Source of the DNA: Heterobilharzia americana
Lineage: Eukaryota; Platyhelminthes; Trematoda; Strigeidida; Schistosomatidae
Direction: 5' to 3'
DNA length: 64,000 nucleotides
Assembly: GCA_944470555.2 (NCBI GenBank)
Contig: OX104127.1
Coordinates: 66,859,646-66,923,645, forward strand
Shown here piece by piece: positions 1 to 64,000 of the stretch. The position numbers were made by a program, and so were the translations under genes. The notes below the pieces were generated by a model that made no database searches, was not told the DNA's origin, and saw only the letters and a list, made by a program, of their open reading frames with translations. How positions within the stretch are numbered: position 1 is the stretch's first letter; each line of letters starts with the position of its first letter.

Positions 1-4
1 TGAA

Positions 5-54
5 AAATGTGATGTATTTGCGCAATACATTTCGAACAATCTGATCACACATTT
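5..54 (-). ncRNA. hammerhead-like motif with swapped core pair, PLE family A
   Basis: Read on the minus strand: stem I 6 bp (AAATGT with ACATTT); core GTGATCA; stem II GA/TC with loop TTGT; GAAA; stem III TGTATT/AATACA with loop GCGCA; then TC before stem I closes. This is type I hammerhead topology. GAAA and the A-U-C cleavage triplet fit the consensus, as does the first stem II pair (G10.1-C11.1). Core 1 should be CTGANGA; here positions 3 and 8 are G and C instead of C and G. These two bases pair with each other in the active fold, so the change is a compensated swap. A second copy lies at 27,705-27,752. Activity is an inference. Confidence 0.55.
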
Positions 55-150
55 ACTTGTCAAGTCAATTTATATATGAAAATTAAAGGTCAAATATAGT
101 GAATATGAAAAGGTTGTGACACTAGTCTTGGTAATATAATCAGATAAGGA

Positions 151-624
151 TTACCAAGGTAAATTAAGTGAAACAACAAATTGTTTTTGTACACACAGCG
201 GGGGATTAAGTTTACGAATGGCTAACGCTTCGGCAAACTTCAGTATGCGCCCCTGATTATTCCTGTATATTATCTTAAACGCTGTTTTCGTATTAACCCT
301 GTGATTCATTTCAATAATATGTTTTGCTATAGATGACGATGGATGTCTGTCACCTGCACTTATCAAAGTTTGTGTGTTAAACTGTTTTTCTAGCCATTTG
401 GGGATGTGTTCACCCACCCTAGTCTGCATTGAACGATTACTCCTCCCTATGTATGTGTGCCCACACATACATGTAAATTGGTAAACGCAGTAGGATGTGA
501 TGTAATCATTTATGCGAGATTGAGGTTTGTGGTGAAGCAGGTGTTTTGTTGTCTCAACAATGATAAGCTGAGCTTCATAGTATGTTTTACTGATAACAGA
601 TTTTAATCTCTGCTTCAATATCAT
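151..624 (-). pseudogene. PLE GIY-YIG endonuclease domain, truncated ORF
   Basis: 157 residues, the C-terminal endonuclease of a Penelope-like element, which nicks the target DNA before reverse transcription. Visible motifs are VYQFTC and TYIGR (residues about 47-61, the GIY-YIG core with its Cys pair), VGEHIPKW with the family His, and FAEALAIRKLNPPLC near the C-terminus with the catalytic Glu. It ends in LNLPW, the same end as the 626-residue copy at 27.9-29.8 kb, so the stop is native. The RT domain is missing, because an RTE element begins about 90 bases upstream of the first Met. That Met is internal and not the element's true start. Not expected to be functional alone. Confidence 0.85.
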
Positions 625-786
625 ACTGCTTGTTTCCCCTCTATATGGTACTTTAAGAAATATGCTTTTCTTCGGGACCGAGGAAACTGTAGGCTTTGGG
701 TTCAGTTGTTTTTTTTACAATGGCTGACAAACTGTGCAATTTGGTCTGCACATGATTTGTACTTCCTGAAGCCTGCCTGTTCCGGT

Positions 787-2445
787 CTAGTTTTGAATCC
801 AGTGCTCTTTAAGCCTCTCCAGGATGATGCGGCTTAATATTTTACTTGGGGTGGACAGGAGAGTGATTCCGCGCCAGTTCTTGCAAGCACTGAGGTCTCC
901 CTTCTTCGGCAGTTTGACAAGGTAACCCTTCTTCCAATCGTCAGGTACCTTCTCTTCCTTCCACACCTTCTGCAATAGTGGTGTGAGCATGTCCGCTGTT
1001 GTCTCTGCATCTGTTCTCAGTGCTTCTGGCGGTATTCCATCTGGTCCTGCTGCTTTCCCACATTTCAGTAGCTTTATGGCGTTCAGGACTTCCATTTTCG
1101 TTGGGGGATTAATGTTCACTTGTAATTCAGCGGCTGCAGGTGGTATTTCTGGACGAAGTGCAGGTGGTGGTCGATTCAAGAGCTTCTTGAAGTGGTCGGC
1201 CCATCGTTTCCTCTGTTTCTCTTCTTTTGTAATTAAATTTCCTTCTTCATCTTTTATTGGTTTCATCTGTGTTGGTCTCTTCCCTGATAGCAACCTGGTT
1301 ATTTGATACAATGTCGTCAGGTCTCTCTTACCTGCAGCCTGTTCTGCTTCACTTGCCAGTGTGTCGTAGAAGTGTCTTTTGTCTTTGCGTGCACTCTTCT
1401 TCACTTCTTTGTCCAGTGTTTTATACATTGTGCTCAGTTCCTCTTGTCGTTGAGCATCCTTGCACTGGTTTATCTTCTGCTTCACCATCCTCCTCTCCTC
1501 TATCAGCTTCCAGGTATCCGTCGAGATCCATTCCTTGTCTTCTTTCTTCTTCCTTCCTAATACTGTTGTGCAGGTTTCTTTCCACATAGCTTTCAAAGAC
1601 TTCCAGTGTTCTTCCACACAGGTTTCTTCAGGGATGTCCCTCGATGTCTCCCATTTTGTCTTGATGGCTGCCTTGAAGATCTCCTTTGTAGTTTCATCCT
1701 TCAGTTTCCGAGTGTTGTACTTGGGTTGAGGTCTATCACCAGCTTCCTTGAAGGCTTTTAACTTGATTTGGAAGGTTCCTTGCACTAGGTAGTGGTCTGA
1801 ACCTACATCTGCTCCTCTTCTTGACCTTGTGTTAAGTAGACTGCGTCTCCATTTTCTTGAGATTGAGATAAAGTCGATTTGATTTTTAGTGTGTCCATCT
1901 GGTGAAATCCATGTCGCTTTGTGGATATCTTTGTGCCTGAACACACTGCCTCCAATCACCAAATCGTTGAATGCGCAGAATTCTGCAAACAATTCTCCAT
2001 TCTCATTCATTTCACCTAGCGCCTCTCGACCCATGGTTAGTTCTCTTCCCGTGTTGTCCCCTCCCAGTTTGGCATTCATGTCGCCCATCAGAATTTTGAT
2101 ATCGCCAACTGACGTCTTGTCCAGTGTTGATTGAAGTTGTCTGTAGAATTCCTCCTTTTTCTCTTGCTCTGCATTATTTGTAGGTGCATAACATTGTATG
2201 ATTGTGACCTTTCTTCCTTTTGAGTTGAATCTTGCTGTCATGATCCTGGAGGAGATTGGTTCCCACTGCATGAGAGCCTTCGATGCTCTTGAGGACATCA
2301 TGATAGCCACTCCCTCAGTGTGCTCGTGGTTGGCGTCTGGGTGACCGGAGTAGATTATTGATTCTCCAGTTGACAGTTTGGAGAGTCCACTCCCATTCCA
2401 TCTGCTTTCGCAAATCCCAAGCACTTCGATGTTATACCTTCTCAT
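787..2445 (-). pseudogene. RTE endonuclease plus N-terminal RT, broken ORF
   Basis: 552 residues, the longest surviving piece of RTE ORF2 in the window. The endonuclease motifs are in order: ESRW (residues about 13-16), GDMNAKLG (121-128), KNQIDFI (about 187-193) and GSDHYLV (215-221). A basic linker follows, then the first RT block with LPKKGDL and NWRGITLL near residues 512-530. The product would nick target DNA and prime cDNA synthesis, but the frame stops before the RT catalytic centre. The start is not native: the upstream frame (2,442-2,705) reads GTWNVRTMFE and ends in AAQIA, and comparison with the copy at 13.37 kb shows a single-base deletion at the junction. Dead copy. Confidence 0.85.
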
Positions 2446-2705
2446 CTCCTTGCAATCTGGGCTGCCTTACTGGGTTCAAACATCGTGCGGACATTCCATG
2501 TCCCCACGTTTACTTTCGCTTTCATCGAGAGAAGACACATCGGCCAATTGGCTTCCCGAAGGCTTTCACCAACTGGCGTCATTTCGCCTCTCCGATTCCA
2601 GCGGGGAATAAGTTTGTTTTCATTTTTTATATTTTGTTTGTGCTTTGAAGTTTCTTTAGCGGTTAGATTTGTTTTACGGGGTAGGGTTGCTAGCCCTATG
2701 CCCAA
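2442..2705 (-). pseudogene. RTE 5' UTR and N-terminal endonuclease, frame-shifted
   Basis: The first 87 residues of the same RTE copy. The biologically relevant part is VNVGTWNVRTMF, the conserved first strand of the apurinic-type endonuclease; residues before it are translated 5' leader. The frame is lost at about 2,445 by a one-base deletion in the codons preceding MRRY, judged against the copies at 13.37 kb and 47.75 kb, which read through. Confidence 0.75.
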
Positions 2706-2854
2706 CCTTCCCTCTTTACGCGGGCTTAGGACCGGCTAGTAACTAGTAAACTAGTTAACCAGGCGAGGTTTGGATCGGATTAATAACGTAAAACTAAAGA
2801 TCAGAACGAAAGCATGAGTTACCATTTACTGATATACTTGTAATTCTCCGTTGT

Positions 2855-2930
2855 TATATTGGGTCGAATTGTTCGACCTCTGTTGGCATATGGGCTTCTA
2901 TGCGGATGCCTCGATATTGTTTCAAAACAT
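2855..2930 (+). repeat. flanking repeat of SINE-pair loci, isolated copy
   Basis: A stretch of about 70 bases with the pattern (a/g)ccgaatt-g-tcg-cctct, then gcggatgcctcgatatt. It recurs at 8,055-8,115 and 32,865-32,930, there beside head-to-head S-alpha SINE pairs. Here no SINE follows. Function unknown. Confidence 0.6.
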
Positions 2931-3009
2931 GAGTGTTTATGCGAATACGTTTGCGAAGGTATTAAGGTAAAACAACTCGACAAGAAGTAAAATGTTTCCA
3001 AATGCAAAG

Positions 3010-5555
3010 TATGATGATAAGAGGAAAGAAGGTGAAGGGATAAAAAGGAATCATAATCAAAGTGGCGGTTGAAAAATGGTCCCTAATAAGTGGACCATCA
3101 AGAAGATAATCCTATGAGTATGCTTGAGCTCCGTGAGTGGAACTAACCACTTGCTTTCTCCTCATAAAAAAGATAATGCTCTGAAATTCATCCGACAACA
3201 GCATGTTTTTTATTGCCTACATAACTAACTCCAAAGGAGTAAATAAATCTGTATATAATTACCGAATTAGTCCAAAGTGGAAACTTGTTGTGGATCCATC
3301 CACGTATCATTTATTGACAACTGAAGACAACTGGAAACTTGGAAGAAAAAAGTTTTTCTTACAGATTTAGGTAGTTGGGTATCCAGGATTTCTGCCACTA
3401 TATCATTCTAAAAGCCAACACTGATGAAAAAGATATTCTTATGAACTGTAAGAATTTGTTCCGTATGTTGTTCTGACTTCAAGCTTTTATTGGCGAATTT
3501 TAGAGAGGTCACCATTTTCAGGGTGTTTGTTAAAGTCTTGCTAGATCGCCATCAATCAAGTTTTCTGCTCAGACTCAGGGGAATTTCGAGAACTTTAGAA
3601 CATGTCACGATATCATATCCTCATCAGGATATCCAGATGGGAAACTTGTAGTTCACCTAGGAATCGAGTGTAAACTTGATTGACTAGTATGAACCATTAG
3701 ACTTTTGGAGCATGATCCCTCGATCCATGTTTTCATTGCAGATGATGAGTATATTATTATTATTATGTGGATGAAACTCTTAAACCATCGGATGTAATAT
3801 GGCAGTACGTAAATTTTCAGTGAAGGATAAAGAGTTCACTTCAATGCTACCGCATAAGTTTATCTTTAGAACTCACTGTTAAGTTGAAAATGCATGTTGA
3901 AAGTAACACGCAGAAGGACTTCCTTTATACACTATGTTGGAGGACAGATGTTAACTTTGCTAGTTTCAATAAGTTCGCACAGGAAACAGATATATTCTGT
4001 ATTTGTTCTTACAATTTATGTATCGTCGAATCCTTGATAGATTATTCATTTTTGGGATTCTAAGAAAAATGCCACTTTTTTGATTGTTCAAAATTAATCT
4101 AGAGGCTATACAAGTTTAACTGGGGCTACTTTTTCTTGTATGTATCACTTTAAATGTCCTCAGTATTCTTATTTTTTTCTGTCTTTTCCTTCGCCTTCCT
4201 GTTTTCTTCTTCCTTTTCGCATTACTAATAATGTTAGGTAACCTATTTACCCTGTTTGAAATGAGCCAAGCCAACAAATTTTGGTTATTACTGTAATTGA
4301 AAAATACCTTATCCTAATGTAAACTTGTGAATTAAAAGGTGCTTGAGCGTTGTTGCAGAAGGCAATAAGTGACACGTTTTTTCCGAAGGTTAGTTATGCT
4401 ACCTGGCTGCCAGGATCCAGGCAGAAGGATTGGGCTTCGAACTCGTGACTCACTGGGTAAAGATTAAGTACCGAAACAGATGACTCCTAATTCCCTTTAT
4501 TTACAAAATGTTGACTGAATAACACTAAATGACCTGCTACTGATCTGAAGGAAGGTTCTTAACTGTCAATCGGAACGGAAATCTGGAAAACTACACTGAC
4601 TATTTCTTATCAGTCCAGTGTTTATCATGAATTATTTGAGGTGGAAAATGTTAGACACGCTAGGAGTTATATTCAACAGTCCAAACCCGAAACATCTCAG
4701 CTGCATTTCTTAAAATCACCGGGAACATATTCATTGGTTATTAAGAAGTACCCAATATCACACTATATAGCCACAAGTGTTGATTAGCAATTAGTTGTGT
4801 AGCATGATCAGCAATCTAAAACCTTCCTCATTACAGTAGGTGGAGTTGATCACCAAACAAACCTTAAATTCATGTTCCAAAGATATCTGTCATCTTTCAT
4901 GGCTAGAAGACATGATATTGATTATTCTTTGATGAATAATCAGTAAATCTGATCAGTTACAACATGAAGTCAATCGTTATGTAAATGGTTACGAAGAAAA
5001 CCTTTGACTGGAGCCCTAAATGATGCTAGTTTATATCTCTGCAAAGATACTGATCATATGGAGTTTGTAGATATTACCTCTTGATGAGGAGAGACAGGTA
5101 TGAATTTTAGGTTTGGAAACTCCTCCTGTTCACTGATAGCTCTCTAAAATGGTTTATAATACCCACTGTTGGCAGAAATCAGGTGATGGTAAAATAATTG
5201 ACTGATTTTGTCTTGTTTATAATGATAATTAAATTCAAAACGTTAACGTACAGTAAAAGCACCTTTTTAATTTAACATGCATCCTGACAAGAGTGAGACT
5301 GTTCATAAAACAGCGAATGAGTCAGTAATACCCGTGATATACCAGCATCAGGAAGTCCATATCACGGTGGAAATGAAGTCATAGCATCGAATGAAAACTG
5401 TAGATCATCGGTGCAGAACTGATCTCTAGACAGATATTCACTTCCATATTGGTGATTTATGACAGTGCTTACCAGGCACTCATAATTTCTTCAGCGGTTT
5501 GCAGTAGGAAATTGGAAATTCTAGGGAATTTGAGCACAATCAAATGGTGTTTTAC
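3010..5555. other. old intergenic DNA, no gene recognised
   Basis: No convincing frame longer than about 60 codons, no splice-consistent exon chain and no recognised retroelement protein. There is a short ATT run near 3,750 and a tRNA-like B-box relic near 4,437-4,450 (GGGCTTCGAACTC), the only hint of an eroded SINE. Parts may be very old retroelement sequence. Confidence 0.4.
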
Positions 5556-5559
5556 AAGA

Positions 5560-5757
5560 CAGGGGCGTATACACAACACCAGAAACCACTAAAATCAGCA
5601 GAATCCAGGAAACGCGTTTCGTCATGTGTGAGACTCGTCAGCCTGATGTACCTGCGTTTCACTAAGTGATGTTTTTCCCACTAAGACTCGAACCAAAGAC
5701 CAATTACTTCAAACGCCATAGCGTTATTCAGTAGGTCACCTAGTTATGATAGCCACT
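5560..5757 (-). mobile_element. S-alpha-like SINE with hammerhead ribozyme (left of a pair)
   Basis: On the minus strand: a tRNA-like head (TGGCTATC start, B box GGTTCGAGTCT), then the hammerhead module at about 5,600-5,660. The core CTGACGA and GAAACGCG are present. Stem II is weakened to GTC/GAC, and the cleavage region reads GTTTC instead of the usual GCGTC. It meets the next SINE head to head, the two tRNA-like starts overlapping near 5,750. Transcription would be by RNA polymerase III from the internal boxes. Confidence 0.75.
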
Positions 5758-5935
5758 CCGTGTGCTACTCAGTGACCCAGTGAATAACGCTGAGGCATTT
5801 GGAGCAATGGATCCTGGGTTCGAGTTTTAGTAGGAACAACATCACTCACTGGAAGGCACAAACATCTAGCTGACGAAACCCAAATAAGACGAAACGCGCT
5901 TGCCGGATTTCATTGCTAACCATTTTCATTCATTA
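5744..5935 (+). mobile_element. S-alpha-like SINE with degenerate hammerhead (right of a pair)
   Basis: tRNA-like head with B box GGGTTCGAG near 5,817, then the hammerhead region 5,868-5,920: CTGACGA and GACGAAACGCG are kept, but stem II begins AACC rather than GTCC and the cleavage triplet is lost (TTGCC). Probably not self-cleaving. It forms the right half of an inverted pair with the SINE at 5,560-5,757. Confidence 0.7.
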
Positions 5936-5939
5936 TATA

Positions 5940-6596
5940 AGAGTGAAACACAGGCAATATTGAGGCATCTGTGCAGGAACCCATATGCCAACAGAGACTG
6001 ATAAATTTGGTTCTTTCAATAAAGAGATAATACGGTTAACAACATACTAGCATCTCTACCTTGAAAAATTAATACCGTCAAGCATAATTGGTTTTTATAC
6101 TGTTAGCTTTATGACCTCTAAAATTCAGTACATAACTGATTGACAGTTAAACAAAGAAATCAAATTTTTTAAAAAACTATACAATTTTCTAGGAATTGAA
6201 TTTTGAAGTCTACAATTTACCAAGACCATGTACTTTGACCGATTGTACGTTGTACTTGTATAAGAATATGTTCAGATGTTAGTCGTCAGTTAACTTTGAG
6301 TGTTTTTTCTTAATTAAAGATTTCATTGAACATGAAGTATTTTCACATTCTATCTAGTATAGTTTATCAGTCCCTTCACTCCATTTACGTTCATCGTTGA
6401 CATTAATGATCAGAGTTATTTTATCACTTCCATTATCAATGTATCATCCTTTACGATAAAATGTGTATCAATTTTCAAGGCATAAATACTTAACAATCAG
6501 AGTATTTAAATATGCATTTGGTTGTGTTTTTTGAACTGAAAAGTAGTTACATGGTTTTAAAAATTGATAATAATCTTGAGGTACTGTACAGTAATT
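5940..6596. other. intergenic, nothing recognised
   Basis: AT-rich sequence without a supported gene or repeat identity; it ends in an ATT run that belongs to the tail of the RTE fragment that follows. Confidence 0.4.
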
Positions 6597-7060
6597 ACTT
6601 ATTATTATTATTTGTACCTTGGGCTCCTAGTCGAACATAGGGCTTCAGTGGCATGTCTCCATTCCACTCTGTTCTCTGTAATCTTTTGAACCTGGCTTCA
6701 CCATTGCTCACAGGTTCTCATTTCTTCCTCACATGATCTCCTCCATGTCACCCTCGTTGCGACGCCCAGCTCGTCGCTTCTCATCTGGGTTCCACTCGAG
6801 GACCTTGCCTGATGCGTGATGTCCCCGAATGATCTTCTTAGTGCATGCCCAATCTATCTCCACTTTCTTCCACTGAATATTTGTTGAGTGATAGGTTCTT
6901 GGTTAGTTCGTTCACAGAGTTCTTTGTTGCTTATTCTTTCTGACAATCCATCTGATCTTCAGTAACGAGCCATCGTAGGCAGTTGTTGATGAATATCTGT
7001 AGTTTGTTGGAAGTGCTTTCCGTGACACGCCGAGTCTTTGAACCACATAGAAGCACTGAG
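6597..7060 (-). mobile_element. RTE 3' UTR fragment (copy R5)
   Basis: Minus-strand 3' end of an RTE element: an ATT-rich tail at 6,597-6,615, then the diagnostic block around CTTGGGCTCCTAG and the region matching 16,000-16,200 and 59,600-59,780. Only the 3' UTR and a trace of the ORF end remain, as expected for a 5'-truncated insertion. No coding capacity. Confidence 0.8.
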
Positions 7061-7311
7061 TGAAGTTATTCTAAAACACTGTGAATAGATGAGTAAGAAA
7101 AATGCCCACTTTCTAATTACTGGACTCCTTCAAAACGCAACTGTCTACACTTATGTAGTGATATTAATGTTTTCTGATTTTATTTGCCTTTCCAAATTAC
7201 TTTTTCTACGTTACATAATCACCAGTAATTTGATTATTCTTCTGTAGGGAACTATTTAGAGGTATCCACGACATGACTTGAAAGTTCTGACAACTAATTG
7301 AATATTTTAGA

Positions 7312-7578
7312 TTGGAATTCATCATGGGCTGACATCGGCTGGAGGAACATCGGAAACTTGAGTACTGGACAGTTGGTTCGTCCTAGTATGAAACTCCTCA
7401 GCAATGCGCACCACTGAGCCACTGGGTAGGAATCTGAAGGTCTTGGGTTCGATCCTTGTTGACGCGGGGTCTTAGGTATGCACTGCTGAGAAGTCCTATA
7501 ATAGGAAGGAATAGCTATCCAGTGCTGCCACTTTTTCAATATTCCTTTAACTGATGTCAATCTATGATGAATTTCAAA
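7312..7578. mobile_element. foldback (MITE-like) element F1, copy 1
   Basis: Terminal inverted repeats: left end reads ttcatcatgggctgacatc, right end gatgtcaatctatgatgaa. The interior holds a second inverted block (GTCCTAGTATGAAACTCCTC against a GAAGTCCTATAATAGGA-like stretch) and a tRNA-like strip with GGGTTCGATCC. Other copies lie at 9.6, 36.5, 37.4, 57.6 and 58.0 kb. No transposase. An 88-codon frame across it is a by-product. Confidence 0.65.
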
Positions 7579-7579
7579 C

Positions 7580-8050
7580 TAAATCTTTACAAACCTCCAG
7601 ATAGAATGAATTTAATAAACAGTTTTGATATGCAACCTATTAGTCATATGATTGGAGAATTGTGATGCTCATTCAAACAATTTATAGGTTATTTAGATTA
7701 TTTCCCAGTTCATTTATTTATCAGTAAAGAATTTATAAAATTTGGTGATTTTAACAATACAAATAAAAACGTTTGTTACCGATTCAAGGATTAATAAAAA
7801 TCTTAGTGATAATGAAAATAATAGTAATAATAATAATACTGTTCTTGTCACTTTGGATGGTAATGAATCTAGGAGTAAATTCTCAGCTAAATGCAATCTA
7901 CCAACAGATATCAACTATTTAATCACTTTTCATTTTCATGGTGTGTAGGGTTAATGAAACATTAATCAATTTCGCAACTAAAGCTACTGGTTTCCCATGT
8001 TTCTCAACATTTCATTTCATTGGTATAAGGGTTTTTATTTAATATCGTCG
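7580..8050. other. intergenic, nothing recognised
   Basis: AT-rich, with an imperfect AAT trinucleotide run at about 7,820-7,845. Two short overlapping frames on opposite strands cross that run and show no domain. Confidence 0.4.
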
Positions 8051-8054
8051 TTGA

Positions 8055-8370
8055 TTGGACCGAATTGATCGGTCTCTATTGGTATATAGGCTCGTATGCG
8101 GATGCCTCGATATTGCCAGTTAATGATGGATCGTGGCTAGCAGTGGAATCCAGGATGCGCATTTTAACAACGGTATCATGTAAAAACCCTTATACTAAAA
8201 ACTATACCGGCCGCACAAGAAGTGGCTATTGTGGCTCGGTGGTGTAGTGGATGACGAGTCCGAAAACCGAACACCACTCACTAGGAAGCAGGAACATTCA
8301 GCTGACGAGTCCTAAATAGGACGAAGTGCGTATCCTTGATTCCACTGCTAGCCAAGATCCATCATTAACA
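8055..8370. mobile_element. inverted S-alpha SINE pair, left half truncated
   Basis: The flanking repeat (8,055-8,115) is followed by an inverted pair. The left end at about 8,120-8,150 and the right end at about 8,338-8,370 are reverse complements over about 29 bases with one mismatch (TTAATGATGGATC...). The left SINE keeps only its 3' end, including the hammerhead's final strand (GTGGAATCCAGGATGCGC). The right SINE (8,222 on, plus) has its tRNA-like head and a full hammerhead region. Confidence 0.7.
8300..8352 (+). ncRNA. hammerhead ribozyme region, S-alpha SINE
   Basis: Core CTGACGA, stem II GTCC-taaata-GGAC intact, then GAAG where GAAA is expected, and TATCC in place of GTCC at the cleavage site. 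The stem I partner strand (GATTCCACTGCTAGC) is present. This is the closest stem II match in the window, but two core changes suggest weak or no activity. Confidence 0.7.
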
Positions 8371-8374
8371 TTTC

Positions 8375-8690
8375 ATTCCTACTTATACTGAAAATAACCA
8401 TAATATCGGGATTTTCTTATGTCATTTGGTAAGCATTAATTTAATTAGTTGATGAGCATTGGATTTTTTCATGGTGGTATTTATCATTTAGAGAACCAAT
8501 GAAAATCTAGGAGTAATGAACACCTTTATCCTTGTAGTTTTGAATTTCTTAGGAGTACACACACTCGAGACTATGATAGGGATCATGCTATCAACCGTCC
8601 AATTTAGTTTATCTTACAGTAAGAAGTGAAAAAAACATAATCAAAAATGACGGTGGATAATGGTTACGTCATTTCAAGAATTGACAGAAG
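8375..8690. other. intergenic, nothing recognised
   Basis: About 300 bases with no supported frame or repeat. Confidence 0.35.
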
Positions 8691-8905
8691 AAGGGAAGTG
8701 CAGATAGCTGAATGTTAACGTGCTGACTGAGAGATCTGAAGATCCTGGTTTCGATCGTTGGTATAGTCATGGGTGCGCATCGCTGAGAAATCCTATACTA
8801 TAACTAGATGACTATTTGTGTTTACGCCAGTTTACTGCGAAAATAGTTTACTGGAGGGTAACTTAAGCAATTTCTAAGTCTTCAGTGCTGATGGAAGTCT
8901 ATCAA
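8690..8905. mobile_element. foldback F1 relic
   Basis: The interior of the F1 element is recognisable (GAGATCTGAAGATCCTGG, the GGGTGCGCATCGCTGAGAA block, and CAGTGCTGATGGAAGTC at the right). The left terminal repeat is eroded. Confidence 0.45.
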
Positions 8906-9550
8906 TAAAGTTTGTTATTCATACATTCAGCTTAGTAGTATGATATTGTAGTGTTAAATATTCAGAGTCAAGAATTAGAAGGCCAAAGACCTAATTTTTG
9001 CACTTATTTCTACTCATTAGTGAAGCTTTTTGATAACATTTGAAAAATACATTTTTCTTTTATGTTTCATATCTACTTCACTCAATACCATAAATTTCTT
9101 CTGTCTTATTATGCTTATCGTCATCAGAGTTAGGTCGTTTATTTTTTGAAATGTTGAGCGACCGATTCCATCTTCTTTTACAATACTGACATAAGACTTG
9201 AGATTACCAACTATATTCAGAAGAAATGAAAGATATATCAGATCAGTTAATTGACCATTTACTTACTAATTAGATTATATAAATTTCAGAATGAACTGGT
9301 ACTTGATAACATATCATTTTCATTTAGTGGTTGTTGGGATGGGCATTTTTCATCCTATTTGGGTATCATACTTCATGTGGATATTCTCACCCTAAACCTT
9401 ACATCCATCGCGTTATGCGTAACCTTATTAATGTTCTGCGCTACTACAAACACCCAACTTATCAATGGTTCAATTTGCTTCTAATATAAATAGGCTGTTG
9501 TCAAAACAATGTGTACTTTAATATTAATAATATATATTTATGATACACTT
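8905..9550. other. intergenic, nothing recognised
   Basis: A 77-codon plus-strand frame at 9,251-9,484 has hydrophobic stretches but no recognisable motif, splice signals or relatives in the window. Not called a gene. Confidence 0.35.
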
Positions 9551-9555
9551 CGGTT

Positions 9556-9556
<1 letters not shown>

Positions 9557-9609
<53 letters not shown>
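9557..9609. repeat. (TA)n microsatellite
   Basis: About 26 TA units, directly 5' of a foldback element. Confidence 0.95.
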
Positions 9610-9612
<3 letters not shown>

Positions 9613-9617
9613 AAGTT

Positions 9618-9815
9618 GTTATTCATCGTAGACTGACATCAGTTGAAGGAACAAAGGAAACCTGGGAGCACTGGACAGCTGTTTCGTCCTAGTATGGGAC
9701 TCCTCAGCAGTGCGCACCCACGACCCCACACCAGTCCCATACTAGGACGAAACAGCTGTCCAGTGCTCCCAGGTTTCCTTTGTTCCTCTAACTGATGTCA
9801 GTCTACGATGAATAA
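9618..9815. mobile_element. foldback element F1, near-perfect hairpin copy
   Basis: Left arm about 9,618-9,706 and right arm about 9,733-9,815 are reverse complements with only a few differences, separated by about 25 bases (CACGACCCCACACC region). It begins TTATTCATCGTAGACTGAC and ends with its complement. The copies at 7.3, 37.4, 57.6 and 58.0 kb share the arm sequence. An RNA from here would fold into an ~80-bp hairpin. No coding capacity. Confidence 0.85.
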
Positions 9816-9850
9816 AAACTTGAAATATTTCCAAATCTCCACAACTCCCT

Positions 9851-9852
<2 letters not shown>

Positions 9853-9885
<33 letters not shown>
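9853..9885. repeat. (TA)n microsatellite
   Basis: About 16 TA units. The run gives a spurious Tyr-Ile tail to a minus-strand frame. Confidence 0.95.
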
Positions 9886-9889
<4 letters not shown>

Positions 9890-10060
9890 CCCGGTGAAAC
9901 AGTATTATTTACTGGATTATGTATCAAGCTGAAATTATTGCTTTTAATTACATAACTGTTTGGTTTAATCTTATAGTTCTGAAGGTGTTTTATTCTTTGG
10001 TTCAGTTGGCTGTAATACTTTCCTCCCATCCGGAATTGATGTTGCTTCATTCCTATTGCA
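9886..10060 (-). mobile_element. PLE family B terminal-repeat relic
   Basis: The stretch GAAACAGTATTATTTACTGGAT near 9,897-9,918 resembles the inverted terminal repeat of PLE family B at 42,360-42,440. Only part is recognisable. Confidence 0.35.
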
Positions 10061-10740
10061 TGATTGAAGCGTCAGTTCAGTAGACAAACGTCAGTTAACA
10101 ATTTATCCCTCAACAAACCCACCAATGCTGATGAGCTCGACTACGATGTTGAAATCACTCTAATCTGGCTTGTGACATTTAAAGATCAACCTGAGTGCTT
10201 TCTTACTACACATTTATTGTTCAGTAGTAAACTGAAGTTATTGTTAAAAATTTCCACTCTGTCCCATCCTGTCGCGTGATTGTATATGACAACATGCACG
10301 GCCGTGACTGACCTCTTTGCTAAATCTCTTATGTAAATTTTCAAGTAAGCAATGCTGTATCACCATGTGCTCTATCAAATAAACAACCTAATATGGAACT
10401 GTGTCATCAGGGTCTATCACTCTTTAGTTAGTTAGGTTTTTATGTTATGCTAACCTAAAGGATTGTAGTCAACTAGTATGACCTGTTTATTTGATCTTAT
10501 AGTGATTGAATGGAAATTAGTAGACCAAACTGTCTTATTCAATATCTTCAGTAGGATCATTCAGCTACCAAAGTGTATCTGCATGTAACTTGATAGGTTT
10601 AAACTCCAATGTAAATTAACCTTATTGAGAAAGTTACGTAGAGCTTCCGATGTTCATCTTTATATGATTGATGTGTTCACTGTATGTAAAAATATCAGAC
10701 TGAGTATAATTAACATGTCCAATTCATAGATGGAGCAACG
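10060..10740. other. intergenic, nothing recognised
   Basis: A 71-codon plus frame at 10,064-10,279 has no motif. It may be further PLE relic, since PLE sequence lies on both sides, but nothing diagnostic is visible. Confidence 0.3.
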
Positions 10741-11180
10741 GATGTTTTCTTAGCTTAGTCCCCCTTCAGTACACACTAAAATTGACAAAGAAATTCAGTT
10801 ACAGAATCTGATTATTTGTTTGGAAGATAAAATTGACAAGGAGTTGATGACTCTATGTACTATACTAATGGAAAATGGCTACCTAGATAAAATGATAAAG
10901 AAGCATATCATAACAAAAGTAGAATGAAAAGAAGTTACTACAGGTAGCAGAAAATCACTATACGGGTAAGATTTAAAATTGGTGTACTCAGTGAGCTATT
11001 AGTTCATAGAGCACATAGATCAATTTAAAGAACCGTCATTTTCAAAAAATTACGAATTACATTTTCCATATGCCTTACTTGTGACACCGAAACTGTAAGA
11101 ATAATTGCCTAGACTGGTCATTTCCTGTTGTGTTTATCAGTTCAACTGCTTCTATGTAGCTAGCCAGTCACATTGATTAC
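10740..11180 (+). mobile_element. PLE relic: linker and GIY-YIG start
   Basis: A broken plus-strand PLE. Near 10,765-10,925 the frame reads a linker typical of PLEs (ELMTLCTILMENGYLDKMI-like, the NGYP block). Near 11,130-11,165 another frame reads CVYQFNC then FYVASQSH, the GIY-YIG core with a lost Gly. Several frameshifts; dead. Confidence 0.55.
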
Positions 11181-11199
11181 TGCTGTAGGAATTTAATTT

Positions 11200-12985
11200 C
11201 TTGTGCTCATAAAATCCTTCTCGTTAACTTGTCAAAAGACACCGGGTGTGAATCTTGCATACTACAGAAAGGGTTTTTTTAAATTTGGATGAAACAACTC
11301 GAGTAATTTGTTCGAAAAAGTAAGTATTGTCGCTAAAAATACCTACACCTTACTCGGGATTAACAAATTCTCAAGCCTCGTAGCCGATGTAACCCTAATT
11401 TTTAACCTTCATATTACAGATATCTCCTCATCCCTGTCATATGGAAGGATTCTATTACATCTTCTCAGCCTATTCTTGTTTCCTGATATGTGTACCATTT
11501 AACTCAAACTACTTTTCTGCAAATTATCTATCTTTGCGTATCACATAAATACACAAGTATGAATATATAAATGAATTCACAGGTTCCATCACCCATTCCC
11601 TTTAAGATTACATTTTATTAGATTCCCATACGTTGTACAACTTGATCCACTGTTTTTACCAAAGTATTGTTATTTAACCGATCTTACATGCAAACTGCGT
11701 TACATTTCATTTCCCTTCTACTTGTGATAAAATGCTCATATGAATTACAATACACGAAATCTGCAGATTAGCCTGAAGCTGTCCATTAGTAGTATCTTAA
11801 GCTAATCCATGACACTTTTGTTGCAGAGATCAAACATTATGATCTTGGCTGAATGATTTCCAGAGGAAACCTTGTGAACACCATAGGATGGCAGTTGAAA
11901 AACTACTTAGCTGTGATAAATTTCGACGTTGACCATGAAATTTGAAAACTTTTTACAAATTAATAATCTTAGAATAATTCACTTTCAGCTTCAATCACAA
12001 TTATTCAGCGTTTTAGAATTTACCGTTATTCATTATCACTTACTTTTAACAAAAAAACTCTTTGGTATAAGTAATTTTGACCACTTAGTGTCAAATAAGA
12101 CATGAAATCGCTAATAAATGGGAGTTTTAAACATTGTATATTTCGGAAGTCATTGGTAGTTAGTAGACATATTTCCGATCATTTGTTCTGTTTATGTGCA
12201 AAAAGAATATAATCCGCGTGCTGATGTTTCCAGTCAAAAAGACTGACATAGCTGACACTTAAAACAATGAAATAAGAATAATAGAGACCACTTAGTATGA
12301 GAATGTCTATCCTGAGAAGTTCATCAGAAGTGCTACGGTAAAAGAGCTGGAGAATAGTGGCATCAGATGGTACCGATGAAACAATTATATTCAGCAAGAT
12401 GAAGTTGTAGAAACATTGACATTGAAGTTCAGAAGTCATGTGTCAAAAAATTTCTTTGCCTCATCACTATGGCTAAACTTTATTCCTCACTGTATTGTGT
12501 CAATGTAACTAAAGGATAGGCGATCGAGTTTTTGCCGACGTCTTTGTGTATCGGTAGTTTTAACTGCTTCTGTTGAGATAGTCACATGATTAGAAAGACC
12601 CAGCAAGTACATCATCGTTTCACTGAACCCTATCTCCTATTGTTAGGCAAAGGAAAAGTGAACTGCATCAAAAGCTCAAAATTCACCCATTTAGTAGATA
12701 CTGAGCATAAGACTGTCAGAACCTAAGCATTTATCATTCCTTACAAAGTGATGGTATCATAATACTGCAAGTTTTACGCCTCTGGGTTGCTAAGCGTAGT
12801 GAAAGTCATAAAAATCAAAATTTTCGAACTTAATATAAGGATTCAGAATATGTTTGTTTGATGCCTTCCACTTCTACGGTCTGCACTTTGAACTCCGATA
12901 CAATTGCAATAACTTCATTCCAGGTTACCCTGCTAAATATTATCTTTGTGTGTACTCTCATCATTGTCATAGTTCCACATAGTCT
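11200..12985. other. intergenic, nothing recognised
   Basis: Frames of 64 codons (plus, 11,308-11,502) and 86 codons (minus, 12,179-12,439) have no motif, no Cys or charge pattern and no convincing splice sites. No repeat identified. Confidence 0.35.
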
Positions 12986-13050
12986 TGATTCCCTTTACAG
13001 ATATACGATCTGGTCTCGAGCTGACGAGTCCCGAACAAAACGGAATACTC
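12985..13050 (+). mobile_element. S-alpha SINE 3' fragment with hammerhead core
   Basis: A short piece: CTGACGAGTCCCGAACAAAACGGAA. Core 1 and half of stem II survive; GAAAC is broken. It abuts the 5' end of the RTE copy at 13.05 kb, which probably inserted into it. Confidence 0.5.
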
Positions 13051-16000
13051 ATCTTCGAGCCTCGCCTAGTTTACAAGCCGGTCCTAAGCCCGGATAAAGA
13101 GGGACGGTTGGGCATACGGTTAGCAACCCTATAACGGAAAACAAATCCAATCGCTAACGAAACCTCAAAACACAAACAAAATATAAAAAATAAAAACAAA
13201 CTTTTTCCCCTCCGTAATCGGAGAGACGAAATGAAGCCGGCTGGTGAAAGGATTCGGGAAGCCAATTAGCCGGGCTGATGTGTCTTCTCACTCTCGATAA
13301 AAGCGAAAGTAAACGTGGGGACATGGAATGTCCGCACCATATGTGAACTTAGCAAGGCTGCCCAGATTGCCAAAATGATGAGAAGGTATGGCATCAAGGT
13401 GCCAAGCTAGGAATCTGAGAAAATAGATGGAATGGGAGTGGGTTCTGCAAACTGTCAACTAAAGGGTCAGTAATCTACTCCGATATTATCACCCACACGA
13501 CAGCCACGAGCACACTGAGTTTTCAAGTGGCTATTATGATGACCCCAACAGCATCGAAGGCTCTCATGCAGTGGGAAACAGTCTCTTCATGCAGGATCAT
13601 AACAACAAGGTTCAACTCAAAAGGAAGGAAGGTCACAATCATACAATGCTATGCTATGCCCCTACAAATAATGCAGATAAAGAGAAGAAGAAGGAATTCT
13701 ACAGATAACTGCAATCAGTACTGGACAAGACTTCAGCTGGCGACATCAAATTCATTCTAAGGGGTGACGGCAGACAAAACAGGAAGAGAACGAATCATGG
13801 TGAAATGAATGAGAACGGAGAACTGTTTGCAGATTTCTGTGCATTCAACGATTTGTAATTGGAGGCAGTATGTACAAACACAAGGATATTCACAAAGTGA
13901 CATGGACTTCACCGGATGGACACTCTACACTAAAAATCAGATCGACTTCATCTCAATGTGGAAAAAGTGGAGACGCAGTCAGCCTGCTTGACACAAGGTC
14001 AAGAAGGGGAGCAGACGTAGGTTCAGATCACTCACTGTCTAGTGCACGGAACCTTCAAAATCGAGTTGAAGGCCTTCAGAGAAATTGGTGACAGACCACA
14101 GTTCAAGTTCAACACCCACCCAGAAACTGAACTGAAGGACGAAACTACAAAGGACATCTTCACGTCAGCTAGTCATCAGGAAAAATGAAACGGGAGACAT
14201 TGAGCAACGTCCTTGAAGGGACCTGTGTGGAAGAGAACTGAAATTCTTTGAAAGAGGTTTGGAAAGAAACCTGCATAACTGTGCTAGGAAGGAAGAAGAA
14301 GCAAGGCAAGGAATGGGCAAAGAAGTGGAGAAGAGTACACGGAAAGACAAAAGACACTTCTGCGACACATTGGCAAGTGAAGCAGAACAGGCTGCTGGTA
14401 GGAGAGACCTGACAACATTGTACCAAATGGCCAGGTTATTTGCCGTCTGGGAAGAAAACAACACAGAAGAAATCAATGAGAGGTAGTGAAGGTAACTCGT
14501 TTAGAAATACCCCCAGCAACGGCAGAAGTACATAAGAACACAGGCCCTCCGACAAAAGCAGAAGTGAAGTCCTGAATGCTATAAAACTGCTGAAATACAG
14601 GAAGGCAGCAGGACCAGATGGAATTCCACCAGAAGCACTGAAAACAGACTTAGAGACAACAGCGAACATGCTCACACCACTATTACAGAAGGTTTGGAAG
14701 GAAGGAAGGAAAGGTACCTGCCGGTCGATTGTCAAACTCTCAAAGAAGGGAGACCTGAGTGTTTGCTAGAACTGGCGTGGAATCATGCTGCTGTCCCTGT
14801 TCACCCCGAGTAAGCAAATTATTATGCTGCATCATCCTGGAGAGACCAAAAGATGCGATGGATTCAAAACTACGACCGGAACAGGCTGGCTCACAGGCTT
14901 CAGGAAGAACAAATCATTTGCGGATCAAATTGCAACGCCGTGCTACATATCATCATAGAACAGAGTACAGAATGGCAGTTAACTCTCTACCTTAACTTTA
15001 TCAACGAAAATGCCTTTGATAGCATCGACCGAGAAATAATTTGGCAACTGCCACAATGCTACGGAATACCACAAACCTTTATCAACCTCATTCAACAGCT
15101 ATATGAAGACGCCATGTGCCAAGTAATTCACAAAGGAAAGCTAAGTGACGCCTTTGAAGTGAAGACAGGAGACAGGAGTAAGACAAGGCTCCCTACCATC
15201 ACCCATCATCTCCCTGATTGTGGTGGACTAAACTGGATCATGCAGCAAACCGTGAGGAGTGAGAAGGTGGGCATACGCTGGACCGATGAAAAAACCTTAG
15301 AAGATTTGGATTTCGCCACCGATGACGATTTATGTCTATTGTCGCACAAACTTCAAGATCTACAGGTGGAAGCTAACAAGTTGACAGAAGAGGCAGGGTG
15401 AGGCAGTGAAGACGGGACTTCAAGTGAACGTAGAGAAGACGTAGGTGATGAAGATACCCAACCAACACCATCAACGACAACAACAAGCACCAATCACCAT
15501 GAACGGCAGAAATCTAAAGGAAGTTGTCTCTTTCACCCACCTAGGCAGGGAAGCATCGTTCTAACTACAGGCGGTGGCACAGACGAGGATATCACAACCA
15601 GGATCGGAAAGAAAGAAAGACAGGATTTCACCAATCTGAAATCAGTGTGGAAAACTACTGCACTCAGCATAAAGAACAAGATCAGGATTTCCAACACTAA
15701 TGTCAGCCAACTCAGTGCTTCTATATGGTTCAGACACTTTGGGTGTCACGAAAACCACCTCCAACAAACTACAGACATTCATCAACAGATGCCTACACTA
15801 GAAACTGACATTGAAGATCAGATGAATTGCCAGAAAGAATAAGCAACAAGGAACTCACTGTGGCTGGCTGGCAGGCAGGCTGGCAACAAACCAACCAAGG
15901 ACCTATCACTCAACAAGTATGCAGTGGAAGAAAGTGGAGATTGATTGGGCATACACTGAGAAGGTTGATTGGGGACATCAGGCATCAGACCGGGCCAGGC

Positions 16001-16215
16001 GAGGCCAGGCGAGGCCAGGCCGTTGAGTGTAATCCGGAGGGGAATTGACGAGTTGGGCATGTGAGTCGAGGGTGATATGGAGGAGATGATGTGAGGAAGA
16101 AATGAAAGGTTGTGGGCAGATTTGGTCCCAGGTTCAAAAGAGAACAGAGAAGAGTGTAATGGAGGTGTGCTACTGAAGCCTTATGTTCCACTAGGAACCC
16201 AAAGGAAAAAATTAG
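13050..16215 (+). mobile_element. RTE retrotransposon, long but broken (copy R2)
   Basis: Plus strand, nearly full length: 5' UTR (13,050-13,310), endonuclease (13,310-14,060), linker, RT (about 14,560-15,660), and a 3' UTR ending near 16,215 with CCACTAGGAACCCAAAGG. Visible protein blocks include GTWNVRT (about 13,320), NQIDFIS (about 13,938), PDGIPPEAL (about 14,616), EQAGSQ (about 14,881), and the AFDSIDREIIWQL and IPQTFINLIQQLYED blocks (15,008-15,106). The catalytic YADD block is represented only by DFATDDDLCLLSH (about 15,310), and the usual GVRQGCLLSP block is altered to a TRLPTITHH reading. Many frameshifts. Copy R4 at 22.6 kb shares these lesions. Confidence 0.85.
14853..15401 (+). 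pseudogene. RTE reverse transcriptase core, decayed ORF
   Basis: 182 residues from the RT domain of copy R2. It contains NENAFDSIDREIIWQL (the first catalytic Asp block, in AFDSID), IPQTFINLIQQLYED and LSDAFEVKTG. Then comes a scrambled stretch where functional RTEs read GVRQGCLLSP, followed by WIMQQTVRSEKVG and LEDLDFATDDDLCLLSHK, the degenerate second catalytic motif (FADD expected). The frame start is arbitrary: the real ORF begins at about 13.3 kb but is interrupted. Nearly the same residues recur at 22,615-22,878, so the defects predate the duplication or amplification. Confidence 0.8.
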
Positions 16216-16329
16216 AATAGTGGAGTGTATTGGTGGTACGTACACACACCAACTCATAGAAGTAATATGGAACAGGATGGGGTAGCTGTTTTAAACCTGT
16301 TATGTAGTTGAATATCGAGACAGATAGGT

Positions 16330-16940
16330 CCCATTGAATCAACGCCTGAAACTTGTAGCTAGAATTATTATTTCAACTGCATGCGGGATTCTTTCATTAC
16401 TAAGACTAAAAGGAATGGAGAGTTCCTGAACTAAAAAGGTGAATTCCACTTTAATTGATTTATTAGTTGCAGCACACAGTGGAACAGTATTGTTTACCAG
16501 ATTACACCTCCGACACAATTTAATGTCCACAGTCATATCAAAACAACTAACTCCACAACTCTGAGACACAGTTTATATGGTTCTAATTTTCTCGTCTTCT
16601 TTGTGGTATAGATAGTAGGATTTTCCACAGAACATCTGTGTAGCATGTATTAGGTTTTGATTTGATAAACAATGATACCGTCATCAATCTCTAATTTCTA
16701 TTAGATACGTTTCCAGGAATGTCATTCTGTCACAAAGAAAGCAAGATAATTTGGACTATACATTCCATGTCTTAAAGTAGTGGAGTTGGTTGTCTAGATA
16801 TAACTTTGGATAATAAATTGTGACCAAAACATATTCGAGTGAATAATACCGTTCCTTCACTGTGTAACTCATCTAATAAATCAAATAAAGTGGAATTACG
16901 TTCTGCTTCAATGCCAAATTTTACTCTCATACTAAAAAAA
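16330..16940. mobile_element. PLE family B terminal repeats, internally deleted
   Basis: An inverted copy of the family B end lies at about 16,440-16,560 (the GGAACAGTATTGTTTACC region) and a direct copy at about 16,760-16,930 (GGATAATAAATTGTGAC, then CCGTTCCTTCACTGTGTAAC). In the intact-order element at 42.2-43.9 kb these two ends flank the RT/endonuclease ORF; here only about 200 bases lie between them. Both copies are diverged. Confidence 0.5.
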
Positions 16941-17640
16941 AGTGTTTTTGAGCTTTGTGATTGCGTTGATTTGATTACTAAAAATAAATTACATTCCAGT
17001 AGGCCTTAAGCAATTAATTATCAGTGTATTGTTTTATTCCCTGTCCAATAATTTGGAATTATATTTTAACATACTGTACAAGTCATACTTTTATATGAAC
17101 TTGAGACTTCCTGTTTACCTAGCACATCCTTGGGACCATTAGCATTCATTCGATATTTGCAGAGAACATGTTATACACTTGAATTGATTGACATCTTATG
17201 CAATTTTGTCCTCATAATGTGAACATGTTTTGTACTTTTAAAAGTCCTTGCTAAAAAGGTTAGACTAGGGAAAGTGATACATGCCTGGTACAGAGTTTTT
17301 GAAGATATTTTTCAGTTTACAAAAGAAATGAAGACAACAAATTAAGCAGTCGTTTTTACTTATTCTTGAGCTGCTCACTAGAATGAATTTGAGGTATCTC
17401 TTGGTAAGGATTCTAGAAAACTTACCGCCTAACTGACTGAGACTGGAAATCTAAATTATCACAGCAATGTCTGCTGCTTCTGGAGCTAATAAAAACGAAG
17501 TGGACGAGGTAGTGGTTTTGAAACTCGATGATTCTTAACTTGATGTCATTCATGCGGTGTGGTAAGCATCAAAATTTATGAATTAGTATGTGACGGAAAA
17601 TCACCTTCACAATTCCAAACTACTCACGATTCATGAAATT
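16940..17640. other. intergenic, nothing firmly recognised
   Basis: A short plus frame at 17,468-17,542 begins MSAASGANKNEVDEVVVLKL and stops soon. It could be a first-exon relic, but no donor site fits clearly. Confidence 0.3.
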
Positions 17641-17654
17641 AAAAAATGCTTCAG

Positions 17655-17820
17655 AGCTATATGAAGTCGCTCTTCATGGGGTCACCAAGCCTGGTGATGA
17701 AACTTCAAGGATCAAATACGAGACCTTGGAAAACATTGAACATTTGTCCGAACGACGTAACGCAATAACCGAGTACAAGCTGGCAATAATATATGACTTA
17801 GGTAGGTGAAACTCAGCTAG
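17655..17820 (+). mobile_element. PLE 3' tail fragment
   Basis: The block around 17,680-17,706 (GGTCACCAAGCCTGGTGATGAAAC) is a PLE tail motif also found at 22,478-22,523 and 45,365-45,405. Sequence before it (TTCCAAACTACTCACGATTC) may be ORF remains. The second half of a small hammerhead (TGATGAAAC) is present; the first core is not. Confidence 0.4.
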
Positions 17821-18149
17821 AATTCAGTTTATTTATTTGGAAATTGGTTGTCTAGTCTAATGAGGTACTCTTTATTTATTCCAGCATTTTATTTTATGTA
17901 GTACTAACTATCACATTGACTGCTTGGTGGAAAGTAACCAACTTCATGTTATCGAGTCCTAATCACTGAACGAGTTCCAATGATCATCTGAAAATGCGGC
18001 TACCAAGCTTAGAAATTCCACATATTTTCGGTGATACGTGATTTGTTATGAGACTCGGAAGGTGAGACTTCACCCTTAGGAAAAATGCTGATGTTGGGGG
18101 GAAGGTTTAAAATTGGGGTGGTGGAGATATCCCGCATTGTTTCGTTATG

Positions 18150-18150
<1 letters not shown>
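17820..18150. other. intergenic, nothing recognised
   Basis: About 330 bases without a supported feature. Confidence 0.35.
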
Positions 18151-19070
<920 letters not shown>

Positions 19071-19074
19071 TCGA

Positions 19075-19775
19075 TAACCGTTAACCCCTAAGAGTTGAAT
19101 GGAATGAAATTATTTTAATCTAATTAGCTTTGTTTCATTATTCTGTACAGTACAATAGATTATAGATTGATGATATATTCTTTTTGTGTCTAAGTGATAA
19201 TTGTGTTCACTTGTATAGATTTTCAATAATTAAGAATCATGCACACAATTCATGCATTTGAGATCTGGTATATATGAATAACTAGACAGTGAAGCATATC
19301 AGGATGAAATGTGATTCAATATTAGATTTGAAACTATTCAATAATATACAAGCAGATCACTGATGGAATCCAGGACCTCCAAGTCTCATAGTGAGAGTTG
19401 AAGATTAGTAAGTGGTTATACAAGGGATTCTAAAATATTTCTAGTGGTAGTGTTTGTAGAGGGCTAGTATCATGAGAAGTTGAATCATACTACAAATAAT
19501 TTCATGTCGAAAAAAATATTTTTTTGTCAATTGACTGATCAAAAATTATGGGAGAGTTTTACAGTTCTTTAGATATATTGAAGTTACAGTAAAGAAAATG
19601 ATGGAATTCGAGCTTCATTCTATGTCATTGGGTGCAAAAGTTTACATCAAATCTCGCTCTTGCTAAAGCACTTCTTCCAAGTCATAAAGCCAATGCTTTT
19701 AAGGCCATAATTTTCAAAACCTGGAGCCTTCTTATGGTTTAAGCCTTTAATAAACATGTTCCACAGCTATATTAT
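19075..19775. other. intergenic, nothing recognised
   Basis: AT-rich; no supported gene or repeat. Confidence 0.35.
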
Positions 19776-19779
19776 GCGA

Positions 19780-20150
19780 TGAACGGAATTCTGACCGGCG
19801 GTTGGATATATCACCCACACCATTAAGGGTGTAAGGTGGAAAAAGTCAGACAAGTGCTTTTTATCCTTACCAGGATTTCTTCAGACAATTACGCATCAGG
19901 ACTGCTCTGACTTTCCAAGTAAGTGAAGGAGTCAACGCGTTCAATTGTTTCACTTCTTATACTCAGTTTGAGTACAGACGTAAACTAGTTACAAATAAAC
20001 CCTTTGCATTTGTAAGTTGAAAAATGCATCCGAAACATTCTAAAACAGTCACTTAAAGTGTGTGAACGACTGTGAATCTCCTTAGCGTTGCCTCCTAATA
20101 ATACTGTGTCGTTTGGATTGCCTACGTCAATTACATTGTCTCCTGCGAGA
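19780..20150 (-). mobile_element. CR1-like LINE RT C-terminal relic
   Basis: The minus strand reads, with frameshifts, ETIERVDSFTYLES, then LSEEILVRIKS and TIRRLQVL, matching the post-catalytic RT block of CR1-like LINEs (VDxFTYLGS...SDEIxxRIxKA). Compare 41.17 kb and 51.07 kb. No ends are visible. Confidence 0.55.
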
Positions 20151-20915
20151 AGGTCAATACTTGTGAAATCACATTATAATAGGGAAATCTCCATAATTAG
20201 GTTTATAACAAAGTACGACTGAGGACAACACACATCCTCAATGAAAATTACTCACAGTAAATAGCTGACCTTCTAAGTTACTCTATAGTCAAACGTAACC
20301 TCCAGTGTGTGGATCTGGCAGGCAGTAGATCGCTAGATATTTGATTCCAAATGTGTACGACGGAAATAGCATTGTGTTCTTTTAATAGGAATGATCGATA
20401 TCACATTGTCTGTAGTTTAGTTTCTAAGACTGACAGTATATCTACTTACGAATCTAAGATTACATGGGGAGCATATTGCCTGTATGGAAGTAGGCTAGAC
20501 CAAGGGGCATTAATTCTAGACAATGACTCAATGCAAGTGTGAGCATCAGAATGAGGCAATGATAACATCAGTAACCATCATCTACCTGGATACCTGTTTC
20601 AATCCATGTTGTACAGTTATAGAAGCAAAGAGCTGTAGACATCAGTATTCGATAAGTAAGCCTTCTGGGGAATAATTTATTCTTATTTAGTCAAGTCCGG
20701 TCAGTGAATTTGTAATATAAATGTTTTGTAGTGAACTGGATAGTAGATCATACCAATTACCTTTGTAATACTGGATTAAAATCTAATTCCTGCCACTTTC
20801 TGATCGCTTTCAATTCGTTGTATCATTTGCCCAGCGCTCCTGATTTATAAATAGACGATTTTTTCATGTACACTTGCACATAATAGTTGTTTCGATAACC
20901 ATCTGTTTTTTCGCT
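20150..20915. other. intergenic, nothing firmly recognised
   Basis: A 63-codon plus frame (20,351-20,542) has no motif. It could belong to the gene whose possible last exon lies at 20,929-21,115, but I cannot connect them. Confidence 0.3.
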
Positions 20916-20928
20916 AAAATTACTTGAG

Positions 20929-21115
20929 AAGTAAAAGTGTGTTATCGAACACAGATGACAGGTTATTCGCCTGGCAGTCTGTAGAAAACAACACCAATGA
21001 ACTGCTATTGAACTTTGTTCAGTTGATCCTTGATAGTGGCTTTTATACAAATGCCCCAGTCCCTAAAGGATGGAGTAGTCAACTGATTATAGGTTTTTGC
21101 TCTGATGCAGCATAA
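20929..21115 (+). CDS. possible host terminal exon, unidentified
   Basis: A plus frame of about 60 codons ending at TAA 21,113-21,115, with ordinary protein-like composition (NTDDRLFAW, NNTNELLLNFVQLILDSG, VPKGWSSQLIIGFC) unlike the repeats around it. There is no ATG at the start. The frame opens just after an in-frame stop and a pyrimidine-rich stretch (ATCTGTTTTTTCGCT) with several AG dinucleotides at 20,927-20,936, which would suit a splice acceptor. I read it as a possible 3' exon with the stop codon. Function unknown; no domain recognised. A (TA)n run begins about 40 bases downstream. It could equally be a chance frame. Confidence 0.3.
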
Positions 21116-21154
21116 ATATGCATCAAATATGAAATACTGTTTAGAAAGTACAGT

Positions 21155-21155
<1 letters not shown>

Positions 21156-21208
<53 letters not shown>
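21156..21208. repeat. (TA)n microsatellite
   Basis: About 26 TA units between a possible exon and a PLE relic. Confidence 0.95.
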
Positions 21209-21210
<2 letters not shown>

Positions 21211-21229
21211 GAAAGGTTTGGTATTTTCC

Positions 21230-21830
21230 GAACTCTAAAGTTTTTTCTTAGATGCTTCACCGGTAGGAAAGGCAGATTCATCAGCAATCATTCCCTAAAA
21301 ATGTGGAGCGTTCTCATGTTCGATGAATGCTTATATATTCGGCTTGTTAGTAGGGAGTAGCTTCGCCTACTCTTCTTATCAGAGGTTGAGCTTTATAGCT
21401 GCCTGATTACCGATTTTGTCTGATTTGTTTCTAGTTGGGTGACTCCTTCCTAGTAGTCCGTATATTGGATCGATGTCCACATGTCTGTTGGTCGTCATTT
21501 GTTTGAAGTAACATCTTTCCAGAAATTCTCTTGTCGTTTCCCAGCCTACTCGTTGTAGAATTTCCACATTGTCTCAATCGACGTTTTGGTTGTGTTTATC
21601 TACATGCACTGAAATCAGTGATGACATATTGTGTAGTTTGACTGCAAGTTGATTCTCATGAAGTCTTCGGGCTATTCAACGGCTGCATCAACCAACATTT
21701 TGATGTTAACAGTCCTTGAAAGCACTTTGTAGATCATACTAGTCTCGTATTTTTTGAATAATACTTCCCTTAGCTTGAATAATGTGCTCTGTAGGTATGT
21801 GGTTGTTTCATGTGTGACAATGATACCAAC
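21230..21830 (-). mobile_element. PLE relic, C-terminal endonuclease region (minus)
   Basis: The minus strand carries the end of a PLE GIY-YIG domain. A 62-codon frame (21,379-21,567) reads VEILQRVGWETTREFLERC, with the FLE acidic block, then HVDIDPIYGLL. Upstream, broken frames give a MIYKV-like start, ARRLHENQL and DKHNQNVD, the family His region. Frameshifts throughout. Confidence 0.6.
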
Positions 21831-22039
21831 TGACTGGAGTAAGGGATTAGCGGTTTTTAAGACATCTTTGATTTACGGCAAAGTGATTCTTGTACGTAGG
21901 TTGAGTCAGAGATGATAAGATGATAACTGAGTCTGTCTTCGAATTCACTTGCTTTGATAATCGCAAAAGTATCACAATGGGATATCTGTCTTTTGCAGTC
22001 ATTCCATAGTCAAACATAAAGTATGGATTCCTTACGTCA

Positions 22040-22530
22040 ACGAAACGTAACTTGGAAAACTCGTTTAATCTCGTCAACCTAACCTTTGAAGGCATTTGGT
22101 TCACAAAAGAAGAAGAAAGGAACAAAGTAGCGTTCCTAGACGTTCTTCTCCGTAGACCAGATGGTGGAGCCTTACAAAATCAAGTGTAGACAAAAGCGAC
22201 ATACACAAACCAAGTTTCTTGACTACAGTAGTAAAAACTCAACTTCTCGTCATAAGAGTAGTGTAGCAACTTTATTTGCATGTGACAAGACTTAATGCAT
22301 CACTCAACAACTGCCAAATTCAGAAGTAAATTACCTTTAAAAAGTGTTCAGAGCCATTTTTGTATCCAGTTAACTTCATGAAGAAATGACTTTCACAAAG
22401 TAGTAAGGCTAAACATCAGCAAATATCCTTCACAAACATTCATGCAAGTTGAAAATGTTTCACATCCTCATGGAGTAAATGCTGATGAAGTCGTCTAGCC
22501 CGGTAATGAAACTTTCATTAACAGACCTGA
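22040..22530 (+). mobile_element. PLE relic, RT C-terminus and tail motif (plus)
   Basis: The plus strand reads KEEERNKVAFLDVLLRRPDGG near 22,103-22,165, the PLE LPFLDxLxxR...DG block after the RT active site. Decayed YRKPT-equivalent codons follow, then a tail motif at 22,478-22,523 with CTGATGA and GAAAC, flanked by a short AATG/CATT pairing: a possible minimal hammerhead. It faces the minus-strand relic at 21.2-21.8 kb. Confidence 0.6.
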
Positions 22531-22592
22531 AAGTTTGGAGAATTCCAAACCTTTGTCTTAAATATATTTATTTACACATGTTTATATCATGA

Positions 22593-23670
22593 AAAGCTGA
22601 GTGACGCCTTTGAAGTGAAGACAGGAGATAGAAGTAAGCCAAGGCTCCCTACCATCACCCATCATCTCCCTGATTGTGGTGGACTAAACTGGATCATGCA
22701 GCAAACCGTGAGGAGTGAGAAGGTGGGCATACGCTGGACCGATGAAAAAACCTTAGAAGATTTGGATTTCGCCACCGATGACGATTTATGTCTATTGTCG
22801 CACAAACTTCAAGATCTACAGGTGGAAGCTAACAAGTTGACAGAAGAGGCAGGGTGGGGCAGCGAAGACGGGACTTGAAGTGAGCGTAGAGAAGACGGAG
22901 GTGATGAAGATACCCAACCAACACCATCAGCAACAACAACAAGCACCAATCACCATGAACGGCAGAAATCTAAAGGAAGTTGTCTCTTTCACCCACCTAG
23001 GCAGGGAAGCATCGTTCTAACTACAGGCGGTGGCACAGACTAAGATATCACAACCAGGATCGGAAAGAAAGAAAGACAGGCTTTCACCAATCTGAAATCA
23101 GTGTGGAGAACTACTGCACTCAGCATGAAGAACAAGATCAGGATTTCCAACACTAATGTCAGCCAACTCAGTGCTTCTATATGGTTCAGACACTTTGGGC
23201 GTCACGAAAACCACTTCCAACAAACTACAGACATTCATCAACAGATGCCTACACTAGAAACTGACATTGAAGATCAGATGAATTGCCAGAAAGAATAAGC
23301 AACAAGGAACTCTGGCTGGCTGGCTGGCTGGCTGGCAACAAACCAACCAAGAACCTATCACTGAACAAGTATGCAGTGGAAGAAAGTGGAGATTGATTGG
23401 GCATACACTGAGAAGGTTGATTGGGGACATCAGGCATCAGACCGGGCCAGGCGAGGCCAGGCGAGGCCAGGCCGTTGAGTGTAATCCGGAGGGGAATTGA
23501 CGAGTTGGGCATGTGAGTCGAGGGTGATATGGAGGAGATGATGTGAGGAAGAAATGAAAGGTTGTGGGCAGATTTGGTCCCAGGTTCAAAAGAGAACAGA
23601 GAAGAGTGTAATGGAGGTGTGCTACTGAAGCCTTATGTTCCATAAGTAACCCAAGCGAAAAGTAATAATC
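22593..23670 (+). mobile_element. RTE 3' part (copy R4)
   Basis: Begins inside the RT at LSDAFEVKTG and runs to the 3' UTR end near 23,650 (TTCCATAAGTAACCC). It is almost identical to 15,140-16,200 of copy R2, including the same defective RT core, with 5 GGCT units at about 23,313-23,335 and two GGCGA-type repeats at about 23,447-23,470. 5'-truncated; no function expected. Confidence 0.85.
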
Positions 23671-23674
23671 ATTA

Positions 23675-24985
23675 TATCATGTAAATGGATGTACATCATA
23701 TTTTGTAGACTTCAGTTTAGCTTGATTTCTAAAGAAGTGTGTCACAGATCTTTTATCTTATGAACATGGCCTATGATTAACTGACAATTAGTCGTTGCAT
23801 ATTTTTCTCCTATCTGCAGTTGAACTGTTGTTAGTGCAGTATGCAGAAGAGTATTGTCGATAAACATCAAAAAGGAGGGATAAAGTAAAAGGAATGTATT
23901 GTCTTAACAGATATTAAAAAATGAAAGCAGGAATGCAGGATAACTTTTAAGTAGATTGACTGTAAAATTGAAAGTAGAGGTCTACAAATCATTTAATTTA
24001 TGCTATGTACTAAGACGAAACTACAACGAATTTCATGAATCGTTTGCAAATATTACTAATCTGGGTTTTTGCAAAGATCATGTAATCATGCACTCAGTAA
24101 GTTCATATCAATATGAAGTTTATGATCTATAATCAACAAATATGTCATTGATCTGTGAATTGCTGTTGTTTTTTTGAAGTAATTTTTAAATAAATGTAAT
24201 AAATTTCCTCCGTATTTAAATCCATGAGACTGTTTGCTTTTTAAAAAACTTTGACTTAAACAAACAAGGAGAAAATGAATCATTTTAGATTTCTATGCAA
24301 TTCTCCAGTCAGAAAGCATTTAAACTAGTGAATGAAAGAATTTCATTTATGTTTGACTGAACTGTTATCAAAAAATCTTATGACACTGGATATTATAGGA
24401 TGTGGTACAAAAGAACAAAGAAGACACTTTGATAGCTTTAGGGGTAAAGGTCAAATTGATTCAGTCTTCGGGTGAGTAAAGAATATGTTTATCATGGACT
24501 AATTAGATATTTTCCATCTCGGTTTTGCAAGTGGAATTCTGAGTAATGGAATCAGATTTAAGGGATATGGTTTAGCTATACCTGAATGAAGTTCAGTAAT
24601 TGAGGTCCATATGACAACTGAGGTTGATTTTCGGAGGCTGTAGGTGATATCGCTCAGAATCAATCTTATTGTAACACTTAAATCATTACATTGACTTCAT
24701 CCAGATGCATTACATTTTTTCAATTACTTTAATCCATCTTCTTCTCAAGGTATGGCTTCTCATGAAGTTGGATGACACTATTTCTACTTGTTTGCCTTTT
24801 GACTTATCTTTCTTAGATCACAATGTGCTGATTTAAGGCATGGTCATTTGAACCATAGCATAGTGATACAAGTTACTGTTAACTGACTGACTGATGTTGA
24901 ACAACACCTGGTGTATAGTTCAAAAATTTCAAGAATATTCATAAAAAGGTTTGTCATAGTTAGAAATATGGTGAAGCTTAGACTC
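23675..24985. other. intergenic, nothing recognised
   Basis: AT-rich, about 1.3 kb. Two minus frames of 65 and 70 codons lack any motif. Confidence 0.4.
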
Positions 24986-26960
24986 TTACTATCTAACCCA
25001 CGAACGATAGTTACTACCTTGACGTGGTGGTCAGGCTTCCGTACAAAATGACTCAACGAGCTGTGCTGATGGAACCCTTGTTTTTCCGTGATCCTGCCAT
25101 ACCAGAAAGGCCTGTCGGACAGCTTTGAGGCAGAAAGCAGTTACCATAATAGTGTAAATTGATACACTATTATGAGGGTCCAAGAGCGAAGTCATACTGC
25201 TGACTGGAAGGAGTATGACTGTAGTTAGGTACTGACAAGCAGTACCATGCTGATGCTGCCTTCCATACTGGAAGAGCGTAGGTTAGAGAAAGTCAGCTCC
25301 AGAAGTATCATACTTCCACCCTTCTACCTATGGTGATGCCTGCAACAGGAAACCATAGTCGGATTTAAAAGCCAGAAACCGGCCCTGGGGTCACACACTA
25401 TCTCTTTCAGGTAACTAGCATCCATGGAGCAGGCTGCAGCGTAACGTCAACCACTCGCACGCTTCCAGTGGTACATAAGCTTCAATTAAATATAGCATAT
25501 TTTCTGCGACTCTGTCTCCTCCATCGCCTTCACCTCCTGATACCAATATTAAAACTCTCACGTCTTTCTAGATCTCTCACTCTGTTACCACTGCGAACGA
25601 TAAAAGCCATCGTAATCTGATCCCTAGTCTACTAAGTCCCCGCCATCGATTTCATGTGAGAGCTTTCAACATTCAAACTCCATTCTAAATCAGATAGGAA
25701 GCATCGCTAGCCAGAACTCTGGAATCTCGAGTTATGAATGTTCTGGGTCTCTGATATACGTATAAAGAACGCCAGTGTTGTTGTTAAATTGACGTCACCT
25801 AACAATAGTAGTGAATCTCCAAAATTCACCTTGCGAGTATCCGGAAACTCAGTGATTAGCTCTTGTGGACTCTCTGGTGGAAGCATAACATTAAGTTGTA
25901 GAGCAGAAAATGCGCTTGTTGACTGCATACCAGTAAACAGCTGTCTATGTGCTGTTTGACTGAGCAGATCTGTAAAATTTAGGAAGGATCGTGAAACTAG
26001 GTGATGCTTATTCGTAACCTTCACTACGTACCTACCGGGAGATCCAAAGGATGAATTCAGTGGAAGATGTCAACCTTACTGTGGAAAGCAAAATGTTCAA
26101 ATGTAGTCATAATTTCAGGTGACTTCAACCCTCATTTAGATAAGCTGAGCCAATTAGATAGGAATCTAGGGGTTACTCGCCTAAGCGCTTGCGAAGGAAC
26201 TGACAACGGTGACCATCTGTTGTTTCCGGTCAGCGCTAACTTGAGGTGTAAGGAGAAACATTGTCTCACATAGCGTCCGCTGACATTAGACCAACGATGG
26301 ACACAAGCAGATCACATTGCTATAAGCCACCGTAGGAGAGGATTGTTGGAGGATTGCCTCTGTTTCTGGAGTACCAGTTTGGACTCAGATCACGCGCTAG
26401 TACCGGTTCGTATATGTCTTCACCTTACTGATAGCAAGAAAGATGGGGTAGTAAAGCCTGTATGTGGTGCACTGAAAGGTAAGAACTTCAAGTATGCATT
26501 TAGAGAAGAGGTAACTGAGCATTTATCTAAAGTGAAAGCGATGCTCATTGTGAGGAAACCTGGCGTAATATTAAGTCTGCTGTAGAGACAGTGGTAAAGA
26601 TAGTTGGCAACCTATACCTAAAGGATAGAAAACGTCACTGGATTTCCATAACGTCATCCAAACTCGCCGGTGCTAGAAGACTAATTCCAGCTGGCTCTGA
26701 CCACGATGATGAGCGGAAGTAACTTAAGCGTAAGTTGACTAAGAATCTTCGCGTCGATCACGAGAATAGGTGGATGGTGAAAACGAGACAGATGTATAAG
26801 ACATCAGTGTTAGGTAACACCTTGGAACTATTTAGGGTCATTAAGATACTGGACAGAAGATGATGATAGTGATTGATGAGACTCTAATAACCTCTTACGA
26901 CAGGCGGCTAGGACGATGGATAGAATACTTTGAGGCACAGTTCAAGTGACCGTTAACAAC
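24985..26960 (+). mobile_element. CR1-like LINE, 5' UTR, endonuclease and linker
   Basis: Plus strand. The GC-richer leader (24,985-25,660) differs from the AT-rich surroundings. Endonuclease remains: SGDFNPHLDKL at 26,135-26,170 (GDFN block), ADHIAISHRRRGLLEDC near 26,310-26,360, and SDHALVPVRICLHLT at 26,390-26,430 (SDH block). The linker follows (VKTRQMYKTSVLGNTLELF near 26,780, then DRRLGRWIEYFEAQF near 26,900), where the element is cut before the RT. Several frameshifts and stops. Confidence 0.7.
26067..26273 (+). pseudogene. CR1-like endonuclease fragment
   Basis: 68 residues containing the phosphodiesterase motif VVIISGDFNPHLDKL and a downstream block of the apurinic-type endonuclease. 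The frame ends at a stop at 26,271; the next piece of the same domain continues in another frame (26,300-26,585) through the SDHALVP motif. In a live element this enzyme nicks the target strand. This copy cannot work, because the domain is split by stops and the RT is missing. Confidence 0.65.
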
Positions 26961-27630
26961 GCTTCAGTTGCTCAACATTCAGCCTGGATTCAGATATCCT
27001 CATATTGTTTATTCTTTCACACTACCATCACTCTTTTTCTATCCATCTGTTCTTTGTGCACTACTGTGAAGTGTGCCAACTTGAGCCAATGTACGTGTGT
27101 GAGGTTCTTTGTTGATTCTGTCTTACGATTTAACCACTTCATACTTTCATTCCATTCATGAAATCATCTGCTGTTTCTGAATTTTATGCTGATGATGTGG
27201 TCAAGAATGTCAATGAAAGCTTCACGATTCAGCTATCCAGCTTTAAGACCACAAAACCATCAAAATTATCTCTTTTTCCTTCATCACCTATCATTTCATT
27301 AGTATTTATATAACTGGTCAAAGGTGTATTGAATGTGATTGTATTTACTATGAATACATTTAGTTGAACGTGTTATTTTGGTCTATATATTTAGCTACTT
27401 ATGAATGACAAAAGCTTTGCTTTTCCTCAACGATCACATTTATATAATGAATCCCAACAAATGACGGTCGGAAATGTTGACGTCTAGTGCTTTGTAACTT
27501 ATTTACAATCAGTTATCTTACGGTTCGTCAATTGGTCACTACATGTTAAGCACTTCACAGTTACAGTCCACATCACCGAGAACGTTTGAACTTCATTAAT
27601 CGTCGGATAAATGGACAATATTTACTGAAT
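26960..27630. other. intergenic, nothing recognised
   Basis: No supported gene. A 71-codon hydrophobic plus frame at 26,946-27,161 overlaps the CR1 end and is not convincing. Confidence 0.35.
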
Positions 27631-27636
27631 GTTTGA

Positions 27637-27703
27637 GAATTTAAAACAATTAGTTCCCTTTATAAACTTCAACAAAACAATAAGAAGACGTAAATTGTCT
27701 GAA
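27637..27703 (+). repeat. direct repeat flanking PLE, left copy
   Basis: About 66 bases, roughly three-quarters identical and in the same orientation as 29,880-29,946, on the two sides of the PLE. Both can be translated on the plus strand (NLKQLVP...RRRKLSE and NLKQLVP...RRRRLSE). Either the element's own terminal repeat or a duplicated host exon. Confidence 0.55.
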
Positions 27704-27704
27704 C

Positions 27705-27752
27705 CGTGTAATGTATTTGCGCAACACATTTCGAACTATCTGATCACACACG
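27705..27752 (-). ncRNA. hammerhead-like motif with swapped core pair, second copy
   Basis: Same fold as at 5-54: core GTGATCA, stem II GA/TC (loop TAGT), GAAA, stem III TGTGTT/AATACA with loop GCGCA, cleavage triplet A-U-U, stem I CGTGT/ACACG. Relative to copy 1, two stem I positions change on both strands (A-T to G-C and A-T to C-G), so pairing is kept while the sequence differs. The G3/C8 swap is present in both copies. Confidence 0.55.
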
Positions 27753-27910
27753 TACTTGTCATAGGTATTTATATAAAAACTCATGAAGATAAGGGGTGAG
27801 AAAATAAAAAGGGGTCAGGTAGGAAGGCTGACTTAAAGGCCGAATAACAATGAAAATCAATAGGGCGAAAAAATAATAGTACATCGAACTTGGTTTTTCA
27901 ATAGTTGAAT

Positions 27911-29791
27911 TTACCAAGGAAGGTTTAATGTGACAACAAATTGTTTATGAACACATAAAGGTGGTTTCAACTTCCTAATAGCTAAGGCTTCAACAAATTT
28001 CAGGATCCCTCCCCAACATGTTTTGTAAATAGGTGTAAAGGAAGTAGCCACATCAATCTTGTGACCTGTCTCAACGATATGTTTAGCGATCGAAGAACTT
28101 GGACGTCTGCTACCAACATTTATAGGTTCAGGTGATTTAATTTGCTTCTGAAGCCACTTTGGAATATGTTCCGAGGCCCTTACTTGCATGGATCTATTAG
28201 TCCTCCCTATGTATGTGTCACCACACGTACATTTGAATTGGTAGATACAATGGGATGTGACATTATCGTTCACATGCTGTGGGGGTTTGGGGGAATATAA
28301 GGGCTTCGTGGTTTCGATTACTCGAACCCTGGCTGCATAGTAAGTCCTTCTAACAGCAGCGTTAAGTCTCTGCTTAAGGATTGCACTCTGAGAGTCACCT
28401 TTGTACGGAAGGCTGATGAAGACATCCTTCTTTGGGACTGACTGCAGTTCTAGTTTTGACGCTCTGGTGATTTTGTTCTGCCTGATAAATGTTGATGGAT
28501 AGTTATTTTCCAACAAAATATCGGTCAGTGTTCCTCTTTCATCTTCTAAAGTATCCTCGGTGCATATTCGTTGAATTCTGCTGAATAAGCACCTTACTAA
28601 CGTTCGCTTGTACTGAACTGGGCAAAAGCTATGGTAATTCAGATATTGCCCTGTCCATGTAGGTTTTCTGTAGATAGATCGTTTTATGGATCCATCCTGC
28701 CTTCGACTAATTAATATATCTAGGAACGGCAAGCAGTCATCTTCCTCTCTTACACATGTCAAAGATATGCTGTTCTGTACTTCGTTCAGTCGGTTTAGAA
28801 TTGAAGTAGCCTGATTTGAGTTTTCACAAATAATCAGGATATCGTCAACATATCTTCGATACAGATGGGCTTGGTCTATTAAGTTCTCGGCTAAGTTCTC
28901 AACGTGTGACATAAATATGTCGGCTAGGAGGGGACCTAAAGGACTTCCCATAGCGACACCATCAACCTGGCGGAAATGTTCGCCCTCAAAGGTGAATTTA
29001 ATATTGTTTGTACATAAAAGTAACAGCTGTTTTAGGTGATCCAAAGTAATGGGTATCGGAAACTTATGCACAGAAATATAACCACATAAAATGTCAATTG
29101 TCTTGACCAAAGGGACATTGGTAAATAATGAGTTAACATCAAATGAACACATAAATTTACTCTTTATGTTGACATGCTCAAGGCATTTGATTACTTCAAA
29201 TGTATCTTTTAAGGAATACTTACAAAATTGCTTCTTAATGGGATCCAATAACTCCACTAGCCACTGGGCAAGCTTATGCGTTGGCGACTTACACATTGAC
29301 ATTATGGGACGTAAGGGGTTGTTGGGTTTATGTACTTTGGGCAAACCGTAAAGATGTGGGAATCGGGATTCAGTTGGTTTCAGTAGGGCGAATTTTTGAC
29401 TGGTAATGACGTTCATTTCGAGCAGTTTCACTAGATTAGCGGTCACAGTTCCCTGTAACAATTGTACGTCTTCTGAAGAACAATCCTTAGTGAATTTATT
29501 TTCATCTTCAAGAATCGATGACATTTTACACTTATATTCGATTTTATCCATGATCACGACACCTGAGCCTTTGTCAGGTCTGAGGATAATAATATCAGGG
29601 TTCTCTCGTAGTTCCTTCATAGCTCTGAAATGTTCAGAAGTTAGAATGCTTTTCTGGTTCTGATGGCTATCACAAAACTGGTGGGCGATATCCACCATCT
29701 TGGCTTTCAGCCATCCCTGGTCCTCAATTGAAGTTGGGACGAGAGGTTTCAACTGGTTGTATAGGTTTTCAAACTGTGCATGGGTAGCCAA
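27911..29791 (-). CDS. PLE reverse transcriptase / GIY-YIG endonuclease
   Basis: A 626-residue open frame, the only long intact retroelement ORF here. It would nick DNA and reverse-transcribe its own RNA in the nucleus. RT blocks in order: DKGSGVVIMD (about 73-82), GLPKVHKP (149-156), FDVNSLFTNVP (217-227, first catalytic Asp), VAMGSPLGPLLAD (279-291), RRYVDDILI (312-320, catalytic DD), LPFLDILISRR (354-364), IYRKPTWTG (373-381). The C-terminal GIY-YIG domain has CIYQFKC (515-521), TYIGRTNRS (526-534), SEHIPKW (540-546) and KFVEALAIRKLKPPLC (598-613, catalytic Glu). The start is TTG, not ATG; the frame continues upstream with conserved residues, so the true N-terminus is lost. No internal stop or frameshift seen, suggesting a fairly recent copy. 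Confidence 0.92.
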   Translation of the reverse strand: MATHAQFENLYNQLKPLVPTSIEDQGWLKAKMVDIAHQFCDSHQNQKSILTSEHFRAMKELRENPDIIILRPDKGSGVVIMDKIEYKCKMSSILEDENKFTKDCSSEDVQLLQGTVTANLVKLLEMNVITSQKFALLKPTESRFPHLYGLPKVHKPNNPLRPIMSMCKSPTHKLAQWLVELLDPIKKQFCKYSLKDTFEVIKCLEHVNIKSKFMCSFDVNSLFTNVPLVKTIDILCGYISVHKFPIPITLDHLKQLLLLCTNNIKFTFEGEHFRQVDGVAMGSPLGPLLADIFMSHVENLAENLIDQAHLYRRYVDDILIICENSNQATSILNRLNEVQNSISLTCVREEDDCLPFLDILISRRQDGSIKRSIYRKPTWTGQYLNYHSFCPVQYKRTLVRCLFSRIQRICTEDTLEDERGTLTDILLENNYPSTFIRQNKITRASKLELQSVPKKDVFISLPYKGDSQSAILKQRLNAAVRRTYYAARVRVIETTKPLYSPKPPQHVNDNVTSHCIYQFKCTCGDTYIGRTNRSMQVRASEHIPKWLQKQIKSPEPINVGSRRPSSSIAKHIVETGHKIDVATSFTPIYKTCWGGILKFVEALAIRKLKPPLCVHKQFVVTLNLPW

Positions 29792-29879
29792 ATCTGATGA
29801 CTGCTTTCGAGGAACACAAAATTTAAGTCCAAGGGATAGGGCAGAATACTTTTATGACAAAATATTGTTTTCTTTTTAA

Positions 29880-30057
29880 AAATTTAAAGCAACTGGTCCC
29901 TTTGATAAATTTAAACAGCGTAATGAGAAGACGAAGATTATCTGAAACAAACGCTGGACAAAATATTGATTTGCAGATAGAGTTAAGTAGGGATACAGAG
30001 TTAGTTAATCCGAAAATAGCTGTTGTCAAGCCACATTTTAAACTGTTTGATTAGTTA
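29880..30057 (+). repeat. direct repeat flanking PLE, right copy, with open frame
   Basis: Counterpart of 27,637-27,703. The plus frame stays open to a stop at 30,052-30,054 (ETNAGQNIDLQIELSRDTEL, then VNPKIAVVKPHFKLF). It may be a host exon duplicated before PLE insertion, or element terminal repeat. No domain recognised. Confidence 0.4.
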
Positions 30058-30059
30058 AT

Positions 30060-30290
30060 AATGAGAAAAAGTTTTTAATTCGAAAAATAGAAATTGAATT
30101 AACTTGAGTATGGTGTAAATACAACTATGATTTGTATTCGGTGTTCAAGTTTAGTGAAGTTCCATTAAAGACAATTACCACTGTATTAGTGAAAGACATT
30201 TTTGTCTCATTTTACGGATACAAACATCGGAAGTGCACTTTTGATGGATGTTAGATGATTGAAGGCAGTCAGCAGGAAACCCATGGATCT
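30060..30290. other. intergenic, nothing recognised
   Basis: Short AT-rich stretch. Confidence 0.3.
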
Positions 30291-30440
30291 AGTTTTCGTG
30301 CTTGTCGGTACTCGTCAGCAAGGCGTATCTGCAACCTCGATCAAACTGATGTCCCTCCTGAGATTCGAACCCGTTTCGCCCATTGTTGTAGTCAACAACA
30401 TTACCACTGAATACATCAGGGTTGTCTTCTGAAGATAACA
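30290..30440 (-). mobile_element. S-alpha-like SINE, degenerate hammerhead
   Basis: On the minus strand: head with a box-A-like TCAGTGGTAATG, B box GGGTTCGAATC, then CTGACGA, a mismatched stem II (GTACC / GCAC) and GAAAAC. Cleavage site not preserved. Confidence 0.55.
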
Positions 30441-30449
30441 CTCTTACTA

Positions 30450-32132
30450 TATGGAAACATATCTTGGTCAGAATTTTTTTGTAACTGTCAACTTGGAATT
30501 TCTGTGTATCACATAGAATCAGTGACATCGTATGAATATAGGCCTGTCAGTTCATTCTACAAACAGCAAACACTTTATGTGGTACACGTTCAGCTATTTT
30601 GTGTTATTGTTCTGTGAGTGTTTTGCTCTTGACTTATGCTGTTTGGAGAACAACGTAGACTGTGTTGATGGGAAATGAAGTACTGAGTTACACTACCAAA
30701 CGATCTGAATTACAACCAACTTCTTTCAATTTCACCCAAAGGGACCAAATAAAAACTTCATAATATAGATGATCATACTGTGTTTGTGCATCATTCTTGT
30801 TAGAACATGCATCAGGACGTAGAACTTCGGGAAATATCTTTTTGTTGCAACCATGTTCAACTTTATGTTCAAGATATAGCATATGTATTTCTCAGGAGAT
30901 TGTTAAAAGTTTTCATATGGTTTTTATTTCATTTTTCTGGGAAGTTGCTAGCTGGGGATCCAGAATGGTCCTTTCTCCTTATATGGGACTTAGCTGCATT
31001 TACCTGCATCCCAGTGAGTAATGGTGTTCCTACTAAGACTGTATGCACAAAGTGTTCATCAGATAATCCCCATAACACAACTGTGACTTTAGGTCTGTGA
31101 ACAGAAAGATGGGACGGTTAACTTCACATTACCCTGGTAGCTTTGTATCGTAATCTCCCTTTTTTATCTCCTTACTTCCCTCATGATCTTCGCTTACTGA
31201 TGTCTGCAATAAATACATCTACGTAAAATTAAATCATCACAACAGCGATAGTGTGCTTTCATGTTAATTGCCTGGTAGGAGGCAACCTTCTGGAAGCCCA
31301 CACATCAGTGAGATATAACTGTCATGTAGTAGGATCTCATTTCCCATCGATATTGAAACCCACGCCGATCAGTAGTGCAGTCACAGACGTTGTCATTGAG
31401 CTATCGGGATAGCGACTGATCTTTTCTAGAACTGGGTCGTAAACCCTGATCAGTCACTGGTCAGCTTGTTACGATACTTTAGTATCACAGTAACCATACA
31501 TTATGTGGGTTTAACTGGCCGCTTCTGAAAGAAACTGTGCTGGAACTTTATTTTACTGGTAAAAATAATCCAACCATCGTGCTTGAGTATGATTCGCAAT
31601 TTTCATTTCATCATAGAGAATTAAAATAAAGTGTATACATGTGTACAAAGAAACAGGGATCAACACAAGGTAACTAGCATAACTGTGTTGATGAAGACTT
31701 GTCATTTAAGTGTGTCATTCTATCACTGAATAAAGCAACACAACACTATGAAGAAGAAGCTTTGCCCCCTATAAGTTTCGTGCTTATCTTCACTAATCAG
31801 AAAGTCGATTTTTAGTGTAACTTCACTCATTTTAATGAATAAAGTACTCAGTGGAGTAACAGAGTTCTATGTACACGAAGAATTTCGTTGCTATATCAAT
31901 TAACATCTGAAAAATCAATGATGTATACGATCCAGTCTGATAGACAGTAAACATCTATGTAGTGTTCAATGAACTAAAATAAACAGTCACATCAGTAAAT
32001 TCATAAATAAAACTTTGAACTATTCAAATCACTATATACATAAAAATCTGATAGAAATGAATCTGTGTCTAGTAGAGCAGGACGTGTTTATCAGACATGA
32101 GGACATTTATTTCAGTCTTAATAAGAAGCGTA

Positions 32133-32135
<3 letters not shown>
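30450..32135. other. intergenic, nothing firmly recognised
   Basis: Overlapping plus frames at 30,797-31,100 (74 and 97 codons) read a hydrophobic stretch without homology I can name. The 31,250-31,480 region is less AT-rich and may be an unidentified repeat. Confidence 0.3.

Positions 32136-32137
<2 letters not shown>

Positions 32138-32194
<57 letters not shown>
32138..32194. repeat. (TA)n microsatellite
   Basis: About 28 TA units. Confidence 0.95.
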
Positions 32195-32199
<5 letters not shown>

Positions 32200-32200
<1 letters not shown>

Positions 32201-32860
32201 TGAGCTCACAAGACATTGAGGTGCATTGATAGACAAACACCAAGATCGAACATGACTTGGTGTTAATCCGTTTAGATTTATTTATTTATTTTATTTCAGT
32301 GAATTTGCGTTCATTCTACTTAATGATTAATTACTCCACATTTATCACACACGTAGACTGCGATAAGCTGTTTGTAATCAACCGTTGTCTTAATTACATT
32401 AGCGTTTACCTGTAGACCGAATTTATAGGTCCAAATAGTTTTGAGAATAAAGTACAACTCATTATCGAACCATTTTGTAAAGTACTCAGCTGATAAGTTC
32501 TTTTAAACAAATTGGTGTGGAGACCGTAACCGATGTTTCTGACAGAAGTCTATGCAATTTCAAACTGCAAGAAGAGCCATTATGGTTCACAAGTGATCAC
32601 AATTACTTGGCTACTCATTAATAGGTTAAAATGCTGAATGTCAGTAATGAAAATAACTTCAAACTGATTACATCGTTATAAATTGTTAGGATTAGCATTT
32701 TGAAGGAGCAAAGAAACTTGTACAAAGTCGAAGAATAGAAAGTTTTGTCATTTTATATACTTTTTAAATGAATATTAGCTTGAAGGTTATTTTCATAATT
32801 ATGTAGGAAACAAAACGAGACAAGAAAGTTGTTTCATTGTTATTGCTTTTAATTTCCTGT
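32200..32860. other. intergenic, nothing recognised
   Basis: No supported feature. Confidence 0.35.
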
Positions 32861-32864
32861 CATC

Positions 32865-33380
32865 GAGTAGACCGAATTGGTCGGCCTCTATCAGTCTATT
32901 GACTCTTACGTGGGTGCCTGGACATTGCAGTAATTTCCGTTTGATAGTATTGATGGATAGTAGCTTGCAATGGAATTCAGAACATGTCTTATTCTTTCTG
33001 GGACTCGTCAGGTAGATGTACCTATCTCCCAGTGAGACATGTTCAGACTGGGACTCGAACCCAGGATCGGTTGCTTCAAACGCCAGAGCGTTATTTACTA
33101 GACCATTGGGTCACGGTAACCTCTCCTTGTGTGATAGGTATAGTTTCTATCAGTCCGGTTCAACTGACTACAGGAAATTATAAGCAATAACGGAAAAACT
33201 ATATCCGTCGCACAAGAAGTGGCTATCGTGACTCAGTGGTCCAGTGGATAGCGCTCTAACATTTAAAGCGATCGATCTTGCGTCCGAGTCTTGATGAGAG
33301 GCAGATACACCCAGTCGACAAGTCCCAAATAGGACGAAAAGCGTGTTGTAGATTTTACTGCTTGTCACTATCCATCAGTC
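32865..33380. mobile_element. head-to-head S-alpha SINE pair, both halves present
   Basis: The flanking repeat (32,865-32,930) is followed by a minus-strand SINE (about 32,950-33,135) and a plus-strand SINE (about 33,222-33,380). Outer ends pair (ATTGATGGATAGT with ACTATCCATCAGT). Left: B box GGGTTCGAGTCCC on the minus strand, CTGACGAGTCCCAG kept, GAAAC lost. Right: tRNA-like head GTGACTCAGTGGTCCAGTGG; stem II GTCC/GGAC and GACGAAAAGCG kept, but core 1 reads TCGACAA. Each half has a different broken part. Confidence 0.75.
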
Positions 33381-33384
33381 CTCC

Positions 33385-33775
33385 CATACTGTTTCATTCT
33401 AGTTGTTTTCATTGTACAATGAACATCCTCATTCCTATTCAAGGTTAGATATTCGAAGTTAAGATACTGAAGTGAACACAAACTACTAATATTCTCATAT
33501 ATTCAGTTAGACTGCTGAAAAATGCAACTCTTTTAGCGTGAAATATAGTATGCAGTTTGTCATAAAATAGGGAGATGACTACTGTATGATACTTATGAAT
33601 CTATCAGACAATGCAATGCTCACTATGTCGAATCCAGCTTCATTTGGGTTGGAAAGAGGAAACCAAGGTGGACAGGTGGTGTGATTACTATGAGTAGACA
33701 TTCATGTTTCATTCATTCATATGACAGCCGGTCTCTGGGATTGATAACTGAAGCGAAGCCAAGACTTGGACAGGA
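33385..33775. other. intergenic, nothing recognised
   Basis: No supported feature. Confidence 0.3.
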
Positions 33776-33777
33776 GC

Positions 33778-33860
33778 TGCGTGGTGTAGTTCATTTGGTA
33801 GATTAACATGTTGTTAATCCACAGAATGCTGCTTCGAATCCTACCGCGACCCAGGTTTTC
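33778..33860 (+). repeat. tRNA-derived SINE head, second type
   Basis: A tRNA-like strip: box A-like GTAGTTCATTTGGTAGA and box B GCTTCGAATCC, about 35 bases apart. A related strip is at 57,165-57,240 (TGTAGTTCATCTGGTAGAAC). No intact cloverleaf, so not called a tRNA gene. No hammerhead follows. Confidence 0.5.
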
Positions 33861-33864
33861 ATTT

Positions 33865-34470
33865 CATCACCAATCACCACTCCATATTAAGAGTGGTGAT
33901 AATTACTTTAGGATAAAAATTTTTCTTTTATATTCCCACAATTAATGAGAAGGTATCAGAAAGTATAACAGTTGACGAACACGGCATTCATTTTCGATAA
34001 AATAATACATCAGATGACCGAGTGACATAAACTGCACATGGTCATACCTTATCTCTAAACAACCAGTTATCAGGTGGAGGTTATTCAATTTTCAGTAATT
34101 TAACAATCTAGATGTTAGATAAGATTTTCAACTATCACATCACATTCTTTAATGGCTCTCTATGTGAGACGGAAATATATTTTGGTTACTAATAACTCTC
34201 GACATTTTCAAGGATGGAAAAGTTTAACTGTTATATGGGGAATTAGGGATATTTAAATCAATCTACTCACTAAGAGACTGCATAAAACTATGAAATAATC
34301 GAAGTTTGAATAGAACATGAGCTTTTTCTTATTGAATGGATTTCCTAGAGGTATTAGTTCGCAGAACATGATTGTTCTCATCCGTGACAGTCTTATCATC
34401 TGACTGATTGAGTTGGCATTGTTTGGAACCAAATTTTTTCACTGTACTATGCCATACAGACAGAAAAGAA
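33865..34470. other. intergenic, nothing recognised
   Basis: No supported gene. Confidence 0.35.
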
Positions 34471-34479
34471 AATCATATG

Positions 34480-34640
34480 TTGTCGTGACTCAGAAGCCGA
34501 GTGGCACTGACGTCGAAACCTTGGGTTCCAGGTTCGAGTGCACGTGGGAACCATATCATTTACTTCAGGGCAGGTACTTCCAGCTAACAAGTCCTTACTG
34601 AGAAGAAAAGTGAGTTCTTGAGTATATTTGTAGCCATTAA
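34480..34640 (+). mobile_element. S-alpha-like SINE, degenerate
   Basis: tRNA-like head (GTGACTCAGAAGCCGAGTGG; B box GGTTCGAGTGC), then a decayed hammerhead: CTAACAAGTCC, no stem II partner, and GAAAAGTG. Confidence 0.5.
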
Positions 34641-34851
34641 CCGTAATTACCAGCTGACATGACTAATATGCATTCAGAACATGCTTGTTTTATGCATACA
34701 CACTTTTCTCTTACAACTTATAACATGGCTGATCAGTAGTGAACGTGTATCACGTGACAAAATAACCCAGTAACACTCACGGTTAAGCATTATTACAACC
34801 GTTAATGCTTGTTTTACAAAAAAAAACTAATGTTCCAAGTAAATCTTATCA

Positions 34852-35136
34852 TCATGGTTGTGTTGCGTTCCTTGAGCTAGATAGATTGATCGTAAAGGTG
34901 CCATCGTCTTTCTGTTCAACCTCATCAGCCCTTACTTCAAAATGAAATAAGCCGTCTGGATTTCTTTGTGAGTAATTCAGTAGCTTGCCCTGAAGAAGTA
35001 GTTTTTGACTGGACGGCTCGTTTGAGCAATGTGTTATTGCCTGCATAGTTCTTCGCATTAACCGTTTCTCTGTCTGATTCCAGAGAACCCAACCAGAAAT
35101 ATCATACAGAAATCTTGGGTGCGGTTTATGCTTTCT
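34852..35136 (-). CDS. likely host terminal exon, unidentified protein
   Basis: A minus-strand frame of 94 codons plus stop (TGA at 34,854-34,852). It opens directly after an in-frame TAG whose AG serves as the splice acceptor (CCCTACTAG at 35,137-35,145), so an internal, phase 0 start is likely. Composition is protein-like and well ordered: FLYDISGWVLWNQTEKRL, MRRTMQAITHC, LLLQGKLLNYSQRNPDGLF, HFEVRADEVEQKDDGTFTI. The short frame beginning at the ATG 35,058 is part of it. No retroelement block, and surroundings contain only SINEs. A T-run (A-run on plus) follows about 30 bases after the stop. I do not recognise the family. Upstream exons should lie at higher coordinates; none could be fixed. 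Confidence 0.5.
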   Translation of the reverse strand, partial: RKHKPHPRFLYDISGWVLWNQTEKRLMRRTMQAITHCSNEPSSQKLLLQGKLLNYSQRNPDGLFHFEVRADEVEQKDDGTFTINLSSSRNATQP

Positions 35137-35194
35137 CTAGTAGGGCTCAACTATAAAATACTGGACTTGTTGAAATATGAATTCTTCTTCAACA

Positions 35195-35330
35195 CGTTGG
35201 TTAGTGATAACTTCTCTGACTATAACACTGAGTGACGCCAGTTCGAATGTCACATGGAATATCAGTTCCTTCTAGGCTGCAGATAACGAGTGTCATCAAA
35301 CACAAGACCTGGGTGTAGGGTTTCTTACTG
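35195..35330 (+). mobile_element. S-alpha-like SINE relic
   Basis: tRNA-like head with CAGTTCGAATGTC as B box, followed by the TAGGCTGCAGATAACGAGT region where core 1 would be. Heavily decayed. Confidence 0.35.
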
Positions 35331-35334
35331 ACAT

Positions 35335-35640
35335 CTTCCAACCAACTCACACATCATTAACTCAGTCCTTCTATTCTGATACCACTTATGTACGATTTAC
35401 TTAGTACGTCATCAAACGACTTTGCTGCTTGACAATACATGAAAAATCTCCATGAGAACTGTAAAGAAGGTCAGAAGTTGAGCGGAGATATCTTTTTCTG
35501 CGATTCCATTCTATAAAACTGTACAGTCACAATTTCTATACATTTCGACTGATGACTTCTTTGAATTTATAGATATTTTGTTGTTTTTGATACTGCTGAT
35601 TGTGGTAACAAGGAGAGAGTCAAGTGGAAATTATAATGAA
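35335..35640. other. intergenic, nothing recognised
   Basis: No supported feature. Confidence 0.3.
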
Positions 35641-35770
35641 GAGCGAAAATCAAGTGTCATACAGGGGTGTGCGCCACTGAGGAGTCCGATAATAATAAGA
35701 AACAGCTGTCGAGTGTTTCTGCATTTTTTAATGCTTCTCCAAATGATGTCATTCCACGATGATTGCTGTC
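35640..35770. mobile_element. foldback F1 relic
   Basis: GAAACAGCTGTCGAGTG and the right end (GATGTCATTCCACGATGAT) match the right arm of F1 copies; the left arm is missing. Confidence 0.45.
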
Positions 35771-35774
35771 TTGT

Positions 35775-36005
35775 AAATCGTAAATACTTTTATGTGTTGA
35801 CCAATGACTGTTAAGCGATTTATCTTAGGAATGCAAACGACTTAGTTTCAGTTTTTCACCTAATACATCTGTATTGGATTCATTTCTATTTACAGACAGA
35901 AAATTCTTAGAAAATTCATTGTGTACTAAAGAGTATCATAGAAACCAATGTTTCATATGAAAAGCAAGATTATTTCATAAATTTAAAGTAAATTCTTACC
36001 ATTTT
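35775..36005. other. intergenic, nothing recognised
   Basis: No supported feature. Confidence 0.3.
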
Positions 36006-36007
36006 AA

Positions 36008-36150
36008 GGTAGAATTCATCACGGACTGTATTCACTTCGAGAACTATTGGAAATCTTGGGAAGCTGAACGGTAAATTAGTGATAGATTGTGATTTTGCAG
36101 TAGTGCACATCCGTAAACTCGCCAGTGATAAAGCCTGGGAGAGCGCGGTC
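36008..36150. mobile_element. foldback F1 left-arm fragment
   Basis: Begins GTAGAATTCATCACGGACTG and keeps GGAAATCTTGGGAAGC and TGCAGTAGTGCACATCCG; no right arm. A minus frame of 66 codons across its edge is not regarded as a gene. Confidence 0.45.
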
Positions 36151-36494
36151 TGACGTTGAGCAGGTTCTCATCTATCTGTTGTCTTGGAACCTGAATATCT
36201 ACTTGTTCTACTTCTGTCAGTTCGTGATACAATACAATCTTCATTTAATACCGTCGTTTATTATTAAACACTATGTCTCACTTCTTTTCTCTTATTGATT
36301 TCAACTTTTCGTTACGACTTCAGGAAATCCCACCTAGAATCATATCAGTAATGATTACCGCACAGTAATTTAGTTGGAGGTTCGTGGGACGTTTATTGAT
36401 CTCAAGATTTTTCAAAGTTCTGATGAGAGGTCGTGACCTGTGAGGCAAACTAATTGAGGCATGAGGACAGGCAATTAGCTATATCACTGGATGA

Positions 36495-36708
36495 AGTTGC
36501 AGTATATCACGGACTGAAAGTAGTTGGAAAGTGTGGACCATATATTTAAACCCAGTGCTTAGTGGTAATGCGCTCACCGTGAAACCTGAAGGTCTTTGGT
36601 GGGACGCTTAGTGGAGTCATGGGTACGCATCACCGAGCAGTCCCATGCTAGAACGAAACACTTTTCCGGTGAGTCCAGGTTTCCAATGGCTCTCGATTCG
36701 ATGTCTAC
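36495..36708. mobile_element. foldback F1, decayed full-length copy
   Basis: Left end TATATCACGGACTGAAAG, interior with TGCGCTCACCGTGAAACC and CATGGGTACGCATC, right block GAGTCCAGGTTTCCAATGG, then CGATTCGATGTC. Both arms recognisable but diverged. Confidence 0.5.
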
Positions 36709-36709
36709 C

Positions 36710-37435
36710 GTTATCATTACCACCTTGTAATCATCACCTTACCTATATGTTAGTACTGATAACAATAAACAATAAATAAACAAGTTAGAGAGTAAAAATG
36801 CCCAGAAAAGCAGTTAATTTATCAGATTGTAATAGAAATGTTATTTCACAGTCTACTGACTGCCAATTGTGGACTTGTGGCTGTTGGTTAGCCCAAAGAA
36901 GACACGAGTGGAGACCGTCAACGGGTGGATGTCAAAACTTTAAAACGAAAGTTGCAAGACTAAAGACACCCGTTGAGATCATGACAAACCATGTGGCTTA
37001 TATTTAGGTATTTTAATTACTGATTTTAAGACTAGTAGTATTTTGATGCCAAGAAGTCACGCTACAATTCATCTAGATAATATTACTCCATGATGAATAC
37101 CACCTGGAAATATAACTGGCAAAAGCTAAGCAGTTGAATGGCTTCCATTGAATCCATTAACAGGACTTGATTGGACATAATTACAATGATCAGAGGTCAA
37201 TGGAATGGAAAACAGAAAAGAGCTTAAAAAACTGGATAACTCACAACCTTTCACTCCCTCAGTCGTAGATTTCTCATCGTATTTGTATTTCACTTCATCA
37301 TATCACTGTAGATATCAAATTAATGCCTAGAGAAATTCCTCTGTTTTTCAGTTTCCCTCACTCGTGGTTCTCTTTTCACCTTCAGAAAGGCATCTATCAA
37401 AATTTTTTTGAGATGAATGGCGATTTTTAATTTAG
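36710..37435. other. intergenic, nothing recognised
   Basis: A 69-codon plus frame (36,798-37,007) beginning MPRKAVNLSDCNRNV has ordinary composition but no motif and no supporting splice sites. Confidence 0.3.
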
Positions 37436-37436
37436 A

Positions 37437-37674
37437 GGTAGTATTTATCATGGACTGATATCAGTTGGGGAACCATTGAAAACCTGGCAGCACTGGACCC
37501 AGTGGCTGAATGGTTAGCGTATTAGCCGTGAAACATGAAGGTCGTGACTTCCATCCTTAACCAGGTCGTAGGTGCGTACTGCTGCGGAGTCCCATACTAG
37601 GAAGAAACAGCTGTCCGTGCTCCCGGACTTTCAATAGGATCCCCAACTGATATCAGTCCATGATGAATACTACC
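37437..37674. mobile_element. foldback F1, complete copy with clear TIRs
   Basis: Starts GGTAGTATTTATCATGGAC and ends with the complement (GTCCATGATGAATACTACC). Arms of about 60 bases; interior about 115 bases with a tRNA-like strip (GTGGCTGAATGGTTAGCG). It defines the family length at about 240 bp. Confidence 0.75.
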
Positions 37675-37679
37675 TCATA

Positions 37680-38700
37680 ACTATTATTGTTTTATTTATT
37701 TCTCAATTTTCAAGTTTTGGTTTTGTTCATCAAGGATGTTAGAGTGTTAGTAATTAAGTCTTTATCTATACTTAATGTTGCATTTCAGGCGTGATTCCAG
37801 TTACTAGAACTGGACCGCATTGTGTTTTGAACCAAAATAGCTGTAGTCAAACAGGGAATTTTGTTTTTGTCGCTTAACGTGGTGCATCCGAAGCATTAGG
37901 CTCAAGATCTAAGAAATATATGATGCATATAAATCAGAGTTTTGGATTTTTTAAGTTAGTCTTAGAAACTGTGTAAGTGTTTTATATTGGCATGCATATT
38001 TGTATTCATTTCATGCTCTATAAATGAAAAGCTTGTTGAATTTCATATCAGTTGACTGCAGCTGACAGTGTGAAAACTCAGCAGTACTTTGTCAGAACAG
38101 CTTAACTCTAGTCTGGGCTATCTCAAATGAACAGGTCTTCCTTCCTTACTTGTTGTCGTTTACCCTATAGTGCCTGATGATGCCTGTGATCTTTTTTATA
38201 CCTTTCGTTTTATGCTACTTAATACTTTTGAGTAGTATAGTTCATGTTTCCTTATAATGTTACCTCATCCACAGAGTTGACTGTTAATTCTGTTCAATTG
38301 TATCTTGTTCACCATTTGACACACCTGGATATTAGTATCTTTACCAGTTCATGATGGTGTTGTAATTTCTTTCGTTGTTCGCTGATGTCCTATTTTACAT
38401 TGGACATTTGGTTATCTTGAGTCTTCACGCCATCGTGAGGAAACAAGCGCGTTTTTCATATTCGTTTCTGGTGTTGTCACAACTTTGCTGTGTTAACTAT
38501 TGACACACTCTCTGTAAGGTGCTTTGATAGCGATAATCTCTCAGATATCTCACGATTCGAAACAAATCCTGTGTTTTGGATTTTACTTGTAACTCGAGTG
38601 TTTGTTCTGTTGTTGGGAAGTCGCTTATTCACTTTGGTTCCTAATTTCTTGGAAGGAAATTCATAGTTCTCGAATCTGATTAACGTATTTTCGTTGGATC
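37680..38700. other. intergenic, possibly LINE leader, not resolved
   Basis: No frame of note. The sequence could be the leader of an element whose ORF1 begins at 38,707, but no matching copy is in the window. Confidence 0.3.
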
Positions 38701-38706
38701 ATTGGT

Positions 38707-38907
38707 ATGTCTCGTAAAAGAAGCCAGAAAGAAGAATTCAGGAAAGTAGCGGATGCTTCCAGTCTGTCGAGAAAAGAAACTCCTGTTAAGCAAGTGAACA
38801 CGTTTTCTGAATTTCTTGGTAAGAAGTTCACTCTAGGATTTACCAGCTTTGATGTAGCTAGGGTTTTGTGCTCTGATAGTCTAACTAATCCTGGTCAACT
38901 ATTCTGA
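38707..38907 (+). CDS. short basic ORF, unidentified
   Basis: 66 codons from ATG: MSRKRSQKEEFRKVADASS, then SRKETPVKQVNTFSEFLGKK, ending LTNPGQLF. The N-terminal half is Lys/Arg/Glu-rich. There is no transmembrane segment and no Cys motif beyond one Cys. It could be a first exon or the start of a retroelement ORF1, since CR1-like RT sequence on the same strand appears 2 kb downstream. Nothing decides between these. Confidence 0.25.
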   Translation: MSRKRSQKEEFRKVADASSLSRKETPVKQVNTFSEFLGKKFTLGFTSFDVARVLCSDSLTNPGQLF

Positions 38908-38909
38908 TC

Positions 38910-40730
38910 CACGCATAATCATTGTAAGGGATCTGGATATCTAAGTTATTCTGCCTAAGTGGATCAATAGGATCTTTTAATCTACAAACCTTATTTCTGA
39001 GTGAGTTTATAGGTAATACCAACCTTATTGAGAATCTTACAGTGTCTGAGACGTGCCTTCCCTCTTATATTTCCGTTTCTAAGTCCACTCTCTGTTAACC
39101 TGGCTATAGTCTTTCTTGTCATTAGTTGTGAATGCAAAAACATCAATGGTCATACTTCAAACTTGTTTGATAGGTCTGAATTAATATTTAGGAATTCACT
39201 GATACACTGGATATTATCTTGTACCTATTCTATGTACGTTATTCAGGCCTATGTAGGATCATTTGAAAGTCAAGTATACCTTAGAGGCAAAGTCTGTAGG
39301 TGTATGATGACAGTCTGGGTATTAGAAAGGACGTGAATTTCAGAAAACAGTAAAATAGTTGTAACTCAGGGTGACAATGACAGTCGTGTGATGTTGCTTA
39401 AGTTTTGACATTTGACCAAGGATATTTCGTCACAACATGGACTTCTTCAATTTCTTGGGAATCTCTAGCTAAAGATTACTATTTGGAAAACAGTTTCAGT
39501 CACTAAACTATGTAAAGTTAAAACAGCAGGGACAGTGAACACTTCTCTCGTCTCAGTTTGATGGTGTGGAGCAGTCTCTAACTACTTCATGCCTGAGAGC
39601 CATCTCTGTGAATTCTTTTTGTGTACGAACCTTTTCAACTCTATTTTAAGAGAAAAAATGTCTACAAGCCCTAGAAAGATCTTAAGTTGTAAATATGACT
39701 ATTATATCACAATGACACTTTATCACAACAATGAAATGGGACGTCACTATTATGCGTGATATTGACAGCTTTTCTGCGTTGTCTGGGTATTATGATGTAA
39801 GTGCAGGTAAAGTTACCTAACTCAGCAAAGATTCCCTTGGTATATTTAGTAAATAAAAAGCTCAGTAAGACATCAAGCACTTGCCATATAGACTGTCTTC
39901 ATAACTTCCTATCGACTGCTCTTAACTTGACTATTTTCTAGCACTTAGATACGTTCAGGCTGTTATTCTTCAAGATAAGGTTTTGGTAGGCAAACTTTAC
40001 AAGGTTATCACTAGTCAACAAGGAACCGAAGTCAATCGACTGTTTATCGATATTTATAATATGCCATCTTGTCTCATTTCAACCTGACTGACTATTTAGT
40101 GAGTGTACTATGAAGTACTGGCACTTTTGCCGGTTTTCTTCTGAGGGATTCAAAACTGCGTCATGGGCTGACTTATTTCGTTTGAATACAATACTCTGAG
40201 ATCCCTTCGTTTCCAATAGTTGATCATTGTCGTTTGAATATACGCGTATATTGGGCTTTAAGAAGTTTTACTTATCCATTCACACAGTGAAATCAGATAG
40301 GAAGAGGGGAGAAGATAAAGTCACTTGGGTTTAATTTCTTAATAAATTCGATGACTGAACAGTTTTTCCTGAGCAGCTGAACAGATTACTTTTCCACTAC
40401 TTCTCTTACGTTTTTCTCATTCATCATTCTTAAACCACAAGAGATTGTGGAAGAATGTCCGCTTTCATGGTATACTTTTAGCTATTCATTGCTTTAAATT
40501 CTGAACTTTATTCATGTTAAAGAATTGTAGTTTGGTTATTGTTGTTATTTTCAGTTGATAGCGGCGACAAAATCATCACCCTAACCCTTACCACTTCTTT
40601 CTAAAAATGTTCATTAAATTTCAATTTTCCTCAAGTGGTAGTTCCACAATACAAAACGAACAGTTTGAAGGCAAAGATTCTTGAATGCCTAAATCCCTCC
40701 TCCTTTAATGAATATGTTCCATGGCTATAG
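38910..40730. other. intergenic, nothing firmly recognised
   Basis: A 102-codon plus frame (39,028-39,336) without ATG support reads a hydrophobic segment and no motif. The rest is AT-rich, with scattered stops. Confidence 0.35.
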
Positions 40731-40829
40731 AATAGAACAAGGCGAGCTGTGACTACCACAAGGGACTCAGGCTGAAGAAATTAGTGTCTCTCACTGGAAA
40801 AAGGGTTGAGTGAGTACATCATTCTTTTT

Positions 40830-42110
40830 AAGGCTTTGTAGTCAATCACTCATCGACGTGTGAAAGCTTATGGTTAGTTATCAGGTGAGTTCTGTGCGTT
40901 GAGTGGTGTCTATCAGGGATATCCACCCCTTCCATTCTAATTCTCCCTCCAGTCTTCCGGTTTCACGAGGTTTGATTTTATCAGTGGAGAATCCTTACTG
41001 CGTCCAGAGCGTGCGAAGATATAGTCCTGTTAGGTGAACACGCTTACAAGATGCACAGCCTTCTAGACATCTTGAGCAGGAATTCAGGAATGCTTGGGGC
41101 GCGTTTTTCTTCAATAAAATATCATTTGTTGTTCCAGGAATGATCTTAAGCGGTATTCTGTATAGCGATGGGGAATGAAGTGGTTGAGTGCTGTGACCAC
41201 TTCATGCACCTAGGACGCTGGACCAGCTGTTATGTGCCAGTGGCAGATGAAATCTCCTTATGGATACAAAAGACTCGATTAGCTTTCGCCAAATTACTCT
41301 ACTTTCTGCACCACAGTGATATCCGATTGTCTATTAAGGATCAAGCGTACTAAATTGAAATTCACTATCTCCTACTACATAGTTGTGAAACATAGCGACT
41401 GAATGTGGAGAACATGGGAAGACTTCATGCGTTCGACCACCGTTACCCTCGTTACATAGGTCGTGTTTCTGAATGTCACCACGTTGGCAATGCGGAAGTC
41501 AGGTGCAGTGTTATAATGAGAAGAGGAAAGTCACTATTCGAGGCTGTGAACCCTTATCGACTGAGGTGACTGAGACATGTGTTATGCATACCTACTTACC
41601 GTGCACCTCATCACACACTTTCAACGGAAGCAGGTTCAGATCGAATTTCATTGGCGACCAGGCTAAAACATGACATCATTGCATGGCGTCTTTGACTGTT
41701 GTTCTAAGGCGTGTAGGGAAATATAGACCTCCCATTTGAAGTCCACTTGGCAACAGAACCCAGTGCTTGGAAACTCTAGGCAACATGGCTCATGATTGAT
41801 ATCAGTGGTACAGATGCATCCACACAATATCGTCTTCTTAGCCATCATAGTGAATTCAGAAATTTCTTATTTCTTCTTCCTCTTTTCTACTACTTTCTAC
41901 TACTTTTCACCGATTCTTCTTTATTTCTCTGTCTTTCATCTTGGTGGATTGTTGCTTGGTGTGCTGATGAGTGGTGTGGTAACTTTGACGGTTATACAGT
42001 AATGCCCGGTAACATGTTTGTTGGTGATTATGATGATGAGATGATACACAGCACACTCGACCCTTGGTAAAAAGCCATATACCTTACTGGTGCCATCAGT
42101 AGTGCAAACG
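40830..42110 (+). mobile_element. CR1-like LINE, RT C-terminus and 3' UTR
   Basis: Plus strand, broken. At about 40,885-40,935 decayed codons correspond to the SSGVRQGCPLSP block (SGVYQGY reading). At 41,168-41,353 an open frame gives NEVVECCDHFMHLGRW, then DEISLWIQKTRLAFAKL and HSDIRLSIKDQAY, the VDxFxYLGS...RIxKARLAF...DIxLSxKxxVY block. At 41,430 FDHRYPRYIGRV follows (FDHRCLRxIxxI). The remainder to about 42,110 is C-terminal tail and 3' UTR. Confidence 0.7.
41168..41353 (+). pseudogene. CR1-like RT thumb region, ORF fragment
   Basis: 61 residues covering the post-catalytic part of a CR1-like reverse transcriptase: the FxYLG block is degraded to HFMHLGRW, followed by the conserved RIxKARLAFxxL block (WIQKTRLAFAKL) and DIRLSIKDQAY. 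The YADD active site lies upstream and is not readable here. The same blocks occur at 51.07 kb and, on the minus strand, at 19.9 kb, from three unrelated truncations. No function expected. Confidence 0.65.
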
Positions 42111-42568
42111 GATAAAAGCTAATCGAAGCTTTTTGACTGTAATGTGGTTACTTCGATTGCCAATACACTAGGAGTGACCCGATTTCGAAAAGTAAATGAA
42201 TTAGTCAGGGTGTTCAGTAATGTGAACAATGACAAGTTAAAAAGTCAACATAAGATCTGATAGTTTTACAGAATTATTAGTAATCCATACAGAACCATAC
42301 TGTTGATCATCTTCTGTCTTACTTTTATACTCATTCGGTGTTCCATTTCGATGTGAACTAATGAAGTGACCTACATACGGAACAGTTTCATTTACTGGAT
42401 AACGTTTCGAACACAATTTATTGTCCATATCCAATGCAGGTAAATAACTCCACACCTTTGAGGAAGAGTCTACATAGTTCTTATTCTCTCTCCTTCTTTA
42501 TGACGACAAGGGTAGTAGCATTTTTCATATATCTGGGACAGATTTAGGATCATTTTTGTTGTAAGTAT

Positions 42569-43407
42569 TTGATATGCCTTCGATCAAAAAAGATTCGGTT
42601 ATCAATCATACTAGGAGTACGATTGTGCCTGACGTCTACACATTTTAAGTTTCAAAATAATATACCAAAACAAACTGAAGGTGTTGCCATGGGATCACCA
42701 ATTTTCCCCATCGTCGCAAGCATATTTATGGACAGTTGGGATAGTCCTTCAAACATTTGGTCATACACCAAAGATACGGTTTCGGTATGTAGATGATACG
42801 TTTACAGTACTGACATCGGAACGCATCAATAGGTTTTTGACATATATAAGTTCAGTAGTGAGTGTAATCCAATTCACCTATGACTTAGAAAGTGAAGAAC
42901 GTGAGCTAGGAATGTTGGATTACAAGATTAAAGAAAAGCAAGAAGGAAGTTTAGACACTAGTGTCTATTGGAAACCTTCTCATTCAAATGGCTACTTAAC
43001 CTTCACATCATCTCACCCTATCTCCGTTAAAGTAGGCTTAGTTACATGTATGAGTGATACGGTGGAAAAGGCCAGAAAAGTGACGACAACAAATTAGACA
43101 CACTAAGAATACCTTGCGTCTAAGTAGTTACCCACCTAAATTTATCAATAAATGCATAAGAAGTCGTAAGAAAAATATTAACATTAGTAGTAGTGACATA
43201 GGTGTTACTAATAATAATTCTACTACTAATGGTAATCATGGTAACGGGGTTAGCACAGAATTAAGAGCCTCTGCTATGTTACCATGCGAGGAAGGGGCCT
43301 CAAAAGCATTACGAAGAATTCTTAATAAGACTTGGATTAGAATCGCATTTAAACAAACAGAGTCGCTTAGAAAAAACTCTATTGATGCAATTAGGCAAAT
43401 AATTTAG
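42569..43407 (+). pseudogene. PLE family B RT and linker, frame-shifted
   Basis: Three consecutive frames make up one decayed ORF. First: HFKFQNNIPKQTEGVAMGSP, the VAMGSP RT block, then IVASIFMDSW. After a +1 shift: RFRYVDDTFTVL (the catalytic YVDD intact), LGMLDYKI and SVYWKPSHSNGYL (the RKPT block). After another shift: LSSYPPKFINKCI and EGASKALRRILNKTWIRIAF, the linker common to PLEs. The endonuclease follows at 43,405-43,600 with CNDCAVRYTGQSN. Motifs are good but the ORF is not translatable as one. The start of the RT (fingers) is missing or unreadable before 42,569. Confidence 0.75.
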
Positions 43408-43699
43408 TTTACCAAATACTTTGCAATGATTGCGCTGTCAGGTACACAGGTCAAAGTAACCGACCCCGGTTGATTAGAATAATAGAGCTCAAAAATTTGC
43501 CTAAATCATCACTAGAAGAAGATAGGGAGTTTAGAAGAAAGTTCGGCTATAGCTCTGCATGCGATGACACACAGTCACACAGTAGGGTGGGATAAAGCGA
43601 CAGTGTTAAAACATAATATGTGCAATAGGAATGATTCTGTACCCGTTCCAGATACATTAAAGTTTTACTACCCTTATCACAAAGAAGGAGGGAAAATTA

Positions 43700-43890
43700 G
43701 GAATATGTAGACTCTCTCTCAAAGATATGGAGTTATTTACCTGTTTGGATATGGACAATAAATTGCGTTCGAAACGTTATCCAGTAAATGATACTGTTCC
43801 TTCACTGTGTGACATTTCTAATAAACAGACTACCACAGTTCCAAGTTTTACTCTTACATTAACCTGCATATTAGCAAATTGTACACATTC
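43700..43890 (+). repeat. PLE family B terminal repeat, direct copy
   Basis: Contains GGATATGGACAATAAATTG, GTTCGAAACGTTATCC and a CTGTTCCTTCACTGTGTGAC block. Inverted counterpart at 42,240-42,480; relics at 16.4-16.9 kb and 9.9 kb. It can fold so that ATTTAC pairs with GTAAAT and GGAT with ATCC around a GAAAC, like a hammerhead stem I, but the first core is not CTGANGA. Confidence 0.6.
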
Positions 43891-43919
43891 AATAAATCTA
43901 CACAAAAGACTATAAGCTG

Positions 43920-44360
43920 TATTTGATGACTATAAGGGAATTTACGGTCCAGAAGCGAATGATATTGAATTTATATGAGTGAATAATTTGTGATAAATGT
44001 TTATAGTTTTTAAAGAACTTCAATCAAATAACACCGAAGTGACTATGCGTTCGTTTTACCGATCATTACTGTCTATAGTAGTAATAACAGTAGTATGTTT
44101 CAGTGAATCAGTTATATTTTTCATTCATTTAAAATGCAGATTAAAATCATGATGGAATTTTAATCAATGCTCTTCTATTATTTACTCACAATATCAATCA
44201 GAATCAATAGTTAATATTATATTCATCAATGTTGAAGATAATATTCAAGGTAACATTGAACACTGCAATGCATTTAAACACATTATTTTAATTTAAAAAG
44301 GTTAAGTGTAAAGATTTATATAAGCATTTTCTTCGCATCAGTTTAAAATTTTTGACTCAA
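43920..44360. other. intergenic, nothing recognised
   Basis: AT-rich, no supported feature. Confidence 0.35.
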
Positions 44361-44362
44361 CG

Positions 44363-44557
44363 AGGCATTTTTCATATATCTGGGACAGATTTAGGATCAT
44401 TTTTGTTGTAAGTATTTGCTATGCCTTCGATCAAAAAAGATTCGGTTATCAATCATACTAGGAGTACGATTGTGCCTGACGTCTACACATTTTAAGTTTC
44501 AAAATAATATACCAAAACAAACTGAAGGTGTTGCCATGGGATCACCAATTTTCTCCA
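44363..44557 (+). repeat. duplicate of PLE family B RT segment
   Basis: Almost base-for-base the same as 42,519-42,711 (from GCATTTTTCATATATCTGGG to the VAMGSP codons), with only one or two differences seen. It stops abruptly and continues into unrelated sequence. Confidence 0.8.
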
Positions 44558-44739
44558 TTAACTGGAGAATGGCTGAAAACTTGAGAGTAGTTATTTCATC
44601 CTAGTTCAAGATTCCTCAGAAGTACACATGAAGGACCAATTCTTACCCCTTTTTCGTTTGGTCAGTCATAGTCGTTTATTGCTAGCAATTCTATGAGTAA
44701 TGATGATGGTTCGGTGTTCTCTGAGCTTCGGAGTGGTAC

Positions 44740-45405
44740 ACACATCAATGAAGTCACCACAGAATATCTTATGTAAGCTGAAGAATCAGTCACTAAAGGA
44801 AGATAAAACAAATCGAATCTACAAAATCAACTGCAAAGACTGTTCACAACGTTATGTTGACCAGTCTACCTGAAGTATTGCTCAAAGAATTCATAAATAC
44901 TAACTAGCAACAGTGAAATGACATGATACAACTTCCTTGATTTTAATGCAGACAGACAATCATGATAACAAATTCGACCTGGGATAATGTGTAAATCCTT
45001 TAATGTGCAAACTCAAAAGCTGTAAGAAAACTTCTAGTAGCATGGCATTCTAAAGAAAAGTCAATCAACATACACATAAATATGGACCCAATCAACAATA
45101 TAGTGAAGAGAAAATACAACCTTCTGTCAACCGAGGGAGAACTGACCATATAAATCAGTAATGCAGCATAATGTTACAATAAAAAAAAAGAAAGAAAAAT
45201 CTCACTCTAACGAAGATTCTCCACCAGTGTGACTAAATGAAATTCAAGGTCATCGAGGTCAAGGTGTGACGATAATCTCTTCCCCAACTTGCAGTTGGAC
45301 AACATTCAAGACAAGCAAAAACACTACCTAAACATTTCAATATGGTTCGTTTCTTTATGAAGGTAGTGCTGAGAATGTCATCAAGCCTGGTAATGAAACA
45401 TCTAC
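44740..45405 (+). mobile_element. PLE relic, GIY-YIG domain and tail motif
   Basis: At 44,810-44,870 the plus strand reads NRIYKINCKDCSQRYVDQST, the GIY-YIG core (IYKIxCxDC...YVGQT) with Gly to Asp. IAQRIHKY follows. The tail motif at 45,365-45,405 (CTGAGAATGTCATCAAGCC, TGGTAATGAAACATC) matches the tails at 17.68 and 22.48 kb. Stops throughout. Confidence 0.6.
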
Positions 45406-45409
45406 GGTA

Positions 45410-45860
45410 AAATACAAAATTTGACAGAACACGCAACCATCATCTTCCTCATACTCAGATATAAATGTTTAGCATCATTTCAATTCTATGAACATTGTAT
45501 TTATCGGGTATGACCAATCACAGAGTCAACTGAATGTATATGGTTGTATGGGGGACTTTTAACTTTCAGAGTGCTTCATTCAAACTTCAGCAGATGCTTA
45601 ACTTGAGGCTGAAATAATATAGGAATAAGTACTCAACTTCAAGATCGGTTTATTCAATAGGTAAGAAATGTATCACCACTTTGAACACATTCGAAAGAAA
45701 AATGAGTTGCCCACTGGGTTTCATATTGGTAGATATCTTCATGGTCAGTCTAAAGAAATGACACTGGACACTTTATTGTTTGCAGTGATTTATCCCATGT
45801 ACAGCGTTAGTTAGAATGTTTTACTAACCATCATAACCAGACTAAGTCTAGCATGGAAAA
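45410..45860. other. intergenic, nothing recognised
   Basis: No supported feature. Confidence 0.35.
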
Positions 45861-45865
45861 AGAAA

Positions 45866-46660
45866 ATGATGGCGAATTCAATTTTTGCTGGATATTGCCA
45901 TACAACTTGCGACAGATGGTACGCTCTAAAGGTTTACTCATCGAAAAAGAATATGAAATGCTACCTGCCTGAATTTTTACAGTTTTTGTCCCAATTACTA
46001 CAAACGGGGATTTTTAAAAATGCTACTTTCCAGGGGGGAAGGTTGATGTGTTCCAGTAATAAATTGGAGCAAGAGTTGTGAATAGTTGAAAGATGCCTAC
46101 GAGACAGTGGATATCCTCAAATATTTAGCAACAGATACAGAGAAGTAGAAAGTGAAATGATACAAAAAACAGCAATTAGCAAATGCTTGTATTCATCTGC
46201 CTCAATTTAGAAGATGATGACATTGCAGGAACTATTAGCAGACGACTGAAGACCTCACAGGCTAGAAGTTTTCCTTCAGTCAGGTTAATTCCTGTGTAAA
46301 GAACATTTTTACATTTAAAATGGACATGTATCCTTTCTAAGTTACCTGCCTTTGCGTACATCAATTTTTATGTAACTGCCGAAGCAGATAAATTGGAAGA
46401 ACAGAAAAAAGACCTACTTGAGATTTGTGGAAGATATTCAGAAAAGCCAATGACTAAGGTGAAGTAAGGCTGTGAGAAACGGAATCCCTTGGGATAAGAT
46501 TAACACTGGACAGTAGGCAGACAGCTTCAGTTGCTTCAAGATAATAACCAAACAAATGAAGTCAATACCGCTGAAGTTTGCTGAAGCTGTAGCCATCAAA
46601 CTACTCAAACTTGATTTACGTATTCAAAAAAAGCTATAGTCAGCTCCTGTTTACCTTGAT
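45866..46660 (+). mobile_element. PLE relic, linker to C-terminus
   Basis: Plus strand, broken. IVERCLRDSGYPQIFSNRYR near 46,082-46,140 is the PLE linker; near 46,205 a frame reads LEDDDIAGTISRRLKTSQAR; near 46,560-46,625 PLKFAEAVAIKLLKLDLRIQ matches the family A C-terminal Glu block (KFAEALAIRKLNPPL). The GIY-YIG core itself is lost or unreadable. Confidence 0.6.
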
Positions 46661-46664
46661 AACT

Positions 46665-46985
46665 TGTCTTGACTATTATTTGATTACATCATCCTATATC
46701 AACCTTAAATGTTAATCCCCTTACTTTTATTTACTTGTGCCTTTATTTATTTATAACAAATACTTTTAAAAACTGGGCTTAACTTGAAATATTCTGCATG
46801 TTTTGTTGAGTAATTTATTCGTCGTATGATTAGTGAAAGCCACTACTACGGTTATTTTTATTCCAAAAACTTCCATTGAATTATGTATATATTTGTGACA
46901 ATTTTCTACCATATATTATTCTCCTCTGAGTTTACCATCATTACCAACCACCACACTACGATTATTTTTATTAGTCATAACTACT
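46665..46985. other. intergenic, nothing recognised
   Basis: AT-rich; ends with the ATT-rich tail of the adjacent RTE fragment. Confidence 0.35.
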
Positions 46986-47425
46986 ATTATTATCATTTGT
47001 CCCTTGGGTTACTAATGGAACATGAGGCTTCAGTAGCACATCTCCAGTGCACTCTGTTCTCTGCAATCTTTTGAACCTGGCTCTACCACTGCCCACAAGT
47101 TGTCATTTCTTCTTCACACGATCTCCTCCATGTCACCCTCAGTTGGGACGCCCAGCTTGTCGTTTCCAAACTGGATTCAACTCGACGACCTGGCCTCGCA
47201 TGACACGTGATATCCCCAGTCGGCCTTCTCAGTGTATCCAAATATATCTCCAATTCCTTCTGCATATTTGTTGAGCGGTACGAACTTCGTTGATTAGTTG
47301 TCAGCCAGAGTTCCTTGTTGCTTATTCCTTCTGGCAAACCATCTGAGCTTCAGTAACGAGCCAGCGTAGACAGTTGTTGATGAATGTCTGCAGTTAGATG
47401 GAAATGCATCTCGTAAAGCGCCAAG
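46985..47425 (-). mobile_element. RTE 3' UTR (copy R6), adjoining an inverted 5' part
   Basis: Minus-strand 3' end: ATTATTATCATT tail, then TCCCTTGGGTTACTAATGG and the same blocks as at 6.6 kb and 18.2 kb. It meets the 5' end of a plus-strand RTE piece at about 47,430. Confidence 0.8.
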
Positions 47426-47429
47426 TCAA

Positions 47430-49278
47430 CCACGCTTAGTAACTAGTTCACTAGTTACTAGCCGGTCCTAAGCCTGGGTAAAAAGGGAGGTTTGGGTGTA
47501 GGGCTAGCAACCCTACCCCAGAAAACAAATCTAACTGCTAAAGAAACTTCAAAGCACAAACAAAATATAAAAGATAAAAACAAACTTATTCCTCGCTGGA
47601 ATAGGAGAGACGAAATGACGCCAAATGGTGAAAGCCTTCGGGAAGCCAATTAGCCGGGCCGATGTGTCTTCTCTCGATGAAAGCGAAAGTAAACGTGGGG
47701 ACATGGAATGTCCGCACCATGTTTGAACACAACAAGGCAGCCCAGATTGTAAACGAGATGAGGAGGTATCACATTGAAGTGCTTGGAATGTATGAAAGCA
47801 GATGGAATGGGAGTGGACTCTACAAACTGTCAACTGCAGAATCAATAATCCACTCCGATATTGTCACCCAGACGATAACCACGAGCACACTGAGTTATGG
47901 AGTGGCTATCATGATGTCCCCAAGAGCATCAAAGGCTCTCATGCAGTGGGAAACAATCTCCTCCAGCATCAGGGTCATGACAGCAAGGTTCAACTCAAAA
48001 GGAAGGAAGGTCACAATCATACAATGCTACAGTATGCACCTACAAATAATGCAGATGAAGAGAAGAAGGAGGAATTCTACAGACAACTTCAATCAACACT
48101 GGACAAGACCCCACCCCAGTTGGTGATATCAAAGTCCATTCTAATGGGTGACATGAATGCCAAACTGAGAGGGGACAACACAGGAAGAGAACTAACCATG
48201 GGTCGAGAAGTGCTCGGTGAGGTGATGAACGAGAATGGAGAATTGTTTGCAGAGTCCTGCGCATTCAACGATTTGGTGATTGGAGTCAGGCAGTGTGTTC
48301 AAGCACAAGGATATCCACAAAGCGAGCGACATGGATTTCACCAGACACCAGGACACACTAAAAATCAAATCGACTTCATCTCAATCTCAAGAAAGTGGAG
48401 ATGGATACGCAGCCTACTTGACATAAGGTCAAGAAGAGGAGCAGATTTAGGTTCACACCACTCACTGTCTAGTGCAAGCAACCTACCTTCCAAATCAAGT
48501 TGAAAGTCTTCAAGGAAGCTGGTGATAGACCACAGTTCAAGTACAACACTCAGAAACTGAAGGACGAAACTACGAAGGAAATCTTCGCGCCAGTCAGCCA
48601 TCAAGACAAAATGGGAGATATCGAGGAACATCCCTGAAGAAACCTGTGTGGATGAACACTGGAACTCTTTGAAAGCTATGTGGAAAGAAACCTGCACAAT
48701 CGTGTTAGGAAGGAAGAAGATAGGAGATAAGGAATGAATCTCGACGGACACATGGAAGCTGATAGAGGAGAGGAGGATGGTGAAGCAGAAGATAAACCAG
48801 TGCAAGGATGCATAACGACAAGAGGAACTGAGTACAATGTATAAAACACACTGGACAAAGAAGTGAAGAAGAATGCACGGAAAGACAAAAGACACTTCTA
48901 CGACACATTGGTAAGTGAAGCAGAACAGGCTGCAGGTAAGGGAGAAATGACAACATTGTATCAAATAACCAGGTTGCTATCTGGGAAGAGATCAACGAAG
49001 ACGAAACCAATAAAAGGTGATGAAGGAAATCTAATCGCCAAAGAAGAGAGACAAAGGAAACAATGGGCTGACCACTTCAAGAAGCTCTTGGATCAACCAC
49101 TACCACCACCTGCACTTCGTCCAGAAATACCACCTACAGCCGCTGAACTACAAGTGAACATAAATCCTCCAACAAAAGTCGAAGTCTTGAACGCCATAAA
49201 GCTACTGAAATGTGGGAAAGCAGCAGGACCAGATAGGATCCCGCCAGAAGCACTGGGAGCAGACGCAGAGACATCAGC
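47430..49278 (+). mobile_element. RTE 5' UTR, endonuclease and RT start (copy R7)
   Basis: Plus strand. The 5' UTR (from GTAACTAGTTCACTAGTTAC, near 47,440) and endonuclease run across several frames: GTWNVRTMFE at 47,697, EMRRYHIEVLGMYESRWNG, VTIIQCY, LMGDMNAKLRGDNTGRELTM at 48,139-48,200, HTKNQIDFISISRKW at about 48,355. The linker and first RT residues continue to ALGADAETS at 49,270, where a TIR element begins. The RT catalytic centre is absent. Confidence 0.85.
47662..48503 (+). pseudogene. RTE endonuclease, two overlapping frames
   Basis: The apurinic-type endonuclease of copy R7 is spread over two frames (47,662-48,126 and 47,802-48,503). The first holds GTWNVRTMFE, YESRWNGSGL (catalytic Glu region) and IIQCY. 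The second takes over with LMGDMNAKLRGDN (GDMN motif, Asp/Asn) and KNQIDFIS. The SDH-equivalent is changed to GSHHSLSS, losing the catalytic Asp. Small insertions (for example near 47,870 and 48,110) cause the shifts. Non-functional. Confidence 0.75.
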
Positions 49279-49300
49279 CGTGGTTATGACTGTGGACTGA
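48863..49300 (+). pseudogene. RTE linker and RT N-terminus
   Basis: 145 codons, mostly RTE: KRHFYDTLVSEAEQAAGKGE, TLYQITRLLSGKRSTKTKPI, QWADHFKKLLD, PTKVEVLNAIKLLKCGKAAG and PDRIPPEALGADAET. This is the linker before the RT palm, and it matches the minus-strand copy R1 closely. The last residues (SAVVMTVD) already belong to the TIR element that interrupts or follows it. Confidence 0.8.
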
Positions 49301-49626
49301 AGGGTGTGAATTCGCGTTGATTTGACGTGTGGTGTCTTTAAGGTATCTCCTGTGTCAGGTGGTCGTGGCTGTTTGTGCGAGAGGCAAAGTGTACCGGGCA
49401 CCCGGGATTCAAAGAAGACAGATGGTTCTCACGACGACAGCCCAGCCAAAGGGATATAACCGCCATGGAAGCTTCGTCCAAAAAAATTAACGCGATCACA
49501 ATAAAAAAAGATTGCACGATAAATCAGAGAAAACTACAAGGTCACATCACACACGACACACCTTATAGACACCACACGTCAAATCAACGCAAACTCACAG
49601 GCTTCAATCCACAGTCATAACCACGG
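49279..49626. mobile_element. 348-bp TIR element (MITE), no transposase
   Basis: Ends are inverted repeats of about 65-70 bases: left CCGTGGTTATGACTGTGGA..., right the complement ending CATAACCACGG; a TTGATTTGACGTGTGGTGTC block is exact in both arms. The interior has a CGGGCACCCGGG palindrome. No target duplication could be seen. It sits at the truncated end of RTE copy R7. Only one copy in the window. Confidence 0.8.
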
Positions 49627-50525
49627 CGTTGGCTACGGTGGCACCATTTGCAGCAACAGCATCAGCAACAGCAACACGAGTCAGGTAGGAGGGGAGCATC
49701 ACCAAGACCAACGTGACAAATTCAACTCTTTAGGGTCTGTGCCTCAATTTGTAGACAAGCAATATGTAAAACGAACAGCCGGTGTTACGGATCTTATGCC
49801 CGACATACGTAAGACCCATTATTAGAGAATGGGATTCAAGCAGCCACTCCATGTCTTAAATATGGGGCTGTTATACTACAGAGGGTCTATGGAGTAGATA
49901 ACAGGATGGCCAAAGGACCGTCCCACCCCTCCTAAGAAAGAAGCCTGGATCGATTAGATCTGTTTCCATCATCATACCATCATTCTCATATTAACTTTAA
50001 TCATCTCAAATTATCTGAAACTATTCGCATGACAGAATATCATCAAAAGTCCTTCAAGTAATGTCTCGTACCGAGTTACGAGACGCTAGAAGTCTCTACA
50101 GAAATACTAAGTGTCTGTACCTTCTCTTGCTACTTTCCAAGAGGCATTGAATCTCTACATTACTACCACCAGCAAGGATTAATATAGGTGACTAGTCTGG
50201 CATCCGTAATCTTTAATACTTAAGAATCGAAACTGTGTTGACAGTCACATGTTATAATCAAGCGCGTTAGACAATTAAATAAAACCGCGATAACCTTTAG
50301 CTGTAGTTCACATGCTAGTCGAGTTTCTCAAAAAAAATGTATCCATCATCTCTGCTTATAGAATATGTCTGCTTTGAACCTAATGATATTTTCTCTCCAA
50401 ACAATTCGTAGATCATTATTGCTGAGGATGCATCGATCATATTTTCATTCTTCGATAGGTTGTGTGATATAGACATACTTACCGGCTGGTGACAAGGGTC
50501 ACCTCTTCTCAAATCATTGCTGGTG
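49627..50525. other. intergenic or unidentified repeat
   Basis: Starts GC-richer with a CAG/CAA-rich strip (CAGCAACAGCATCAGCAACA), which may be part of a larger element around the TIR unit. From about 49,960 it is plain AT-rich DNA with no supported gene. Confidence 0.35.
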
Positions 50526-51190
50526 ACAATAAAAGGGTCATGATTAAACCATACAGCCCAGACAACACAATACCACTGAAAACTTCTATTTTCCTAGACC
50601 TGAAGTCGGCATTTTACTCCATCGATATATAGGCGTCGTAGTATTGTCTGGATGGGAACTGATTACTGAGTAAGTGTATTAGGAAAATCAAGCCGACTCA
50701 CTACAAATTAGCAGTGCAGTAAAAGCTTACGAAGGCTTGTCATCTAAAATAGAAACAACCGGCAGTGCTCGTCAAGATGTTCACTGTTATCATTCTTACA
50801 TAACTTAGCTAAAGGTATATCGGTGAAAGTCATCTCACTTACTTCTAGCTTCATAACGACTGAACCACTGCCGAAAGTTGTTTGACTAAGTTAAAGCACT
50901 TAGATGATATAGTCGTGCTCGGCAAAGACCCTACTAAATTCATGGTTTTCTCAAGGCTGATCGGAAATCCAAATATTCTTGGGATATGTTGTGAACCTGT
51001 GGAATGTAACATTATTCTTCAGGACTGGTCCTCACCCACTCCAAGCTTAAAAGTAGGAAATCAAGTCATCGAATATGTTGACTACTTTGTTTACTTGAGG
51101 AGTTGTATCAACCCTAATTCCCTATTTTGGAACAACTTGATGGTAACAATCGCCACCCAAACTACGGTCATGAGTGTGCACTGCGATGAC
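50525..51190 (+). mobile_element. CR1-like LINE RT palm fragment
   Basis: Plus strand. FLDLKSAFYSID near 50,593-50,628 is the first catalytic Asp block (FLDLKAAFDSVD). Decayed frames follow, then HLDDIVVLGKDPTKF at 50,898-50,942 (YADDIVLLGED expected; Tyr-Ala replaced by His-Leu) and LQDWSSPTPSLKVGNQVIEY, then VDYFVYLRSCINPNS at about 51,078-51,120. Truncated at both ends. Confidence 0.7.
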
Positions 51191-51194
51191 ATTC

Positions 51195-52445
51195 CGAGTT
51201 GAGGTGGAATACATGTTGAGTGCCACTTGATTTCCAGTGGTTTTCGTGGAAGATGTGAATCGTGTGTTAAAAGTACTGATAAAAGAATCATTTCTTGAAC
51301 AACAGGGGTATGCCTTATGGTAAGCTGGTGAAATAACGATACAAAATATCTCACTTTGTTAAGTGTATTATACTATGTTTACTGATGTCAGTAGGACAGT
51401 ATAATAAGCTTCATGCAGGAGTGTTATACAAAAATTGTCAACTTCTTCACTTCAGTCCAACATGCGTAGTGAACCAGGACCATACACATATACATGCTGA
51501 AGATGCTTACTACAGAAAGAAGCAAGAAGACAGATTGGAAGGAAGGATTGTTTATTGTCAACAAGTGGGACGGTAGCCGTTAAATATGGTACACCTTGCA
51601 TTGAAACCATCATTCCCTCTTCTGATTCTCTCTTGATTGGCTCTACATACACCTACATTGTCTCTTGCTTTTCTCCCGGCAGAGTCCTTACCCATTCCTG
51701 GTAATCCCCTATGATTTTTGACACCCTATCAACACATACACTTATGTCCATTCTTGTCAGTAACGCCCAATACACCACTGATTTTTCCACTGCGACAAAT
51801 TACTGCTGTTGGATTTGTTTCAGTCATTAAAATATGTTTCGAAAATATATGTACACTCATATACTTTTTAAATATTTTCAACTAATCGCCTTACAATTTC
51901 ACATTGAAACTAGTAGAAAACACCATAGTAGTTTGTAGTCGGCTATTTGTACATTATATAACCCTGCTAAAAGTAGTTAACTAGAATTGAGCGTTTTTGT
52001 GTTGGCTAGATTGACATGCATTGCCAAACTTACCACTGATTTTTCATCGCCCAACTCCCAATCACAAAACAACAATTGACCGACAGGTTAAAAGGAAAGC
52101 TTAACAACATCTAGTCGCGTTACGTACTATCACTCACAGTTCTGTGATTATTTTTATCAATATAACCACAATTAATTTATTGGCGAATAATGTACAGTGA
52201 GGAGATTACCTTCAAAGTTCACTTAAAAAATTCGATACTGTATTAAAATTATTCACTTCACCATGGGGTTTGTTATTATTACTATTATTATCATTGAACG
52301 AATTAAGACGGACACATCAAACAAAAGGAAACGCAAAGAACAACAACTAATCAGTTCATAATTTATTTTCACACGTCTTGATCAACACGAAAAATAGGAC
52401 ATATCACAGGTGAATTCTACACCTAGAAAATAGTCATCCAGATTA
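51195..52445. other. intergenic, nothing firmly recognised
   Basis: Short overlapping frames near 51,385-51,652 on both strands lack motifs, though they may be CR1 3' sequence. From 51,660 to 52,440 plain AT-rich DNA; the last part should hold the 3' UTR of the minus-strand gene at 52,450. Confidence 0.35.
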
Positions 52446-52449
52446 AGAT

Positions 52450-54426
52450 TTACTTCATTGAAAGTTTCCTACGAAACGTATTCACATACACGTTAGCCTC
52501 TGAACATTCTGTACGATCAAGTTTTTCAAGTCTCTTTAGTGAGCAACTGATGAATAAAGGTTCACAGCCAATACATCGATCACAAAGTTTTTTTAACTCC
52601 TCAATATTATCGTAAGAGGATGAAATGGCAGCTTCATTAAGACCTGTAATATGAGAAAAGAAAGGAGAAGAAATCAAACAGTGAGTTATCAAATCCACTA
52701 GACTCTTTTATTACGCAGAAGCATTTCCTGGAGACAAAAAAGTGGATAGGAGCAGACTGTGCATTCCAAAACCTCGTGAAAATTTATTCCGCATATCGTA
52801 TCCCACTCTCCACATCTAAATGAAAAATCATATGGTGAATGCAAATGAGAACTTATCAACTGAAACAGTTTCATTTTGTCGAATTTCAGTAGTCAACAAT
52901 ATCCGACAGCAAACATACATTTTTCTCATACGAATATTTAAGCGTTCTCAACAATCCTTTGAAAACACTTCAGATAAGCCCTTTTGTGAGTTCTAAAATA
53001 CTTGTTTTATCCAATTAAGATTTGAAAATGACACTTATTTCCTTCCAAAACTGAACACCTCTCCAGTAAACAACCAAGTCTCACCAACTTGTCTTCATAC
53101 AATTCGAACTAATCCGTGTGATTGTTTGCTTGCCTCATCTTCCACTCAACACCAACACCAATGATTCATCATCACAATGATAACTATTTGCCCTGTTCAC
53201 TAACATTTCATTCTTACGAAAATCAGTGAGATCTTGAAGAAGTGGAAATTTCGGAATTTATACACTCAATGAAAACATATGTAAGTGAAACAATCTAATG
53301 TGTGATTGAGTGTTCATATAATGTGTACTCGTCATGAATTCAAGACACTGAATTCTTCTGCAGCAATCATTTACCCGATGTTAAATGGCAGCAGTTTTCA
53401 GAACTGCTTCCATCAATGCTGTGAGTTCGTCAGTACACCACATGAAGTGAGTGTTGATTCTGATGTGTAGCATTTTTGCTTCGGAGTCACCTGACTTGAT
53501 TCAATAATCTTAACTCTGTCTGCCAGTCTTTAACAAGACTACATAAGCACAAAACTCCGAAAATACTATAAAAACTCACCCAACCACCTCAGATTAAGAT
53601 CTTTACCTCCTGAGGTAATACTACATTTACAACCATTAACGTTTACCCATATAGGAGATTATATAACTGCCTTCAATACGGAAGTAGATCTTTCCTAAAT
53701 TCTTTTGCCAATCAAATGGTTGGGATCAAAGTAATTCATTTTCAAATAACGAACACATTTCATTTACGCTTCAAAAGTACAAGGTTTGTGAGATGTCAAA
53801 TTGAAAAGATTCTATATGATACTAATATAGTCTGAATTGTTTATAAAGAGAGTTCACCTCTGACTACAGTACTGGATGAAATGAATTCGAATATCCGAGG
53901 TGAAATCAGTTCCCTTGAGATTGCAGATACACCTAGCTGACGAATGCAAAATAGTACGAAAATGTCGGGTTAAGCCTTATCACCGATTACCTCCAACCAT
54001 TCAACATACCACACCCTAACAACCGGTGCATTGATTCACCAATCACATGACATTATAATTATCCATTATTCTACAGATGTTATAGATTTCCACAATAACT
54101 ACTTACAGTTTGCACATTTCAGTCTCCTTCTTGTGAGGTGGTTGTTTCTTGTGTTCACCTACATCACTATTATACTGCGGAATTTCATTCAGGAGACATG
54201 TCTCGATTACCTTAGACAAAAGTGCAAAGTGAGAATCAAGCTGAAGAACAACACGGACATCGTCGAATCATCGATACTCCAAAAGAAGGCAGTTCGCAAA
54301 TACCTTGTAAACTCACCACCTCATTCTTACCACTGAATAATAGTGAGGAGTGTGGTTTGTATAGACTAATTTCATCAGTTTCCAGATGACGAAATCAATT
54401 ATTTCGAGTGTCATTGAGGAAGATGG
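52450..54426 (-). CDS. cysteine-rich spliced gene, last exons (left copy)
   Basis: Minus strand. Four exons fit with matching phases: 54,426-54,331 (96 nt, phase 0-0; an alternative acceptor at 54,366 would give 35 nt, phase 1-0), 54,174-54,107 (68 nt, 0-2), 52,815-52,715 (101 nt, 2-1), 52,643-52,450 (194 nt with stop). Donors are GTAAGA, GTAAGT and GTAATA; the last acceptor follows TTCTTTTCTCATATTACAG. The joined tail is Cys-rich: HKKETEMCKLCGEW, LECTVCSYPLFCLQEMLL, EELKKLCDRCIGCEPLFISC. Pairs of CxxC suggest zinc binding; the CxxCxGCx6C pattern faintly recalls the C-terminal Cys cluster of Rev3-type DNA polymerases, but no polymerase block is visible and I do not assign it. The first two exons lie in the left arm of a large inverted repeat; intron 3 (1.29 kb) carries a SINE. 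Confidence 0.6.
53850..54000 (+). mobile_element. S-alpha-like SINE in left arm
   Basis: Head with CTGACTACAGTACTGGATG and B box AATTCGAATATCC, then AGCTGACGAATGCAAAATAG, TACGAAAATGTC: core 1 kept, stem II broken, GAAAA kept. It lies inside an intron of the cysteine-rich gene. Mirror copy at 63,655-63,805. Confidence 0.55.
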
Positions 54427-54730
54427 CTGATCAAATAAATGTACTCATTTCGAAATTAGAAAAAAAGAGTGAGACGCACGTCAAACTCCAGCCTGCATTC
54501 ACGTCAACATCTTTACCCTTGAAATGAAGTTTCAGGTGCAGAAACGATTCCAATAATGAGTCATCAATTGACGAACAACCATTGAATTGCCTTCAGTCAG
54601 TATCTCATCATAGTCGCACAAATAGTCACTGTTTATATTTTCAACATTGTGGACATATTCCTAGTTATATCAGCAATATACAAAATAAATTGTGAAGGAT
54701 GTCCAGAAGGTTTATCAAACAGCAACTCAC

Positions 54731-54866
54731 CTGAACAACGCTTCACGATTAAACTTCTCGTAAAACAGCTCCTAAATAATAACTCCAACCTTTTAGTACA
54801 CTTCGAATACGTTGATGCATCACTTTGAATGACGGTGAGTAGAAGCATCCAAATAACAATTGAGAC
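54731..54866 (-). CDS. possible upstream exon of the cysteine-rich gene (left copy)
   Basis: 136 nt bounded by TTTTGCCTTTCAG on its 5' side and CAG-GTGAGT on its 3' side, both strong. The open frame reads VSIVIWMLLLTVIQSDAS (hydrophobic, perhaps a signal or membrane segment), KCTKRLELLFRSC and LIVKRCS, leaving phase 1. It would join the short form of the next exon (acceptor at 54,366, phase 1) to continue the gene, giving about 171 residues from the internal Met. The preceding exon, if any, was not found. The mirror copy is 62,789-62,924. Confidence 0.4.
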
Positions 54867-55168
54867 CTGAAAGGCAAAATCTCTTCCTCCTCACTTAACA
54901 TTTATATTAGAGGTAAGCGATTGACAGTAAATAAAATACACATTCAGCCATAAAGCCACATTGATTCAGGAGATTCGATGTTTCAAATCAAACATCAGAA
55001 AGCTCCATATACTTTATTTAGTAATATGATTTATTGCATGTTAACCAGAGGAGTATGCTTCATTGCAAACAATGTGTGGAGTTAGAGGAGAGTTTCAGAA
55101 AATGATCAACAGAATTCTGGCAATTATTCACCCCCATTCCAGTTCATATCTTCACTTCTACTACATAC

Positions 55169-55340
55169 GAGCATGTGCATTTCGCTTAACCACTGAATGG
55201 GACTTCATTGCATCCCACATCGCTTCACCTACACAGGCATCCTCCTTAAATATCTCCCTATCAAATACAATAATCCGATTTGTAAGTAAACTGTTCCGAT
55301 CACAAATTACCACCATCTGAACACCAGCAATAGCGTCAGT
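55169..55340 (-). CDS. open frame in left arm, possible exon
   Basis: A minus frame (mirror of 62,285-62,494): VVICDRNSLLTNRIIVFDRE, IFKEDACVGEAMWDAMKSHS, VVKRNAHAR, with an AG acceptor candidate (GGTGTTCAG) before it and GTATGT after it. Phase does not connect directly to the next exon at 54,866. Composition looks coding, but the antisense frame is also open. Weak call. Confidence 0.25.
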
Positions 55341-56484
55341 CATGTCTCTCTCTCTCTGACTTCAACATTGAGTGGAAAAACTTTTCATCTCACTCGAGAA
55401 ACGAACCACCATGATTGTAAATCGACATTGTGGACATGTGGTAATGTCCAACACAATATGAGTTCTACACATATTAAAAATTCCATGATCTGGATTGGAA
55501 TTTAGATGGGCAACTGCAACAGTTGTTCAACAGTTTATACAACAGTAGACCAAGAATGAGTCAAGTGTTCAATGCATATATTTGTAGGCATATGACTAAG
55601 ACATGAGCTTATTCATGGTTCAGAAAGGTAAAGTGAAAGCAATAAATGATGCAGATGGGATCAAATCGTCCACATTCCCTCAGGTAACCCTTCTCATACT
55701 CCATATATCATCAAGTAACATGCATGTTTCTAGCTACAATCAACCTAGAAACTATGGTTCCCGTAGTACAGTGGGAAATTAATGACTAGTCTTCGTCAAC
55801 TATGTCAGCCAATTCAACAAACTCCATTCCTACAAACAACTTGTTACCTACTACTCAAGTCGGACTAAGACGATGCAACAATGCTCAAAATCTATTGATA
55901 ACAAGCAATTCAAAGTTTGATCAAGGTGCGTTGTGACACCTTCAAATCACTTATTGAAAGTATTGTGACACCAATGACAAAATATCGAATTGATGATGAC
56001 ACTTCCCAAGCTTTCATATTATCCAATCACTTTCATATAGTAATAAATTGGCTGAATCTCAGCCGCACTACACCTATGACCACTCCGATGATATTCACAA
56101 TGCGCATAACACACATTTATTGACCAACATGAAGTAATTCAAATCAATCTTCAGTCAGTTAGTGGATCAGTTTTCGCACTATCAACAAACTACATCATGG
56201 TCTACGTTAACAATCTCAACAGATGAACAGTTCGTCAACTGCACAACTCTATCCGTGACAGGATTTCCATTAGAGACCACCAAATAAACACCATGAAGTT
56301 GATTCTCTGACACCAGATCTCTGAAATATGCCACTGAAGGACATGACCAGCTAGGAATCACTCACTCTGATCTTCAGATTTTGCCAGCCAGATCAGAGTT
56401 ATTCAGACACCTGTCACTAGTATCATTCATTGTTGTGCTGAGGTCGCCAGACCTCTTGTCTACCCAGAGTATCTGGATTCATGC

Positions 56485-57160
56485 GGAAATCTTTGATTTA
56501 CATCAGTCCGTGTTTGGTACTAACTTGAAATGCAAGTTGTACTGAAGTTCATTTTCAGCTACATTTTTACACCCACGCCACTAGACATTATGTTGTTTAC
56601 TGCAGTTCACTTACTCTCTCATTCACTCACCCACGTATGTGCGTAGATATACATGCATTCTTGTGCACAACTTGATATCAGCCTATTGTACTTCCCAGCT
56701 ACAACGATTAGCCCATTAACATCATTTTAATCATGTTATTATTTTTATTTTAATTATTACTTAGGTCACTTCCGGTGTTGTTTTTTTCAGTTGTTTTTCT
56801 CTTTCATCAAAATGATATAAATTTGCAGTAAGTTTCATCTACGCCAGTTTCAAATAGTCTGAATATCGTTATAATTGTTACAGTGATTGGCGCACTTTAA
56901 TAATGTTTGTTTCGAATAAAGTGAGTTGGATATTTTATTTAATCGAGTTAATGAGTTCCTCCTAATGTGCAATTACGTAAACTCTGAAGTGATTGATTCG
57001 GTTCGATACTTACCTAGTTTCATAACAAACTGGATATATAACAGAATGAACTTATTCAAATATTAACAGATTGTGTAGTACAGAATGCTTTTCAAATATC
57101 AGTCGTTTTCAGGGATAATAGCCAGTGATTAATCTTGATTAAAAATGATTAAAAAAGACT
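56485..57160. other. spacer of inverted repeat, left part
   Basis: AT-rich; no gene seen. Confidence 0.35.
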
Positions 57161-57164
57161 AGTC

Positions 57165-57245
57165 TTGTAGTTCATCTGGTAGAACACTGGTCCGGAGACC
57201 CATTGGTCAGTGATTTAAATCATTCCATGGCTAACATTCTTGTTC
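57165..57245 (+). repeat. tRNA-derived SINE head, second type
   Basis: TGTAGTTCATCTGGTAGAAC (box A-like), with a decayed B box (GATTTAAATCATTCC). Related to 33,778-33,860. Confidence 0.4.
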
Positions 57246-57249
57246 GGTC

Positions 57250-57600
57250 TCCAGCTATCACTCAGTAATAATCTTGAAACTACAATATAAATAAATAACA
57301 CAAAAAGGATAATGAGCTATGGCATGGTTCCTTTTGTCTGATCTAAATACATCAAACCTGATATAACAAGGTAACTGCAGTGAATAGAATGTCCAGGATT
57401 AATATTTTTGTAATAAGCTTGGCAGTGAAAATTGTGTTGATGAATAAATAAGCGAAATTATCTGCGATTTTCGAAATCAAGATTTCTGACTCTGTTCACC
57501 TTTAGCGGTTAGGTTGTTTTAATCAACCTGATGCTTATTTATGTCCGACATTCTGACCATTGAATTTAGGGGTTTGTGGGTATTTAGTGATTTTTCAAGT
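57250..57600. other. spacer, nothing recognised
   Basis: No supported feature. Confidence 0.3.
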
Positions 57601-57800
57601 TGATATTTATCATGGACTGGAATCAGTTGGAGGAACATTGGGAGCCTGGCAGCGCTGGGCAGCTGTTTCGTCCCATTGTGACACTCCTCAGCATTGCGCA
57701 CTAGTGACCCCGCCCCACGGGCCTCAAGCTCAGGACCTTCAGGTTCCATGACCAGGACGTTACTATTCAGCCACTGGGTCAGTATCCAGTGATCCATATT
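57600..57800. mobile_element. foldback F1 copy
   Basis: Left arm TATTTATCATGGACTGGAAT through GTTTCGTCCCATTGTGACAC, then the interior with GGACCTTCAGGTTCCATGACC; the right arm is mostly missing. The frames across it are by-products. Confidence 0.6.
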
Positions 57801-58000
57801 TCCAACTTCTTCCTATTCATGACATATCACGACAATCATCCAGTGTCATCGCTGAGCATTTGTCCTCACTGCCAACAGGTTTGCCCCACCGGTCACGACT
57901 ACTCATTGGAGCTTCGGAAATCACCTCTAGAAGCTAGTCACCAACGAGCACTAGGTCAGTTGAATTTGGAGCTCTGTGGAGATTTAGTGCTTTTTCAAGT
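57800..58000. other. spacer, nothing recognised
   Basis: About 200 bases of moderately GC sequence between two F1 copies; possibly part of an unrecognised repeat. Confidence 0.3.
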
Positions 58001-58002
58001 GG

Positions 58003-58125
58003 GTATTCTTCACAGACTGGAATCAGTTGGAGGAACTTTGGAAACCTGGGAGCACTGAATAGCTGTTTCTTCCTGCTATGAGACGAAACGTTCCTCTAAC
58101 TGATGTCAGTCCATGGTGAACACAG
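58003..58125. mobile_element. foldback F1, internally deleted
   Basis: Both ends are present (TATTCTTCACAGACTGGAAT and GATGTCAGTCCATGGTGAAC), but the middle is reduced to a few bases, leaving about 120 bp. Confidence 0.65.
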
Positions 58126-58214
58126 ACATGAAAATTTTTGTTCATTTCCCGTTTAGATGCATTTCACCTGGAAAATGAGGCTTTTACAAAACATATAATA
58201 CTTTCTACAAACTG

Positions 58215-58400
58215 AATACGAGGTGGAAGTCATGACTCAGTAGTCTAGTTAATTAGGCACTGCTATATGAATCAATAACTTCCAAGTTCTAGTGTTCATC
58301 AGACCTCCGTCACTCACTTGGATACAAGTGCAGCCAACTAACGAGTCCGAAATAAAACGAAACGCGTATAGTGCTTTCCATTGCTTGCTAACACCAACCA
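58215..58400 (+). mobile_element. S-alpha-like SINE with degenerate hammerhead
   Basis: Head CATGACTCAGTAGTCTAG; then CTAACGAGTCCGAAATAAAA and CGAAACGCG at about 58,338-58,368. Core 1 has one change (G5 to A), stem II partner GGAC is now AAAC, the GAAACGCG strand is intact, and the cleavage site is lost (TATAGTG). Confidence 0.6.
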
Positions 58401-58464
58401 AACTACTAAAACTTTCCCCTAAACTAAATATCAAGCAGATGAGTCGCCAACATTCATGGTCATC

Positions 58465-59810
58465 AATATTTTCATCATCATAGAACAGGGCATAGAATGG
58501 CAACCAACTCAACTCTACCTCAACTTCATCCACTTTGAAAAGGCCTCCCACAGCGTCCACCAACAAGTTATTTGGCAGGCAACTGCTCCAACACTATGCT
58601 ATACCACAAACCTTTGTCAATCTCATTCAACAACTATATGAAGACACCACATGCCAAGTAAGTCACAATGGCAGGCTCAGTGATGCCTTTGAAGTGAAGA
58701 CAGGAGACAGGAGACAGGAGACAGGAGTAAGACAAGGCTGTCTACTATCACCCATGCATGATATTTCTGATTGTGGTCTACTCGACTGGATGATGCAGCA
58801 AACAGTGAGGAGTGAGGAGCGAGAAGAGGGTGATGTGCTGGGTGGACCGAGAAAAAGAAAGTGGAAGATTTGGATTTCGCCGATCACCTGTGTCTAATGC
58901 CACACAAAGTTGGAGATCTAGAGGGGAAAACTAACAAGTTGAGAGAAGAGGCGAGGCGAGGCGAGGCAGGACAGGGCAGGACAGTGAAGGAAGAGGGGAC
59001 TTCAAGTGAACGTAGAGAAGACAGAGGTGATGAAGATACACAACCAACAACAACAACAACAACACAAACTGCATTCTCCATCAACGGGAGAAACTTACAC
59101 GGAGTAGCCTCTTTCACCTATCTAGGCAGCGTCATTCAACTACAGGTGGCACGGACAAGGATGTCAAAGCAACCAGGATCGCAAAACAAGACAGGCGTGC
59201 CTTCAGTGATGTGAAAGCAGTGTGGAGATCTGCTGCACTCCACCCAGCGTAAAGTTTGAACAACATCCGGATTTCCAACACCAATTCAGTCAAGTCAGTG
59301 CTCCTATGTGATGGTTGAGAGACTTGGTGCGTTACGAAAAGCATTTGCAACAAACTGTAGATATTGATGAACAACTGCCGACTAGGCTGACTCGTTACTG
59401 AAGCTCAGATGGATTGGATTGCCAGAAAGAATAGGCAGCAAGGAACCCTGACTGTCTGACAACGAAGCAACCAGAACCTATGGCTGAATGAATGTGCAGA
59501 AAGAAGTAGGGATTGGAGATGGATTGGATTGGATTGGATTGTGCATAGACTGAGAATACCGACTGGGGACATCACGCGCCATGCCATGCCATGTCATGCC
59601 ATGCCAGGTCGTTGAGTGGAACCTGAAGGGGGAACGACCCAAGTGAGGGTGACATGGAGGAGATGGTGTGAGGAAGAAATGAGAGCTTGTGGGCTGTCGT
59701 GGAGTGAGGTTCAAAAGATTGCAGAGAAGAGAGTGTAATGGAGATGTGCTACTGAAGCCCTATGTTCCACTAGGAACCCAAGGGATAAATAGTAATAGAA
59801 ATAAGAATAT
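58465..59810 (+). mobile_element. RTE 3' part (copy R8)
   Basis: From within the RT (IIEQGIEW, LYLNFI, PQTFVNLIQQLYEDTTCQVS, LSDAFEVKTGDR) to the 3' UTR end at CCACTAGGAACCCAAGGGA. This copy keeps the GVRQGCLLSP block lost in R2 and R4, so it stems from a different subfamily. Tandem GGCGA and TGCCA units occur at about 58,950-58,985 and 59,580-59,606. Frame-shifted and 5'-truncated. Confidence 0.85.
58535..58897 (+). pseudogene. RTE RT fragment with GVRQGCLLSP block
   Basis: 120 residues from the RT palm: IPQTFVNLIQQLYEDTTCQV, LSDAFEVKTGDRR with a short duplication of the GDRRQE codons (three GACAGGA units near 58,700-58,722), then GVRQGCLLSPMH. After this, WMMQQTVRSEE leads to a frame change, and the DFADHLCLMPHK equivalent of the catalytic block lies in the next frame (58,870-58,905), where the second Asp is replaced. 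Non-functional. Confidence 0.75.
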
Positions 59811-59814
59811 TTTC

Positions 59815-61170
59815 GTCGAAATACATTATTCAAAAATAGTATTTAACAGGCATTGCTCCGTTGTGAGATAGTTGCTAGATAATATTGCTCACATCTGATC
59901 ATATTCACCTAGCTCCGCTTACTTATCTCTCGTAAACCTTGGAAGTTTTCAGTCTTCACTGGCTGACTAGATGTTTCCTCTCTCTTTCTTCTTAAACTCT
60001 TTCCTACTCAATTTCGCACGCCATTTATCAACAGATCATTTGGAAGTTTTTGTGTGCATCAACTGGAGTGTTATTCGGTCAGAATTAATGAAAACATCTG
60101 AAACTTATTCATCGCTTGTGTGAAGATTTTAATATCACTATAGACAAATTAATGAAGCGATACCTGTCAGGTTAGTCAAACGGCAAAATATTTTATTTTC
60201 CAAATAGCCTTTCGGATACGATTTTCAATCGATATTCACACAGTTTTGAGACACAGCTTCAATAATTCAAGTTTCCACTGTTCTATTGAAGCAGGAGCAG
60301 TGGAATTCTCTAGAACCTCAAAAGGTAGATTTTCCTTGATATATTTGACGTTGACTCGACAAACAGTGATTCGAGTTTCAATCACTCCCTGCACTAAACC
60401 AAGTTATTTTATAGGACCATCACTGCATCCACCACTAAGGTATGATTGCATTCGTAGCTACAGATGAGTTTTTCACTTGATTCCTCACCCTTACATTATT
60501 TGGAGGTTCGGGTATCAGGGTGGGCATTACCTTGCAATCCAAACCCCTCAGGCTAGTGTAAGTGAGTCCTCCTGTCAGCATTGAACCTGGAAATCAGCGT
60601 TTGCCACTTGAAACCACGTAGAATAAAAAAAGTTACTAATTGGAGAAAATTTGGTTTTTTTTAGGCGGATGTTAAATATTTTTGAGGAACCAGGGACATG
60701 GTTGAAACTGCGAAGGGCGTTTAAACATGGAGACCATATTTCATTTAAAAATGACTAGTTCAATCCTTTAAATCGAAGACGTAAAACAATCAAATTGAAT
60801 ACCTGATATTTTGAGGCACACAAAATGTTTTGAACCCAGTCAAAACAACCAATCTGGTAATTTCCACTGAGTTACAACATGTCTCATCACTTATTAGACG
60901 GAGATAACTCATTAACACTCATTGACCAGAAAATAAACATAAATAATGAGGAACACGGGTCTTCGGTTACCACACATACTAATCTGTAGATTTCAGCAAC
61001 AGGATCACAATGATTAAAACAACAGATGATACTCTGGTTCGTTTGATATCAAGCTTATCACTTGTGTACACGAATAGATTCACCATACAGAGACGAAATG
61101 TTCAGGGAAAATGAAACTGGACAAATTACTTGAGATAACCGTTATATCAAGAGTCACCTGGTCTATGTGC
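59815..61170. other. spacer of inverted repeat, right part
   Basis: No supported gene; a 73-codon plus frame at 60,246-60,467 has no motif. No repeat of the window's families was recognised. Confidence 0.4.
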
Positions 61171-62284
61171 GAAAGTATCAGGATACACTGGGCAGACACG
61201 AGGTCTGGCGACCTCAGCACAACAATGAATGATACTAGCGACAGGTGTCTGAATGACTCTGATCTGGCTGGCAAAATCTGAAGATCAGAGTGAGTGATTC
61301 CTAGCTGGTCATGTCCTTCAGTGGCATATTTCAGAGATCTGGTGTCAGAGAATCAACTTCATGGTGTTTATTTAGTGGTCTCTAATGGAAATCCTGTCAC
61401 GGATAGAGTTGTGCAGTTGACGAACTGTTCATCTGTTGAGATTGTTAACGTAGACCATGATGTAGTTTGTTGATAGTGCGAAAACTGATCCACTAACTGA
61501 CTGAAGATTGAGTTGAATTACTTCATGTTGGTCAATAAATGTGTGTTATGCGCATTGTGAATATCATCGAAGTGGTCATAGGTGTAGTGTGGCTGGGATT
61601 CAGCCAATTTATTACTATATGAAAGTGATTGGATAATATGAAAGCTTGGGAAGTGTCATCATCAATTCGATATTTTGTCATTGGTGTCACAATACTTTCA
61701 ATAAGTGATTTGAAGGTGTCACAACGCACCTTGATCAAACTTTGAATTGCTTGTTATCAATAGATTTTGAGCATTGTTGCATCGTCTTAGTCCGACTTGA
61801 GTAGTAGGTAACAAGTTGTTTGTAGGAATGGAGTTTGTTGAATTGGCTGACATAGTTGACGAAGACTAGTCATTAATTTCCCACTGTACTACGGGAACCA
61901 TAGTTTCTAGGTTGATTGTAGCTAGAAACATGCATGTTACTTGATGATATATGGAGTATGAGAAGGGTTACCTGAGGGAATGTGGACGATTTGATCCCAT
62001 CTGCATCATTTATTGCTTTCACTTACCTTTCTGAACCATGAATAAGCTCATATCTTAGTCATATGCCTACAAATATATGCATTGAACACTTGACTCATTC
62101 TTGGTCTACTGTTGTATAAACTGTTGAACAACTGTTGCAGTTGCCCATCTAAATTCAATCCAGATCATGGAATTTTTAATATGTGTAGAACTCATATTGT
62201 GTTGGACATTACCACATGTCCACAATGTCGATTTACAATCATGGTGGTTCGTTTCTCGAGTGAGATGAAAAGTTTTTCCACTCA

Positions 62285-62494
62285 ATGTTGAAGTCAGAGA
62301 GAGAGAGAGACATGACTGACGCTATTGCTGGTGTTCAGATGGTGGTAATTTGTGATCGGAACAGTTTACTTACAAATCGGATTATTGTATTTGATAGGGA
62401 GATATTTAAGGAGGATGCCTGTGTAGGTGAAGCGATGTGGGATGCAATGAAGTCCCATTCAGTGGTTAAGCGAAATGCACATGCTCGTATGTAG
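62285..62494 (+). CDS. open frame in right arm, possible exon
   Basis: Mirror of the minus frame at 55,169-55,340, with the same residues. It begins within a GAGAGAGA strip; the more credible exon is 62,340-62,486, from an acceptor GGTGTTCAG to a donor GTATGT. No domain recognised. Confidence 0.25.
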   Translation: MLKSERERDMTDAIAGVQMVVICDRNSLLTNRIIVFDREIFKEDACVGEAMWDAMKSHSVVKRNAHARM

Positions 62495-62788
62495 TAGAAG
62501 TGAAGATATGAACTGGAATGGGGGTGAATAATTGCCAGAATTCTGTTGATCATTTTCTGAAACTCTCCTCTAACTCCACACATTGTTTGCAATGAAGCAT
62601 ACTCCTCTGGTTAACATGCAATAAATCATATTACTAAATAAAGTATATGGAGCTTTCTGATGTTTGATTTGAAACATCGAATCTCCTGAATCAATGTGGC
62701 TTTATGGCTGAATGTGTATTTTATTTACTGTCAATCGCTTACCTCTAATATAAATGTTAAGTGAGGAGGAAGAGATTTTGCCTTTCAG

Positions 62789-62924
62789 GTCTCAATTGTT
62801 ATTTGGATGCTTCTACTCACCGTCATTCAAAGTGATGCATCAACGTATTCGAAGTGTACTAAAAGGTTGGAGTTATTATTTAGGAGCTGTTTTACGAGAA
62901 GTTTAATCGTGAAGCGTTGTTCAG
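62789..62924 (+). CDS. possible exon of the cysteine-rich gene (right copy)
   Basis: Mirror of 54,731-54,866: acceptor GCCTTTCAG, donor GTGAGT, hydrophobic start, KCTKRLELLF and LIVKRCS. Reading through the donor gives a further 33 codons to a stop at 63,022, so an unspliced form is also possible. Same uncertainty as the left copy. Confidence 0.4.
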
Positions 62925-63228
62925 GTGAGTTGCTGTTTGATAAACCTTCTGGACATCCTTCACAATTTATTTTGTATATTGCTGATATAACTAGGAATAT
63001 GTCCACAATGTTGAAAATATAAACAGTGACTATTTGTGCGACTATGATGAGATACTGACTGAAGGCAATTCAATGGTTGTTCGTCAATTGATGACTCATT
63101 ATTGGAATCGTTTCTGCACCTGAAACTTCATTTCAAGGGTAAAGATGTTGACGTGAATGCAGGCTGGAGTTTGACGTGCGTCTCACTCTTTTTTTCTAAT
63201 TTCGAAATGAGTACATTTATTTGATCAG

Positions 63229-64000
63229 CCATCTTCCTCAATGACACTCGAAATAATTGATTTCGTCATCTGGAAACTGATGAAATTAGTCTATACAAAC
63301 CACACTCCTCACTATTATTCAGTGGTAAGAATGAGGTGGTGAGTTTACAAGGTATTTGCGAACTGCCTTCTTTTGGAGTATCGATGATTCGACGATGTCC
63401 GTGTTGTTCTTCAGCTTGATTCTCACTTTGCACTTTTGTCTAAGGTAATCGAGACATGTCTCCTGAATGAAATTCCGCAGTATAATAGTGATGTAGGTGA
63501 ACACAAGAAACAACCACCTCACAAGAAGGAGACTGAAATGTGCAAACTGTAAGTAGTTATTGTGGAAATCTATAACATCTGTAGAATAATGGATAATTAT
63601 AATGTCATGTGATTGGTGAATCAATGCACCGGTTGTTAGGGTGTGGTATGTTGAATGGTTGGAGGTAATCGGTGATAAGGCTTAACCCGACATTTTCGTA
63701 CTATTTTGCATTCGTCAGCTAGGTGTATCTGCAATCTCAAGGGAACTGATTTCACCTCGGATATTCGAATTCATTTCATCCAGTACTGTAGTCAGAGGTG
63801 AACTCTCTTTATAAACAATTCAGACTATATTAGTATCATATAGAATCTTTTCAATTTGACATCTCACAAACCTTGTACTTTTGAAGCGTAAATGAAATGT
63901 GTTCGTTATTTGAAAATGAATTACTTTGATCCCAACCATTTGATTGGCAAAAGAATTTAGGAAAGATCTACTTCCGTATTGAAGGCAGTTATATAATCTC
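63229..64000 (+). CDS. cysteine-rich spliced gene, right copy, runs off the window
   Basis: Exons 63,229-63,324 (96 nt, phase 0-0; or 63,290-63,324, 35 nt, phase 1-0) and 63,481-63,548 (68 nt, 0-2) with the same splice sites as the left copy: acceptors TTTGATCAG and ATTCCGCAG, donors GTAAGA and GTAAGT. They encode EIIDFVIWKLMKLVYTNHTP and YNSDVGEHKKQPPHKKETEM, ending in Cys-Lys. The two last exons (the Cys-rich tail) would lie about 0.8-1.2 kb beyond 64,000 if the arm continues that far. The two gene copies are transcribed away from each other. Confidence 0.55.
63655..63805 (-). mobile_element. S-alpha-like SINE in right arm
   Basis: Mirror of 53,850-54,000, essentially identical, in the intron of the right gene copy. 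It must predate the duplication that made the arms. Confidence 0.55.

Follow-up and report, generated by a model that had tools for sequence, protein, structure and literature searches.

The genome of the trematode Heterobilharzia americana carries, on contig C1, an inverted repeat whose two 6.47-kb arms hold divergently transcribed copies of a single gene, and the differences between the arms are clustered towards the arm ends, leaving a central tract that contains none. We consider it likely, with a probability of roughly 0.7, that a local inverted duplication produced the arms and that gene conversion subsequently homogenised their middle, a reading based on one genome sequence. The original prediction of a recent inverted duplication is supported, as is its mention of gene conversion, to which the zero-difference tract flanked by diverged edges is likely due.

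Arrangement of the inverted repeat and its surroundings

The window, i.e. the whole 64-kb stretch of DNA analysed, corresponds to C1:66859646-66923645 in the 664.9-Mb, 337-contig genome. The next 70 kb were added, giving 134 kb in total, and the window numbering was carried on as 'ext' up to 134000; the part of the right arm after 64000, up to ext 67650, is also numbered L009:1-3650. An inverted repeat starting at 53655 had been predicted. The sequence confirms the repeat, which reaches past the end of the window; its arms (Table 1) are 99.44% identical over 6,470 aligned columns, and the start at 53655 is therefore just the mirror of the window end. The claimed sum of paired positions, 117,655, holds for 53655-56473 outside a stretch of about 290 bp at 55344-55630, in which small indels offset the register by one or two positions before it is regained; the visible 1,703 nt at 53655-55357 are 100% complementary to their mate. 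A chance origin of the repeat is excluded by the length and identity of the arms. The arms themselves were the only two full-length places in the genome found for 53700-56400, a 2.7-kb section of the arm, and a megablast self-comparison of the 134 kb yielded six pairs of at least 500 bp and at least 90% identity, four of them from the inverted-repeat locus.

Table 1. Coordinates of the features of the inverted-repeat locus, in window numbering; ext denotes positions beyond 64000.
Feature	Position	Strand	Remarks
Left arm	50008-56473	-	6,466 bp; mate 61182-67650; 99.44% identity, 35 difference events
Right arm, in-window part	61182-64000	+	Runs on to ext 67650 (L009:3650)
Spacer	56474-61181	.	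4,708 bp; single full-length place in genome
Zero-difference tract, left arm	52012-55343	.	3,332 bp holding none of the 35 events; mate between ext 65643 and 62311
Left-copy start exon	54731-54866	-	ATG at 54848; acceptor CTTTCAG; donor CAG/GTGAGT (exon/intron)
Left-copy last coding exon	52450-52643	-	Stop TAA; AATAAA 82 bp past stop
Right-copy start exon	62789-62924	+	ATG at 62807; coding part 62807-62924
Right-copy last coding exon	ext 65012-65205 (L009:1012-1205)	+	CDS match to left copy
SINE-like dispersed repeat, in gene intron	53860-54010	.	Both arms; other copies 72-83% identical
Old degenerate remnants, presumably reverse-transcriptase-like, outer arm	50300-51200	+	ORFs; no Pfam match over cut-off
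Older repeat sequence, spacer	57560-58140	.	Copies near ext 76020-76371, 72-88% over 34-226 columns
Degenerate non-LTR retrotransposon piece, taken to be RTE-like, spacer	58473-59808	+	Inverted copy ext 77643-78988, 96%

The SINE that the arms were said to share is a SINE-like multi-copy repeat and, being present in both arms, probably predates the duplication. When the 53700-56400 piece was compared with the genome (40 of 413 candidates scored), two of the 43 matches were the arms at 100% and the other 41 covered the SINE-like stretch alone. The ORFs of the outer arm are presumably reverse-transcriptase-like, as judged by eye from their motifs. The right arm ends (ext 67650) against a fragment of the older spacer repeat family, at ext 67651-67777 (75%).

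The spacer had been described as full of young repeats that could have bridged the duplication. Common repeats are indeed present, as the large number of search candidates shows, but their copies look old. A genome search with the spacer, in which 40 of 30,384 candidates were scored, gave 42 matches: the spacer itself at full length and 41 within query positions 2000-3362. Apart from one inverted copy at 96%, these 41 are 72-84% identical, the long ones 72-78%. The retrotransposon piece, which we take to be RTE-like, matches RVT_1 under the curated cut-off. Its inverted copy lies 18 kb away and differs by 26 substitutions in 1,325 aligned bases and by eight indel events; this close pair is better read as a local inverted duplication than as a young transposition, because the other scored copies are only 72-84% identical, and its age is better read as roughly that of the arms. 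A young spacer transposon as the bridge was set aside: the long outside copies are at 72-78%, the sole 96% copy is this nearby inverted duplicate, and a close copy elsewhere is unlikely, with 40 of the 30,384 candidates scored.

A span of 30 kb shows at least three local duplications. One of them, a direct tandem duplication of 4.38 kb (ext 66154-70536 / 70537-74925; 99.95%), has its start within the outer part of the right arm. Once the junction, at which TCAGCA meets TCACCA, is set aside, the tandem copies differ by a single substitution; the first copy has the same letter there as the left arm, so the change is probably in the second copy. A stretch of 1.5 kb is present in triplicate, and at 17 of its columns, a few of them at the ragged outer end, the two right-hand copies are alike and the left arm differs.

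It is unlikely that the palindrome is an assembly artefact made by joining, in inverted orientation, two alleles of one locus that have identical middles and ends about 1% apart. The 134 kb hold no N letters, and the locus sits within a 162.6-Mb contig. The arm divergence could be allele-sized, but an unsplit hairpin read would yield neither diverged ends nor a 4.7-kb spacer that occurs at full length once in the genome, and a search with the 53700-56400 piece, which leaves aside the outer 3.7 kb of the arm, gave no third genome copy. A nearly perfect tandem duplicate adjoins the inverted repeat, and near-identical tandem copies recur at another locus, U2AF2 on contig C8, where three tandem matches are spaced by 7.3 and 7.5 kb and the two compared share 99.95% identity across 4,185 bp, which may mean that young tandem copies are over-represented in the assembly. 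This doubt weighs more on the tandem duplicate than on the palindrome, because 35 differences separate the arms and the spacer between them has a single full-length place.

Clustered differences between the arms and probable gene conversion

The differences between the arms are few, as their earlier description as 'only sparse' implied (35 events over 6,470 columns, comprising 20 transitions, nine transversions and six indels), but that description overlooked their strong clustering. The outermost 2,004 bp (50008-52011) hold 21 events (1.05%) and the zero-difference tract holds none; four events lie in the 715 bp of 55344-56058 and ten (2.41%) in the innermost 415 bp (56059-56473), so that the inner 1.1 kb of the arm has 14 events and the outer 2.0 kb has 21. 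The event-free gap spans 3,334 columns, compared with 2,553 for the largest random gap, and was matched by none of 200,000 uniform placements; for substitutions alone (n = 29) the gap is 3,591 bp, as large as in none of 1,000,000 placements, this null leaving out mutation-rate variation along the arm, and the inner-end differences being clustered too. The inner edge of the tract is a CT microsatellite in which the arms are one unit apart.

The zero-difference tract is likely to be a gene-conversion tract. Diverged ends around an identical middle are the trace expected of gene conversion between arms and support this reading, and purifying selection at the protein level cannot account for the tract because only 312 bp of it are known to code. 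A local inverted segmental duplication would have set the two gene copies in mirror orientation, with their 5' ends facing the spacer, and the arms would then have diverged, from about 1% in the outer part to 2.4% in the innermost 0.4 kb. Ectopic gene conversion, in which one arm is repaired from the other, would subsequently have transferred 3.3 kb or more, the intron and both known coding exons among it, so that most likely one copy recently overwrote the other. Conversion between the arms is favoured because they are close and inverted, and a conversion that covered the middle would explain why the genes are now identical while the arm ends still differ.

Alternatively, the middle may have been recopied by a second duplication or a template switch, or the palindrome may have formed in one event and acquired mutations clustered at its ends. 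The tandem duplication and the inverted RTE-like pair nearby suggest that template switching may be active, but in practice an in-register replacement copy cannot be told from a long conversion tract, and clustered mutation would need to skip 3.3 contiguous kb in both arms; we regard these routes as very unlikely. The identity tract could also stem from assembly or polishing, or from a further copying event, later in time and different in kind.

The duplicated gene

The same candidate exons had been expected in both arms, and they are present there, with a 312-nt coding sequence that is identical throughout between the left and right copies. The gene consists of two known coding exons (136 bp and 194 coding bp) separated by an intron of 2,087 bp, and it encodes 103 amino acids with eight cysteines. 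Both copies lie within the identical tract and are transcribed away from the spacer. The gene model is a letter-for-letter match to an independently predicted 103-residue protein (P0001), and a search of the genome with this protein (665 Mb, E ≤ 10, all five candidates scored) gave four matches, two per exon and one of each in either arm.

In the protein search (E ≤ 1, 23 candidates) the sole match was an identical 103-residue 'unnamed protein product [Heterobilharzia americana]', the record of which has two member sequences on two contigs. No relatives outside the species itself were found at E ≤ 1, with a sensitivity set by shared five-residue words. This search supports a lineage-restricted gene, and the gene appears to be an orphan as far as the search shows.

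The product is possibly secreted. Its N-terminus looks hydrophobic by eye; the annotated start gives only about 12 such residues, and an upstream exon could extend them. Thirteen candidates for an upstream exon encoding a longer signal peptide were obtained by a generic donor score, none of which was selected. No Pfam family scored above its cut-off in eight translations, and a single PDB sequence match was obtained, at E 3.3. The AlphaFold single-sequence model of P0001 is all-helical and weak (mean pLDDT 66.3), and Foldseek returned seven matches at E ≤ 10, none of them at E ≤ 0.001; no fold is claimed, because of the weak model and this Foldseek result. Schistosome micro-exon genes (MEGs) are described as having exons of 3-81 bp between long introns (PMC10526429). 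Identity as a MEG was rejected on the basis of the two exon lengths and the single intron, although further micro-exons might lie in the intron or upstream.

It is quite improbable that the conversion tract owes a position centred on the gene to selection that preserves two copies, identical in sequence and transcribed divergently, of a secreted, lineage-specific host-interface protein in a small, duplication-prone autosomal stretch, acting through dosage or through the fast spread of new variants to both copies. Were this so, the locus would be an autosomal fluke analogue of sex-chromosome palindromes.

Comparison with known palindromes and chromosomal location

As in other palindromic duplicates, the copies are linked and inverted with long, near-identical arms, and a homogenised tract that includes non-coding sequence lies beside diverged arm. 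The homogenisation of mirror gene pairs by conversion is already well known, and the fluke case is an instance of this known process. The available text of one report describes Drosophila Hsp70Aa/Ab and Amy-p/Amy-d as palindromic gene pairs under ectopic gene conversion, and argues that the mirror orientation favours conversion over copy-number change (PMC3924832). The fluke pair resembles these in being linked mirror paralogues that are homogenised as a pair, the Hsp70 genes lying on chromosome 3R. Unlike Hsp70, an ancient and conserved family, the fluke gene is an orphan in the protein search and is seen in one genome; and whereas some Drosophila amylase conversion is reported there to be confined to coding regions (PMC3924832), the intron and flanks are homogenised in the fluke tract.

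Mammalian sex-chromosome palindromes, as portrayed in the portions available of two reports (PMC3403216, PMC6790999), likewise combine mirror arms, a spacer, a gene within the arms and conversion; the fluke locus differs from them in that its arms are 6.5 kb long, its edges are about 98-99% identical and, by two markers, it lies off the sex chromosome. Among schistosomes, a point of likeness is offered by the SmPoMuc mucin multigene family of Schistosoma mansoni, whose intronic repeats are proposed to be homogenised through gene conversion, but the SmPoMuc genes are repeat-bearing mucin genes at several loci and on several chromosomes, and the sections available of that report do not describe mirror arms (PMC2576457). 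No schistosome inverted gene duplicates with conversion were found among the papers listed from the literature searched, the coverage of which is thin for subscription journals. If real, the locus would be a clean natural flatworm example of inverted gene copies in which a conversion tract can be seen, and would illustrate a way in which a schistosome may come to have two copies of a young gene and maintain them without differences, seemingly on an autosome; the general understanding of palindromes and gene conversion is unchanged.

The suggestion of a sex-specific chromosome did not hold. Schistosomes are described as female-heterogametic, with a ZW system (PMC8662593, in the part available), and U2AF2 and mago nashi (mag-1) are placed among the S0 genes on the ZW pair of S. 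mansoni in the accessible parts of two reports (PMC8662593, PMC9187692). A genome search with U2AF_lg (TIGR01642) gave 35 matches, the three over the cut-off all being on C8, and all three matches to Mago_nashi (PF02792) are likewise on C8. As both Z markers map to C8 and the window is on C1, C1 is probably an autosome, the exception being a chromosome fusion that makes it sex-linked. A sex-chromosome palindrome kept to protect a sex-limited gene is therefore most improbable, despite an architecture like that of such palindromes as far as they are described in PMC6790999; the outer arms, moreover, are 1% different. The lower-scoring U2AF_lg matches are RNA-binding proteins elsewhere in the genome, C1 included.

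Repeats in and beside the window

A 4.38-kb tandem duplication, the copies of which carry one true difference, starts within the outer right arm of the inverted repeat. Self-comparison of the 134 kb revealed a direct repeat of about 1.07 kb with 97% identity, and the 4-base unit GCCA is repeated in 65 copies with 99% matches. Five type I hammerhead ribozymes, which are typical of Penelope-like or SINE-like elements, lie in window 5603-13059, and one ORF appears by eye, from its sequence, to be Penelope-like.

Feature coordinates (window numbering, carried past 64000 into the following 70 kb, of which L009 and L010 are pieces; G000, searched genome)
Feature	Position	Strand
Tandem duplication	66154-74925 (L009:2154 to L010:925)	
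GCCA repeat	18480-18739	
Direct repeat	15137-16209; 22593-23661	
Hammerhead ribozymes	5603, 5864, 8296, 9668, 13015	both
Penelope-like ORF (putative)	27911-29851	
U2AF2 loci L024 and L025	G000:C8:22126125-22142131	

U2AF2 matches on contig C8

U2AF2 is a candidate sex-determining gene in schistosomes. A profile search of the genome gave three tandem U2AF2 matches on C8, spaced 7.3 and 7.5 kb, which may represent a real tandem array, a Z/W mixture or an assembly duplication. Two of the three loci were compared and show just two differences across 4,185 bp, an identity of 99.95%. The first of these loci or the second contains a reading frame of 531 amino acids, and the longest in its partner is 306 amino acids.
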